Shown: positions 1-64,000 of the stretch, piece by piece
Numbering within the stretch: position 1 is the stretch's first letter
How the letters are laid out: every line of letters starts with the position of its first letter
Source of the DNA: Isoetes taiwanensis
Taxonomy: Eukaryota > Streptophyta > Lycopodiopsida > Isoetales > Isoetaceae
DNA length: 64,000 nucleotides
Assembly (NCBI GenBank): GCA_021234155.1
Contig: JAJEKV010000059.1
Coordinates: 2,312,182-2,376,181, forward strand
Direction: 5' to 3'
Program-made: the position numbers and the translations under genes
Notes under the pieces: generated by a model
Told to the model about the DNA's origin: nothing
Seen by the model: the letters and a program-made list of their open reading frames with translations, nothing else
Database searches by the model: none

Positions 1-978
1 GCTTTTGCACTAGCAAGATGTTGTTTGGAATTATCGGCCTGGCCGAGAGATCCAAACTTTGTTACGTCAGCTCCTATTGCTGCCTCTATTCAACTGCAAC
101 ATCTCATCCATGTCCCAAGTGCAACAGACCAAAACTCGACCTCCATAATGTAAACCCTTCAATAACCTAGAAATCCACAAGGTTTACATTCCGGAGCCAG
201 TATCCTAGTGCATTTGGACCAGGATCATGCCTACTGTCGTCAAGCAGAGGGAGGCTATTGACGCCAGAAGACGGACCCTTAAACCTTCCAGAAGCATCTT
301 GTCCCACATGTCCTCTCCTGAATGCAATAGGGCAACGGACGGGCAACTCCCGCACTCCGGAACTGTGAATTGACTTTTCTAATGGCCTTAGAACATCGAC
401 ATTACCTTGGGGACCAAGTTTTGTGGGCAGAAAATCACCCCTTCTCCCAGAAGTGCCAAACTAGATCATATCCAACACATCTGTAGTCAATTGGCATAGG
501 AAGCGGCTGTTGAGTACTGCCATGTAGAGTGTTTGTGTTTCTTTTGTTATCAAAATTGACCGTGCAACTTGGTCCCTAAGGTAATTTCGCCATTCCAGAC
601 GATATGGCAGAGTCAAATCGCCATTCCGGAGCCTCTGTACTGCCCGAACGGAAAGACACCTGGGTTTCTACACTGTCGGCCGCAGTACGCTTCGTGGTTT
701 GTTTTCTCCTAGACCTATCTTGGATTTTTTTTTTGGACCTGCTCAAAGCAGGTTGCTTGAACGAAGGATTCAACAGTCGGATAGGGGAACCGAGCTCTGG
801 GAGGGGGGCGTTAGCATACGGCCTCCCGGAGGAGCATTGTGAGGAAAGACTGCCTCAACAATCTATCTGGGGTCCATCTCCTGGGGTCTGGTCTCTCTTC
901 TCTCATGAGGCAGCCAAGCCAAGTCCTGGTCTTGTTAGTCTTGGGAAAGGGTGCCAACTCTTTAAGTTCTTGAAGTTC
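1..978. other. Unassigned flanking sequence
   Basis: I find no coding region I would support here. The open frames are short and carry no recognisable motif. The stretch ends in the first copy of a 22-bp sequence that also closes the neighbouring minisatellite, so the two may share a history. Confidence 0.5.
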
Positions 979-1490
979 CCTCTATTCTATCCCTTGCCAA
1001 CATGCCAAGGTGGCTCAAACATGCCACCTAGGCTCCAACATGCCCCCTAGGCTCAAACATGCCAAGGTGGCTCAAACATGCCAAGATGACTCAAACACGC
1101 CACCTAGGCCCAAACATGCCACCTAGGCTTCAACTATGCCACGTGGGCTCCAACATGCCACCTAGGTTCTGCCATGCCACCTAGGTGGCTCAAACATGCC
1201 ACTTAGGCTCCAACATGCCACCTAGGCTCCAACTATGCCACGTGGGCTCCAACATGCCATCTAGGCTCCACCATGCCACCTAGGATCCAACATGCCACCT
1301 AGGCTCCAACATGCCACCTAGGTTCTAACATGCCACGTGGGCTCCAACATGCCACCTAACATGCTGAGCTGGCTCAAACATGCCACGTAGGCTCAAACAT
1401 GCAAAGGTGGCTCCAACTTGCCACCTAGGATCCACTATGCCATCTAGGCCAAGGTGGCTCAAACATTACCTCTATTCTATCCCTTGCCAA
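979..1490. repeat. 19-bp GC-rich minisatellite
   Basis: About two dozen diverged copies of a unit close to AACATGCCACCTAGGCTCC are arranged head to tail. Variants replace CACCTAGG with CACGTGGG, and the core CCTAGG is self-complementary. The array is bracketed by the same 22-bp sequence (beginning CCTCTATTCTATCCC) at about 979-1000 and 1469-1490. This suggests that the array expanded inside, or together with, a duplicated segment. Confidence 0.85.
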
Positions 1491-1659
1491 ACTCCTCTAC
1501 CTAAAAATTAAAAGGTTGTCATATCCTCTCTATATAATAAGAAAATACTGTCTGTGAGTAAGATTGTCTGCCCAATCAACGCGAGTGAAGTGCCACGTGG
1601 CACAATCTGGCCATCGGAGCGTGGCCTCCAAAGATTTTTCGTGCTTCTTAACTCGATTG

Positions 1660-1818
1660 TTCTCGAACCTTCCTGTTGTTCTCGAACCTTCCTGAGGCTT
1701 CCTGTAACGTCAAGTCCGCCCCCATCAATGTGACCCTTGGCGATTGTTCTGGAAGCTTCTTGAAGCACCCACACCGAACTGCTGGAAGGTTCTAGAAGCG
1801 CCGGTTTATGGCTATAAA
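1660..1818 (+). promoter_or_regulatory. Heat-shock-element promoter of Helitron-1
   Basis: Four perfect HSE clusters precede a TATA box. TTCtcGAAccTTC occurs twice (1660-1672 and 1679-1691). A four-unit TTCtgGAAgcTTCttGAA lies at 1747-1764 and GAAggTTCtaGAA at 1785-1797. TATAAA follows at 1813-1818, only 15 bp after the last cluster. Alternating GAA/TTC units with 2-bp spacers are the binding site of heat-shock factor trimers, and this distance to the TATA box is typical of plant heat-shock promoters. The likely target is the downstream RepHel transcript, but a leader of about 2.4 kb separates them. Confidence 0.75.
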
Positions 1819-1829
1819 GCTGAGCAGCA

Positions 1830-4247
1830 GTGTGAATGATAGGGCCAGCGTAAGACGGTTTTGTTTTAGCTCGGTGGGTTCAAACCGCAGTAGCCATTCT
1901 ATGCGGCACTATTGGAGCTCTTTGTGCCTTCTTGCAGGTCGTCTTGGCGCACTGTTGAGGATCTTCTTCAGCCGGATTTGAAGCGCCATATCCTAAGGCA
2001 AGCGTGTGCGAAGAGTGAAGAAGCTCCTCAGATTTGTTTTGCTTCTATATAGGGTTCCGTTCAAAACCAAAAGCACAGGTTCGATGGATATAAGACGGAC
2101 TTCCTCCGTTGAAGGTTATCCCCGAGGTATTTAAGATCCGGCTTGGCTTGCTCGGACGTTGCTCGGCTTGGCTTGGCTTGCTGGGCGTAATATAGCAATG
2201 GAGTTAGTTGGAGCGCTGTCAGAATGTCAAAGTATGCAGGAGGAGGAAGCTGTAGGTTCAACGTGTGAATGATGGCCCAACATCTTTTGGAGCAAGCATT
2301 TGAGCAGAGCATATGAAGCCATCCCTGTGCTGCCTACTTTGGTAATGACCAATCTGGTTTTGCTTAATCATATGGCTGTCGCTGGAAATTGTATTTCAGA
2401 TGAAATATAAAATATTTTTAGAGCTACTTCAAGATGGGACGCTGCATCAAAAGAAAATAGAGATATTTAGAGGGAAGTGAGATAAAATTCTAGGATAGCC
2501 AAGGAAAGTCATGGAGTTGATGCTGGCAGCAGACAGTGAGATGCTTTTGCTCTGGATCAAAACAAATTTTTTCTATTTTATTTGGTTCTCATAGATGGCG
2601 CTCAGCATGATAGCGGCTTCTACTTTGCGCCTCTGTTTGCAGAATTAGCCCTTTTTCTCTTCAGCCGATCTGAAACGTGCCTTATAATTTATCATTTCTA
2701 GAACTTGAATTTGAGATTTGAAATCATGTTGTTTAATTTCAGGCCTATAAAATGTGCGACAAATTGATGCAATGTAAGAAGTCTGCTAGATAATTATTAT
2801 GGCAGAAAACATAGAGAAAGTCAAATGGTACAATACAAATTGCAGAAGCAAATTGCAGAACTATGAAGCAAGTCTATCCAGGTTACTTTATTATGATCTC
2901 AGTCCCATGACAGTAGTGGAATTAAAATAGATGTACTGCTTTTTCTATTTCTTGAACATCTATTTACTGTTATACTTTCCTATTCCAATATGCATCCTAA
3001 ATCGTTCTATCATACAGAGCTGCCTGCAACATTGTTGACAATTCCACGAAATCCACATTATTCACTTTGAGTCTGTCTATTAGGCGCTGCAAACGCGAAC
3101 TTTGCACTGCAAAGCAAATGCTTTAAATGCATTTTCAACAAATGGTCTGATTTTCTGACCATGGATGGAACAGAGCTGCAGTGGAACATTTAGATATGCA
3201 ACTCTGAAATATGTTGTTTTTTCATTTACAGGATGATCATATGCATAACAATGGAAGGAAATTAAATTGACAACTACGGTTTTAAATCACTTTTGTATTT
3301 TTCTTTTCGAAAGACCTTAACCCATGCCCTATAACTATAAATAGCAAGTAAAAGACGTATCATTAAGCTTAGAATCTATGAAATGGTAGAGATAACAATA
3401 ATTGCATATTTGCCATTGAAGCAATTTCATCTTTGAACTTCAAAACTTGCCCAAGTTGATCAGAAATCAAACAAGGATGCTTGAGTTGTCCAAGGACCAA
3501 ACAAGGTTTGTTTGAACATGTGAGCGTGTTGCACTTTGCAACAATTAAAAGATCTTAATTCCATGCTCTATACAGCAAGCAAAAATACATATGATAAGCT
3601 TAGAATTTATTAGTCTTTGCAAAAACTTAGTGAAGCCAAAATTTGCCACTATATAGCTTTCTGGCCAAGTCGGAGACCAAGTAGTGGTGCTTGAGCTGAC
3701 AAAGGACCAAATAAAGTTTGTTTGTTAATTAACCCATGCACATTCAAGTCCTTGAGTTGTCCAAGTTTTGAGTTGTCCAAGACCAATGCTCGAGTTGTCC
3801 AAAGTTCACCGAAGGCCTAATTTTGAGTTGTGCCAATATCAAATAGAGGCACTCAAGTTGTGCAAAGGCTAAATAACAATTTTACATTCGTTTGCAATTA
3901 AGAAAGTTTCTAAAGGATTCCACATGTCAACATTTTATGATGGTAAATACCGTCTGGTATTTTATTCACGAAGCTATCTAGGCTATTTATTTGCCATATG
4001 AGATTTCACATGTTTGCATTTGACAGACTTACTATAAGATTCCTCCTGTTCCATAGTAGAGTGATTGATTCTATATATCAAATGTTCCATCCAATTTTAA
4101 TGCTCAAGTATGCTTTTGAGATATTGTGACTTTCCATCAAAAAATTTAAAAGGTAGTCTAGAGTGGTTTGAAGCAACTATTGTAACCCTGTTTCTACATA
4201 CTATTTGTCCAGGACACATTGTTAATTAGGAACGGAAAAATCTAATA
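1830..4247 (+). other. Long Helitron leader with diverged tandem duplication
   Basis: I see no convincing gene here. A diverged duplication of about 235 bp is visible: roughly 3305-3540 resembles roughly 3541-3750, sharing the AAGCTTAGAAT and GGACCAAA..AAGTTTGTTTG landmarks. The short motif GAGTTGTCCAA recurs several times between about 3480 and 3800. The region may be a spliced leader between the heat-shock-type promoter and the Rep ATG, but I could not define an intron. Confidence 0.45.
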
Positions 4248-7200
4248 ATGTCGCGTAGACGGAGAGAGGAGACATTAGAGGAGCAGGAAGTCAGACGCAC
4301 ACGTGATAGAGAAAGAGCCCGAAATAGAAGACAACATGTACTTGCAACAGAGACGCAGGAGGAGCGTCGCGCAAGATTGAATAGAGCTGCTGAAACAAAA
4401 AGGAATAGCAGAGCACGCATAAGAAGTAGAGAGATGGAACAGGAGCGTGTCGCTAGGTTAGCGCACGATGCAGATGTAGTGGCAAGGAGCAGGCTGAACA
4501 CCCAACAGGAAGAGACAGATGTCGAGCGCGTTATGAGATTGTCCCACCATGCAGAGCAAGTAGCTACGAGCAGGGTCAGTGCGCAGCAAAGGGAGACGGA
4601 AGAACAACATATTGAGAGGCTAGCTGTAGAAGCTCAACAAAGACGTGCAAATCGCAATAATCCTTCAACTTACAGAATAGCTCGAACTGACCACTCAATA
4701 TATGTGGAGCCTCATGACTGCGGAGAACTTAATCAAGAGTGCAAATATTGCTATGCATTGACATTTAAGCATGATGATACGAAGTGTTGTTATGACAACA
4801 AAGTCAGCCTCCGTCCTCTGAAAGCGGTACCCCCATTGCTGTACCACTTACTCATTGGAGATCATCCAAAGAGCAGACAGTTCAAAACCCACATTAGGAA
4901 CTACAATAATGCATTGGCATTTGTATCGTTCGGAGCGGACATACAACAATTTAACAGACCAGGCCCATACTGCTTTAAGATCCATGGTCAAGTGTACCAC
5001 CGATCTGGGCCTGCCCACCGCGATCATAATGTACCACCGAGATATGCCCAATTGTACATTCTGGACATGGAGTATGCCAATGACGAGCGTGCACAAAATG
5101 TGTTAACTTGACTCAGAAATAAGGAGTATAAACCCATTTGCTCAGGCCCTACACATGATGCACGAGGTGGAGGAAACTGCGTGTCGACAAAATAAGCATG
5201 CACAAGTAAGAATGTATTTCAATGACGACAGAATGGGCCTGGACTTGCGAAGATATAATCCCGCATATGCTAATGAGGTCGCTGTAATATTTGTAAATCC
5301 GGATGGCGAGCCACCTTTCAACAGAGATATATGCATCCACCAGAGAGCTGGCGGCCTAAAAAATATTCCCATCACCAACCCATATATCGATGCACTTACC
5401 TATCCATTGCTAATACCCTCTGGTGATAAGGGCTGGGAAATGAACATGAGAAATCAAGCAGTTGCTTCGTCCAGCCGATCGAGACAAAATGTGTCCATGT
5501 TGCAGTACTATCTATATAGACTAAGTATACGGACAAACACAGAAGGCACCAATGGGCTTAAATTTGCTTTCAATCCCCTATTGAGCGGAGGAAGATTGAC
5601 GCAGCAGTTTATAGTCGATGCATATGCAAGAATAGAGGCCAACACCTTAAATTTCTATCGTCTGAACCAAAAGAAATTGCGTGCCGAAATGTATGAGGGA
5701 TTGATTGATTACATAAACCATGAAGCAGAGGCACAGGGCTTGGCATCTGGAAGATTGGTTATATTGCCATCATCGTTCGTTGGTGGTGCACGTGCCATAG
5801 AACAGAACTATCAAGATTCCATGGCATTGGTAAGGAGATTTGGAAAGCCTGACCTCTTTATCACAATCACATGCAATGCAAGCTGGCCAGAAATCATAGA
5901 TAACTTAGAGGTGGGTCAATCGCCAGAGGATAGACCTGACGTAGTTGCCCGTGTCTACCATATGAAACTAAAGGCAATTCTTTATGATATTTTAGAAAGA
6001 GATATCTTTGGAAAAGTGAAAGCCTATTCATATACAATCGAATTTCAAAAGCGAGGTTTGCCACATTGCCATATGCTACTAATATTGGAACAAGCAGATA
6101 AAATACGCGATGGCAATGACATTGATAGTATCACAAGTGCAGAAATACCAGGTATGTATATCGTGTTATTAGTGCACTTTTGATGTAGTCATATAAATAA
6201 ACTCCGTGCCGTCATCCTATTTTCTTACCAGACCCACTGGAAGATCCTGAATTACATGAAATCGTAAAAAAATGCATGGTGCATGGACCATGCAATTCAC
6301 GATGCATGGTGATGAATAAAAAAACTGGGACAATGGAATGCTCTAAAGGCTTTCCAAAACCATTTGCCGAAACAAGCTCAATCAAAGAAAATGGATATCC
6401 AGAATACAGAAGACATGCTGGCATCCAATATAAGCACGGGGACAGAATGATAGACAATAGTATGGTTGTCCCATATAATCCCTATCTCTTAAAGAAGTAC
6501 ACTTGCCATATAAATGTCGAGCAGTGCTTTAGTATTGAGAGCATAAAGTACATTTTTAAGTACATCCATAAGGGGTACGATCAAGCAAGCGTTAAATTAA
6601 CAACGCATCCAGACACAGACGTGCAAGGCACATACAATTGGGATGAAGTACAAGAATATATTGACACAAGATATATCTCTGCACCAAAAGCAATGTGGAG
6701 AACATTTGGTTACAAAATGCACGACACATCCCACACTATATACAGGTTAGTATTTTCTAACTCAAATCTCATTTTCTTAACTTAGAACATATTTTCTTAT
6801 TACTAATCATCATATTATGGTCAGATTGCCTGTCCATTTGCCCAACAAACAAATGGTATATTATGAACAGGGTCAAGAACAAGTTGCCTTGGAGCATGTT
6901 GCAACAAAACACACGATGCTCACCGCCTGGTTTGAACTAAATAAACTTGATCCAGCTGCCCGGCAATATACATACCCGGAAATTCCTCATCACTATACCT
7001 TCATAAAAAGCCAAGGCATTTGGAAAATAAGGGAAGGCAAGTACAAACTAATTTCAAGGATGTATAATGTCAGCCCAAAAGAGATGGAGAGGTATTACTT
7101 GCGGCTATTGCTACTACATAGAAAAGGGATCACCAGCTTCGAAGATATGAAGAATGTCGATGGCAAACAATGTAATACATTTCACGAGACAGCAAAGGAA

Positions 7201-8960
7201 CTTGGGCTATTGGCAGACGATGCTGATTGGGAAAAAACACTTGATGATGCAGTTGCTTTTCAAATGCCTGCTCAATTACGGCAAACGTTTGCCTTTATTT
7301 GCATATATGGACCTCCCTCAGATCCGTTGAGCCTATGGAACAAGTTCAAACGCCATTTGGCAGAAATTATGCCCGTGATATGCCAGAGAAAGATGCATAT
7401 AATGCCGCATTACTGTCAATGAATGAAATCTTCCTTGCAAACGGAACGAACTGTCAGTCATTTGGACTTCCAGAACCGAAGCTAAGCCAGTACCATGACC
7501 CAAGCACCAGTCAGACAATTGATGTAGCTTTTGAAAAAGCTAAAGGGGCCGAACGATACACGAAGTTGACTCCAGACCAAAAGGAAATAGCTGATGCCGT
7601 TCTTCTTGCAATCGAGAGCATGCAGCCATCGAATTTATGCATAAATGTGGACGGTCCTGGAGGGTCTGGAAAAACGTTCGTGTTCAATACAGTCATCAGC
7701 GTGTTAAGAGGGAGAGAGCTCGGTGTTATTGCAGTTGCATGGACAGGCATAGCGAGCCTTTTGCTCAAGAGAGCCCAAACAGTGCACTCCGCATTCAAGC
7801 TCCCTCTGAATCTAACACCTGAAGCAACATCCGACCTACGTCCCACGAGCAAACAGGCGGATAGAATAAGAAAAGCGACGCTTCTGGTGTGGGATGAATT
7901 AAGCATGACACATTCCGATGCGCTGACAGCAGTAGACATTGTTTTGAAGGAAATCAGACAGGATCCTAGACCATTTGGCGGAATGGTTGTATTAGCCGGC
8001 GGTGATTTCAGGCAGCAACTACCCGTAATCAAGTGAGCAACAAAGATGGAGATCCTTGCAAAATGTGTGAAAAGCAACCCCCTGTGGAAACACTTCAAGA
8101 CTTTCAGACTAAGAACAAATTTGCGTGTTCACAAAGGCGAGAAGGAATGGTCTGACTATCTGTTAAAGCTTGGGGATGGAGAACGAATGAACAATGAGCC
8201 TAGCCTTCCTGCAGATGTTGTTGAGTTACCAAGTGAGTGCATCGCGCAAAACAACATTATCGACGAGGTGTTTGGAACAAGTATAGACCCAGCGAACATG
8301 GAACATCTATATGAGAAAGCTATACTAGCTCCAAAGAATGAAGATACATTGAATCTTAGTGACAAAACTTTACAAAGATTGTATGGAGACTTGCACCCAT
8401 GTACTGGTGTTGATACTCTCAACCTGGAAGATGAGGAAAACATCAGAAACTTCCCAATTGAATTCATTAATCACCTCACGCCTTCCGGGATGCCGCCTTA
8501 TAAGCTCAACCTCAAGGTGGGTGCAATAGTAATGTTACTAAGAAACATGTATCCTCGAGGTGGCCTATGCAATGGAACACGCCTACGCATTACGCATGCA
8601 ACACAGAGAATCCTACGAGCCGAGATAGTGACGGGCGAATTTAGAGGCACTCCAGTCCTGTTGCCAAAGATCAACTTGACGCCATCTGATTCGCAGATAC
8701 CTTTCACTAGAAGACAATACCCGATCCGTTTGGCATTCTCCATGACAATCAATAAGTCGCAAGGCCAATCTCTAGAGACCGTTGGACTCTATTTGCCAGC
8801 GCCAGTTTTTGCGCATGGACAACTTTATGTTGCCCTCTCGAGGTGCACATCACAGGATGGAGTTAAAATCGTCGTTGCAGACACTCCACGTCAAGGCGCA
8901 TTACTGAAAGACAATCGAATATACACCCCAAATGTTGTATATAAAGAGGCACTTATGTAA
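4248..8960 (+). pseudogene. Helitron Rep-helicase (RepHel), two introns, broken
   Basis: This is the rolling-circle transposase. The N-terminus has Arg/Glu-rich repeats of about 29 residues, like the STPR-type repeats of other Helitrons, then a Cys-rich finger (CGELNQECKYC). The Rep HUH motif is GLPHCHMLL near 6060, and both catalytic tyrosines appear in KYIFKYIHKG near 6550. The PIF1-like helicase has Walker A GPGGSGKT, Walker B VWDELS, GGDFRQQLPV and a C-terminal VALSRC motif. Introns at 6152-6231 and 6746-6824 have GT-AG ends and join in frame. Breaks: a 1-nt shift near 5104-5110, a 1-nt shift near 7360-7370, and a TGA at 8034-8036 directly after LPVIK, after which the same frame resumes. 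All key catalytic residues survive, so inactivation looks recent. It cannot make a full protein as written. Confidence 0.9.
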
Positions 8961-9670
8961 ATAGAATATCCAATGAAGTTATTTGCATACTTCTCTCTAA
9001 ATGTTTCATGCGTATGATAAGTGTGTGTAATGTTCAGTTGCATAATACTTTCGAATTTGTGCGATACTTTAGAATAGACAACATGTTGGGTATGACACGT
9101 ATGTGTAAGCTTCACATGGGTACAAATAAACTCTTAATGTCTAAGTTGAGGAATGGAAGTACTATAGGTACGCATGGTCCTGCCGAGGCCAAGCCAAGTA
9201 ATGAGATAGTTTGTCAATTTCTTCACTTCTCTGTGTATCTTTTAATTCGCCTGACCAACCTCCAGTGTTATTAAATCAATTGAGACTATTTATGCAAACA
9301 TGACAAGTAGGGGCATATTTTACTCCTCTAAGCGTATGTTACATATCAATTCGTACTATTTAAATATTCACGCCCATTCCCACTTACGCTACTATATATT
9401 ATGTTGTGCTTACCAAACAAATTGGCTTTTGTTTCTTAGTGTATAAGCTTCGATCTTCGTCTGTGCTTTACGAAATGGCAGGGCATGGTATATCTTAAGA
9501 TGCTTCAATAATTTGGTTCTGTTACTCTCTTCTATAGCTGCTCTGGACCTTGAAGGATACTGTGTATGGAGCACATAACTAAAGCAGGCAATTGAATGGC
9601 ACGATCTTCGCCAAATAATTAGGACCATGAACATATATACTCACCCTGAACATGTAACAAATAGAAAAGA

Positions 9671-9700
9671 GGCCGCCCGTTAGGGCGGCCGATTTTCTAG
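9671..9700 (+). other. Helitron-1 3' terminus (hairpin + CTAG)
   Basis: GGCCGCCC-gtta-GGGCGGCC forms a perfect 8-bp stem, followed six bases later by the terminal CTAG and then a T in the flank. In Helitrons this hairpin is thought to signal the end of rolling-circle transfer. The 700 bp between the helicase stop and this hairpin is AT-rich and holds nothing I recognise. Confidence 0.88.
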
Positions 9701-9720
9701 TTTCTTCCATAAAGCCCTAG

Positions 9721-10180
9721 TCATCATGTCCACGTCACCAACATCTTGCCACGTCACTCAAAATTTGCAACAACACCCAATGAAAAGACCAAAGATGTAC
9801 ATCTTCTCATTTTGGCCTAGTCAAAACTTGACCTTGCTTACTTGGCATGCCATGCCACCACTTCTAGTGCCACATCATCTTTGCCATGTTGTTTGTTGGT
9901 TCCACAAGGGTAACGACATGCACTGTCAAATCCTGGCCACTTGTGGCAAGGGGAGCAACCCATAACGCGAATCCTACATTTTTTGCATCGAGATGGAGAC
10001 AAAGACGCTCTAGAGTCTGCATAGGGTCATCATCATGTCTGCATCACCCATATCTTGCCACCCCATGTCACCCCATGGAAAACCAAAGTTGCACAATTTT
10101 CTATTTTTGGCCTGGTCAAAAGTTGGCCTTGCTTACTTGGCATGGCATGTCACCGATGGCATGCCATCATCATGTGCATG
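9721..10180. repeat. Two diverged direct repeats of about 150 bp
   Basis: About 9721-9870 and 10026-10175 share a series of blocks (TCATCATGTC, ATCTTGCCAC, TTTTGGCCT.GTCAAAA, CTTGCTTACTTGGCATG). This looks like an old tandem duplication. No coding potential is evident. Confidence 0.6.
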
Positions 10181-10290
10181 TCAACTTTTGCAAATTTCAA
10201 TCTTCTCCATTCGTTTCATGGAGATTGCCATGGTTTTTAGGCTTATTGGATTCGTGGAGAAGTTCAAAGCCCTGTTTTCCAACTCTTTGC

Positions 10291-11905
10291 TGTGACGCTC
10301 CCCGAACCTATACGATGCTCCCGTCGTATAAATACGGGAAATCCCCTTCCCATGGTGCTCCATCACCACAGAAAAGGCCCTCCGTCTATCTCGGACCACT
10401 CGGGATGGTCGAGTATCCGGATGAAGGACACGGAGGTGTCATTCATCCCACGCCTTCTATGGGAATCCTATAGAGCGGAAGCGTACATACATGTTAGCAC
10501 CAAGCACATATCATAACAATAATATACCACCACGAAGGGTGGCCCATCTATCATCCAAGGCAATAACTAAACAATAACATACAAATAAACACTTTATACC
10601 CATCCATAGCTCTACCCTGGGCTCAGACACAAGGGAATCAACTGACGGCTCGGCCTCAAGATAACAACAGACGGAGTCATAACAATGGCGTTGGCTGGCA
10701 TAAGACAATGGCTAGGGTAGTCCACACCATCCGCCCCTCCTGTGCACACTTTGCAGATAGGCTGAATCGAGCTCTGGAATGACTATAGCCTTCCGAGGAC
10801 GCAATCTCATGGAATCACCCTATGAGACTACTCCGGCTTGCATCTCACCGGCTCGTTGAGGCAGGTCAGGGACAAGTCCCCTCCCCGGATCATCATGGCT
10901 ACATGGGTGTGCTAGAGAGTAGTGCCGCATCAGCGACCCCCTACTCGTACCCAACTTAACCCCCCAAAATCCACAGGTCACCTCAGTGCCCCTGTCGAGT
11001 GTCAAACAGCCTTTTCGGGGCCCGATTGCACACCCAGGAGGTGTCGGTCCCATACCCGGCCCACACTCAGTGACCGACTATAAGACTAGCACACTGTAGG
11101 AACCCCAGTACCCGCGGTCAGCAAGGTTCCACCCCCGTTTCACCATGAAGTCCGTTATATGGTGCTAAGTCACTCCATAGCCCCCACAGCCAGGTGGGCT
11201 CTTGTGCACAGGCCGCAACTAATAGGATCTAAGGGGTTCTAGCTAGGAGCATACTAATCTAATGGCTTTTAGGTCTCTACCCCCCTTAAGCCCTTAGTCC
11301 TACAGAGGAACTGATGAATACTACCACACATCACAACATAGAATCCAAGATCATCTTCTATGAACATAAAGTAGAGTCTAAACATCCATCTGATCAAAGA
11401 AGGGTCAGATCACCCAAAGACTCTCTAGACTAGCTAGGACAAGTAGAAACCATCAAGTCTGACCTGTGTCCTGGCTCGAATCATTCAGTACATCCATCAT
11501 GTTGAAGGTCAAGCGGGGTCAACTGGGTAGGTCGGGTCAACCCAAGTCAAGGCGGGTCAACTGCTGGTCAAAGGCGGGTCAACGGCTGCTCAAGGCGGGT
11601 CAACTTCCTAGGAGTTGGGCGCTAGACTCCTCTATGCAGATATAAGCTCAAAGGGAAGCCTAAATCACCATCCTCCTGCCAAAATAGCAGTTGATAGGTG
11701 ACCAATGGACCTGAGCTAGGTGTCAGGCCTTAATTAGGGTTTTAATCCTAAAACCCTATCCTTAGCTAATTGAATAACATTCCACTAGCTAACATAGACA
11801 ATTTACCCCCATTATGGTTTATTAATACATCAAATGTACTCCTACTTGTACGGTGACGTGTCACATTATTTGTACGTATTGCGTATAAATACGTGGAACG
11901 TCACA
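10291..11905 (-). repeat. 3' LTR of the chromovirus
   Basis: It has the same length as the partner LTR at 18071-19685, offset by 7780 bp. The one difference I noticed is a tract of about ten bases near 10983-10992 that is rearranged relative to the partner near 18763-18772. Short open frames inside are duplicated in both LTRs and are not genes. Confidence 0.93.
11507..11603 (-). promoter_or_regulatory. W-box cluster in LTR (3' copy)
   Basis: Eight TTGAC[C/T] cores on the element's sense strand lie within 97 bp, mostly as repeats of GTTGACCCGCC. This is the WRKY-factor binding core. The cluster lies about 300-400 bp into the LTR, consistent with U3. Confidence 0.6.
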
Positions 11906-11919
11906 TTCTACCCTCCTTA
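11906..11919 (-). other. Polypurine tract of the chromovirus
   Basis: On the minus strand AAGGAGGGTAGA directly abuts the 3' LTR, the expected primer for plus-strand DNA synthesis. A 19-base T run (12278-12296) lies between it and the end of the gag-pol frame. Confidence 0.75.
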
Positions 11920-12348
11920 GAATAATGCTGTCCTCAGCATTAAGATGAAAAGATTAACAAAAGAAATTGACTTAGGAAGGTAAAACCGGTAATATTATAC
12001 AGTAGAACAGTAGAGTTTAAGGCCAAAGGCCAAAACATAGTCACACAAAACCATCATCGATGTTCACATCATAAAAGTTTTAGGCCGGAGCCATCTACCA
12101 CAGATAACATATACTCTTAGGTACAAACAACATAAAACAAGCAGGAAGAAGGCTCGCAAGTCCTCCCATGTTCCCTTCCCTCGCGGAAGACCCTGCAGGA
12201 TCCAAGTAACCACTACTGACCTGCAGTTATATAATACATCAGTATTATAAGATTATCATTAAATAAAATGATTGTGTTTTTTTTTTTTTTTTTTTTGGAA
12301 TACTAACATGCCTAAGGCTGGCGAATCGTTGCGGCATAAGGAATGGCC

Positions 12349-15300
12349 TCATTCCCATTTTCGCCGGAACGATCGCATTCCTATATGCCTAGAATGCATG
12401 ATCTTTGTCGGATCTAGGACGCTGCCCTTACCGTCGATGGTGCCATCCATTGTATCACGGACAGTACGCCCTTGGGACTCCTTCATAAAGTCTGGGTAAG
12501 TCTTATCAAGATCTTGCTTAAGTACCCAGGTAGCATCCTCCACCGGCAAGTGCTTCCACTTGACGAGATACTGTAAAATTTGTGTTCTCCTCGTTTTCTT
12601 ATACGATCTTTCGAGAAGATATTCTGGAACAACCTCTAGTGCTTCATCTGTCATTTCCAAAAGTGTTTGTGTATCCAGAATTTCATCCGGGTCTGGAGTA
12701 TGCTTCTTTAATAGACTTACGTGAAAAACTTTATGAACTTTGAGATGGCCGGGTAAGTTCAACTCGTAGGCTTGTGATCCCACGCGTTTAGTAATCTCAA
12801 AGGGGCCCGCCCATCTCGGAGCCAACTTTTTACAGTTACCAATCCTGAGTTTGGCCTGTTTTACTTTGATTTTCAACCATACCGCTTCCCCCACCTGGAA
12901 TTCCCGTGGAGTGCGATGCTTATCCGCCAAGCTTTTCTGGCGACTACGGGCTGCCAACAAATATCCCCGCACTTCTTCAACCAATGCCTGCATATCAAGA
13001 AGGAGTTGCTGAGAAACTTCGACTTTGGATACAGGATTATGCCACGTGTCTGGTGAAAGGCATTGATAACCATAGGTAATCATGAAAGGAGACATTCGAG
13101 ACGACTCTTGCTTAGTACTATTGTAGGCAAATTCAACCAAATGCAAGTAATCGGCCCACAGGTACTGTTTATTCCAGACATAATTCCGTAGCATGTCCTC
13201 GATAATACGATTGGTGCGTTCTGTTTGGCCATCTGTCTGGGGGTGATATGCTGTACTCATGGCAAGCTTCGTTTGGATAGTGCTAAAGAAATCTTTCCAG
13301 AAAGCACTAACAAATTTGGGATCCCGATCAGTGATAATCGTACGGGGCATCCCATGTAACCGAAATATTTCTTTGGTGAAGAGGAGTGCTGTGTCGAAAG
13401 CAGTGTCGGTGGTGCGACATGGTAGAAAATGAGCCATCTTGGATAGTTTATCCACCACCACCATAAGTGCATCATATCCTCGAAGAGTGCGTGGAAGTCC
13501 AACAATAAAATCCATAGTGATGACTTCCCACTTGGCGGTTGGTATGTCTAGAGGCTCCAAACTGCCAGGAATACGCAACTGTTCGGCTTTTGTCTGCTGA
13601 CACAACTGACATTGCCGTATATAACGAGCAATGTGCTTCTTCATACTTGGCCAATAATAGCTGGACCGAATCTTAAAATATGTCTTCATGAATCCAGCGT
13701 GGCCTGCAATGGGGCTGTTATGTGTGTCGTGGAGGATCAACTTCCGAACACCGGATGAGTCGGGCACACATAACTTATCCTTATAATAAAGGAGAGGTCC
13801 TTCTTTCTTATAGTGGCGAAACATTTCCCTCTCCTTGTCTGTTCTTGCCTCTTTGGATAGGCTTTCCCATACTGGTGCAAATTCAGGATCAGTTGGAAGA
13901 GTCCGTTCAATAGTTTTGCCAAACTCACTGGTGAGCGTCGAGATGGCATTACAGTGTATACGTGTGGTCAAGGGATGACGCGAAAGTGCATCGGCAACCA
14001 CATTATGTTTGCCTGGCTTGTACACAACCTCAAAGTCATACTCTTCCAGAAATTCCATCCACCTGCGTTGGCGAAGATTCAAATTGGGTTGGGTGAAGAT
14101 GTACTGAAGGCTTTGGTGATCCGTGTCCAAGTGAAATCGTCGGCCAAGGAGATAGTGCCTCCAAATGCGCAAAGCACGCACAACCGCTAATAATTCCTGG
14201 TCATGGGTTGGGTATCGTGTCTCTGCGTCATTCATCTTCTTGGAGTCATAGGCAATAACACGGCCTTCTTGCATCAAGACTCCCCCCGTGGCTATTTTAC
14301 TGGCATCCGTAGCCACCCACTTATCCTTCTGAGGATCGGGTAGAGTGAGAACTGGAGCGGAGGTCAAGGCATCTTTCAACATCTGAAAACCTGTTTGAAC
14401 CTTATCTTTCCAATGACTAACCCAATCTTTAACTTTCTCATGTTTTGTAAGATTTGTGAGTGGAGCTGCAATTTTTGCAAAGTCCTTAACAAACTTACGA
14501 TAATAACCTGCCAAACCCAAGAAACTACGGACTTCAGTGACATTCGTGGGTGCAGGCCAGTCTTTGACTGCCTCTATCTTAGCGGGGTCGGTGGAAATTC
14601 CCTCGGCTGACACTATGTGACCCAAATAGTCAACCTTCGTGGTAGCGAATTTACATTTTGAGAATTTGGCATAAAGCTGATGCCGTCTCAGTTTCTGTAA
14701 GGCTAACTGGAGGTGTTTGGCATGATCTTCCAGGGTCTTACTGTAAATGAGGATGTCATCGAAAAAGATGATAACAAACTCGTCCAAATATTCCCGGAAG
14801 ATATCATTCATAAGCCGCATAAATGTGGCTGGAGCATTTGTCAAACCGAAGGGCATCACCGTGAATTCATAATGTCCATAACGCGTTCGGAACGCAGACT
14901 TGTGGATGTCTTCTTCCTTAATTCTGATTTGATGGTATCCCGACCGAAGATCAATCTTAGAGAAATATCTAGCACCCTGAAGTTGGTCCATCAAATCATC
15001 AGCCCGCGGAAGCGCATACCGGTTCTTAATAGTGTGCTTGTTGAGTTGCCGGTAATCAATGCACATCCGAAGGCTGCCGTCTTTCTTCTTAACAAACAAG
15101 ATGGGTGCACCAAAGGGAGACACGCTCGGTCGAATGAAACCCAGGTTAAGGAGATCCTGCAACTGCTTTTTGAGTTCTGATAATTCAAGTGGGCTCATTC
15201 GATATGGAGCTTTACTTGTTGGCTTGGTGTCCGGTGCTAACGCAATCTCGCACTCAACTCCTCTAAAAGGGGGCAGTTGCCGTATCTCATCTGGAAAGAG

Positions 15301-17085
15301 ATCACGGTATGCACGAAGTAATGAAGAAATCTCAGTAGGCAATTCAGACACCACCTGCTCATACTTGTCATCTGTGTCTACTGAAGCCAAGATAGCAAGG
15401 CATAAAATGTCGCCACGACGTAAAGCCTTATGCAACTGACGAAGGGACATACATTGAACCATAGGTCGTGTTGGTGTACCTGTGATGGTAACTCTCGCCC
15501 CGTTAGCTGCATTGAAGGTAAGGGCCCTTTTCTCGCAATCAATGTTGGCCTTGGCCCCAGCCAAAAACTCCATGCCCACTATCAAGTCGAATCTGCCAAT
15601 GTCCATAATTTCGGCGCCAAGTACCACAGGTGCGTCCGGGAATTGGATGTGCAATGTAACACGGCGGCCATGTGTTTGGCGTTTGGCACCACTTGCTAAT
15701 GTAACTGCTCTTGGTTTGGAATGAACCAAAGGAAGCTTAAAAATGGCAGCCAAACGGGAAGACGCAAAATTATGAGTGCTGCCCGTGTCAATGAGAACTA
15801 AAATAGGTTTACCGTCCAACTGGCCAACGGTAGCAATTACAGAAGGCTGGTCTTCGGTGTTACCTGTTTCAATAGCAGCAAAGATATGTGACTCACCTTG
15901 GATATAGTCTGGCGCTTCCGTTTCATCTGTCAGGGTCGGAAGCTCGGCGAGGGCTGGAAGCTCATCCCACTGTACTTCGGCAAGGGCTACCTGCGCAGCT
16001 TGTGTAACATAGGGACACTCCTGCATTCGGTGACCTGGTCGAAAACAGCGGTAACATGCCTTATCACGGCGTAACTGCTCGCGAGCCTCTTTAGGGATAG
16101 CCTGAAGAACCTGCTGCATGGCTCCTGAAATATTGGCTGGTTTCTCAGGAGTCTGGAAGGAGACTTTCTTTTCTGACTTCGGGTAGGGACTTGGCGGAGG
16201 TGCTGGGCTTGGGGATTGGCCCTTATAAGGTGTATATGGTCGGCCACCCCCATTATTTCCTCCCGTATAAGAAGGACGCTGATAAGAACCCTTGGGAGTA
16301 TCCTCCTCGAGGCTAAGAGCTTTTGCTTCTGCCTGGGCCACCGTCTTAGGGTCTATTGCTCTTACCATTCGCCTCAAGGCTGGTGTGAGGCCTTCAATGT
16401 AGCCTTCCACGGCACGGCGCTCTGAGATGCCTGGAACATAGAGGCGCAAGCGCATAAATTCATCAGTGTAGGCTTGCACGGACATTTGTTTCTGTTCCAG
16501 TCGATAAAAAGTCTGCGTCTGTTGGCAACGATGTGCCCGGGGCACATAGTGCGACCGAAAAGCTTTGGCGAACTTTTTGAACTTGCACTTAGAGCGGTTT
16601 AGTCCCTTGGCTCTAGCATAGCCCTTCCACCATATTCTAGCTGAGCCGGTAAGGTTTGTGGTAGCAACCTTTCCAGTATCCCTGTCGTTCATGCCATAGG
16701 ACTGTCCAAACTCCTTCATCTCATCTAGCCAGGACTCGGCGTCTACCCCAGACCTATCTCTGCCAGAGTACTGTGCTAACTTTCTGTTTTTCCATATGCT
16801 AGTGATGGCGGAATCAACCGTCTTCTTGTAATTTTTCTTATGAGTCCTGGAAGTGTCGGAATCTGTGTCTGAGGAATCAGATTCACTAGTGTCCGTGGTT
16901 GAGGTTGAAGGACTACGAGCATGCTTACGACCTTCGAGTGTTTTAACAGGAACTACCTGCTGCTGCTGGTTCTGTTGCGCGCCCTGCTGATTACCATTGG
17001 CCTGCCCTCCTTCTGTTGTCAGGGTGGTATGATTCTGCAAAATATATGCTTGGAGGTCGGCCATCTGGCGCTTCATAAGGGTCAT
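12349..17085 (-). CDS. Chromovirus Gag-Pol polyprotein, 1578 aa, intact
   Basis: One frame encodes the whole element. A Gln/Ser-rich N-terminus leads to a retrotransposon Gag core (about residues 90-270) and a CCHC knuckle, [14 protein letters not shown] (about 342-355). Protease has DTGS (about 431). RT has [12 protein letters not shown] and FFDD in place of the usual Y/F-x-DD (about 770). RNase H (about 920-1040) retains TDAS, a conserved Glu, TDH and ADALS. Integrase has an HHCC finger, then D (MDF, about 1190), D (DRD, about 1252) and E (QTERTN, about 1288). A chromodomain follows at about 1480-1545 (VPEYLLERS.., [13 protein letters not shown]). Chromodomains in this clade target integration to particular chromatin. 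No frameshift separates gag from pol. I start at the Met of MTLMKRQ because an in-frame stop lies upstream. Confidence 0.95.
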
Positions 17086-18057
17086 CTCCTGTTCGGGAGT
17101 AAGACGGGCTGGACCATCTATAGGCCAATAGGAAAGTTGAGAAACATATCAAGAATCATGAACAAGGGGTTGCTGTGATATCCTAACATAGACCCAAAAA
17201 GACAAAAACTGCGGTATATTAATAGGTGTAAGCACATGAAGTGCGAAGTTTACAAAATTTTCCTAAAAAAATTTTATGGGGCCCAAAGGCACAACTTAAC
17301 CAGGTACCGTTTGGTAAGGTCAAAGATAGGATAAGGGATTTTGTGGCCCTCCTCGAACCGGTTAGCTAAGAGATCCAGTCAAGTATCAACCAGATCTGTA
17401 TCCAAGCCAAGTTCTTGGGCTATACAGGAAAGAAGTTGGGCCACCGTGCACTCACGGAGAGATGCAGTCATTTTAATGCGGCCCATGACGCAGAGTGAGG
17501 CGCTGTCAAGGGTTGGCTATGTGGAGCAAGGTTTGGCTATGGCGAAGAAAGTTCTGAAGTCCGGCGGCTATGGCGGAGCAGACGCTAGACAAGGCAGGAA
17601 GGCACACCTAGGAAAAGAGACGTTAAAAAAAAAAGAGTCAACCTTAAAAATTTAAAGAACTTTTATACGCGCGGGTTTTTATACGGCGGGCGAAATTATA
17701 CGGCGGAAATACGCGCGCGAAAATTTCCGGCGCTGTAAGGTTTTCGGCGTCTCCTTTTTAAATTCTGGAGCGACAAATACACTAGAGCGCCGGTTTTCAA
17801 AGTCGCTAGTTTTGGGTCGGACAAGGGTCCCCTAGACTAATTCGAGGTCGCTGAGTCCAACGGTGCAAGAATTTCTTCGATCCGAGCTACCTAGCAAAAG
17901 TTATGGCCGTTTAAAGTTCCGGCGCTGTAAGGTTTTCAGGGTCCTAATTTCAAATTCTAAGATGCTAAAATCACTAGAGCGCCGGTTTAGGGTTTCTAGG
18001 AAAAAGTCAACCTAAAGCAATTTTGGCCAGTGCAATGGCTTGGTGTCCCAAAACCAT
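17086..18057 (-). other. Chromovirus 5' leader
   Basis: This untranslated region lies between primer site and gag. It contains two copies, about 190 bp apart, of a block running from CCGGCGCTGTAAGGTTTTC to TAGAGCGCCGGTTT (about 17728-17796 and 17918-17986), separated by GC-rich sequence with repeated TATACG and GCGCG steps. Structured leaders often hold packaging or dimerisation signals, but no such function can be read from the sequence. Confidence 0.55.
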
Positions 18058-18069
18058 GCTCTGATACCA
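18058..18069 (-). other. Primer binding site (initiator tRNA-Met)
   Basis: On the element's sense strand TGGTATCAGAGC starts one base after the 5' LTR. It is complementary to the 3' end of plant initiator tRNA-Met, the common chromovirus primer. Confidence 0.92.
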
Positions 18070-18070
18070 T

Positions 18071-19685
18071 TGTGACGCTCCCCGAACCTATACGATGCTC
18101 CCGTCGTATAAATACGGGAAATCCCCTTCCCATGGTGCTCCATCACCACAGAAAAGGCCCTCCGTCTATCTCGGACCACTCGGGATGGTCGAGTATCCGG
18201 ATGAAGGACACGGAGGTGTCATTCATCCCACGCCTTCTATGGGAATCCTATAGAGCGGAAGCGTACATACATGTTAGCACCAAGCACATATCATAACAAT
18301 AATATACCACCACGAAGGGTGGCCCATCTATCATCCAAGGCAATAACTAAACAATAACATACAAATAAACACTTTATACCCATCCATAGCTCTACCCTGG
18401 GCTCAGACACAAGGGAATCAACTGACGGCTCGGCCTCAAGATAACAACAGACGGAGTCATAACAATGGCGTTGGCTGGCATAAGACAATGGCTAGGGTAG
18501 TCCACACCATCCGCCCCTCCTGTGCACACTTTGCAGATAGGCTGAATCGAGCTCTGGAATGACTATAGCCTTCCGAGGACGCAATCTCATGGAATCACCC
18601 TATGAGACTACTCCGGCTTGCATCTCACCGGCTCGTTGAGGCAGGTCAGGGACAAGTCCCCTCCCCGGATCATCATGGCTACATGGGTGTGCTAGAGAGT
18701 AGTGCCGCATCAGCGACCCCCTACTCGTACCCAACTTAACCCCCCAAAATCCACAGGTCACCTTGCCCCTCCTGTCGAGTGTCAAACAGCCTTTTCGGGG
18801 CCCGATTGCACACCCAGGAGGTGTCGGTCCCATACCCGGCCCACACTCAGTGACCGACTATAAGACTAGCACACTGTAGGAACCCCAGTACCCGCGGTCA
18901 GCAAGGTTCCACCCCCGTTTCACCATGAAGTCCGTTATATGGTGCTAAGTCACTCCATAGCCCCCACAGCCAGGTGGGCTCTTGTGCACAGGCCGCAACT
19001 AATAGGATCTAAGGGGTTCTAGCTAGGAGCATACTAATCTAATGGCTTTTAGGTCTCTACCCCCCTTAAGCCCTTAGTCCTACAGAGGAACTGATGAATA
19101 CTACCACACATCACAACATAGAATCCAAGATCATCTTCTATGAACATAAAGTAGAGTCTAAACATCCATCTGATCAAAGAAGGGTCAGATCACCCAAAGA
19201 CTCTCTAGACTAGCTAGGACAAGTAGAAACCATCAAGTCTGACCTGTGTCCTGGCTCGAATCATTCAGTACATCCATCATGTTGAAGGTCAAGCGGGGTC
19301 AACTGGGTAGGTCGGGTCAACCCAAGTCAAGGCGGGTCAACTGCTGGTCAAAGGCGGGTCAACGGCTGCTCAAGGCGGGTCAACTTCCTAGGAGTTGGGC
19401 GCTAGACTCCTCTATGCAGATATAAGCTCAAAGGGAAGCCTAAATCACCATCCTCCTGCCAAAATAGCAGTTGATAGGTGACCAATGGACCTGAGCTAGG
19501 TGTCAGGCCTTAATTAGGGTTTTAATCCTAAAACCCTATCCTTAGCTAATTGAATAACATTCCACTAGCTAACATAGACAATTTACCCCCATTATGGTTT
19601 ATTAATACATCAAATGTACTCCTACTTGTACGGTGACGTGTCACATTATTTGTACGTATTGCGTATAAATACGTGGAACGTCACA
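18071..19685 (-). repeat. 5' LTR of the chromovirus
   Basis: This is the LTR upstream of gag. It begins CGTCACA/TGTGACG in mirror fashion to its partner and contains the same W-box array at 19287-19383, so transcription from here would be under that array. Confidence 0.93.
19287..19383 (-). promoter_or_regulatory. W-box cluster in LTR (5' copy)
   Basis: This is identical to the array at 11507-11603: eight TTGAC[C/T] cores in 97 bp, about 300 bp inside the 5' LTR. As the copy upstream of gag-pol it is the one that would control the element. Confidence 0.6.
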
Positions 19686-19690
19686 TTTGC

Positions 19691-22621
19691 CGGACGCAGC
19701 ATAACCATTTCATGTTATCTTTGTACAAATCCAAGAAGCGGCTGATATCAGCAGATATCAGAGCTTCTGGTATGCTATCAGTATTTAGGCTTTCTTTTCC
19801 TATTGCCTTAAGAGAGGGGCTGGATGTCAATGGGTGCCTAAAATTGCCACATAAGTTTATAAAGACTTTCTATGATGTTGGTCATGGTTGTGTCATAAAA
19901 AACTTCTATGGTATTGGTCATCGTTAATGACACATTATAGGTTAAATTTACAATCCAATTTGATTAGAGTTAGGTCCAGATTCCCCAATCCAGTTGTTTC
20001 TGGATCTGCTGGCATGAACTAGTGGCCTATTGGCAACAAATTAGGGCTTCTTTGACATTAAATTGCACCTCCAACCTTTGTATATCTATGCTTTGTTTAT
20101 CCGAGCTGTAAGTTTTGTGAAACTTCCAAGCAAGATCTTCAGCCTGTAATTTATGTGATATCTCACTCCATGTCGGGAACTTGCACCCAGGCTTCAAACT
20201 GCACTGGGATTCCAACAATGGTGTTAATTGGTTACTTGTGGCTCCTTGATTCATCCCCATATGGCGTGAATATAGCAAGACCCATAGGGAAAACTTCCCA
20301 CAAAAAATTATGGTGTCATATGTAAAAATGAAATTAAACTATACAGTGGAAAAACTAGCCAGATGGACGGCTTAAATTTTGGCAGAGGTGGACGGCTGAG
20401 GTTGCAATCTCCATAGTAACTTCGTCGGCAACCAATGATAAGGCCCAGCAATGGGCGAGATTAAAAAGGCAAATTTTGTTGGCAAAAATTGACAAATCCA
20501 ACATCAAAATCACTTAAGTAAAAGCAAGCAGCATTATAAATGCAAAAATGCAAGGGTTGACCTTCAAGGAGGTCTGTTATGGCGACGAATTCACGTTGCC
20601 CTTCTTGGGCTTCTTGTTAATCATATTGATTAATTTTACTAGTATAAGAATTAAAGGCATTTCAACAGATGCGAAAAATAGAGGGGCACTTGAAAAGTAT
20701 AAAGAAATAAAAGACATTTTAAGACTTATAATGAAATAAATAAGGGTCGAGATGGGACGAGATAAAAAATAAATAACGGCCGAGATGGGTTGAGATAAAC
20801 GGCTTAGATTTCGATCCAGGCACTCTCATCCTATTGGTTGGGTTTAATGTGCCAGTTCGTTTTTGTTTAGGGGGGCGTCTGTGTTTTTGGTTTCCCGCTT
20901 TGCTCAGTGCCCAGGTATGCCGCCTAGTGCCCAGATATGGCGATGGGTAGCAATGGCCGCTTCATTTTTCTCCTCTAGCTATGGCCGCTCCATCTTGCTC
21001 CTCTAGCTATGGCGACGGCGAAGCGCATGCACATCCGCTTTTCTTCAAGCAGCACTTGTTCAGTGCAGCAGCTGCCATGCTTACAAAATAAAGGAGTTAT
21101 AGCGAGTTATAGCTATGGACGGGCTGGCCGCTGCAGCAAGGCGTTCGGTTCTTATGTGGTGCAAAAAATGCACAAGAAATTTTCGGTAGAAGAGGAAGCT
21201 TGGAGATGGTTATTCCTGTGTCGATTTTTCCTACCTCGTACTTCAGGTTTCAGGTGCCTCCGATATGAGTGCTTGTTCTTGCTACTTTTTATGCTTCTGA
21301 TTGACTAGAATCTTTTGTTCTGATGCAGGCCCAGGTGATCTCTGCCAGCTCTTGTATTCCACTTCCGCCCAGATGTTTTCCGCTCTTCTAATTTCGCCCT
21401 TGGATTTGTCCGCCTCAAATCTTTTCCACTCTAGAACGTGCTACGTTGCAATAAAATCTAGTGCAAAAACCTACTGAATGCTTGTCTGAGTGGCCCTGAT
21501 TTCTCTAAGAACCTGCTGGTATATGCTTGTTTCTAGCTATAGAGTGTATATTCTTGTCTTTTATGTTCAGCTAGAATATTTCATCTAATGGCACATGATT
21601 GCTCATTTTTACCTCTTTTTTATTATACATATAGAGATGTAGTTGCAGTTATAACGAGATAAGTTTATATGGCAAGACAAGACAAGAAGCTCTGTTTTTC
21701 TATGTTTATTCCTTCACATGGAGAAAAAAGATCAGTCAAATCTGCCATTTTGAATATCCACCATATTTGCTTGGGAAGAGGATAGATTCTACAATATCTT
21801 GTTCCATTCACCATTAAGGCTTATGCATACTTACCATATGCTTGAAAAGACCCTTACGATATGCTTGTAAGCCATGATATGAATAACAGAGCTTATGGTG
21901 TTGCATCGTTTTAGAATGATTCAGAGAGAATGCAAGCTAAGTGGGAAAATGGCACTCATCATCTGCAAGTACTTGGCAATATGAGTTATGCTGTGTTAGC
22001 AGTGCAGAGTCTCTAATTCAAGGGACAAGGCATGGTAAAATGGACCAGCATGGAATTGTAGGCTCTAAGACTACACTTCATTTACTATGGCTTCATAGAA
22101 AGGCCTGGTAAGCTGTGTGTGCGCTACTGGCACGTCATAACAGGTTGGAGCTCAGATAAGGGGCATATCCAACCAGCAACATAATGTTAAGCAGTAATTC
22201 CTTGTTATCATGAGCAACTCAAGGCAAAATGTACTCCGGTTATGCTATTAAAAATGTGAAGCTTGGACACATTTGGTATGCTGTTTGTGTTGTAGTAGAA
22301 ATTGGTCAGGTTGCAAGGGAATTCATACAGCAGAATATCTGTTGATGTGAAACGGTTGAACATGAACGACTTTCAACCTATATTTGTTGTAAAGCAATGT
22401 GAAACTATGTGTTCCCAGTTTATCTTTTTGACGATTTCACTACAATGACTGTATAATTTTATACTATTATCAATATAAATGTGTAAAAAATTCATAAGTG
22501 TCAAAGTTGTATTGACTTACGTTTTGGATTTTCTATTAAACGAAAACAACCCCGATCTGGTATATCTATATTTTTTAATGTGCCATGTGTCCATATTTCA
22601 TTAGTGAAGATCGTGCTTTTT
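19691..22621. other. 2.9 kb without a supported gene
   Basis: This AT-rich sequence resumes the target into which the chromovirus inserted. Local features are short repeats such as CGAGATGGG near 20750-20800 and CTCTAGCTATGG near 20980-21010. A 99-codon frame at 21009-21308 has no motif I recognise and no supporting neighbour. Confidence 0.5.
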
Positions 22622-23068
22622 TGTAACGTTCCTAACCGACATGCCCTTAACCAACTGGGCAAAACCGTCTAGACGTTTATGAGTAGTCGCTTCTACCCAT
22701 TTATGCCGGTGTCTCGGGAACATACACCAAGATCAACTCGAGCGGTCTGCCATGGGCCTGTTACAATCTCTCCCACTAGAACCATGCTCGTCCTCGAGCA
22801 TCAAAGACTACTGTGGACACAACCACACCGTACTTCCCCTCACGGCGGAATTACGTGTCATATGACATCCAAGTCATATTTGCCCCCATGGAGACTCGAA
22901 CTCGAGCCCTGCTCTGATACCAAATGTAACGTTCCTAACCGACATGCCCTTAACCAACTGGGCAAAACCGTCTAGACGTTTATGAGTAGTCGCTTCTACC
23001 CATTTATGCCGGTGTCTCGGGAACATACACCAAGATCAACTCGAGCGGTCTGCCATGGGCCTGTTACA
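22622..23068 (-). mobile_element. TRIM (miniature LTR retrotransposon), 447 bp
   Basis: Two 144-bp terminal repeats (22622-22765 and 22925-23068), which look identical by eye, start TGTAACG and end CTGTTACA and are flanked by TTTTT on both sides. Beside the right repeat the sense strand reads TGGTATCAGAGC, the initiator tRNA-Met primer site (22911-22922), so the element runs on the minus strand. A purine tract adjoins the left repeat. It has no coding capacity and must be moved by another element's proteins. Confidence 0.92.
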
Positions 23069-23740
23069 TTTTTCAATTAAAAGTATGCCACGTGTTAAAA
23101 TTTTATTGGTGAAAAGATACCTTACAAACAACACCTACATTTTTCTATGTGTGATAATAATTTTTTTTACATGTTCTTATTTTAGAAAAACAATACTAGT
23201 AGCATTGAAAAACAATAGCACCCTTTAAAAACTACATATTGAGCAAAAATACCAACACATAGAAAAATGGAAAAGTATTTGAAAACAACAATTATTTTAA
23301 AACAATACATATTGATTTTCTGAATATTATGCATCTTTTTTTCAGAAAACTTATAGGAAGAAAAAGATAACACATATTGAAAAGGGAAAAAAAACTTGTC
23401 TTTTTTCAGTTTTCCACCATTACTAATATTCAAACCTACCTGTCTTATCAAAAGACAAACAACGCGTGGTTCCTCCAAAAGACAACAGTGAAGAAAAAAA
23501 CCACAGGTTGAAAAAAATTGCTAAAAACAATAGTGACAAAAAAGGACAGTTGACAAAAAAAGGGATCTGGTCCTAAAAAACCAACAGTGGATTTTTTTTT
23601 CAGAAAACCACCCTACTATTGTGCAAATCTGGAAAAAGTGGCCAGTAGCTTTTTGGTGTCACTTTGGTGTTGTTTTTGGCACAAAACAACACTTCCGTAC
23701 AACTTAAAAACAACTGTAGACCAAAAATTGGGGTCAGTGT
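23069..23740. other. A-rich sequence ending at a truncation point
   Basis: Oligo-A and AAACAAC tracts dominate and no gene is seen. The sequence stops abruptly where a gypsy integrase frame begins near 23735, so the junction marks the breakpoint that removed the upstream half of that element. Confidence 0.55.
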
Positions 23741-24910
23741 GTGAGACGATGTGTTCTTCCCCATGAAGTTCTTGATCTAGTCAAACAAGCCCACGAAGGA
23801 CTTGGTAGTGGTCACTTCAGTGGAGACAACATGGCCAGGAAACTCCTCCTTGCTGGATATTACTGGCCCACGCTTTTCAAAGATGCTCACAAATACACAC
23901 GTACGTGTGATGTTTGTCAGAGGCTAGGTAGACCCACGGCCCGTGACGCCCTGCCGCTCACGCCAATAGCCATGCCTCTCCCCTTTGCTAAATGGGGTAT
24001 GGATTTTGTTGGTCCCATGGACCCACCTGCAATCAACACCAGAGCACGCTACATTCTAGTCTTCACGGACTATGCAACCAAATGGGCTGAAGCGTGTGCT
24101 CTGCCTGACAACACGGCTGCTAGCACAGCCAAGGTTCTCTATAAGAACATCATCACGAGATTTGGATGTCCCTTGGAATTAGTTAGTGATCGTGGAGTTC
24201 ATTTCATCAATCACACAATTGCTGAACTCACTAACTATCTACATATTCACCACAGAAAAAGCACGCCTTACTACCCCCGTGGTAATGGCTTGGCTGAAAG
24301 CACAAACAAGGTTCTTATCCACATTTTGAAGAAGATCTGTGATCCTACAAGGAAAGATTGGCAGGATAAGTTACCTACTGTTTTATGGGCTTACAATACA
24401 ACATACAAAGTGGCAACTGGACAAACACCTTTTCGACTTGTGTATAGCCAAGAGGCTCTTATGCCTTTTGAGTTTATTTTACCATCACTCAAATTTCAGT
24501 TAGCAGCAGAAAGTAATCCATCAGCAGCTTTACAAGAGCGTGTTTATCAACTGGAACAATTGGATGAAATTCGCCGAGATGCCTTCCTTCGACTCCAACA
24601 AGGCAAACAGTTACAAAAACAATGGCACGACAAACACATCAAAAACAAAACTTTCCAAATTGGAGATTTAGTTCTTCTGTATGATTCAAGATACCAACAT
24701 CACCCCGGCAAACTCAAGCTCAGATGGCTTGGTCCATACAAAATTTCACAGATTCCACACCCTGGTGTTCTACAACTACAAGAATTGGATGGTACTCCAT
24801 TTCCTACACTAGTTAATGGATTCCGACTCAAGAAATTTCAACCAACTGCTGCAGAACCGTTAGCACAAGCAACAAATTTCGAACAAGAGACACATTGTAC
24901 AGATTTTTGA
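23741..24910 (+). CDS. Gypsy integrase, C-terminal part of Pol
   Basis: The frame contains the zinc finger (H-x-H spacing in AHEGLGSGHFSG, then CDVC), and the catalytic triad D (GMDFVGP), D (VSDRGVHF) and E (NGLAESTN) with normal spacing. A long C-terminal tail of the LRWLGPYKI type follows. It lacks a chromodomain, as expected for Tat/Athila. The start is not a true start: the upstream polyprotein is missing and the first residues begin inside the integrase finger region. The domain itself has no stop. Confidence 0.9.
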   Translation: MRRCVLPHEVLDLVKQAHEGLGSGHFSGDNMARKLLLAGYYWPTLFKDAHKYTRTCDVCQRLGRPTARDALPLTPIAMPLPFAKWGMDFVGPMDPPAINTRARYILVFTDYATKWAEACALPDNTAASTAKVLYKNIITRFGCPLELVSDRGVHFINHTIAELTNYLHIHHRKSTPYYPRGNGLAESTNKVLIHILKKICDPTRKDWQDKLPTVLWAYNTTYKVATGQTPFRLVYSQEALMPFEFILPSLKFQLAAESNPSAALQERVYQLEQLDEIRRDAFLRLQQGKQLQKQWHDKHIKNKTFQIGDLVLLYDSRYQHHPGKLKLRWLGPYKISQIPHPGVLQLQELDGTPFPTLVNGFRLKKFQPTAAEPLAQATNFEQETHCTDF

Positions 24911-25075
24911 CAAACAGTTTTTTTTATACAAAATGGCCCGAAGGCTACATAACGCTGTGGGATTTTTCACCCGAGAAATCCTACACTAAACAAAAATTTG
25001 AGGTAAACCCCTACATGCTGCCGAAATTCCCCCTGTTCACTCCGGTGGGCACTCCACTCGGAGGATGCGGAAGCC

Positions 25076-25270
25076 TCACAGCTGCGACCACTCCAGCTGT
25101 ACAATCACTTCCCGGGCTATGGAGTTGATTTCAGGATTGTTGGCCAGTGCTTCCAGCCATGGATCCATAGGGATCCGGCGATTCTTGAGACGCCACAGAT
25201 CGACGTCATTCATTTTACAAGTGATCCAATCGCGGAAACTCACCGGACCGCTGTTGTCTGAGTTCTCCAT
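25076..25270 (-). CDS. Small antisense ORF, 64 aa, with TATA box
   Basis: The protein starts MENSDNSGPV and contains WRLKNRRIPMDPWLEAL. I do not recognise a family. On the same strand a TATAAATT (RC of 25309-25316) lies about 40 bp before the ATG, suggesting a real promoter, although the resulting leader would be short. Extra antisense ORFs between pol and the 3' LTR have been described in Tat elements, and the 16.8-kb element in this window also has one. It could be a chance ORF. Confidence 0.4.
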   Translation of the reverse strand: MENSDNSGPVSFRDWITCKMNDVDLWRLKNRRIPMDPWLEALANNPEINSIAREVIVQLEWSQL

Positions 25271-25691
25271 CGCTGCAAATATGGTTCTTCTCAACGAAAG
25301 CAACCCCCAATTTATAGGCACATGCCAACCCTAGCTACAGTTTCTGAAAGGTCACATCACAGATATTCCTTAATCATTCTGCACCGATATTTTGTACCCG
25401 AAAACTTTTCGACTCCTCTTTTCAGTGTTCTGACAACCACCAGCAGTTAATACTGTCCGAAATTAAAGTTTTTCTCCCGCCAGAAAATCCTCACGCATCT
25501 TGGTCTTAAAAGCCGTCTCTTGAGATTCCCAAACGTCACGATCTTTCGACACGTGTCTGTCACGACTCTTCAAAAAAAAAAAAAAAAAAAAAAAAAACCC
25601 TTCCCTCAACCGTCACTTCCACTCCTTACCTTTCACTCATTCTCCACTCTGTCCTTCCGCCTTCGTACTCCGGTAAAATTCGATCTTCGAC

Positions 25692-27710
25692 ATGGCCGCT
25701 ACTTCAAAGAACACAACTCTTCAGGCTACTGAGCCCATGGATCCCGCGCAGTTCGAGGACATCAAGTTCGTCTCCTCGTCTGCTCAAGTTCCGACATCAG
25801 GTCACAACTTTGATCTTTTGGTACTGTAGGATTGCTTCCTTTTCTGCAGAAGGAACTCCCGGCTCCGAATACAAAAAAGTTACAGCAATTTGTTGCTCAT
25901 CTGGTCAAAACAGATGATGGATTTGTCTCCAAGGTCGATGGAAACCCTATCCATCTTACTCCTGCACACTTAGCCTCTGCTTTTTCACTTCCAAATTTGC
26001 CCAACCCCATGTCCTACACAGACATTGGAAAATTTGATATCACTGAGTATTGTTCTATCCCATATAATGCTGCCCAAACCAAGCTCTCCACTTTTCCAAA
26101 AGAGCATGACATTTTCCCCAAATTCCTTTGGCGAAAATTTTTGGGGTATTCCATGAAAAATACCTCCATTAATGATGTTTTCTATCATCTGTATTATATT
26201 GTCACCAAAACCACTCGCCATATTGATTGGACCCAACTTCTCTATCAAAGATTCATGCAGGAACTTGATAGGCTCCGAAAAAATCCAGGCACAAACTCTG
26301 AATGTCCCATGGGAGCACATTTCCAGACCTTGATCAACCATCAAACCCAACTCCAAATAGTACCTTCTTCTCCACCAAGCACACATCCTGATCTCATTGA
26401 TGCAATGAAGGGTATTATCCCATCACCTCCTCATTCTCAGCATGCACAGTCTCGCAATCCGACTCAAGACCGAAATCCTTCTCAGCCTCCATCTCCACCC
26501 CCTGAAAATCCACTTCCACTTGTCCCTGTTCCACCAGTTGACACCCAAGTAACCAAGCAGCAACAAGTTAACCAGATCACTCTGGTACAGCAACCTCTTC
26601 CTCAAGTTCACAAACAACAGCAGCAGCCCATTGATCTCACGAGCACGCACAAGGATCACCACGGCCACGACCAAGGGTCTGTCAACAAGGGAGAATGTGC
26701 AGGTGCCCTTCAACCAGTACATACCGTGGACACTTATCACGATGCCTTTCTCAGTTCTCTTGATACACTTCGTGAACATCATCAGAACTTCATGACTGCG
26801 GTCACGGTAAAAAATGAATCAGTGGACCAACTCCAAGCAGAAGTCACCAAGTTGAAGGCCGACTTGGCCGCCTGTGAGGCCAGAGAAGAAGCCTTATTCG
26901 TCCAGCTCACGACCACCAGAGATACACTTCAAGACTCCACGCAGATAGTCAAGGAACTCAAGGAGTCCCTTCAAAAAGCTGATGACAAGTATTTTGAGTT
27001 AGAGCTCCGCCACAACAATTTTACATCAACGCATACCACGGCTCTTTCTGAGAACATCACCCTCAGAACTCAGAACCTGACACTAGAGTCTCAGGTAAAG
27101 AACTTGCAGACCTCTTTGCAGAACAAGGATGCTCACATCGCATCTCTCCAACTCAAGTTGGACCAGCTCACGCGAAGCAGGTAGCTGATGCTGCCGAAAT
27201 GGCTGCTCTAAGGAAAGATTTGGAAGCCACTCCGACATCCAGTTCTACTGATCCTCAACAGACCAGGCAAGTCCGACACCTCACAAGGAAAGTTGCAGAA
27301 TAGCAAGCCTCCATTGCGGCACAAAAGGATTCTCTGGAAGACCATAAGCTGCGTGCACAACTAGCTGAGCAACAAGCTGGCGAAGCTGAAGACCGTGCCG
27401 AACGAAACTATGAGCTCGCCTGTGCAATTCCTCAAGATTATCATAAGCCCGCTGGCTATTATGATTATGTGCAAGCTAGGAAAACTCTTTTCCTTCTCTC
27501 TTGGCTTTGACTGAAGGGTGATATCACCAATCCCCTAACTGCTGCTGATATTGAGAGGATTTGGCCTCTAATGGAAGTTCAAGAGAAAGGCACGCTTTGT
27601 GCCTTAGTCAGTCTCCAACTCATACAGGTTGCAGATACAGATCATTTTACTCTCAGAACAGTAGCCCCCATGGCTTATGTTATGCATGAAGCACAATTTC
27701 ATTATAATGA
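25692..27710 (+). pseudogene. Extra ORF of the Tat-like element, N-terminal part, broken
   Basis: An ATG at 25692 opens a frame (MAATSKNTT..) that loses phase near 25825 and continues from about 25830. A region of about 150 residues (HLTPAHLASAF .. WRKFLGYSMKN .. FYHLYYIV) resembles in pattern the plant-transposon protein of Athila/Ogre extra ORFs. A Pro/Gln-rich linker and a long coiled coil (about 26760-27180) follow. Breaks: a shift near 25825, a shift near 27170, TAG at 27301 and TGA at 27508. The frame then runs into the 10.1-kb insertion and resumes at 37793. A 25-base A run (about 25573-25597) precedes it. The function of these ORFs is unknown. Confidence 0.7.
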
Positions 27711-27781
27711 GAAATTTAGCGATTCTCATTTTGCACGAAAACGTTGAAAGACACATTTATGCCCTATATTTTACTGAAATG

Positions 27782-27841
27782 TGGCGCCATTTGATGAGGA
27801 ACACCTATGAATTTGGCATGGTATTAAGTGTGGCGCCATTT
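27782..27841. repeat. Left subterminal half-palindromes
   Basis: Two copies of TGGCGCCATTTGA (27782 and 27831) sit in a direct repeat of about 49 bp just inside the left end and downstream of the minus-strand gene. They are half sites of the palindrome family in this element. Confidence 0.75.
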
Positions 27842-28023
27842 GAAGAGCACCTATGACTTTGGCATGGTATTAAGTACGTATAAAATATAACTTAAGAAAA
27901 CTAATCGTAAATGAACAGAGAAGTATTAAGTGGACAAAATTTTACATCATGTAGTATTAAACAATGATTTTAATGTACACAATTTAACAGTCAATTTCAA
28001 TATTCAAACAGTCAATTCAATAT

Positions 28024-31000
28024 TCAATCAATTGGATCATCCCCTGCACCACCTCCCTGACTGCCCCCTTGAGCAGACGATCCTGCCCCTGGAGTAAAAG
28101 TATCAAAGTCCCCAACATTAAAATTTGGGTCGTTCAAGTCGTCAAGATTGAACTTGGCAGTCTTGATAGCTTCCATATCCACATCAGGAGGCATTTTCGG
28201 ATCAGGTGGCGTCTGAGGGGCCTGCTGACCTGATTGTTCCACATGGACAGGAGCATCTTTTTCTGTGACTGGAACTGCAGCTATAACTGGAAACACCAAA
28301 CGTTCTATCCTAGCCAGGATCCCAGACACACATTCTTTCTTGTTCCTGTCTGATTCAAAGACCACACAAAATCTTTTTTCACTCAAAGCTGCCCGACAAA
28401 AAGAACCACAGGTAAAGTAGTCCAAAATTCCAGTTCCGGGTGGAACTAGTTTCTGCACAATATAAGAACATGCAGCAGGTCCCAGCTGGCTTCTCATCAT
28501 TACGTCCCCAGGTAAGCCTTGCCAGCTGTATCTAAACCTGCTATGCATCAGTTTCTCGCACATTTTTTCACTTTCACCGTCTGCCGCCTCCTCATTGTAA
28601 GGTGGAATAGCTGGTTTTTCCTGAGGATGTGAGGCGAAGCAGAACTTGAGATCAAGTGCCTCTACAGGATCACCTCCACTGGGTTGGATTTTCGTGGCAT
28701 AGACCAGTGCATGAGGTTCAGAGATACCTGAGGTTGAAGGATTGTTGAAAACATCCTCGTAGACTCCTATGAAAACTCTTGATCGGGAGTCCAGGTTATC
28801 CAACACCGAAGAAACAAGGAAGTTATCGTGCGGCCTTGCAAAGCACACTATCCAGAAGGATTTAGCTGTAGTGTTCTTCACTGCCGTGTTGAAGAAATTT
28901 GTCAGTGTATCCTTGTCCCACATAGGACTTATAGCCCTAAGATCGACAGCAATCAAGGATACAGGCAGTGGTGCAATAACAACTTGGCCCCTGCTATCTG
29001 TCAGCTCCACTTCAAAACGGAACTCTTCAGTTTCATCTCTTGCCAAGATCGTGTTCCGTATCAGCTTTGCTAGAGCAGATGGCATGTTGCCATAGGTTCC
29101 TTCCCTGCTAATTCCCTCAGTAACCCACTTATTATGCACAGTGCCTATGGTGGCTAAACTCTTGTCATCGAACCCGGGGAATTTCTTGCTGAAGTCTTCG
29201 AAAGAATTAAACTTCCTTGGGTGATTCTCACTAATGTATTCAAAAATTTCTTTCTTCAAAAATGCTAGAGTTCGAAGTGCCATTGCCCTCTTCTTAAAGA
29301 AATTATCACCTGTATAATCAGAGGTGACCTTCACAAAGGTCTTGCCATCCAATCTTCGTATTCCATTCCCCTCATGCACCTCAGAAAAGTTTGACTAAAG
29401 TAGTCATGATCCTTGGCCCAATTGCACGTGATTATCTGGCCCTTGTTGTCTTTAAGCTGGCTATCTTTCCACAATCTCCAGAAGGACAAGAACATCTGAA
29501 AAATGTCTTCCGGCATAAAAACCCAGCTGTTGAAGTCCTTGGGAGCCTTGTTGCGCATGATCACCGAGGCTAAGTTAATATATCGCTGAAAGTGAATGCA
29601 GAAGTTAGTGCTGAACATGTAAAGAAATGAAAGTCAGCATCGAATGACTTTGCCAAATGGCGCTACGGCGCCATTTGGCAAAGTCAATCGATGGACCTAC
29701 TATAACTTAAAAGCATAAACGCAACTTACCTTATAGGATTCTGAGCGCGCCTGTCCCCGTCCTGTGGGCTCCGGCTTACCACATAAGGCGTACTGCTGCT
29801 TGAGATGTGTGACCTTATCAATGAATGGCTCTTTGAAAATAGTATTGGCAGCAGTCTCATTCACTTCAACACTGAGTTGCAGACATTCTTGCTCGCTAGC
29901 AGTGCCAGAGAGGACACGACAAGTCCGGAATCCGTAAATCTTTGACATTTGTTCCTGCGACTTCTCGGTTCCCAATGTTCTGCAAACAAGCTGAGCAGCC
30001 AAAACTGAGTGATTACCATTCACGATGTAGTAGTGGGCTCCCTTTAGATCCTCTTCACTTTTCCAAGCCAAGAGCTGCTTCGTGTTCTTATCAAATGGAA
30101 TCACTTCAGCTGGAGTAAACACAGGATGCGGATCATTCTGAAAAGATTGAATCAATGTTTTCACGTGTTCCATGTTTCTAGGCCTGGACGTCAAATTCGG
30201 TGGCCCTTGGAAGAGTCTGAACACGCTAATACTTTTTGTCCAAGTAATGCCCATAGGAAATAGATGGCGATGGTCAAAAATTTTTTGCAAAGTAATATCC
30301 GCCATCTTTTCCTCTTGAGATGCTTGCACCTTCAGAGAGTCAGCAGCTTCCAACAAGCTCGACTGGATCCTGAGTTTAATCTTTTCAGGAACTTTTTGCT
30401 TTTTTTCAGGAGCTGCGGGTGTTGTTGCCTCTGGAATTGCTGTGCTATGGGGTGGGCTAGCAGGAGGATTGTCCTCTTCTTCAGAACTTGGCTCTTGCCT
30501 GTCCCTGCTTGGTTCTGGTATAGCAGGGCCGGTTTTTGATGCTCTAAATTTCTGTCTTTTCCGAACTTTCTCTCCGTCCTTCCCCTTCTTCCCGTCCTTC
30601 CCGTCCTTCCTTTTCTGTGGTTTCTCTCCGTCCTTCCCCTGCCCTTCCACAGGTCCCTTTTGTTTTTTAGGGTTCTTCCCGCCATCACCGCCATCATTTC
30701 GTGGATTTTTCTTTCCCACCTTTGGTTCCTCTTTTTTCTCTCCATTCTTTCCTGCTTCAGTCTCAGAAGATGAGTCTCTTGGCTGATCAACTGCTTTTGG
30801 TTGTTTCTTCTTAGTAACAGAACGCAGCCAGGCAGTGTCAATAATCGGAGGAGCCTTCTGCGAGGTGATTGCCTTCACAACAAGAGACACAGGGTTTTTG
30901 TGCTCGTTCAAACGGCCGCGAAGAATGTTATAGCCACGCAAGATTTCCTGTGTCCCTTTAATATCTGCTTCTTCAAAGCTTTTGTAAGACGGCAGTGCCC

Positions 31001-32474
31001 ATCCCGTCTTCCTAGCAGAACCTCCCAGATTTTTAATGCTGGCCGCCATGAGAGTCGGATCGTAGAACTGCCAATCTACATAATACACGAGTATTTGCAA
31101 CTTGCGCGTGTCCTCGACCACAACTCTAAGCCAATCATCGCGATCATTCTTAGACGCTTGTCTCATGGAAACAATGATACCAGACTGATAAACTCCACTG
31201 ACATCTGCTTCTTTGATCAAGAGGCATAACTCTCTTCTGGTATCTCCCTTTGAGCCAGAAGGCTCGGGCGGGCTTATACGATTTACTTCCATGGCCCAAT
31301 ATCTGTTGTTCATAGTTATGGCCTTCTCAGCTTGAAATTGTGTTTCCTCGCGAAGCACAGCTGGTATAAAACATCATTAGTAAAAACGTGGCAAATTAAT
31401 AACAAGCACCCAAAGATATTCTAAAACTCGACAAATGGCGCCGTGTCGCCATTTTACCTACCAGTGCACCTTTACAGGTCGAACTTTAAAACAAATGGCG
31501 CGGTGGCGCCATTTACATGCTAGTGCACCTTTCTAGGTAGAACTTATAAACAAACGCAGAGAGGCTTCTTCCAAAGTTTGCTACTCCCTCCATCAAATAA
31601 TTTGAAGAAGGGTGCGGCAAACAAAGAAAGAAGCCTCTCTGCTTTACAGCAAGTTCCACATGCAAAAGGTCCACCACCATGTAAATGGCGCCATCGCGCC
31701 ATTTGTTATAAAGTTCAACCTGTAAAGGTAAACTCCTATGCAAATAGCGCCACGGCGCCATTTGCGCTTCTAATGTAATTCACACAGGCACCCAAAGATA
31801 TTCTAAAACTCGACAAATGGCGCCGTGGCGCTATTTCACCTACCAGTGCACCTTTACAGGTCAAACTTCAAAACAAATGGCGCGGTGGCGCCATTTACAT
31901 GCTAGTGCACCTATCTGGGTAGAACTTCTACACATGCAGAGAGGCTTCTTCCAGAGCTTGCTACATCCTTCATCAAATACTTTGAAGAAGGTTTGCAAAA
32001 AGTGCACAAGCATGTAAATGGCGCCACCGCGCCATTTCATTTAAAGTTCGACCTGTAAAGGTGCACTGGTAGGTAAATGGCGCCGCGGCGCCATTTGTCG
32101 AGTTTTAGGATATCTTTGGGTGCCTGTGTGATTTACATTAGACGCGCAAATGGCGCCGCGGCGCTATTTAAATAGCAAGGACATCAAGACAGCATACTAC
32201 ACAAATGGCGCCGTGGCGCCATTTAGAAAGAATCACCTAGACAAAATTAACTTATTCAAGCAAATGGCGCGGTGGCGCCATTTGCAGTAAACAATCCATA
32301 AAACCATAACTCTACCGAATAGCGCGATGGCGCCATTTAAAACTGCTGACCATATGCAAGAAAGCAAAATTTAATCTATATCTGACAAATGGCGCCGTGG
32401 CGCCATTTCGTTGGGGACATACCTTGTGGCTGAGCTGCTGGAGTGTCCACTCCTCGAGAATCAGCACCCTCCAT
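28024..32474 (-). CDS. ParB-like plus beta-class DNA methyltransferase-like protein, three exons
   Basis: Exon 1 (32474-32423) starts MEGADSRGVDT. Intron 1 (32422-31361) is GTATGT..CCAG. Exon 2 (31360-29730) and exon 3 (29585-28024) flank a GTAAGT..TTCAG intron, and all junctions keep phase. Exon 2 has an unrecognised N-terminal domain, a Lys/Gly/Glu-rich linker and a ParB/sulfiredoxin-like fold (RPRNMEHVKTLIQSF.. then IVNGNHSVLAAQLV near 30010). Exon 3 resembles a beta-class amino-methyltransferase: a motif-IV-like region (AVDLRAISPMW) and a SAM-site-like C-terminal motif (ILDYFTCGSFCRAAL..CVVFESD). DPPW/DPPY is expected at motif IV but DLRA is present, so methylation activity is doubtful. 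One single-base loss in a T run near 29389 breaks exon 3. The predicted size is about 1080 aa. The role, perhaps site-specific DNA binding, is inferred. Confidence 0.72.
29646..29685. repeat. Extended palindrome in intron 2
   Basis: GACTTTGCCAAATGGCGC and its exact reverse complement are separated by TACG, giving 18-bp perfect arms. The inner part is the AAATGGCGCC family core. It lies inside intron 2 (29729-29586) of the ParB-like gene. Confidence 0.9.
31406..32131. repeat. Two tandem, diverged long inverted repeats
   Basis: About 31406-31787 and 31789-32131 are diverged copies of one unit, and each unit is itself an inverted repeat. The outer arms carry CACCCAAAGATATTCTAAAA and its complement, the inner arms carry CCAGTGCACCTTTACAGGT and its complement, and the loops share GCAGAGAGGCTTCTTCC. 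Each arm contains two of the palindromes. The whole block is inside intron 1 of the ParB-like gene and could fold into two long hairpins. Confidence 0.85.
31433..32408. repeat. Array of 13 palindromes (AAATGGCGCC-N2-GGCGCCATTT)
   Basis: Copies start at 31433, 31493, 31683, 31742, 31815, 31875, 32016, 32075, 32148, 32203, 32262, 32317 and 32387. Spacings are mostly 55-60 or 70-73 bp, with two larger gaps (190 and 141 bp) at the loops of the long hairpins. Several are perfect (for example 32075), others have one or two changes, and the surrounding sequence is much less conserved. Conservation of the palindromes against diverged spacers suggests selection for a dimeric protein-binding site. The array fills intron 1 of the ParB-like gene. 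Confidence 0.9.
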
Positions 32475-33056
32475 GTTGCGCGCCTTCGATTCCGGTCAAA
32501 AACAAAGGGGGTTTTACAGGTCGGTTAGGCGCTGGCAGTAGGGGCAAATGGAGCGTTTGCGGGCAAAAAAAGAGTGCGCGGAAGGGGTAGCAAAGGCGCT
32601 AGGCGCTAGGCGCTGGCGGCTGAGAGCGAGGCGCTGGCGGCTGAGAGCGAGAGAAGAAAGAATGAGCGCCCAGAAAGAGAGGTGGCGCCATTTCAGGCGG
32701 GCGGGTGGCGGGCGGGCGGGCGGGCGGGCGGGCGGCGGCCTGGCGGGTGGCGCTTCGTGCAGGCGGGCGCTTCGGACGGGCGGCGCTGCGTGCTGGCGGG
32801 CGGGCCCTGATTTGAAATCCCGCCAGAATTTGGAAGGCCAAATTTGAAATGCCCGCCCGCCCGCCCAAAATTGAAACGCCCGCCCATATTTGAAACGCCC
32901 GCCTAAAAAAAACCAAAATTTGAAAAGCCCGCCCGCCCGCCCAAATTTGAAACGCCCGCCCGCCCAAATTTGAAACGCCCGCCCATGTTTGAATTATTTT
33001 AAATTTATTTGACCTTTAAATACACGTCCTTGTCACTGTCTGCATTTAAGGCGACA
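32475..33056. promoter_or_regulatory. Divergent GC-rich promoter region with G-runs and C-runs
   Basis: This lies between the ParB-like exon 1 (minus) and the Arg-rich ORF (plus). A half-palindrome is at 32683-32693. From 32697 to about 32735 the plus strand has repeated GGGC runs able to form a G-quadruplex. From 32845 to 32990 come repeats of GCCCGCCCGCCCAAATTTGAAAC that can pair back with the G tract. A TATA-like TTTAAATA (33015-33022) precedes the Arg-rich ORF. The open frames in this low-complexity tract are artefacts of base composition. Confidence 0.6.
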
Positions 33057-33251
33057 ATGGCTCGACGCAGACGTCTGCGTATAAGATTCAGGCGATTCCG
33101 TATTCGTCTTGTTGTTGCAGCTGCAAGACGCATAAGGCGCGCGGCATTGTTCAGGCGCTTTGCAAGAAATTTTCAGAGGCGCATGCACGCGATCAGGCGC
33201 TTCCTTCTTGGCGCTCGCAGATATCGTTGGCCCAGCTCTAGGGAAATTTAG
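33057..33251 (+). CDS. Arginine-rich small basic protein, 64 aa
   Basis: The frame starts MARRRRLRIRF and has 25 Arg in 64 residues, no Lys and one acidic residue, with interspersed hydrophobic residues that suggest basic amphipathic helices. The ATG context ACAATGGC is close to the plant optimum, and a TATA-like box lies about 35 bp upstream. Arg is written with CGA, CGC, CGT, AGA and AGG, which argues against a simple repeat. I know no matching family. By composition it could be a protamine-like or other nucleic-acid-binding protein, which is inference. Position between the two large gene blocks suggests it belongs to the element. Confidence 0.55.
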   Translation: MARRRRLRIRFRRFRIRLVVAAARRIRRAALFRRFARNFQRRMHAIRRFLLGARRYRWPSSREI

Positions 33252-33424
33252 TTGTAGCAGATTTCTGAGGGGCGACTAAGCGACTAGCAGAAGGCGCTTG
33301 CTAATTTTCCTGCATTTTTGTGCATTTCTTCCATGGATCTCTCAAAAATCAAGTAAGCCCAGCTTTTTTACTTGTGTAACATCTCGATAACTTGATATCA
33401 TATTAATGAAGCAAAAATAAAGCC

Positions 33425-33625
33425 ATGTATGCCTTATCAGACTGTTCTGTAATGTTCTCTTAATGATTTTCAGTTATGTATGCCTTATTAGACTGTTCTG
33501 TATTGTTCTTTTATCATTTTCAGTTATGTATGCCTTATTAGGCTGTTCTGTATTGTTCTTTTATCATTTTCAGTGGTGTATGCCTTATTAGGCTGTTCTG
33601 TATTGTTCTTTTATCATTTTAACAG
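33425..33625 (+). repeat. Four tandem 50-bp units ending in splice-acceptor-like sequence
   Basis: Each unit runs ATGTATGCCTTATTAG..CTGTTCTGTATTG.. and ends TTCTTTTATCATTTTCAG (the last unit has AACAG). Every unit therefore carries a polypyrimidine tract plus AG on the plus strand, upstream of the DUF7869-type gene. Confidence 0.8.
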
Positions 33626-33659
33626 TTATAGTGCACTTTTGGATCGAAATAATGTAACC

Positions 33660-33793
33660 CAGCTCAGTCCGGTAAAACTTCCACGAGGTGCCCTTGTTGT
33701 GCATACCTGCTCCTATTGGTCCGAGCATACCAATACGAGCAAGAATGCACAACATAGGCACCTCGTGGATGTTAACCTTGCTGAACTGAGCTG
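33660..33793. repeat. Imperfect hairpin of about 134 bp
   Basis: Arms 33660-33711 and 33736-33793 pair through CAGCTCAG/CTGAGCTG, CCACGAGGTGCC/GGCACCTCGTGG and TTGTTGTGCAT/ATGCACAACAT with a few bulges. A more degenerate partial copy follows near 33870. It could be a fold-back relic, a binding structure or a hairpin RNA. Confidence 0.75.
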
Positions 33794-33977
33794 CATTTTA
33801 GATCCATCTTTTCATTCAATTTTGCATCTACATAATGCTACACAGCTGTCTAGTTAATTGACTCGGGGTTCCCGTAATGTGCATACCTTCACTTTCTCGT
33901 CCGATCACAACATTCAAGTAGAATACCACTTCCTGACCCCACTTGCAAATCTTGTCCAAAACTAACCAGACGCTCTG

Positions 33978-34053
33978 GAATGGCGCCACGGCGCCATTTC
34001 AGCCCGAGATAGTACTTTTGAGACTGAAATATGTATATTAAATGGCGCCATTT
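33978..34053. repeat. Two palindromes upstream of the DUF7869-type gene
   Basis: A full-length family member lies at 33978-33999 and a contracted perfect AAATGGCGCCATTT at 34040-34053. Both are in sequence that would be intronic or 5' flanking to the exon starting near 34120. Confidence 0.85.
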
Positions 34054-34119
34054 TTGATCAAATTTGTGACATTTTCTTGATATTTATATGTACTGAGGAG
34101 AGGTCTTTCCTTCGTGCAG

Positions 34120-37100
34120 ATTCAACTTTCCCGTATACTGCCTGTTCGTTGGAAACACACTAGTTGCTAGGGCCCATATTTACAAGAGAAACATTCTTCA
34201 TGGGAAGGATGTAGATCCTTCGAATGTAGCAGTGGAGGTTATAGAGGCCGTGGTTCCATCAGCTGAACTCCCAGTACCATGCAGAGGTGCAGACAACGTT
34301 GGTGAAGCAGTCGGCACACTTATTGAATGGCCAAGGGAGGATGTAAGATGGAGTGAGCGAATACCAAGTGATACGTCTTCCGGATCAATACCGAATTTGC
34401 CCTCTACTTCAGAAGAGGACTCATCTAGTAGCCCACCATCTGTCAACAGTGGCACACCATCTGTCTATACCCACTGTGAGGAACCACCGTCCGTCGCTAC
34501 TCAATATGGTGAACCGAGCAAGATGGTTGAAGAGGACGAGGTAGTAGTGGAGATTGGTGAACCACCTGTCACTACCCATAGTGAACCGAGCAAGATGGTT
34601 GAAGAGGACGAGGTAGTTGTGGAGATTGGACCTCATGACAACCTAGCCGACCTTCTTGGCCTCGAGTTGGTTGAGCCTGAAGTAGAGACAGTCAACTATT
34701 CTAGAACGGATCTACTTGGTTTACCGTGCTACATTCTTCACTCCTGCACTGGGGGTAAATATTCAGAGGCAAACATAGTGTTCAGTGATCCTCAAGATGC
34801 CATAGATGATGACTTGTTGGGTGTATCGAACGTTGGGCTTACGGTGGGTAAGATATTAGATCCAATTGGAAAAGAGAATGTGAGTTCTTGTCATGCATGT
34901 GCAGAGAGGCCTTCTGTTGCAACTCTAGTATGTTGGGAGAGCTCTGATGTTTTGCTTCTCGATGGTAGAACAGTTTCCCAGCATCTTCAGGCTCGAGCTG
35001 CTCTTGAACAGGATGAGGATGACTTAGAAGTCCAATGCCAGGAAGGTTTCATACAGGAGCAATTCAAGAGGAAAAGGAAGTATAATTACATAAATAGGCC
35101 CAGGAAAGAAAGAAGTGGCGATAGCAAGGAGGACAGGATGTGTTCTTCCGGATCCATCAAGAAAGCTCTTAAATCCACGTGCTGCAAGGAGGAATGCACT
35201 AAGAAATTCACACGAGAGCAAGTACGTGCCTTAAGAAAAGAATTTTATTCTCAATCAAGCAGTGCAAGGATTACGCTTATTTTTGACGTGTTGAGTGTAA
35301 CTTATACAGGGCACTCGGAGGGGAAAGTAGTAGTACTTGGAGTGGAATGCTGTCAACTTGCATGGCGCTTGGCTTTAGGAATTGCTCAGGCCACATTCTA
35401 TAGGTGGAGGAGGAGGTTCGAGTTAGGTGGAAAAAGAGCTGAGCATGGTAACACAGGCTCTAAGAAGCCTCGATCGGTTACACTAGCTACAGAGAGTGTG
35501 CTTGATACCTTCATTAATGAGAACGCAGAGAGCATTCCACATAGAAGTAAGAGAGGAAAGGATGATATAAGGGAGAATGTTCGCAAACTTCCTTCTATCC
35601 TTAACAAGAAGAGCATACACAAGGAAGTGGGTGCCGTGGTGGAAGAGCTGACAGGAAAAAATGTAACGTTGCCTTCTTTCTACAATATTTGGAAAAAAGA
35701 GTTTCCAGATGTAGGCATAGCAAGGAATATAGCATTCTCCAAGTGTAACATATGCGTGGTAATTAAGCAGAAATTGGAACGAACAAAGGATACAAGGGAG
35801 AGACGCAACCTTTCAATTCAACGACGGTCTCATATGTTGGAACAAAGGTCATGTAGGAGTCAATACTGGCATTGGCGTGCTTTATCACATCGTTCGCCTG
35901 AAAGTCACCTTTGCATAATACATGACAAGATGGATCAGGTCAAAACACTCACACCAAGAAGTCATCATCTCGCTAAGTCCGTCTGGAGAGGAGATCGCTT
36001 AAAGAGTAGCTTGACAGGTGCACTAACACATGGTCATGGTTCAGGGGCTTATGGGCATTTCTCTCTTGACCTCTGGAAAGATGACTCAAACTTCCATGTT
36101 GGATCACTTAATAGAATCCTACACTATCTTGAGTTGCTGGATGAAGACAGATGTGGTGATCTATGTGGAAGCAAAACCACAGATTGCAAACTAATGCAAG
36201 CCGTAAAGGATACTCGACCACTGCATCATAAGCTAGCGCAGACACAAGAGGAGGTGCCCCGAAGTTGGGCACCCGCTTGGATCTTAGAACAAGGTTTCAA
36301 TCCACTTCCTCGAAATCTCTACTTGCAATTGGATAATGCACCTGGTCAAAATAAGAATAGATACGTGTTCTCCTATCTGTCTTATTTGACATGGCTAAAG
36401 GTGTTCGATGAGATCCAAGTTGGTTTCATGATGGTTGGGCACACTCATGACGATATTGATGCAATGTTTGGTAACTTCTCAACATTAATGAGTTCATCTG
36501 ATGCTCTAACTTTGCCTGAGTTGCTCTACTTTTTTAGCAAATGCAATGCAAAGTCTCCTGTTCCATACTTCGTAGACGAGGTTCCAGATTGGAAAAGTTT
36601 TGTGAAAGGATATATTCCAGACAAGGGCCAACGTCTGACAGGCCATACTGAGCCTTTACTGTTCCGATTTAAGATGGATGGAAAATGGCCCATTATGCAA
36701 TATAAGATGCGACCGACACATAAGGAGTGGATTCCAGAAAAAGGAATAAAAATGTGGAAGGAGGATGAAAATGGTGATCCAACATTGCCAATAGGGGTGC
36801 CTAAAAATATCCCTCCAGCCAAGACATTAAAAGATCTCCCTGGCCTGGCAGATAGCATCAACAAATACATAGCATTATGGAACTCCTTCTGCAAAGATCA
36901 AGAAGGTAGTGTGTTTGCACAACAGTACAAGGCAACTATGGATGATTGGACCGAGCTTCTGTCATGCTTGAAAGATGTCTCTCCAGGACGACCTCAAAAT
37001 GATAACTTTTGGTTGCGTACAAGGCAAGAACCTGTACAAGCTGCCTTTACTCCAGAGGTTGATGAAGCTGCCGTGGTCGCAAAAACTTTGCCTTCTTATT

Positions 37101-37507
37101 GTGGGCCGGCAGATGGGCGTCCAGTGTTGCCCATGGAAGAGTTCGATCCTCATGTACACGTCACGAAAGGTATGTTCGTTTTAGTTCGACCTGGAGACGA
37201 TGAAACTCCAACGTGGTTGGGCTATACGGAAGAAGATGCCATTCTGGATCCAGAGTCTACCAATTATGGTCATATTTATGTATCATGGTGGATGCCTGTT
37301 GGTCGTGACTATACTGGTTGCTTAACTAAGCGTTGGCGACCCAATCCATCAGATCCATCAAGGTATGAGAATTTAGATGCTATACATTATGCATGGGATG
37401 CAAATGGCAAAAGACCAAAGACTGTTCAGATTCCAAAATATATTGTTGACATGTGGGGGGACATAGCATCAGCTAAAGGCTCTCAATCTAATTCATGTTC
37501 TCGATAA
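34120..37507 (+). CDS. Large protein with DUF8039-like and DUF7869-like regions, partial 5'
   Basis: The frame is open from a good acceptor (CTTCGTGCAG at 34119), about 1128 codons, with no stop. Because no in-frame ATG lies near the start, at least one upstream exon is needed. The N-terminus (YCLFVGNTLVARAH .. LHGKDV .. LPVPC .. VGEAVGTLIEWP) has the pattern of DUF8039, a domain of plant transposon proteins. An acidic linker contains a tandem 66-bp repeat (EPSKMVEEDEVVVEIG twice). A helix-turn-helix-like stretch (ATFYRWRRRF) and a Cys pair (KCNICVVIK) follow. The core LQLDNAPGQNKNRY (near 36330) and VGHTHDDIDAMFG (near 36440) match DUF7869. Its Asp/His spacing suggests an RNase-H-like nuclease and hence a candidate transposase, but that is inference. 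Confidence 0.75.
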
Positions 37508-37658
37508 GTATATTTATATATACTTTTTCTTATGTGCTATCTTAGCATGTATATTGTATGACTATCATGTTCATGTATATGATAAGGTCTTCACTTATGT
37601 TTGGAAGTTGGTATATGATTACCATGTTAATAAGTTTTTGATATAATCATGTAGTGTA

Positions 37659-37750
37659 GACACGTGCTTACAACCCCCTGCAACAGGGGTACTGTACATG
37701 TGTATACAACCCCTGCCATAGGGGTACTGTACACGTGTATACAACCCTGC
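37659..37750. repeat. Right subterminal tandem repeats
   Basis: About 2.5 copies of a unit of roughly 40-45 bp are present: ACACGTGTATACAACCCC-TGC and then AGGGGTACTGT. Each unit holds a small inverted repeat, CCCCTG../..AGGGG. They lie just inside the right end of the 10.1-kb element and could serve as end-recognition sites. Confidence 0.7.
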
Positions 37751-37792
37751 AAAGCTCTACAATAAAAAAATTCTCAATTTTCAAATATTTTC

Positions 37793-39107
37793 TCATTATA
37801 ATGAAATTGTGCTTCATGATTTCTATCTGGCATATGTCACGAACGCACATGAGGATCGCACCATTGAGCATTTCCACGGGGATCTCACGAAGCAACTTCT
37901 GCTCCACAAAGAGAACCCGTATATCAAAGACACCAAATTTCTCCAGTCTGTGCAGGAAGAATATATGCCTATCCTGGAAAAAGAAGTTGATCTCTGGTTG
38001 GCAGAAATTCACACACTCCTTCACACTCTCTACAACTCAGATCAAGGACTTGAGCTTGCACAGGTATTCGTCCAGCATTATGCATCTCTGCACTGTTTGC
38101 ATGTTATGCTGAAAAACAAGGTCCTTCCTGAAGATTGGGACCCTGTACCTTTGACTTCCCTCCTCACTGCCAATGAGTGGGACACGGTGAGCAAACAGCT
38201 CCCTGAGAAGATTCTGCTCGAGTTCAAGGAACAACTCAAGGATAAACGGCACCAAACTCCACCAGAGGCAAGTGAACTTGCAAGATATGGAGCTCCCCCT
38301 TTGATAAAGGTCAACACTTCAGCGTGGCGACAAGCGTTCTGGAGTCCTGTACTCCGAGAACATGAAGCCTGGACGCCCACGGCCATTGCGCAAGACATCC
38401 GCTGGGACCCACGATTCATCCGAAGACGCAAGTGGCGTGCAGATGAAACTCTTGACAGGAACACCAACTGGATTTATATCCCCAATGCTTGCTCATGGAA
38501 AACAATACAGGATGCCACGGATGGTCTCACGGCTTTCATTGAACGAGCCAAGACTTCCCCAGATCCATCTGTATTTCGACAAGCAGGATTTTGTGCTGCC
38601 CTTATTGCTATCCTTCAAAGTGCCAAACAACGGAAAGTCCAGATACATTACTGCAATCCGAATGCCAGTGCTGGAAAGTTTGGCCTTGACTTAGTGTTGT
38701 TCATGGAACTCACGAGGCTTCCATCTGACATTCATGAAGCCCTTGAAGACATGATCTATGATGGATTCCTTATAAATGCAGCACAATGTTTGGCACAACG
38801 CACTCCAGAAGATCTTGCTCAAAGACGACAAATGATTGCAAAGTACAACGACGTACGTCTACCTCACGCGCGACTCTCTGACCAACAAACTTCCCCTAGT
38901 TTTCCACCTGCCGAGCTCGTGCCACCTTTCCTCCACAATAAGTGTAGTGTGGTGGGGGGGAGTGTTAGTCCTGTGCCTGGCGACAACACAGGACTATACA
39001 TCCTGTACTCAGGCACGCCACAAGGCGCCACGGCGACCAAGAAGAGGGATCCACCTGGTGCCACGGCGGGTCAGACCTCCTCAAAGAAGCAGAAGCCTAA
39101 CAGGTAG
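37793..39107 (+). pseudogene. Extra ORF of the Tat-like element, C-terminal part
   Basis: This continues the frame interrupted at 27710: after the shared TCATTATAATGA the reading frame is maintained and stays open for about 435 codons. Landmarks are LHDFYLAYVTNAHEDRT, a region rich in Glu/Leu, and WRQAFWSPVLREHEAW. No catalytic motif is recognised. The last codons run into the 3' LTR (from 38963), so the true end in an intact copy may differ. It is separated from its N-terminal half by 10 kb and cannot be expressed as one protein unless the insertion is removed. Confidence 0.7.
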
Positions 39108-39556
39108 GATCCACGCTGGCCTGCTTCATTCTGTTAGCACGGCACCAGACAGCTCGGATTCCTACCCGAGTGCTCAAGTAGTGGAGCACTCGATGTCATG
39201 ATGAGGATCCGATTCTGGCCCGTAGGCCACTCCTTGTCTCTATATATTGAGGCAATTTTGCTCCTTCGATAGAGCTTTTCTTTGTTCACTACAGAGCAGA
39301 CATGCTGGTCGCCTGTTATGTGTTCCTTTGAACTCTCATTGTACACTTGTTTTGGATCAATGGATTGCCTTGTTCTTCGCAAGTGTTTTGTGTGTTTCAC
39401 ATTGTATTGCAATTGCTGTTTCATCTGAGTTTCTAGTGTTCTTTTCTCTGTTAGCAAAATCCCGCGTGACAATTGTGTTCTAGGATTTGTCCTGCCGGAC
39501 TTCAAGGATCTCACAGAGATTCGTCCTCCAGGCAGTCCCGTGCCCGGACCCAAACA
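38963..39556 (+). repeat. 3' LTR of the Tat-like element, 594 bp
   Basis: It starts TGTTAGTCC directly after a purine tract (GGTGGGGGGGAG, ending 38962) and ends CCCAAACA at 39556. A TATATATT lies near 39242. The adjoining base pairs belong to the interrupted copia gag. The 5' partner is missing because the element is truncated. Confidence 0.82.
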
Positions 39557-40258
39557 ATTTTCTTCACTATCCCTCACAATTTTTTTCTGCTCAAACTCGG
39601 TCCTCAAAATTCTTTCAGCATCATCTCTGTTTCTACTCATGTTTCTTATGAATAAAGCCAAATTTGGGTTATCATTAACTGACCTGGAGATTTGCAGCAC
39701 CTGGCTTGTGTCAGAAATGGTAACTCCAGCTCCTGTTAGGTCTGCAATCAAGTTATCAAACTTGTTAAAATAATCTGCCACGTCTCCATCTTCTTGCAGC
39801 TTTAAGTTTCTCAAATCTCGCTCCAACAAGTCAATTTGAGATGAAGATTTAACTTCATATTGTTTCAACAAATAAGACCACATTTGTTTTGGTGTCATGC
39901 CCCTGAGTTTCAGTCTGATTGTTGGGCTGACTTTACAGGAAATGATGCCTTGTGCTTCTTTAACTTTGGCATATGATGACCTCTTATCATCCTTAACCTC
40001 AAGTGCAGCTGCAGTCTCTGGTGTTTTGTCAATTGGACCACCACCACCAGCATTAACTGAGCTTTGAGTAATGCTCAGTCTTCTTCCTCTACTTGTTTCT
40101 CCAGTGATTTCTTCAAAATCCCCTTCTGAATCAACTATCTCCCACAATTCTTCTACTTCCAGCACATGCTTAATGGAATCCTTCCACACTTGGAAGCCTG
40201 CACCCCCATTGAAGACATCTACTGTGCTAAGAAGGCTAGCTCCAAATCTGCTTGCCAT
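39557..40258 (-). pseudogene. Copia Gag, N-terminal 234 codons, cut by the gypsy insertion
   Basis: The protein starts MASRFGASLL and shows the copia Gag pattern: FQVWKDSIKHVLEVEELW, then LKLRGMTPKQMWSYLLKQYE, YFNKFDNLIADL and the Asp-rich helix near the break. It reads through to NCLGPG only because the LTR of the Tat-like element follows, so the protein is truncated before its zinc knuckle and all of Pol. A primer site and an LTR lie directly upstream, which fixes the start codon. Confidence 0.85.
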
Positions 40259-40273
40259 TTACTGGATCGAAGT

Positions 40274-40285
40274 GCTCTGATACCA
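40274..40285 (-). other. Primer binding site of the copia element
   Basis: On the sense strand TGGTATCAGAGC lies one base inside the 5' LTR and 15 bases before the gag ATG. It matches initiator tRNA-Met. Confidence 0.9.
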
Positions 40286-40286
40286 A

Positions 40287-40974
40287 TGATAAATAATTAG
40301 CTTGAAATAATCCAATTTCACAACTTAAACTTAGAGTTATATGTAATGCCCTTCAAAGATGAATTTAACTCATTATATTGATTTGCAATGGTCAAGCATT
40401 CACAACTTCACAAACTAAGTATTGGTTATTGACTCAATATTCAAAAACCATTTGTAAGAACAATGGCTCCACTTTGATCGATCGCCTCTCACTCTGTACA
40501 CTTCGGATCAATCAACAAATATGCTCAGTCGGCTATTTACAGTCTGTTCCGACGGTTATGAGCTTAATTTAGTTATAATACAGGTGTAAATCCCTCCAGA
40601 AATGGATCCAAGATATATGCCAGTCGGTTTGATGTTTTCTCGAAATATCCCACAGAAACCTGCCTATTTCTGATACCTTTGAATTTCCCAATGGTTCCAA
40701 AGGTTAAACAATACCTATAGGCAGAATAATATGTGCAACCCTAAAACTTAGATTAACTTCGAATATCAAGCAACCTGTATTGAATTTTCTTCTGAATCTC
40801 ATGGTGAATTCATGCTGCACAGCTAAACCAATGTGGTATCATCTGTGAACCATAGGCAACCTTGGCATTTCAGGCACTCACTACTTTATAATACTGCACA
40901 TGTAACTTGCTCACAGATTTAATCTGACAAATGATCATCCCAAATATTCAACATGTGATTAATACAATTTAACA
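40287..40974 (-). repeat. 5' LTR of the copia element, 688 bp
   Basis: On the sense strand it starts TGTTAAAT and ends ATTTATCA, an imperfect terminal inverted repeat. It abuts the primer site on one side. On the other side it interrupts the coding sequence of the H3-tail-like gene, so the copia element inserted into that gene. Confidence 0.85.
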
Positions 40975-41783
40975 CTCCTCAGCTTTCTTCTTAGCCTTTT
41001 CCTCGGCTATCTTTTTCTTCTTCATTTCCTTGCTCAGCAGGTGCTGCACCGCCTCTTGGGCTATCTTGTGCGTGCTCCTCCGTTTCTTCTTTGGCACTGC
41101 ATCCCTATCTTCGCGGTTCTTGGACCGCCGCTCTGCTGATTGTTGGGCTAGCTCCTCCTCTTTCTTCTTAGCCTCTTCTTCTTCTCTCCGAGCCTCCTCC
41201 TCTGCCTTCTTTGCCTCTTCCTCCTCTGCTTTCTTCTTCTCTTCTTCCGCTCTTCAGGCCTTCTTGGCAGCCATCCTGTCCGCTTTCTTCTGCGCTTTCT
41301 TCTCTTCTCTTCTTCTCTTTTTGGCTGCTTTCCTCTCAGCTTCTACATCTGCATCTGTGACAAGCTCTTGCACAGCATCAGGCTTGACTGTGTCTTGATC
41401 CTTGGAAGCATCTGCGTCTGGTTCGGCATTCTGGTTTACTGGAGGTTGCTCTGCATCGATATCTTGCTGGACTGCATCAGTGCTCTTCAAGGCATCTGCA
41501 TCAGTGCCGGTAGGTGCATCTTCCACAGGGGTGTCTTTTTCGGCTCCGATCTCTTCATCCGGTTTAGCCGATGTTGAGCTTCAGGGTTTTTAGCTGCGGT
41601 GTACTCAACGGTCACCTCCATGCCCTCCATTTCGGCTGCGCTCTTCTCCAGGTACTCTCCGAACAACTCGTCCCAAGTCGATTTGGTCACCTTCATTTCT
41701 TTCTTCCGTCGGATGGCGTCGAGCAAGGCGCTGTGCGAAGTGCCTTTCCCAGGCTTGCGAGTGGTCTGTTTCGTCCTGGCCAT
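40969..41783 (-). pseudogene. Protein with histone H3-like N-terminal tail and charged coiled coil, broken
   Basis: The start MARTKQTTRKP matches the histone H3 tail in nine of its first ten residues, keeping positions equivalent to K4, R8 and K9. What follows is not a histone fold: LLDAIRRKK..TKSTWDELFGEYLEKS, an acidic linker and a long Lys/Glu/Ala coiled coil. Breaks: one frameshift near 41570-41600, a TGA at 41254-41256, and truncation by the copia LTR at 40974. A TATAAATA lies about 105 bp before the ATG. It sits directly downstream of an LTR and primer site on the same strand, so it is probably the first ORF (gag position) of that retroelement. The H3 mimicry as chromatin targeting is inference. 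Confidence 0.7.
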
Positions 41784-41886
41784 GCAAGAGATCGCTCGAA
41801 TCGGAGGTCTGGCACCCAAAAAGCGCCTTAGAGATCGGGAGTGAAATTTCAAACAGAAAAGGTGAAAAATGAGGGGGGGTCTCGGC

Positions 41887-41894
41887 TATTTATA
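41887..41894 (-). promoter_or_regulatory. TATA box before the H3-tail-like gene
   Basis: TATAAATA on the minus strand in GC-flanked context, about 105 bp upstream of the ATG. It would allow transcription independent of the LTR. Confidence 0.55.
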
Positions 41895-41992
41895 GGCCAC
41901 AAAAATTAGGGTTTGGGTTAATTTGATCTTTTTGCTAGATTATCAACACGGGTGCTTACATTTAATCTTATTAAGGCATAATTACTCCAATT

Positions 41993-42059
41993 TACTCATG
42001 TGGTGCGATAGAAGCCTGTTTGAGATTCCCAATTAGGCTCTGGGCGCACGACATGAGTA
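41993..42059. repeat. 67-bp hairpin A in the element leader
   Basis: TACTCATGTGGTGCG pairs with CGCACGACATGAGTA with one or two mismatches around an AT-containing loop that includes AAGCCTGTTTGAG..CAATTAGGCT. It is paralogous to the hairpin at 42191-42257. Confidence 0.8.
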
Positions 42060-42190
42060 ATTCAATCAGATTAACTTTGTGTTGCCTATTTTATGCTAAG
42101 TAATATATCATTTTGGGTTATTTTCACATGAATCTATTTATGCAATTACTTTTGCTAAATTAACTAACCTTCTAGCCAAAACAGGGCAAA

Positions 42191-42257
42191 TACTCACGTC
42201 GTGCGCGGGAGGCCTAGTTGAGAAAGCCAATTAGGCTCCCGGCGCACCACGTGAGTA
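42191..42257. repeat. 67-bp hairpin B in the element leader
   Basis: TACTCACGTCGTGCGC pairs with GCGCACCACGTGAGTA (one mismatch), with an inner stem GGAGGCCTA/TAGGCTCC. It has the same length and arrangement as hairpin A, 198 bp away. Both lie between the primer site and the H3-tail-like gene. Confidence 0.82.
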
Positions 42258-42465
42258 ATTGACTCTAATTTGACTAGTTACCCATATTTCCCCCCTTTTC
42301 AACTAGCTTGGCTACTCCTAGCTACTAAATTCTTCCTATAGGGGAAAGAAAATTTTCCCATTTCGAGGTCTCCTGCCTAAATTCGTACCATTGGTACTCA
42401 GTTCCTATGATGTTAGTACTACTGGGTTATGATCAATGCTCAGATCTTGGTCAACCAAGATCATT

Positions 42466-42477
42466 GCTCTGATACCA
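42466..42477 (-). other. Primer binding site (initiator tRNA-Met)
   Basis: Sense-strand TGGTATCAGAGC one base from the LTR at 42479, the same arrangement as in the chromovirus at 18058. Confidence 0.9.
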
Positions 42478-42478
42478 C

Positions 42479-44338
42479 TGTGACGTCCCCAGAACATATA
42501 CGAGCCCTCGCTCGTATACAACCTGGAGCTTCCCCTCAGCTGAGCTGTCCCCAACATGAGGCCACCTGCCTGCCATCCATCCCTTGACACTTGTCAAGGT
42601 ACAGATGGGGAAGAACAGGTGTGTCATTCCCCTGTCTCCCTCGGAGCCTACCTATAAGCGGAAGCAAACAAGATAAGCACATAACAACATATAATCATCA
42701 ATACAACACACCCCTAAAGGGTGACATCTACTACTGAACATCTGATCAATACACAATGCTAACATCATCTAAAGAGCTCCTACCCCTGGGCTCAGACACG
42801 TAAGGGATGGCTGACGGCTCGGCTCCCAGAAGTCAATGCAGACCGAATTCATGGCAATGGATTGGGCTGGCATAAGAACATGGCTAAGGGTTGACCACGC
42901 CATCTGCCCCCCCTGTGCATACTTTGCAGATAGGCTGAAAAGCATCGAGGATATGACCGTAGCCTGCTGGGGACATAGCCAAGGGGGCTACTCCTGGGTT
43001 TCATCTTCCCAGGCCCGATGAGGCAGGAGGGAATCACCCCCCTCCAGGTAGCTCATGGCTTATTATGGGGTACTAGAGAGCGACTGCTCGTCTATGACTT
43101 CAACCCCCATCCCAGCAATGCACCACCCACTGGTGTGTGCCCATCCACCTTTCCCTTCCTGGGAAGGTCCTTGGAATAGCATTGCTCGAGAGGGCATCAA
43201 GCCCATACCCTGCCCACACGCGGTGGCAGACTATCAGGCCTAGTAACAGCCCATGATTGGAACATGACTACCCTTATCGGCCGGTCTCACCCTCTAAGCC
43301 CACAGCCAGGCGGGCTCCTATGCACAGGCCGAAAACTACCCGGAATCTAACAGAGTATGCTAGGAGCATGCTACTAGGCTGATCTCTACCCCCCTTCCCC
43401 AACAAGGAAGTAAAACAGAGTAATGTACCACAGAGATCCAAGATCAACGTAGAACAAAGTAGAAAGGCATCTAACCTACCTATCTATCACAGATCTATGC
43501 TCAAACAACTAGAACTGGTTCATTCGTTAGAGGCTTCTATATGAAGATCTAAGAATGATCTAGGAACAGGATAAAATGCTATCTTGCCTCAATCAAGGGG
43601 GGTTCACCTTAATATCCCGTATGAACCATCTGAGTGTAAGAAGTGGGTTTTTTTTAGACCTTTTTCGTACGAAAATATATGGAGAGGGGTGTCTTTTTAT
43701 CACATTTCACACCTTTCTGAGCCCGTATATTTCCTACATGGGTATTTTTCAAGATTTGATGAATCGTATACTAAGGGTTTTTTTGCTACCCTAGGAACGC
43801 AGATGGCATATCCGTATTGTATATAGGTGAATCCCCCGGGGCCTCAATGCTGACTTTAGGGCCAGTATTGAGGCTCGGATCGATGGAATACCTTCTTCTT
43901 GACTGGCGCCCATCTCCAAAACCTGTTGAACTACTCCTTGGCTGCTAGATCTCCTCCAACTAATGCGGTAGGGCTATTCCTCTCTCGAAATCCCTCAGAC
44001 TGCTGTGCTCAAGCGCAGCAGATGAGGCTCTAGAACGAAAATGGCATGAAACTCGAATTAGGGTTTCATGGCCATTTTTATAACGAACTTTTAGGGTTGC
44101 TTTGCCCTAAAAGTGATCCCATTGGCTATTTGCCACTTGGCAAGAGGGCATTGGCAAGTTAATAATCCATAGCTACGGGTCCCTAGATGTAATTATATCA
44201 TAATTGCATCTGTGCGGTATGGTTGTTTATGGGTACAACCATGTGTGGGTCTCAAGTACATGGCTTTCTGGGCTACGTACTAGTGACATACATATATACT
44301 ATACATATTTATAGCGTATATTATATTGGAACGTCACA
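42479..44338 (-). repeat. 5' LTR (1860 bp) of the element carrying the H3-tail-like gene
   Basis: It starts TGTGACG and ends CGTCACA like the chromovirus LTRs, and internal blocks such as CTCGTATA, GGGCTCAGACAC and GACGGCTCGGC are shared in diverged form. It is therefore an LTR of a related lineage. The primer site lies on its left, so the internal region extends left and is truncated by the copia insertion. Its 3' partner is not in the window. Confidence 0.85.
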
Positions 44339-44397
44339 GTGTACATATATGGGAGGGTGGTATATTTATAGTTTCTAAAAAGTTCTGTATAAGGGGA

Positions 44398-45119
44398 TTA
44401 ACCATCTAGACGTTTATGAGTAGTCACTTCTATCTATTTATGCTGGTATCTCAGCAATTAATAAGAGGCTCCTTATCCCTGTTCGTTAATGGGTCTGCTA
44501 CATCAATGGGTCTGTTACATTCTCTCCCACTAGAACTATGCTCATCCTTGAGCATCCAAGACTATGATTTCACCATATATAGCAGTGACACTGTGATTAC
44601 CAAGGTTGTGCAAATTACTCGTGCATATAGACATCCATGGAGACTCAAACTCAAGATCTACTCTGACACCAAATGTAACGTTCCTGACTGACATGCCCTT
44701 GACCAATTGGGCAAAACCATCTAGATGTTTTAACATTTATGAGTAGTCACTTCTATCCTTTTATGCTGATATCTCCGTTCCGACACCAAATGTAACGTTC
44801 CTAACTGACATGCCCTTGACCAAATTGGGCAAAACCATCGCGTATGAGTAAGCACTTCTATCCATTTATGCTGGTATCTCGAGAATTAATAAGAGGCTCC
44901 TTATCCCTGTCCCCTTGACCAACCTGGCAAAGGGGCAATTGCTTAGTGGCAGGTCCCTTCTTAAGCTCTTATACCATTTCCCCACATACCATATCAATTC
45001 CTCCCCCTCCTCGAGATGCTTTCCTTATCCCTGTCCCCTTGACCATCCTGACAAAGGGGCAATTGCTTAGTGACGGGTCCCTTCTTAGGCTCTTATACAT
45101 TTCCCCACCGACCATATCA
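44398..45119. repeat. Diverged TRIM relics and a tandem duplication
   Basis: Three segments (about 44398-44518, 44674-44775 and 44791-44911) are diverged versions of the 144-bp TRIM repeat at 22622. They share TGTAACGTTCCT.AC, GACATGCCCTT, GGGCAAAACC and TATGAGTAGTC.CTTCTA. Between the first two lies a TRIM-type internal region. Downstream, about 44903-44998 and 45025-45119 are direct repeats (CCCTTGACCA.CCTG..AAAGGGGCAATTGCTTAGTG). Confidence 0.75.
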
Positions 45120-46675
45120 GGAATGCCCCACAGACACAGTCAAGTATCAAATACTTGAGCGGCCATTCACGCACCCATTACAGCGGGCAGTACCATTAAT
45201 GTACATGTCAGGTGGCACACATTGCATGTTCGCAAGCCAATGGACCCCGCGAAACATGACTTTGGGTACCATGATGGGGGAGTAAGGCATCGTGACATGG
45301 GGGCTAGACCCCAAAAAAAAAGAAAAAGAAAAAACAACTTCTCGAGTTGACCTTAACTTGCTAACCTCAAATTTTTTCCGGTTAGTTCCTTTTACGAAGT
45401 TGTCTATGCCATTAGGTATCCGAAATGGCCGATGGTTTGAGGAGCATGTTAATTTTGGCTGACTTAGAGCGCATCCCCATTAGGTTGTTAGCCAGGCGCT
45501 ACTTTGCCACATGGCAAGCGAAGCCAGGAAAAAAGCATTCCCATTAGTTCAAGGCATTTGCTGACGTGTCTAGGCACCTTCCCTTTCTTTTCTTCAAGGA
45601 CTTCCGAATTGCCCAAGTCAGGCCCTTGGGTTTGTCTTCTAGCAAGCTCAATTTGTCCTCCAGCAGCTATGTTTGTCTTCTAGCTCAGTTTTTGTTGCCA
45701 AGAAACCAGAAGTTCACCACGGTAATGGGAATGGTACGCACCTGATATATTATATAGGAACCCAGTTCTAATGACATGGCAAACCCAGTTTTTGTATAAC
45801 GAGGATGCGCCCTTATGATGTATCCCCATTAAGCCAGCACCGTCAATTTCAAGCAGCACGTATCAGGTCCCAACTACTGGTTTCTGAGACCACCATCCCA
45901 TTGCACTTTTGATACTTTTAACCAACCAGAAAGAGGACAAACAAAATCACAAAGAGGATAAACTAGATCTTGCTACAGGACAAACTAGTTCTAATTTAGG
46001 GTATTCATAATCTTTCAAAACCATCTGAATTGGAGTCTGAGCTCTATGCCATATCAAAAATTAAAAATTAAACTCCAAGTGGGAACGCTACTCCGGTGTC
46101 TATAACTTGCAAGGTCTCACATTTACGGGCCCTTTTTGGGCGTAATAGGGATGCACCCCTTAGGGCAATTTGCCTCTTAAAGACACCAAATATGTTTGCA
46201 CAATCCTTTTTGTATTGCGGCCGGTATTTCACGCAATGGTTGGCCTTAAGATTTTAGGCTGGTATTGTATTTAGAATCGTACAAATACTCACTTTGAGGT
46301 GCTTAGATGGAGTTTTTGAGCTACTTGTTTCCTTGAGTTTTCTTGTGGGCATTGTTTGGGGCCTCTGTGGACCAGCTTTTGTGGGAAGATGATTATTATG
46401 AAACGCTCGATAAGCTAGACAGGTGGGACGCATGCCGAAAGGGACGGCTAGGCTGTGTGCGGAAACCTTGGTGTGGGGTATGGCGGGCAAAGGCTTCTGC
46501 GCAGTGTTTTTTTTCGGCAGTGAGGAGGCCACTGGATCTACACATTGAGCTGCAGGTCATCTAGACAATGATGTGCAGTGATGTCTATAAGTAGAGTGGT
46601 GGGAAGAGCGGCTTGTGGGCGGATTTGGTGGTGGCAGGGCTCCCGCAGAACTCCAGGGACAGTTTGGTGTGGGTG
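45120..46675. other. Non-coding stretch with MITE-like inverted sequences
   Basis: GAGCGCATCCCCATTA (45467-45482) has diverged inverted counterparts near 45801 (GAGGATGCGCCC) and 46140 (GTAATAGGGATGCACCCC), suggesting one or two old MITE-like insertions. I see no supported gene. Confidence 0.4.
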
Positions 46676-49170
46676 TGTTAGCCTAAAACCTGGAATTTTA
46701 GCCTAACCTCAAAGGAAATGCAAACCAAGTGGTCAGGACCTCCAGATCACTTAGGGTGATCAATCCTTAACTATATGAAGCAAAAAAAAAAACTCAATTT
46801 GGAGTGCACATTTTCTCAAAATCACTACCATCCATGTAGCAGAAAAAACTGTCAGAGCAAAAATCAACCTAGCAGTCACACCCTTTAAGATTTTTGTGAT
46901 TTGTTTTTTGATATGGGTGATAAATCAGGAACAGAAACTACTGGTGAAAATTTGGCTTGATTTGGATAAGGGAAGATTGAGAAAGACAATGTCAAACTCG
47001 GGTCAATTTTTGGTCAATGCAAAAACAGAGAGCTCAAATTTACAGATGAAGTTTGGTGAGGAATTTTTGCTTGGGATTTGTGCAGACAATTTTAAAATGA
47101 GTCCAGGATCACGTCCATAAGATTTATATGGCAAGAGGATGACTGGATTTTTCTGAGAGTAATCAAGACTTCAAATATCAGTCAAGTTTTGTAACAGTCA
47201 TGAACAGGTGTACTCTTTTTGCATTTTTTCTGGATGTATAGACTTCTAGGATATTCCTGAGGATGAAGTATATTGGTTTGAATGAAATCTAACTGGAAGT
47301 AATGTCCTAACTTTGTATTTTAATTTTTTTCTTGGTGTTTTCTTTTCTGGCTTTTAACAGACAATACAAAACCTTACAGGATTTATGAAAAAATAACAAG
47401 AACCTTTCCAAGCAAAGAATATTTATGGTAGCAAAGTAATACAAGGAGTTCCAGGAGTTCCAGTGGTTCTGGAAGAAATTACCATATAGAAATACTCGAG
47501 ATTTTACTCTCAAGCAAATCTGAATGCAAGAAGCCAAATAAATACCCAAGGAGGGCAGAATGCAGATCAAATATGTAGAAATCTGAGTTCTTTTGATGTA
47601 GAACAGGTCGGTCTTCAGCAGATCAAGTCAATCTTCAGCAGGTCATCATTTTTAGACAAAAACAGAGCCGGGTTTTACAAATTCAGGTAATATAATAGAG
47701 GATAATCAGAATGCGCCAAGATCACAGAGTTTTTCTCTGAGGGGTCGTGATAAAATGATCTGTTCTTCTGAATTAAAAACTGTCAGTCCCAAAAACCAGC
47801 TCGGTTGAGTGATTTCCGGCTTAATTTGAGCAAATTTCCTTAGATCAAGTGCCACAGAGGGTTCCAGAGGTTTCGGAAAAGGTTCAGGAGATGATTTCGG
47901 GAGCAAAAGGGCGGGATTCAATCAGATTTTGGCACGAATTTGCCAGATTTAGCATTATCCCAGTTTTAGGGTTTACAGAAAAATTCTGAAGCTCGAAATA
48001 TCCCACAGGCAAGAACCAGTCTGGGAGACTAAGGCATATAAGGAAAAGGCCAGCGTGGCATTTCGAAAATGCGTGCCACGCAGAGGGGTTGTGCCAGCTC
48101 GTGTTCTGGAGGCCCTGCCCTGCTGCCACGTGGAAATGGGGGGGGCTGAGGTGGAAAGAGTGGATAGGGTAGATAGGCTAAAATAGGTTTTTTTTTTTTT
48201 TTTTTATTTCTTTGCACGCATCCCAAGAAATGAAATTTGAGAGGCTTCCCAAGGTCTTTTTTGGATTTTTAAAAGGCCAGCATAGCTTATTTTTTCCAAG
48301 CTTCAATTCTGGAGTGTTTTCAGATCAAGCTGAAATACTTGAAATTTTGGCCCTTTTGACCATGGCCAATGAATTTTCAAACTTGGAAATGATGAAAAAA
48401 TCATAGGAAAAAAATGGAAAAATGGTGAAAATAGGCTATGGTAGGGTTTATGAGGATAGGATGAAGGTAAAAACCAAGCTTATTTGCTCTTAAGGTTTTT
48501 CAAGATCTTTTGAGAGCAATTCAAAAGTGGAGGTGAGATCAATAAAAATATGTGTAGTAAAATGGTGAAAATAGCATCAAAGTGAAAGAATTGATGGAAA
48601 GAGGCCTTTTGAGGGTTTTTTGAGTATGAATGGGAAGATATGGAATGAATGGAGTGGAAAAGGATGGAAACCCCTGTAGCACATGATCTTATCTCAGATT
48701 GCTCAAAAGCTCAAATCATACCTTATAGTGAAAATAGCTTTGCTCAAGCCTAAAGGTCTTCCAATCTTCCAAAAAAGGTCTTCCAATCTTCAAGGCCAAA
48801 ATAAGAGCAATTTTCACTTCCAAAGTGACATCCTCACATGTGTGACCATTGATGCAACTCAATCAAGCCCATATAAGTGAATTTGGCAAAATGCTTTGTA
48901 ATTCCTTGTATACTTGCTATATCCTTTGCCTGGTCTTCAAATCAGAAGAAAAATGCTTAAACAGATGAATATAAGTTTTAGAAAATTTCTTTACCTCAAG
49001 GAAAAAACTAGGCTATTTTTGGAGATCCCTGATGTCTTCCAAACTTGGTCAAATGTCTTCCAAACTCTAATGGGATCACAATAACCTAGAATTTGTCCTT
49101 AGAGGAAATATGAATAATCAAAAGGTCCAATGCAAAGATGTTGTCCTTATGTTGCCCAAAATGGGCAACA
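46676..49170 (-). repeat. 3' LTR of the 16.8-kb element, 2495 bp
   Basis: This is collinear with 61037-63524 apart from small differences, for example near 46825, 47455, 47620, 47785 and 48115. The sense-strand start is a small hairpin (TGTTGCCC..GGGCAACA, 49150-49170). Short frames within it are duplicated in the partner LTR and are not genes. Confidence 0.9.
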
Positions 49171-49339
49171 TCTCCTCAAAGGAAAGAATGAGGCTGGTCC
49201 CCTCAGCCTCAAAGAAAAGAATGCTAACTGAAGGGTCTTCAGAATGTCAACAAGTGGTTTAAGGGGTATACTCACTCTGCAGTGATGGGAAATATGGAGC
49301 AGAGTATAGGGTAATGAAGTGGATGATAGGAGAAGAAGA

Positions 49340-49700
49340 TCAAATGGAAGGTAGGTCAACTCAAGACAGGTGAATATGGAGAAGAAGGAGTGGATGAACC
49401 TACATATGACAATGATAACCAAGTTAGCATGAGTGCTAAATAAAAAATGAATAGCAATATAGGATTAGCACTCTTAGGATTGCATAAGGAAACAAGGGCT
49501 AGATGGAAAGGCAGGTCAACTTAAGACAAGTGAGAATTCAAAACAAGTGAACCTGCATATGGCAATAAGAAGCAAGTTAGCATGAGTGCTAAAAGATGAA
49601 TAGCAATATAGGATTAGCACTCTTAGGATTGCATATGGAAGCAAGGGCTAAGTGGAAGGGGCCAACTTAAGACAAGTGAGAGTGGTAAGCAAATGGACCT
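49340..49700. repeat. Tandem repeats of about 120 bp near the 3' LTR
   Basis: Two to three diverged units contain GGTCAACT.AAGACA.GTGA, AAGCAAGTTAGCATGAGTGCT and GCAATATAGGATTAGCACTC. They lie between the antisense ORF and the 3' LTR. Confidence 0.75.
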
Positions 49701-49904
49701 GAAATGACCACATTCAAATCTGTTAAAGCATAGCTAATCTCTATTTATTTAACTAAACCATTACCCTTAGAAAGTCTTACACACAAAACCTTTGGACCAT
49801 CATAAACAACCATAATTCAAAAAAAATTCTGAAACCATCGAGCTTAACCCTAATTCACTTTTCTCTGTTCTGTGCTCGAAAATCTCGAAACTCCTGTTCT
49901 GATC

Positions 49905-50651
49905 ATGGCTCCCTTTACCTACAAAACACCCATCTGGGACAATTTAACAGCTGATCCCGACCATTTGGGAGTTTTCCCTGAAATTGATCCAGTAACAGGT
50001 ATTCCTCTGCCTTATGGTGTGATCAGGCCCGTGCAGGAAGTTCATACAGATGCAGAATGGGATAATATCCTGGTCAATGAAGAACCTCTACCAGCTTCGA
50101 ATTTGGCTATGGCACATGGATTTTTGAAATAGAGTATGGCAGTGGGAAGTAACAGATTTGACATAGCATTTCCTGATTTCGAAAAAGAGCTATTCAGAGG
50201 AAACTTGAACCATGAGCACCATGCAATGTGCAATTTCCTTGGGCAAAAAACTCACAAAGAAAAATTGACAGCTTTGAATAGATACCGAGACACAAGGGTT
50301 CTTTGGGCCAAGATTTTTGGAAGGGAGTTTATACAGATGCTACATGTATACTATTTTTTATGTAAACATCACCATGAGATGACAGATGCTCAATTCAGCA
50401 GGTATAGGCAGTTATATTATTCTCACAGGATGCTAGCAGATGGCTATGGTTCTCTAATGCTCCTCATGGTAAAAAACAGGCATTTTGAACTACTCCAAGA
50501 GAACCTCTGGAAAGAGGAACACTATGTTTTTGGCACTATGGACAGTTTTTTCACAAGGTATAACAGTCTCTTGGATGCTGCAGATGGATCCCCTTCAAAC
50601 AGAATACCTACCATTCCTTCAGGGCATACTGATAGTATTGGTTCTCTATGA
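49905..50651 (+). pseudogene. Antisense extra ORF of the 16.8-kb element, one stop
   Basis: The frame starts MAPFTYKTPIWDN and runs to LDAADGSPSNRIPT.., about 248 codons, opposite in direction to gag-pol. A single TAG at 50130 interrupts it and the same frame resumes at once. The second half has a helix-rich pattern (KTHKEKLTALNRYRDTRVLWAKIFGREFIQML, in parts) with a HEHH-type cluster, but I know no function. Extra antisense ORFs between pol and the 3' LTR are a described trait of Tat elements. Survival of a long open frame suggests it was under selection until recently. Confidence 0.55.
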
Positions 50652-50980
50652 AAGGATCTACTCATTTGAAATGTAACCTGTGTACTTTTTCTGATTAATG
50701 GAAAATTCTCTGACTCTTTTTTGTTTTTGAAACTGTCTAGTCTGTGAGCATAACTCTGCTTCAAAAAGAATACACATTAGTTCACCTCAAGGGAAAGAAT
50801 GGTCCTGATGGCACAAATATAAGGAAACTTCAATACAACTAAACCAAAAATCAATTGAGCAAATCCAACCAAAAGAAATCTAAAGCTTAAACCTCAAAGG
50901 AAATGAGCAAATCCAATCAAAAGAAATGTAAAGCTTCAACTTTAAACTACAATTAGCCTACTCTAAGCTAGAATAGGTGC

Positions 50981-53900
50981 CTATATGGAAGCAAATAGGC
51001 CCAAGCACGCATGTTGAGGCCAATACCTTTTAAGATGCTGAATGTTAATAGGGTTGGGCACCTCTAAACCTGTACTGAGATCTATCAATCTATAAGATGA
51101 GCAGCCAGCCTCTCCTAAAATCTGATAAGGGCCTTCCCAAGGATTTTCAAACTTAGAAAGCTTTCCCTCATCTGCAGCATTCCATTTTAACACTAATTCC
51201 ATAGGTGCAAACTTATCCTGTAATTTGTGAGCAGCCTTGAAAGCTGCTGCACTCTTGGCCTTTTTCAGCAAATTGTAATTTTCTGCAACAATTCTTTCCT
51301 CATCTAATTTTAACAGCACTTCATACCTGTGCTTTAAGGCTTCAGAGAACTCCAATTCCAATTTGAGTGCCATCCTTAGAGAAGGTATCTCCACCTCGAC
51401 TGGTATGACAGCCTCAACTCCATAAACTAAACTAAAGGGTGAAGCATTAGTAGCTGTTTTGGAGGTAATTCTATGAGCCCAAAGAGCATCATATAACTTC
51501 AAGTGCCAATCCCTTTGGTTTTGACAAACTGTTTTCTGCAAAATACCCTTAAGCACTTTGTTAGTAGATTCAGCTTGGCCATTTCCCTGAGGATAATAGG
51601 CTGAGCTTTTCACATGCTTGATCTTGAGACTTGAGACAAGGAAATTAATAACCTCATTAATAAAAGTAGAGCCTCTATCAGTCAAAATTTTAAAGGGAAT
51701 GCCAAACCTAGAGCAAATGTTTTCATGCAAAAATCTGGCAGTGGTATATGCATTTGCTTTTCTCAAAGGTGCTGCTTCATACCATTTGGTAAACAAGTCT
51801 GTAGCTATAATTATGTATTCATGCTGGGTTGAAGATGGAGGATTTATAGAACCAACATAATCTAGTCCCCATACTTGAAATGGACTTGGAGACACAATTC
51901 CTGTGAGAGGGGCAGGATGCAAAATTTTTTTACCAAAGATTTGACATTGGTGACAAGTTTTTATGACATCATAACAGTCTTTAAACAAATGGGGCAAAAA
52001 ATAACCAGACCTCAGTATTTTCTTGGCAGTTGTGTCTGCTGCAAAGTGACCACCACAGACTCCTTTGTGATTTTTAGCAAGTACTAGGGCAGCTTCATCT
52101 TCATCAACACACCTTAAAAGAACTCCATCCCTGTTTATTTTGCACAAAATATCTCCAACCAAAGTGTAAGTTAAACATTTGAGCTTAAACTTGTAGGCTT
52201 GGCTCTTAGTAAATTCAGGAGGCATCTCTTGATACTGAAGAAACCTCCTAATAGAATGTTGCCAGCCTTGAACCTGTTTATCTGAAGGGTCTTGCTCATT
52301 TACAACAAGGTTAGCCATTTCTTCTCCTTCCTGTACAACTTCTTCATGCTCAAAATAGGCAGCAGGTAAATACAAACTCGGGTTATTCACAACATGGATG
52401 ACTTTTACCTTTAGATCATAAGATTGGAGCCTACAAGCCCATCTATGAAGCTTGGGTTTTGCCAATTTCTTACCATATAAAAAAGGCATGGGATTCTGTT
52501 GCATGTAGACAGTGGTCTGAGATTTTTGCAGAAGATGTCCTTGTCTCTCTATCAAAAAGATAAGGGCAGCTGCACTCCTTTCTATCTTGGCATACCTTTC
52601 TTCAGTTTGAGACCATTGTTTGCTTGCAAAAGCAATGGGGTGCTTCTCCTGCAAAATAGCAATTCCAACAGCTTTTTTGGTAACAGTTATATAGACTGTG
52701 AATGGCAGTGAGAGATCTGGAGTTTTTAAACGTGTGGCATGGCAAATAGCTTCTATAATCTGCACAAAAGCTTTTTCACACTCATTAGTCCAAACAACAG
52801 CTCTATATTTACTTTCTTTTTTACTAACATGGCCTATTCTGGTTAGTTTGGAGATAGGACTAACATGGTGAGAGAAATTAGGCACATAAATCCTCAAGAA
52901 AGAGGTCATCCCCATAAATTCCTTGACATCTCTAAGTGTCTTGGGTGTTTGAAGCTTCTTTAAGGCAATGATTTTTTCTTTAGATACTTGAAGACCCTGA
53001 GCAGAAACTTCATGTCCTAACAGTTGGCCTTTGGATGATAAAAAGATGCACTTCTTGGGATTTAGATTAACTCCAGCTTGTCTGCACAATATAAATACCC
53101 TTGTTAGCTCTGAAATATGGTCACTTACTTCAGTACCTAGGCATAAATCATCCAGAAAGACTCTAAATTGTTCTGGAGTCATGCTTGCAAAGACAGTATC
53201 CATAGCTCTCTGAAATGTAGCAGGGGCATTCATTAAACCAAAAGGCATCCTTTTCATTGCAAAGGTTCCCCATGGAGTGATAAAGGATGTCTTGGGCTGA
53301 TCTTCCTGTTTGATACTTATCTGATTAAATCCAGAGAAACCATCCAAAAATGAGTACATGGATTTGCCAGCTACTGCATAAAGGATTTCTTCTAAAAAAG
53401 GCAAAGGATAGCAATCTTTAATAGTAGCCTTATTAAGATCTCTATAATCTACACAAATTCTCAGGGAACCATTCTTTTTTAGGACTGGAACAATGCATGA
53501 AACCCAGGAAGGGTTCACAATAGGCACTATCAAACCTGACTCCTGCATTTTGAACAACTCCTGTTTGATAAGATCCAAAAGTGTGGAATTAATTCTTCTC
53601 AATTTCTGCATAACAGGTTTAGCATCTTCACGAACTTTTATTTCAAACTCACAAATATTTTTATCAACTCCTTTCAATTCTGAATATTCCCAAGCAAAAA
53701 CATCCACCCAATCCTCAAATAACTCAATCATTTTACCTTGATCATCCTCATTATATAGGTCTCCTATTTGCAGGGTCCTGGACATACCTCCTTTATGTAC
53801 TTCAAGTTCTTTATGTGATTCCTCTTGTGCTAAGTTGATGGTTAAGATGGGGTGGAATTGAAAAAGCTCCTCTTCATCTAAGACGTCTTCCTGGATAGCT

Positions 53901-54119
53901 CCTTCAGATAAATATTCCATAAGTATTTTCCTGCACAATGAGTCAGCCTCAAAGTTTTTAGATCTAGGAATATGGAAAATCTCCCAATGATCAAAAAAGG
54001 TTAGCAAATCTCTGGCTTGGGCACTCAGATCCTCCATGTCTTGATGCTTGGTTTGATATTCTCCCAAAATCTGTCTGCAAACAAGTTGTGAATCTCCATA
54101 AATAACAATATAAGAAATA
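50981..54119 (-). pseudogene. Pol, second part: rest of archaeal-type RNase H, RT, degenerate RNase H, integrase
   Basis: It begins with the second half of an archaeal-type RNase H (YGDSQLVCRQI.. then HIPRSKNFEADSL). RT follows with MPFGLMNAPATFQ and FLDD (near 53150). The normal gypsy RNase H position is occupied by a domain that keeps the fold pattern (KAVGIAILQEKHPIAFASK.., LHRWACRLQSYDL) but has lost TDAS (VYITV), TDH (VYMQQ) and the final ADALS (LYLPA). Integrase has HHCC and D (LDYVG), D (TDRGSTF), E (GQAESTN). No chromodomain follows. The frame is open to a stop at the left end. It is separated from its N-terminal part by the Helitron at 54120-58674. Confidence 0.9.
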
Positions 54120-54153
54120 CTAGAAACGTGTGCCCGGCGATGCCGGGCATTAA
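54120..54153 (-). other. Helitron-2 3' terminus
   Basis: The hairpin has 7-bp arms and a three-base loop, eight bases from the terminal CTAG. The adjoining subterminal sequence (54150-54340) is repeated at about 54868-55070. Confidence 0.88.
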
Positions 54154-54844
54154 TTGTGGGCGTGTGCAATAGGCTTAGAGCAAGTATATGTAATAAAATG
54201 TTATCAATAAAATGTTCTATTTGTTTTTGTAGGATAAAAGTGCTAATTGCATAGCAGCATGTGGATGTTCATGTTCAAATGAGTGTAATTGCAATTGTAG
54301 ATGTTGTTTCGTTAAATATATCTTCACACTATAGTCCGTTATGTTAAAAATTTTAAGATAATGGATCTTATTAAATATATTGTTCACACACCGTAATGAA
54401 CGGTTGGCCGAAATTACTGCATTATTCCTTTAAAATTATACGATGTAATCATGCTCCGGCTCTTGCAGAGCGGCGCCGCCTGTGACCTGCGAGCTTCATT
54501 CTGCAACTTCAGGGGAGCAGGTAAGAAAGATAAAGCTATTCAAGCTTGTGGCTATGCGGAAGCTGTAGATCCGAATTAGAGCTATAGATGCCATGTGTCG
54601 GCCTAGAATGACGTAATTTCAGCCAACCGTTCATTACGTCCCGTAATGCACACCTGGAAAGATTCCGACGTACAATTTTTCTCGGCGGCCGCCAGACTCG
54701 GCAGCCGCCTCAAAAAATTATACGCCGGAATCTTTTCCAAGCGTGTAGTACGTAGTACATAATGTGTTATGTTAAACTTTGTAATATAACGAATTCCATT
54801 ACATATACCTTCACAACATGACCTATTATATTAACCCTTCTAAT

Positions 54845-55070
54845 ATAACAATAGAAACGTGTGCCAGACGATGCCGAGCATTAATTGTGGACGTGTGCAA
54901 TAGATTTAGAGCAAGTATGTGTAATAAAATGTTATCAATAAAATCGTCTATTTGATTTTGTAGGATAAATGTGCTAATTGCATAGGAGCATGTGGATGTT
55001 CATGTCCAAATGAGTGTAATTGCAGTTGTAGATGTTGTTCGGTTAGATATACCTTCACACTATAGTCCAT
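54845..55070 (-). repeat. Decayed second copy of the Helitron-2 3' end
   Basis: About 225 bp parallel the true end (54120-54340) at high identity. The terminal CTAG has become CTAT and the hairpin arms are mutated. This looks like an older terminator bypassed when a new downstream end was acquired. Confidence 0.8.
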
Positions 55071-55199
55071 TATGTTAAAATTTTTAAGATAACGGATTTT
55101 ATAAAATATACCATTGACACCATAATCTGTTATGCTAAAATTTGTAATATAACGGATTCTAACACGATCTATTATGTTGTTAACGCTTTTAATATAACA

Positions 55200-58000
55200 A
55201 TACACTCTGTTGATCTACCATATATTTTAATCAACCATATGCTTGTTTTAGTTGTGGATATTGAAATTAAAGCTTAAGGTATAGTGCAAAGGCTAGAGGC
55301 TAATTAACTAAAAAATGTCAATTTAAACCATTAAACCAAATCCTAGCAAAGTTTAAACATCATCTACAAAATATGACAAATAAATCCTTAGATACAATCA
55401 AAGATAGTTGTGTTGATCCTTAGAGACAATCAAATAAATCCTTTGAGGCAATCTAAGTGGAAAAATGCGTATCAAAAAAATTTGCACTGCCTTCTAGTTC
55501 AGTGCATGCTTGGCAAATTCTAGTTGAGACCAAACTCACATTTGTAGTCAATGTTGTTGTTTTGGGAGATTATTAAGGGAAAACATGTGCATAAGGGAAA
55601 TGTAGTCATTTATTTTCTCTTCTTAGCCTGAGCTCACATTTAAATCAATTGGCATGCGAAACAAATGTGCATAACAACTGAAACAATAGTAGAGACACAG
55701 GCAAGGGTTGAACTTAGATACGACCAATGTCTTAGATACGACCAATGTAATAGAAATCCCCATTTGAGGTAATATCTCCTAAATGCTCAAGGTTGACAAA
55801 TTCTTTGGAGATGTGGCATTTAACAATTAGATGTGAATTGCATTGGTACTACCACATTCATATTCGCAAAAGCCATGTTTTATAGTTTATATTGTCAAAT
55901 AGAAGCCTCATTGTCAAATATATTTTCTAAAAAAAAAATTCTTCTAGGTTAAAGATAGGACAATGGGCTTCATGCCACAAACGTGTTTTAAATATTACTG
56001 CCTTGCCATAGAATAAGCAAGCACACAAAATAACATCAAATTTTTGCAACCTGTAGTAACCAATCAGTATCAGGCCTATGCAATTTTCTTGAACACTTTT
56101 CAGCACAACATGTTGTTCTTTCAAGGCACAAAAACTACTTGGATAATAATCAGCAGTGCATATGGAAATTCACTATATAAAGTGATTCTGAACATTTTAT
56201 GCAGTTGGAAAAGCCTATAGAAATTGCTGCGCCTCAATGAACACAATTCAAAATTCGCTTTGAGAAGAATATTGTGGCTGCAAGGAATGCCAAAACTTTA
56301 GTAGAAGGTATTAAATAACAGAAAATAAGTCAATTACTGAGTCCTCTTGTTCCCGTTTCTTTTGTGAACCATGTAGCTTGTGAGCTGGTAAAATTGTTAC
56401 AACTACAAATGCTTTCAACCACGTCTGCTATACTACGGCTATATGACATACTACAGCTAAGTTGAAATGCATCAAAGCATGACTGGAGAAAAGGAAGCAC
56501 CATCATGGTCTGATAGAATAAGGTTCTCATAACCAAAATCACCTGGCATACAACAATTGTTTATGGACCACATGGCCAGAGCATCCATTGAGATGTGTCA
56601 AAACATAAATTGAAAAGGAGAAGCACATGAGAAACACTTATTGATATGCAATTTTTTGCTTGTTCAAATGGGCAGCTCAATCATGTGAAATGTATCAAAG
56701 TATAACTTAAAATATGAAGCATAACATCAAAGCAAAAGGATTTTATGCACAAAGGATTCATCCGGTATCAAATCATGCAGTTGAGAAAGAAGGGTTGACA
56801 TGCCTGAAGCTTTTTGCTAAAGATATAGACTCTAAAGAAACTTGGAGTTAGATTTTATACCCTGATAGGAAGCGGAGGCCTGTGGAAGCCTGAAATCTTC
56901 TAGAGACTATGAAGATGTTGCCTGCAACATATGAAATTATGACAATCCTCCATGAGACACAATTTAAAAGCAAATTAGAAATATTAGAAAAGGAACAGAA
57001 ATGATGTATAAGTCTTTCAACAAAACCAGTTATACAAAATGAAACGTGAACATGAACCTCAAGAAAACCCGCTTGCATGTAAAATGAAACAAACCGTTTG
57101 AATGATTGGAGCTGCAGAAGATCAGGCCTTAAACTTGAGGCCCTTAACTTTTACCTCAAAACCATAGAGCATGGATCAGAGTGGAAGATCAACTGGATAA
57201 TAAATTAACATATCTGGATAATACACTCCAGGCAGAAATGGCATAGCCAAAGCAGAGAATAGAGGAACCGCGGTTTACTGATTTCCTTTTGAAAAGATCA
57301 GGAAGATGGTTTTCTCCTTGTATTCTCAGTTTGAATGGCATGGTTTGAACCCCGCTGCCTTCAATAACTGTAGAACTTACAATAGGGCCCCTGCTTTAAC
57401 AGATCGTACCCTGAACCTTGTGCCTATGCCTGATTTGGAAAACGCACATGAAATCTAATTACTGCATTCAAAGCCTTCACTTATGTGCCTGAATGAATCG
57501 TTATAAAAATCAACCAAAGCTTTTGGGTCTAAGTGCCCTCACCAGAGATGGAACTTTGCAAAGAAAGATGGATTAGTTTCAGGCTTTTTAATTTGAATGC
57601 CCCACAAAAGCAAAAATGTTTGCTGCACAAAACTTGCTGGCAGAGAAAACCATGCAGAGTCCACCTAATGCATTGTTTGTTGGAAACAAAAGACGAACCG
57701 AAGCATACTCTGAAGGCAAAATCGGAAGACGAAATATGCAGCTCTCAGCCTTGCAGATATAAACTGCCTCGCTCCTTCCCTCCCTCCCTCTCTCCCTCGA
57801 GTATAATTATCATCATATAGACCTATCAAGGATGAGATGAATTAGGAGCCTTAGGAGCCTGTAAAAATAAAAAAGCATTGTTCAATCATCTAATCACCTC
57901 ACAGATAGGAGTTATTTCTTGTTGAATAAATGAGAAAATTACCGAACCCAGCTTAAAGGCTGAGATCAAGAAATGCTTCCAAGAGGACAGGCTGCTTCTA
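55200..58000. other. Helitron-2 body, no supported gene
   Basis: AT-rich sequence with no recognisable coding domain. A 95-codon frame at 57533-57820 has no motif and ends in a CT-rich simple repeat, so I do not annotate it. Parts may be fragments of captured introns or untranslated regions. Confidence 0.45.
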
Positions 58001-58079
58001 AAGAGTGGACAGGCATGCTATATATCGTCCAAATAGTGTTGATAACATCGAATGCGATCCTCCTTCATACCAGAGGTCG

Positions 58080-58254
58080 TCAAAAACAACAATGGTGGTG
58101 TTGGTATAAGTTATGGCATAATGCAGCGGCCGTGGCATAGGCACTGGATCCTCGACCAGAGAGGAGGATTGCCTGCAAAACAAACAGATCGAATAGTTAA
58201 AGAGATGTGAAAAAATGTGCCTAAGTACTTGCTTACCTCTAGGTTCGACGCCAT
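58080..58254 (-). CDS. Possible captured two-exon gene fragment
   Basis: Exon 1 (58254-58237) reads MASNLE and is followed by a canonical GTAAGC donor. The acceptor TTTTGCAG ends at 58173 and exon 2 continues in frame to a TGA at 58080, about 36 codons in all. A second frame through exon 2 is open for longer and has more protein-like composition (VEDPVPMPRPLHYAITYTN). I recognise neither. The splice signals in the Helitron's sense direction are what one expects of a captured gene piece. Product and function are unknown. Confidence 0.3.
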
Positions 58255-58674
58255 AGCTCGTCTGGGACGCTTCTCTGCCGAAAAAACTTATTAACTCTGT
58301 ATGCTCAAAACTGAAAATGCATCACAGTTTTATTCAATCACAGTTTTACCATTTCATTCAAATACTTACGAAAGCACATGATTCAGCTCAAGTTTGAGCT
58401 TCGAAAATCGTCGGCGACAAATAAAAGCCCGGAGAGGAAGACAATTCGTATCCAGTTCTTGGAGTCGCAGCATTCAAAAAAGCTCCGTCAGTTCAAAACC
58501 TGACAATCAATAGGCTATGCTACCAAGTTCAAAACCTGACAATCAATGCTACCAGCTCGCGTCCTGGAAGAGGAGGTGCAAGCGGGAAGAAGCGGGAAGG
58601 GAACGCCGCATGCGGCGTTACATGCGGCGTTCCCGGGCACAAATACCAACACTATCCAAAAATAAGAAAGAAGA

Positions 58675-60992
58675 TTCATAAACTTTGCTTCTTGTAAGCC
58701 TGCAATGAGGGCCCTGTATTCTGCTGCATTAGAGGAGATATTAGGATGAATTCTCCCTATCTTAGTCATCAGCTTAAAATCTGCATCCTTCAGAATAGCA
58801 GCAGAAGAAGCAATCCCTAGTTTTTTTGACATACCTCCATCAAACCAGAGATAGGCCTTTTTTTCCTTCAGATCAGGGGACTCAACATGAACATGAGCAA
58901 AGTTGACAACCTCTTCATGTATACTAGCATCTAGGCCTAAACTGTAAACACCTAAATCTTCTTCCTGCAGTATATCCACATCTATGAACCTAATGTTGGC
59001 AGAAGGATCAGTTTTGTTTACCAATTTGACAGAAGTTGCTCCATTTGAAATAGTGCAGGTGCCCTCAGACCATATAGGTCTGGCATCTACTGTTTTCATC
59101 CATCTTCTTCCCAATAATAGATCATAGATGTTAGCTTGGTTAATATTTTCAAAATCAACAACCACAAATGTGGCTAACACAATGATTCCTCCTGTATTCA
59201 CAGACACATTTCTTACTATTCCTTTAGGCACTACCTTAGCATTGGAGAAAGATTTTAAAACAATGGAAGTATTGTCTTCTACCTTGAGATCCAGTGCCTT
59301 CATAACATGATAAGGCATGACATTTAGAGAAGAACCCTCATCCAGCAAGACTTTGTCTAGATGGGAAGTTCCTATAGTAGCACTACAAGTAAAAGCACCT
59401 GGATCTTCAGTTTGTTCAGGCAAGGCCACAGAAATATTGTTGCAAGTTTCTGCAGCAATTTCTTCAATATTTGGAGTGCTTTTGATTAACTTTTCCCTGT
59501 ATGATGGTGCAATTCTCAGTAGAGTTAGTAAATCTACAGTCACCTTGGAATTCTTCATAAGCAATTCAAATTCATCAAGCTCAGAATCTTTCTGTTTATA
59601 CCTTTGAGCAGGAGGAGGAGCTATATTTTGAGGATCTGGCTGAAATGTTACCTTATGAGGTGGAACAGAACCTGCAGAGGCATTTGAATGAGCCCTGGCA
59701 CGTGTCTGCACAACCATAACATCTTGTTCTTCTTGCTCTCCTGCACAGGTCTCAATAAAACTTACACTTGACACTTGTTTACCTTTGTCTTGCTTTGCAA
59801 GATAACTTTTAACACTGTAGAACCTCTCTTCATGACCTATTTCCTTGCAGAAAGAGCAAACAGGACATTCTCTACCAAAATGACCCCTTCTATTACACTT
59901 AGGACAGGGCCTTGCAAAACAATGCTCAGCCCTATGGTAAGGCTTACCACAGTTTGTGCATTCAGGAGGTAGAGCATCTTTACTATTTTTTAATTCAGTA
60001 AGTTGTTTGGTAACTTCCAAAAGTGCTTCAGATACCTTACTGATCTCAGATTTCATCTCTGAAACCTGAGGGTCCAATTCTTCAGCTTTTGACTTCTTCT
60101 TCTCTTTCTGTACTGCATACACAGGGGCAGCATTAGCAAAATGTAAATCCTGTTCAGTTTCATGATGAGGGGGATAAAATGGATCTCTGATCTCTTCAGG
60201 CAGATAGCTTAACAGTTCTGCCAAGTCTACAGCCTTTACAAATGTTTTATGGATAGAATCTAGCTCACCAAGCTTTTGCAGTTTTAACAACTTTCTATAG
60301 ATTTTAGGTCTAGACATTAAACCTCTGATAAATGAAGCAACTAGGTGCAATGTTGGATGGGAGACGTGGTTTCTATTACACACTAGCAAATAAGAATTAA
60401 ATCTTTCCACATACTGTTTCACACTTTCACCAGATCTTATAGAAAATGAGTTGAGTTCAAAGACAAGATCCTGGGGTGAAGTAGCCTTACCAAACCTTGA
60501 TAGAAACCTTTGTTCCAATTCATCTCCTCTGGTACCTATTGACAGCTCAAAATCGAGCCAAGACCTGGCCTCATCACCCTTCATGCATTTGATGAATTCT
60601 GCAAACCTGGTTCCCTTCTTTCTTCCATGTTCTTCATAATAGTCTTCAAAGTTTTTTAAGAAATGGTTGGCATTCATGGAAGAATCATAGCAAGGAGGAG
60701 AAACAGGTACAGTCAACTCAAAATGATAAGGGGCTAGTGGGGGAATAGGCAAAGTAGGGACATTTGGCTCAAAAAGATTAGGAGCTTGTGAAGAGGTAGG
60801 CAGAGTGGACACATTTGTAATATTTGTTGACTGGTAGAGAGCTTGTGGAGGAGTAGGCAAAGTAGAAGCATTGGCAGCATTTGTTGTAGATCTAGTAGCC
60901 ACCCTCATGCTGACTCCAACCATTTCTGGTTGATTTGCGACTTCAGGTGTTTCAGCAGGTTCAGAGGGCTCACAAATCTTCCTTGGTGCCAT
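58675..60992 (-). pseudogene. Gag, protease and first half of archaeal-type RNase H
   Basis: It starts MAPRKICEPSEP beside the primer site. A Gag core (about residues 110-270) is followed by three zinc-knuckle-like motifs: CTNCGKPYHRAEHC and CPKCNRRGHFGREC are complete, and the third (CSFCKEIGHEERFY) lacks its last Cys. A pepsin-like protease has DEGSSLNVMP (about 549) where DTGS/DSGS is usual, and LLLGRRWM. An archaeal-type RNase H begins YLWFDGGMSKK with its Glu in NAAEYRALIAGL, and is cut by Helitron-2. Sequence read past 58674 is Helitron and not part of the protein. Placement of this RNase H before RT is unusual. Confidence 0.88.
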
Positions 60993-61014
60993 AGAGTTCA
61001 GCTTCCAGGTAAAA

Positions 61015-61032
61015 ATCTCGGTAGGACCTCCA
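61015..61032 (-). other. Primer binding site matching tRNA-Gln
   Basis: On the sense strand TGGAGGTCCTACCGAGAT lies four bases from the 5' LTR. From memory of plant tRNA-Gln, whose 3' end reads ..CTCGGTAGGACCT plus CCA, this is a perfect complement. Confidence 0.75.
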
Positions 61033-61036
61033 AAAA

Positions 61037-63524
61037 TGTTAGCCTAAAACCTGGAATTTTAGCCTAACCTCAAAGGAAATGCAAACCAAGTGGTCAGGAC
61101 CTCCAGATCACTTAGGGTGATCAATCCTTAACTATATGAAGCAAAAAAAAAACTCAATTTGGAGTGCACATTTTCTCACACCATCCCTGTAGCAGAAAAA
61201 ACTGTCAGAGCAAAAATCAACCTAGCAGTCACACCCTTTAAGATTTTTGTGATTTGTTTTTTGATATGGGTGATAAATCAGGAACAGAAACTACTGGTGA
61301 AAATTTGGCTTGATTTGGATAAGGGAAGATTGAGAAAGACAATGTCAAACTCGGGTCAATTTTTGGTCAATGCAAAAACAGAGAGCTCAAATTTACAGAT
61401 GAAGTTTGGTGAGGAATTTTTGCTTGGGATTTGTGCAGACAATTTTAAAACGAGTCCAGGATCACGTGCATAAGGTTTATATGGCAAAAGGATGACTGGA
61501 TTTTTCTGAGAGTAATCAAGGCTTCAAATATCAGTCAAGTTTTGTAACAGTCATGAACAGGTGTACTCTTTTTGCATTTTTTCTGGATGTATAGACTTCT
61601 AGGATATTCCTGAGGATGAAGTATATTGGTTTGAATGAAATCTAACTGGAAGTAATGTCCTAACTTTGTATTTTAATTTTTTTCTTGGTGTTTTCTTTTC
61701 TGGCTTTTAACAGACAGTACAAAACCTTACAGGATTTATGAAAAAATAACGAGAACCTTTCCAAGCAAAGAATATTTATGGTAGCAAAGTAATACAAGGA
61801 GTTCGGGAGTTCCAAAGTGGTTCGGAAGAAATTACCATATAGAAATACTCGAGATTTTACTCTCAAGCAAATCTGAATGCAAGAAGCCAAATAAATACCC
61901 AAGGAGGGCAGAATGCAGATCAAATATGTAGAAATCTGAGTTCTTTTGATGTAGAACAGTCGGTCTTCGCCAGATCAAGTCAATCTTCAGTGAGTCATCA
62001 TTTTTAGACAAAAACAGAGCCGGGTTTTACAAATTCAGGTAATATAATAGAGGATAATCAGAATGCGCCAAGATCACAGAGTTTTTCTCTGAGGGGTCGT
62101 GATAAAATGATCTGTTCTTCTGAATTAAAAACCTGTACACCCAAAAACCAGCTCGGTTGAGTGATTTCCGGCTTAATTTGAGCAAATTTCCTTAGATCAA
62201 GTGCCACAGAGGGTTCCAGAGGTTTCGGAAAAGGTTCAGGAGATGATTTCGGGAGCAAAAGGGCGGGATTCAATCAGATTTTGGCACGAATTTGCCAGAT
62301 TTAGCATTATCCCAGTTTTAGGGTTTACAGAAAAAATTCGAAGCTCGAAATATCCCACAGGCAAGAACCAGTCTGGGAGACTAAGGCATATAAGGAAAAG
62401 GCCAGCGTGGCATTTCGAAAATGCGTGCCACGCAGAGGGGTTGTGCCAGATCGTGTTCTGGAGGCCCCGCCTCACGCCACGATGGAAAATCGGGTAATGA
62501 GGTGGAAAGAGTGGATAGGGTAGATAGGCTAGAATAGGTTTATTTTTTTTTTATTTTTTATTTCTTTGCACGCATCCCAAGAAATGAAATTTGAGAGGCT
62601 TCCCAAGGTCTTTTTTGGATTTTTAAAAGGCCAGCATAGCTTATTTTTGCCAAGCTTCAATTCTGGAGTGTTTTCAGATCAAGCTGAAATACTTGAAATT
62701 TTGGCCCTTTTGACCATGGTCAATGAATTTTCAAACTTGGAAATGATGAAAAAATCATAGGAAAAAAATGGAAAAATGGTGAAAATAGGCTATGGTAGGG
62801 TTTATGAGGATAGGATGAAGGTAAAAACCAAGCTTATTTGCTCTTAAGGTTTTTCAAGATCTTTTGAGAGCAATTCAAAAGTGGAGGTGAGATCAATAAA
62901 AATATGTGTAGTAAAATGGTGAAAATAGCATCAAAGTGAAAGAATTGATGGAAAGAGGCCTTTTGAGGGTTTTTTGAGTATGAATGGGAAGATATGGAAT
63001 GAATGGAGTGGAAAAGGATGGAAACCCCTGTAGCACATGATCTTATCTCAGATTGCTCAAAAGCTCAAATCATACCTTATAGTGAAAATAGCTTTGCTCA
63101 AGCCTAAAGTTCTTCCAATCTTCCAAAAAAGGTCTTCCAATCTTCAAGGCCAAAATAAGAGCAATTTTCACTTCCAAAGTGACATCCTCACATGTGTGAC
63201 CATTGATGCAACTCAATCAAGCCCATATAAGTGAATTTGGCAAAATGCTTTGTAATTCCTTGTATACTTGCTATATCCTTTGCCTGGTCTTCAAATCAGA
63301 AGAAAAATGCTTAAACAGATGAATATAAGTTTTAGAAAATTTCTTTACCTCAAGGAAAAAACTAGGCTATTTTTGGAGATCCCTGATGTCTTCCAAACTT
63401 GGTCAAATGTCTTCCAAACTCTAATGGGATCACAATAACCTAGAATTTGTCCTTAGAGGAAATATGAATAATCAAAAGGTCCAATGCAAAGATGTTGTCC
63501 TTATGTTGCCCAAAATGGGCAACA
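61037..63524 (-). repeat. 5' LTR of the 16.8-kb element, 2488 bp
   Basis: Partner of 46676-49170. It lies upstream of gag in the sense direction and should contain the promoter, though I could not fix a TATA box with confidence. Confidence 0.9.
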
Positions 63525-64000
63525 CGGTGGATTTGGTGGAGCAAAACTCCAGGCAGATCTTCGTTGCAATAGAGGTCGGATTAGAGTATGTAGGTTATGG
63601 TTTGCCACCATTTCCATGATTTGCCACAAGAGAGCGATTTGGAGGCCTCTGGTTTGCCGCTCATGGCCAGGGTGGGTTGAAGCTGGATTTCCTTGTTTCC
63701 TTAGGCGCTGCTTGCATGCTTGGGCTGTGGCTGCGCCTTCATTACAGTAGGCAGCAAAGGAGCCTTCTGACACAGCAAAGGCAGGAGCTTTGGAGCAGCA
63801 TCTTGCAGTGGCGGATTGGAGCAGAGGCGGCTTGGAGCAGAGGCGGATTGCAGGGGGAGGAATCTAAGGTGGGCAGGATTTAGCAGGTTTTAAGGGGGTT
63901 TTGGCAGGTTTGAAGGGGATTTCGGCAGGTTTTAAGGGACTGCGGAAGGACTCAAGGAGGTGGGTTCCGGAAGGAAGTGTTGGTGCGGCGGGAACCATTG
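63525..64000. other. Right flank, no supported gene
   Basis: GC-richer sequence with repeated GGAGCAG and GCAGGTTT.AAGGGG motifs. It resembles the flank left of 46676 in a short GGATTTGGTGG.. stretch. No gene is supported. Confidence 0.45.

Follow-up and report, generated by a model that had tools for sequence, protein, structure and literature searches.

A DUF7869 transposon of Isoetes taiwanensis inserted at the centre of a perfect palindrome, with a possible ParB-like accessory gene and a private palindrome family

Results

Structure of the locus

The analysed DNA (hereafter the window) is a 64,000-nucleotide stretch of the Isoetes taiwanensis genome. It contains an inserted element of about 10 kb with two predicted genes on opposite strands, a short arginine-rich open reading frame between them and a family of related palindromes. 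The features are as follows, with strand where it applies.

27707–37796: whole element (10,090 bp) with a 4-bp TSD; 27711–37792 when a 12-bp duplication is read instead
27699–27710: left copy of TCATTATAATGA; its central TATA (27703–27706) is the alternative 4-bp TSD
37793–37804: right copy of TCATTATAATGA; TATA at 37797–37800
27685–27714: left inverted-repeat arm, 30 nt and perfect, consisting of the host arm CATGAAGCACAATT, TCATTATAATGA and GAAA
37789–37818: right inverted-repeat arm, 30 nt, pairing with 27685–27714
27707–27714, plus: terminal inverted repeat ATGAGAAA (4-bp TSD reading)
37789–37796, minus: terminal inverted repeat TTTCTCAT (4-bp TSD reading)
27780–27875, plus: tandem pair of subterminal units, about 46 bp apiece, with GGCGCCATTT half-sites at 27783 and 27832, one per unit
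32423–32474, minus: ParB-like gene, predicted exon 1, with the ATG at 32474 (splice prediction)
31361–32422, minus: ParB-like gene, predicted intron 1, with 13 of the 15 palindromes and a long hairpin at 31736–32175
29730–31360, minus: ParB-like gene, predicted exon 2; the ParB-like stretch is its last 209 aa (29730–30356) and includes VNGNHSVLAAQ
29586–29729, minus: ParB-like gene, predicted intron 2, with one palindrome whose arms extend to 19 nt (29645–29686)
28024–29585, minus: ParB-like gene, predicted exon 3, with a single frame change near 29380 and a weakly methyltransferase-like C-terminus
33057–33251, plus: arginine-rich ORF, upstream of the transposase start
33333–33352, plus: DUF7869 gene, predicted exon 1
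33353–34119, plus: DUF7869 gene, predicted intron, with a 50-bp tandem array, a 45-nt inverted repeat, a palindrome at 33978 and the compact AAATGGCGCCATTT at 34040
34120–37507, plus: DUF7869 gene, predicted exon 2 (candidate transposase)

The boundaries of the element are directly established. The 12-bp TCATTATAATGA occurs exactly twice in the 64-kb window, on either side of the element, and removal of 27711–37792 in silico leaves one copy and reopens the host reading frame, confirming the bounded insertion proposed by the first-pass annotation. The element is known from a single copy, and its insertion site is an extra ORF adjoining Gypsy-type retrotransposon sequence. Once rejoined, the host sequence forms a perfect palindrome of 40 bp, overlooked in the first reading of the sequence, and the insertion lies exactly at its centre.

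Coding capacity

The predicted splicing of the plus-strand gene gains an in-frame start and gives a protein of 1135 aa with no internal stop. This predicted protein matches the DUF7869 profile (PF25273) at E=3.6e-41, with 141.3 bits against a curated cut-off of 26; DUF8039, which had been named alongside it, gave no match at E up to 1. A sub-threshold helix-turn-helix match lies at residues 381–415, and the NCBIfam IS630 transposase model reaches the same stretch at E=0.08, far below its cut-off. Candidate acidic motifs were located at HDKMD, LDNAPGQNKN and GHTHDDID; Bao et al. in 2009 reportedly described Sola transposases as being of the DDD type. No solved structure matched the protein, and DUF7869 was not found in the literature searched. 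Encoded within a bounded mobile element, the DUF7869 protein is plausibly, and indeed likely, the transposase, as had been proposed. The very basic protein named in the first-pass annotation is present as an ORF of 64 aa, 25 of them arginine. Two single-sequence structure predictions (pLDDT 35 and 32) were unusable.

The minus-strand gene lies inside the transposon and is transcribed opposite to the candidate transposase. By coordinates its three predicted exons total about 1080 aa, and the frame change in exon 3 represents a frame break, an assembly error or an unrecognised intron. Its resemblance to ParB is marginal. No ParB match was returned for the protein by Pfam, NCBIfam or PHROGs, and hhalign run on the whole exon left the ParB region unaligned. 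In a glocal profile comparison against 12 bacterial or phage proteins the region scored z=2.0, a value reached by 6 of 200 shuffles; under the same comparison the related protein L007 gave z=4.25 and L002, which has no Pfam ParB match, z=1.44. The HMM score was reached by 95 of 2000 shuffles. These values weakly support a ParB-like domain that no library names, and the protein may have a ParB function. Among other comparisons for exon 2, two Chi1 chains from solved structures (E=0.72 and 0.8) were rejected, and a PHROGs tail-fibre match (phrog_366, E=2.7e-6) fell on a Gly/Lys-rich stretch and was attributed to composition. HTH_Tnp_Mu_2 (E=0.1) and T1RH-like_C (E=0.19) also matched weakly.

The methyltransferase half of the original description found no support in the main test. 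Against the C-terminal stretch of exon 3, phrog_3008 ('DNA methyltransferase') gave E=0.23 and 0.12, and hhalign of the same stretch gave a probability of 1.8% (P=0.028). In the main glocal test the region scored z=0.38, reached by 67 of 200 shuffles, with YhdJ at z=21.2, PrmA (a methyltransferase of a different kind) at z=3.15 and DusB at z=1.22 as controls. N6/N4 DNA methyltransferases carry a catalytic motif of the form [DNS]PP[YFW]; neither this nor an FGGSG-type motif is present in exon 3, where SPMW and DYFTCGS stand at the candidate places. A methyltransferase identity was considered for exon 3 and is not claimed. Bacterial and phage fusions of ParB_N and N6_N4_Mtase (L006) have the two regions in the same order, with their IIAGHGR-type ParB motif aligning with VNGNHSVLAAQ and their FGGSG region with the C-terminal stretch here, but the scores are near the shuffled background, and the DPPY and GSG that are invariant in alignment A1 have no counterpart in exon 3.

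A palindrome family private to the element

When the window was searched for AAATGGCGCNNNNGCGCCATTT with up to 3 mismatches, all 15 palindromes found lay inside the element (chance mean 0.01), which bears out the earlier count of at least 15, and all 15 fall within introns of the predicted gene models. Of 35 matches to the half-site GGCGCCATTT (at most 1 mismatch), 34 lie within the element, including some in the subterminal repeats and in the stretch between the genes. Perfect palindromes with other sequences show no such confinement: 10 of 20 are inside (arms of at least 9, loops of at most 8, non-overlapping). The exact palindrome was found in no viral contig and in 26 stretches of prokaryote genome contigs. 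Of these, 21 belong to one multicopy Propioniciclava soli repeat with long palindromic flanks of its own, while the remaining 5 are bordered by A/T runs and appear terminator-like; a relation was rejected for all of them.

What has gathered these palindromes in the introns? They may be sites to which a protein encoded by the element binds. It is also quite possible, though short of probable, that they are no binding array and that a self-spreading or duplicating palindrome has amassed in the least constrained introns, mostly by local inverted duplication. Local duplication has given nine of the 15 copies common flanks, the segment 31736–32175 is one long inverted repeat (folding z=-35.8), and introns would tolerate any insertion. 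However, the remaining six copies have unrelated flanks around the same 22-bp core, which leaves seven independent contexts, and half-sites occur in the subterminal repeats and the intergenic stretch as well. The density of GGCGC also speaks against simple accumulation in introns, being 37.7 per kb in intron 1 and 20.6 per kb between the genes versus 1.2 per kb in 28024–31360 (intron 2 included) and 0.3 per kb in 34120–37507.

Terminal repeats and relatives

Because the insertion is centred on a palindrome, the 12-bp repeat can equally be read as a 4-bp TATA duplication followed by an 8-bp terminal repeat. The latter reading pairs TATA with perfect terminal repeats; other even duplication lengths from 2 to 12 fit too. 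The terminal repeats are short.

The known systems closest to the element include members of the Sola superfamily. Sola1-1_Ec32 of Ectocarpus is likewise a large DNA transposon with an accessory gene, ParB-like plus methyltransferase, opposite the transposase (Dinatale et al. 2025, PMC12477816), and the same source cites green and red algal cases and suggests that such proteins bind and modify their own transposon. The accessory proteins are of similar size class (1104 aa in Sola1-1_Ec32, about the length given above here), whereas the elements measure 21.5 kb and 10.1 kb, and the methyltransferase domain is recognised in Sola1-1_Ec32 but weakly suggested here. The stem 'palindrom' is absent from the main text of PMC12477816. 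By description, the 4-bp TSDs reported for Sola2 (PMC3627910) are compatible with the TATA reading, and Sola1 is listed in the moss Physcomitrella (PMC9033089). By analogy, the element may be Sola-like. KolobokP (PMC9587614), also a DNA transposon of eukaryotes, has gained an accessory protein that binds DNA and for which a semi-palindromic site is proposed; it differs in its Kolobok transposase and long terminal direct repeats, and no strong target preference is reported for it there.

The element might instead be a DUF7869 transposon from a superfamily that has no name yet and is unrelated to Sola, with a true 12-bp duplication and a minus-strand gene that is neither ParB nor methyltransferase. 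The direct repeat is exact over 12 bp, and no library gives the minus-strand protein a confident name. This seems doubtful: the 12-bp reading shortens the terminal repeat to 4 bp from the 8 bp of the 4-bp reading, and the gene layout matches that published for Sola1, a match of layout only. Searches for relatives elsewhere confirmed none. Against viral contigs, the DUF7869 protein gave 0 pattern stretches, the core of that protein 20 and the ParB-like exon 5, and DUF7869 gave 12 in prokaryote genome contigs, none confirmed; tblastn against phages returned 2 records for exon 3 (best E=3) and 6 for the ParB-like tail (best E=0.4), taken as chance.

The insertion site

The 40-bp palindrome around the insertion has an arm of 20, against a longest arm of at most 12 in 100 of 100 order-1 Markov sequences of equal length. 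Once the element is removed, the host frame that terminates at 39107 runs across the junction as 500 codons without a stop; further upstream the host ORF is damaged by a frame change near 27184 and in-frame stops. The palindrome may have been chosen as the insertion target. Conversely, it could be a product of the insertion or of a later event that copied one flank onto the other, as might be argued from a single observed insertion, but neither arm interrupts the host frame, which continues to its end at 39107, and the arms abut the repeat exactly on both sides, so that we consider this unlikely. For the P element, a palindromic target-site model is reportedly in print, so such a preference has already been discussed for DNA transposons. 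The P element target palindrome is a short, loose consensus; compared by description, the single site here is a 40-bp perfect palindrome.

Discussion

The element is best described as a known kind of transposon that two features set apart, namely the insertion at the centre of a palindrome and the private palindrome family. The first-pass annotation stands as to the mobile element, its DUF7869 domain, the palindromes and the arginine-rich ORF, and weakly as to ParB. 'Undescribed system' was too strong: a ParB plus methyltransferase gene opposite the transposase is not new, since this pairing is published for Sola1-1_Ec32 (PMC12477816).

On balance, and with some confidence, we favour a cut-and-paste DNA transposon with a DUF7869 transposase, a palindromic target, a ParB-like accessory gene and intronic palindromes serving as protein sites. 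The transposase would act as a dimer on the symmetric target and join the element ends across the central TATA, leaving a 4-bp duplication beside the 8-bp terminal repeats; the ATGA/TCAT of the target would make this duplication resemble one of 12 bp. The accessory gene, transcribed oppositely, would be of the ParB-like type, the class reported for the Sola1 element. The intronic GGCGC palindromes would be bound by a protein that the element itself encodes; the ParB-like protein is the simplest candidate and might in this way mark the DNA of the element or regulate it.

Two further readings fare less well. Intron 1 could act as RNA, its inverted repeat giving rise to double-stranded RNA by which the element is regulated or silenced; this is distinctly unlikely, for although 31736–32175 folds on the gene's transcript strand as a near-continuous hairpin (-332.2 kcal/mol, none of 100 shuffles as low) and the inner arms 31835–31910 and 32002–32077 differ by G-U over A-C 3 to 0 (p=0.25), the whole hairpin has no such preference (6 versus 5) and the isolated palindromes in other contexts are left unexplained. 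Rfam and tRNA scans gave nothing at their thresholds. More of a long shot still is a transposon that targets cruciform-forming palindromes and joins at the four unpaired loop bases, its ParB-like protein and an intronic centromere-like palindrome array marking and protecting its own DNA.

If the pattern holds in other copies, the favoured cut-and-paste transposon would matter in two respects. A DNA transposon that inserts precisely midway in a long perfect palindrome would allow tests of structure-guided target choice in eukaryotes. The available part of PMC12477816 names no binding site for ParB-methyltransferase accessory proteins, and the private palindrome family would provide a concrete candidate.

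An insertion at the centre of a palindrome

The first-pass annotation described a bounded insertion with a 12-bp flanking repeat, whose removal restores the host frame, and both features hold. TCATTATAATGA has just two occurrences in the whole window, exactly at the two ends of the 10.1-kb insertion (27711–37792). Joining the flanks restores the host frame, leaving 500 codons open up to a stop at 39107; upstream of the insertion, the host ORF is damaged by a frame change near 27184 and by in-frame stops. The element is known from one copy, and its gene models are predicted.

The rejoined host site is a 40-bp perfect palindrome, CATGAAGCACAATTTCATTATAATGAAATTGTGCTTCATG, and the insertion point is its exact centre. 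No perfect arm in the empty-site window (loops 0 to 8) is longer than the 20 nt at this site, and arms of at least 12 nt occur at one further site only (14 nt). In all 100 order-1 Markov sequences of equal length, the maximum arm lay between 8 and 12 nt. A single strand of the rejoined site folds back on itself as a stem of 18 bp capped by a TATA loop. We infer that the palindrome predates the insertion.

The symmetry of the site makes the exact boundaries ambiguous, as does its ATGA, which doubles as the start of the element's end, and every even duplication length from 2 to 12 is formally allowed. If the duplication is 12 bp long, the terminal repeat is 4 bp (GAAA); if it is the 4-bp TATA, the terminal repeat extends to a perfect 8 bp, ATGAGAAA/TTTCTCAT. 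The TATA duplication with the 8-bp repeat is favoured, because the ends would then look normal and the duplication would fall in the loop of the target.

Genomic surroundings

By its content, the window resembles repeat-rich DNA of a plant: it has a Helitron-like ORF group at 4.2–9.0 kb, Gypsy-type ORFs and a Copia-like gag ORF, all labelled by reading rather than from a library. The Helitron-like group (4248–8960), helicase-like by reading, is apparently split into several frames. Direct repeats at 10291–11907 and 18071–19687 (99.7% identity) lie on either side of a Gypsy-type ORF and probably form with it a young LTR retrotransposon. A second direct repeat pair spans 46676–49170 and 61037–63524 (97.8% identity). 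A 144-bp stretch occurs twice with 100% identity (22622–22765 and 22925–23068), and parts of this region have relatives at 44.4–45.0 kb.

Genes of the element

Predicted gene structures (window positions)
32474–32423, minus strand, exon 1 of the ParB-like gene (GT-AG introns)
31360–29730, minus strand, exon 2 of the ParB-like gene (GT-AG introns)
29585–28024, minus strand, exon 3 of the ParB-like gene (GT-AG introns)
33353–34119, plus strand, intron of the DUF7869-type gene (AA/GTAAGC ... GTGCAG/AT)

The DUF7869-type gene reported earlier is present: the plus-strand ORF matches PF25273 (E=3.6e-41; best stretch residues 690–828, unspliced ORF), and the spliced model runs from an ATG at 33333 for 1135 aa without internal stop. 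Helix-turn-helix matches in its protein fell below cut-off. HDKMD, LDNAPGQNKN and GHTHDDID are candidate catalytic acidic motifs that together may form a DDD triad. A single-sequence structure model was set aside (pLDDT 32), and the term DUF7869 had no occurrence in the literature searched. Within the predicted intron, a 50-bp unit stands in four tandem copies (33425–33629), and there is a 45-nt inverted repeat (33676–33773).

The very basic 64-aa protein was likewise recovered, as an ORF with 25 Arg upstream of the transposase start, opening with GACAATGGC, which we take to be a plant-like start context. It is the sole ATG ORF of at least 50 aa with at least 27% Arg in the window. When its 300-nt region was simulated in 5000 Markov sequences, 310 held an ORF of at least 60 aa and none held one with at least 35% Arg; the ORF may be a genuine gene. 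Between the divergent genes, 32475–33000 is very rich in GGCG/CGCC simple repeats and is possibly a promoter region common to both.

The minus-strand gene had been called ParB/methyltransferase-like, of which the ParB part stands weakly and the methyltransferase part serves as a lead at most. Family libraries did not name its protein as ParB plus METHYLTRANSFERASE; the only pertinent match was phrog_3008 'DNA methyltransferase' (E=0.23; trimmed region 0.12). The comparison started from the phage protein L006, which in Pfam matches both ParB_N and N6_N4_Mtase; L006 alone among 13 loci was checked for the two domains. Twelve loci were hand-picked among the matches listed (40 of 452 phage and 30 of 126 plasmid records resembling L006); alignment A1 holds 12 of the 13 loci, omitting L019, which is without an annotated gene.

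The HMM score of the ParB region, where the motif VNGNHSVLAAQ aligned, was equalled or exceeded by 95 of 2000 shuffles, and its glocal score (z=2.0) was reached by 6 of 200; reference values were z=4.25 for L007 (related, outside A1) and 1.44 for L002 (without a ParB match). With whole exon 2, hhalign left the region unaligned. For exon 3, 56 of 2000 shuffles reached the HMM score, hhalign aligned a C-terminal motif (probability 1.8%, P=0.028), and the glocal score (z=0.38) was reached by 67 of 200 shuffles, against controls of 21.2 for YhdJ, 3.15 for PrmA (a methyltransferase of another kind) and 1.22 for DusB. These scores make ParB a weak reading and leave the methyltransferase as no more than a lead; if exon 3 encodes a methyltransferase, its usual motifs would be present in altered versions. 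The open frame of exon 3 shifts once near 29380: this copy may be frame-broken there, the assembly may be wrong, or an intron may have escaped recognition.

A palindrome family in predicted introns

That at least 15 palindromes are confined to the element was borne out: all 15 family matches (up to 3 mismatches) in the 64-kb scan lie inside it (chance mean 0.01). Each of the 15 falls in an intron of the predicted gene models: the minus-strand gene has 13 in intron 1 and one in intron 2, and the plus-strand intron has the remaining one, together with a compact AAATGGCGCCATTT at 34040. Subterminal tandem units carry half-sites (27783, 27832), and a further half-site is intergenic (32684). Duplicated flanks are common to 9 of the 15 palindromes and absent from 6. 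Palindromes of other sequence are also present outside the element, where 10 of 20 perfect palindromes (arms of at least 9) lie.

Most of intron 1 is a single inverted repeat expected to form a long RNA hairpin (z=-35.8): the nested repeat at 31736–32175 folds almost without interruption into a hairpin of about 210 bp. Across the whole hairpin there was no G-U preference over A-C (6 vs 5); one inner arm pair gave 3 vs 0 (p=0.25). The intron 2 palindrome is set in a 56-bp near-perfect palindrome (29638–29693; inner arms 19 nt perfect).

The exact palindrome had no match in viral_contigs. A relation to 26 prokaryotic stretches carrying it was rejected, their flanks being unrelated. In Propioniciclava soli (loci L021–L026, L028–L033, L035–L039, L041–L044), the same 22-bp core, probably by coincidence, sits in a multicopy long palindrome with its own palindromic flanks, which looks like a REP-type family.

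Known systems and a proposed mechanism

For the P element, in the part of the literature covered, a palindromic target model has reportedly been proposed already. Iyer, Abhiman and Aravind (2011) is said to be one source cited for ParB-bearing transposons. Since such transposons have been published before, among them Sola1-1_Ec32 of Ectocarpus (PMC12477816), one here is not new; the sources cited in that paper include the Bostrychia genome paper. PMC3627910 gives 4-bp AT-rich duplications for Sola2, and PMC9033089 lists Physcomitrella as a Sola1 source. Among the matches listed for palindromic targets, titles and abstract openings hold no description of the present case.

The best candidates for sites of the ParB-like protein are the palindromes, which lie in introns of each gene. 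The step that assigns them to this protein is rather doubtful, since much of the array is explained by palindromes accumulating passively in introns. In the mechanism we propose, the ParB-like protein would serve as an accessory protein, and the DUF7869 transposase would act as a dimer, taking a symmetric site as target and pasting the element across the TATA at its centre.
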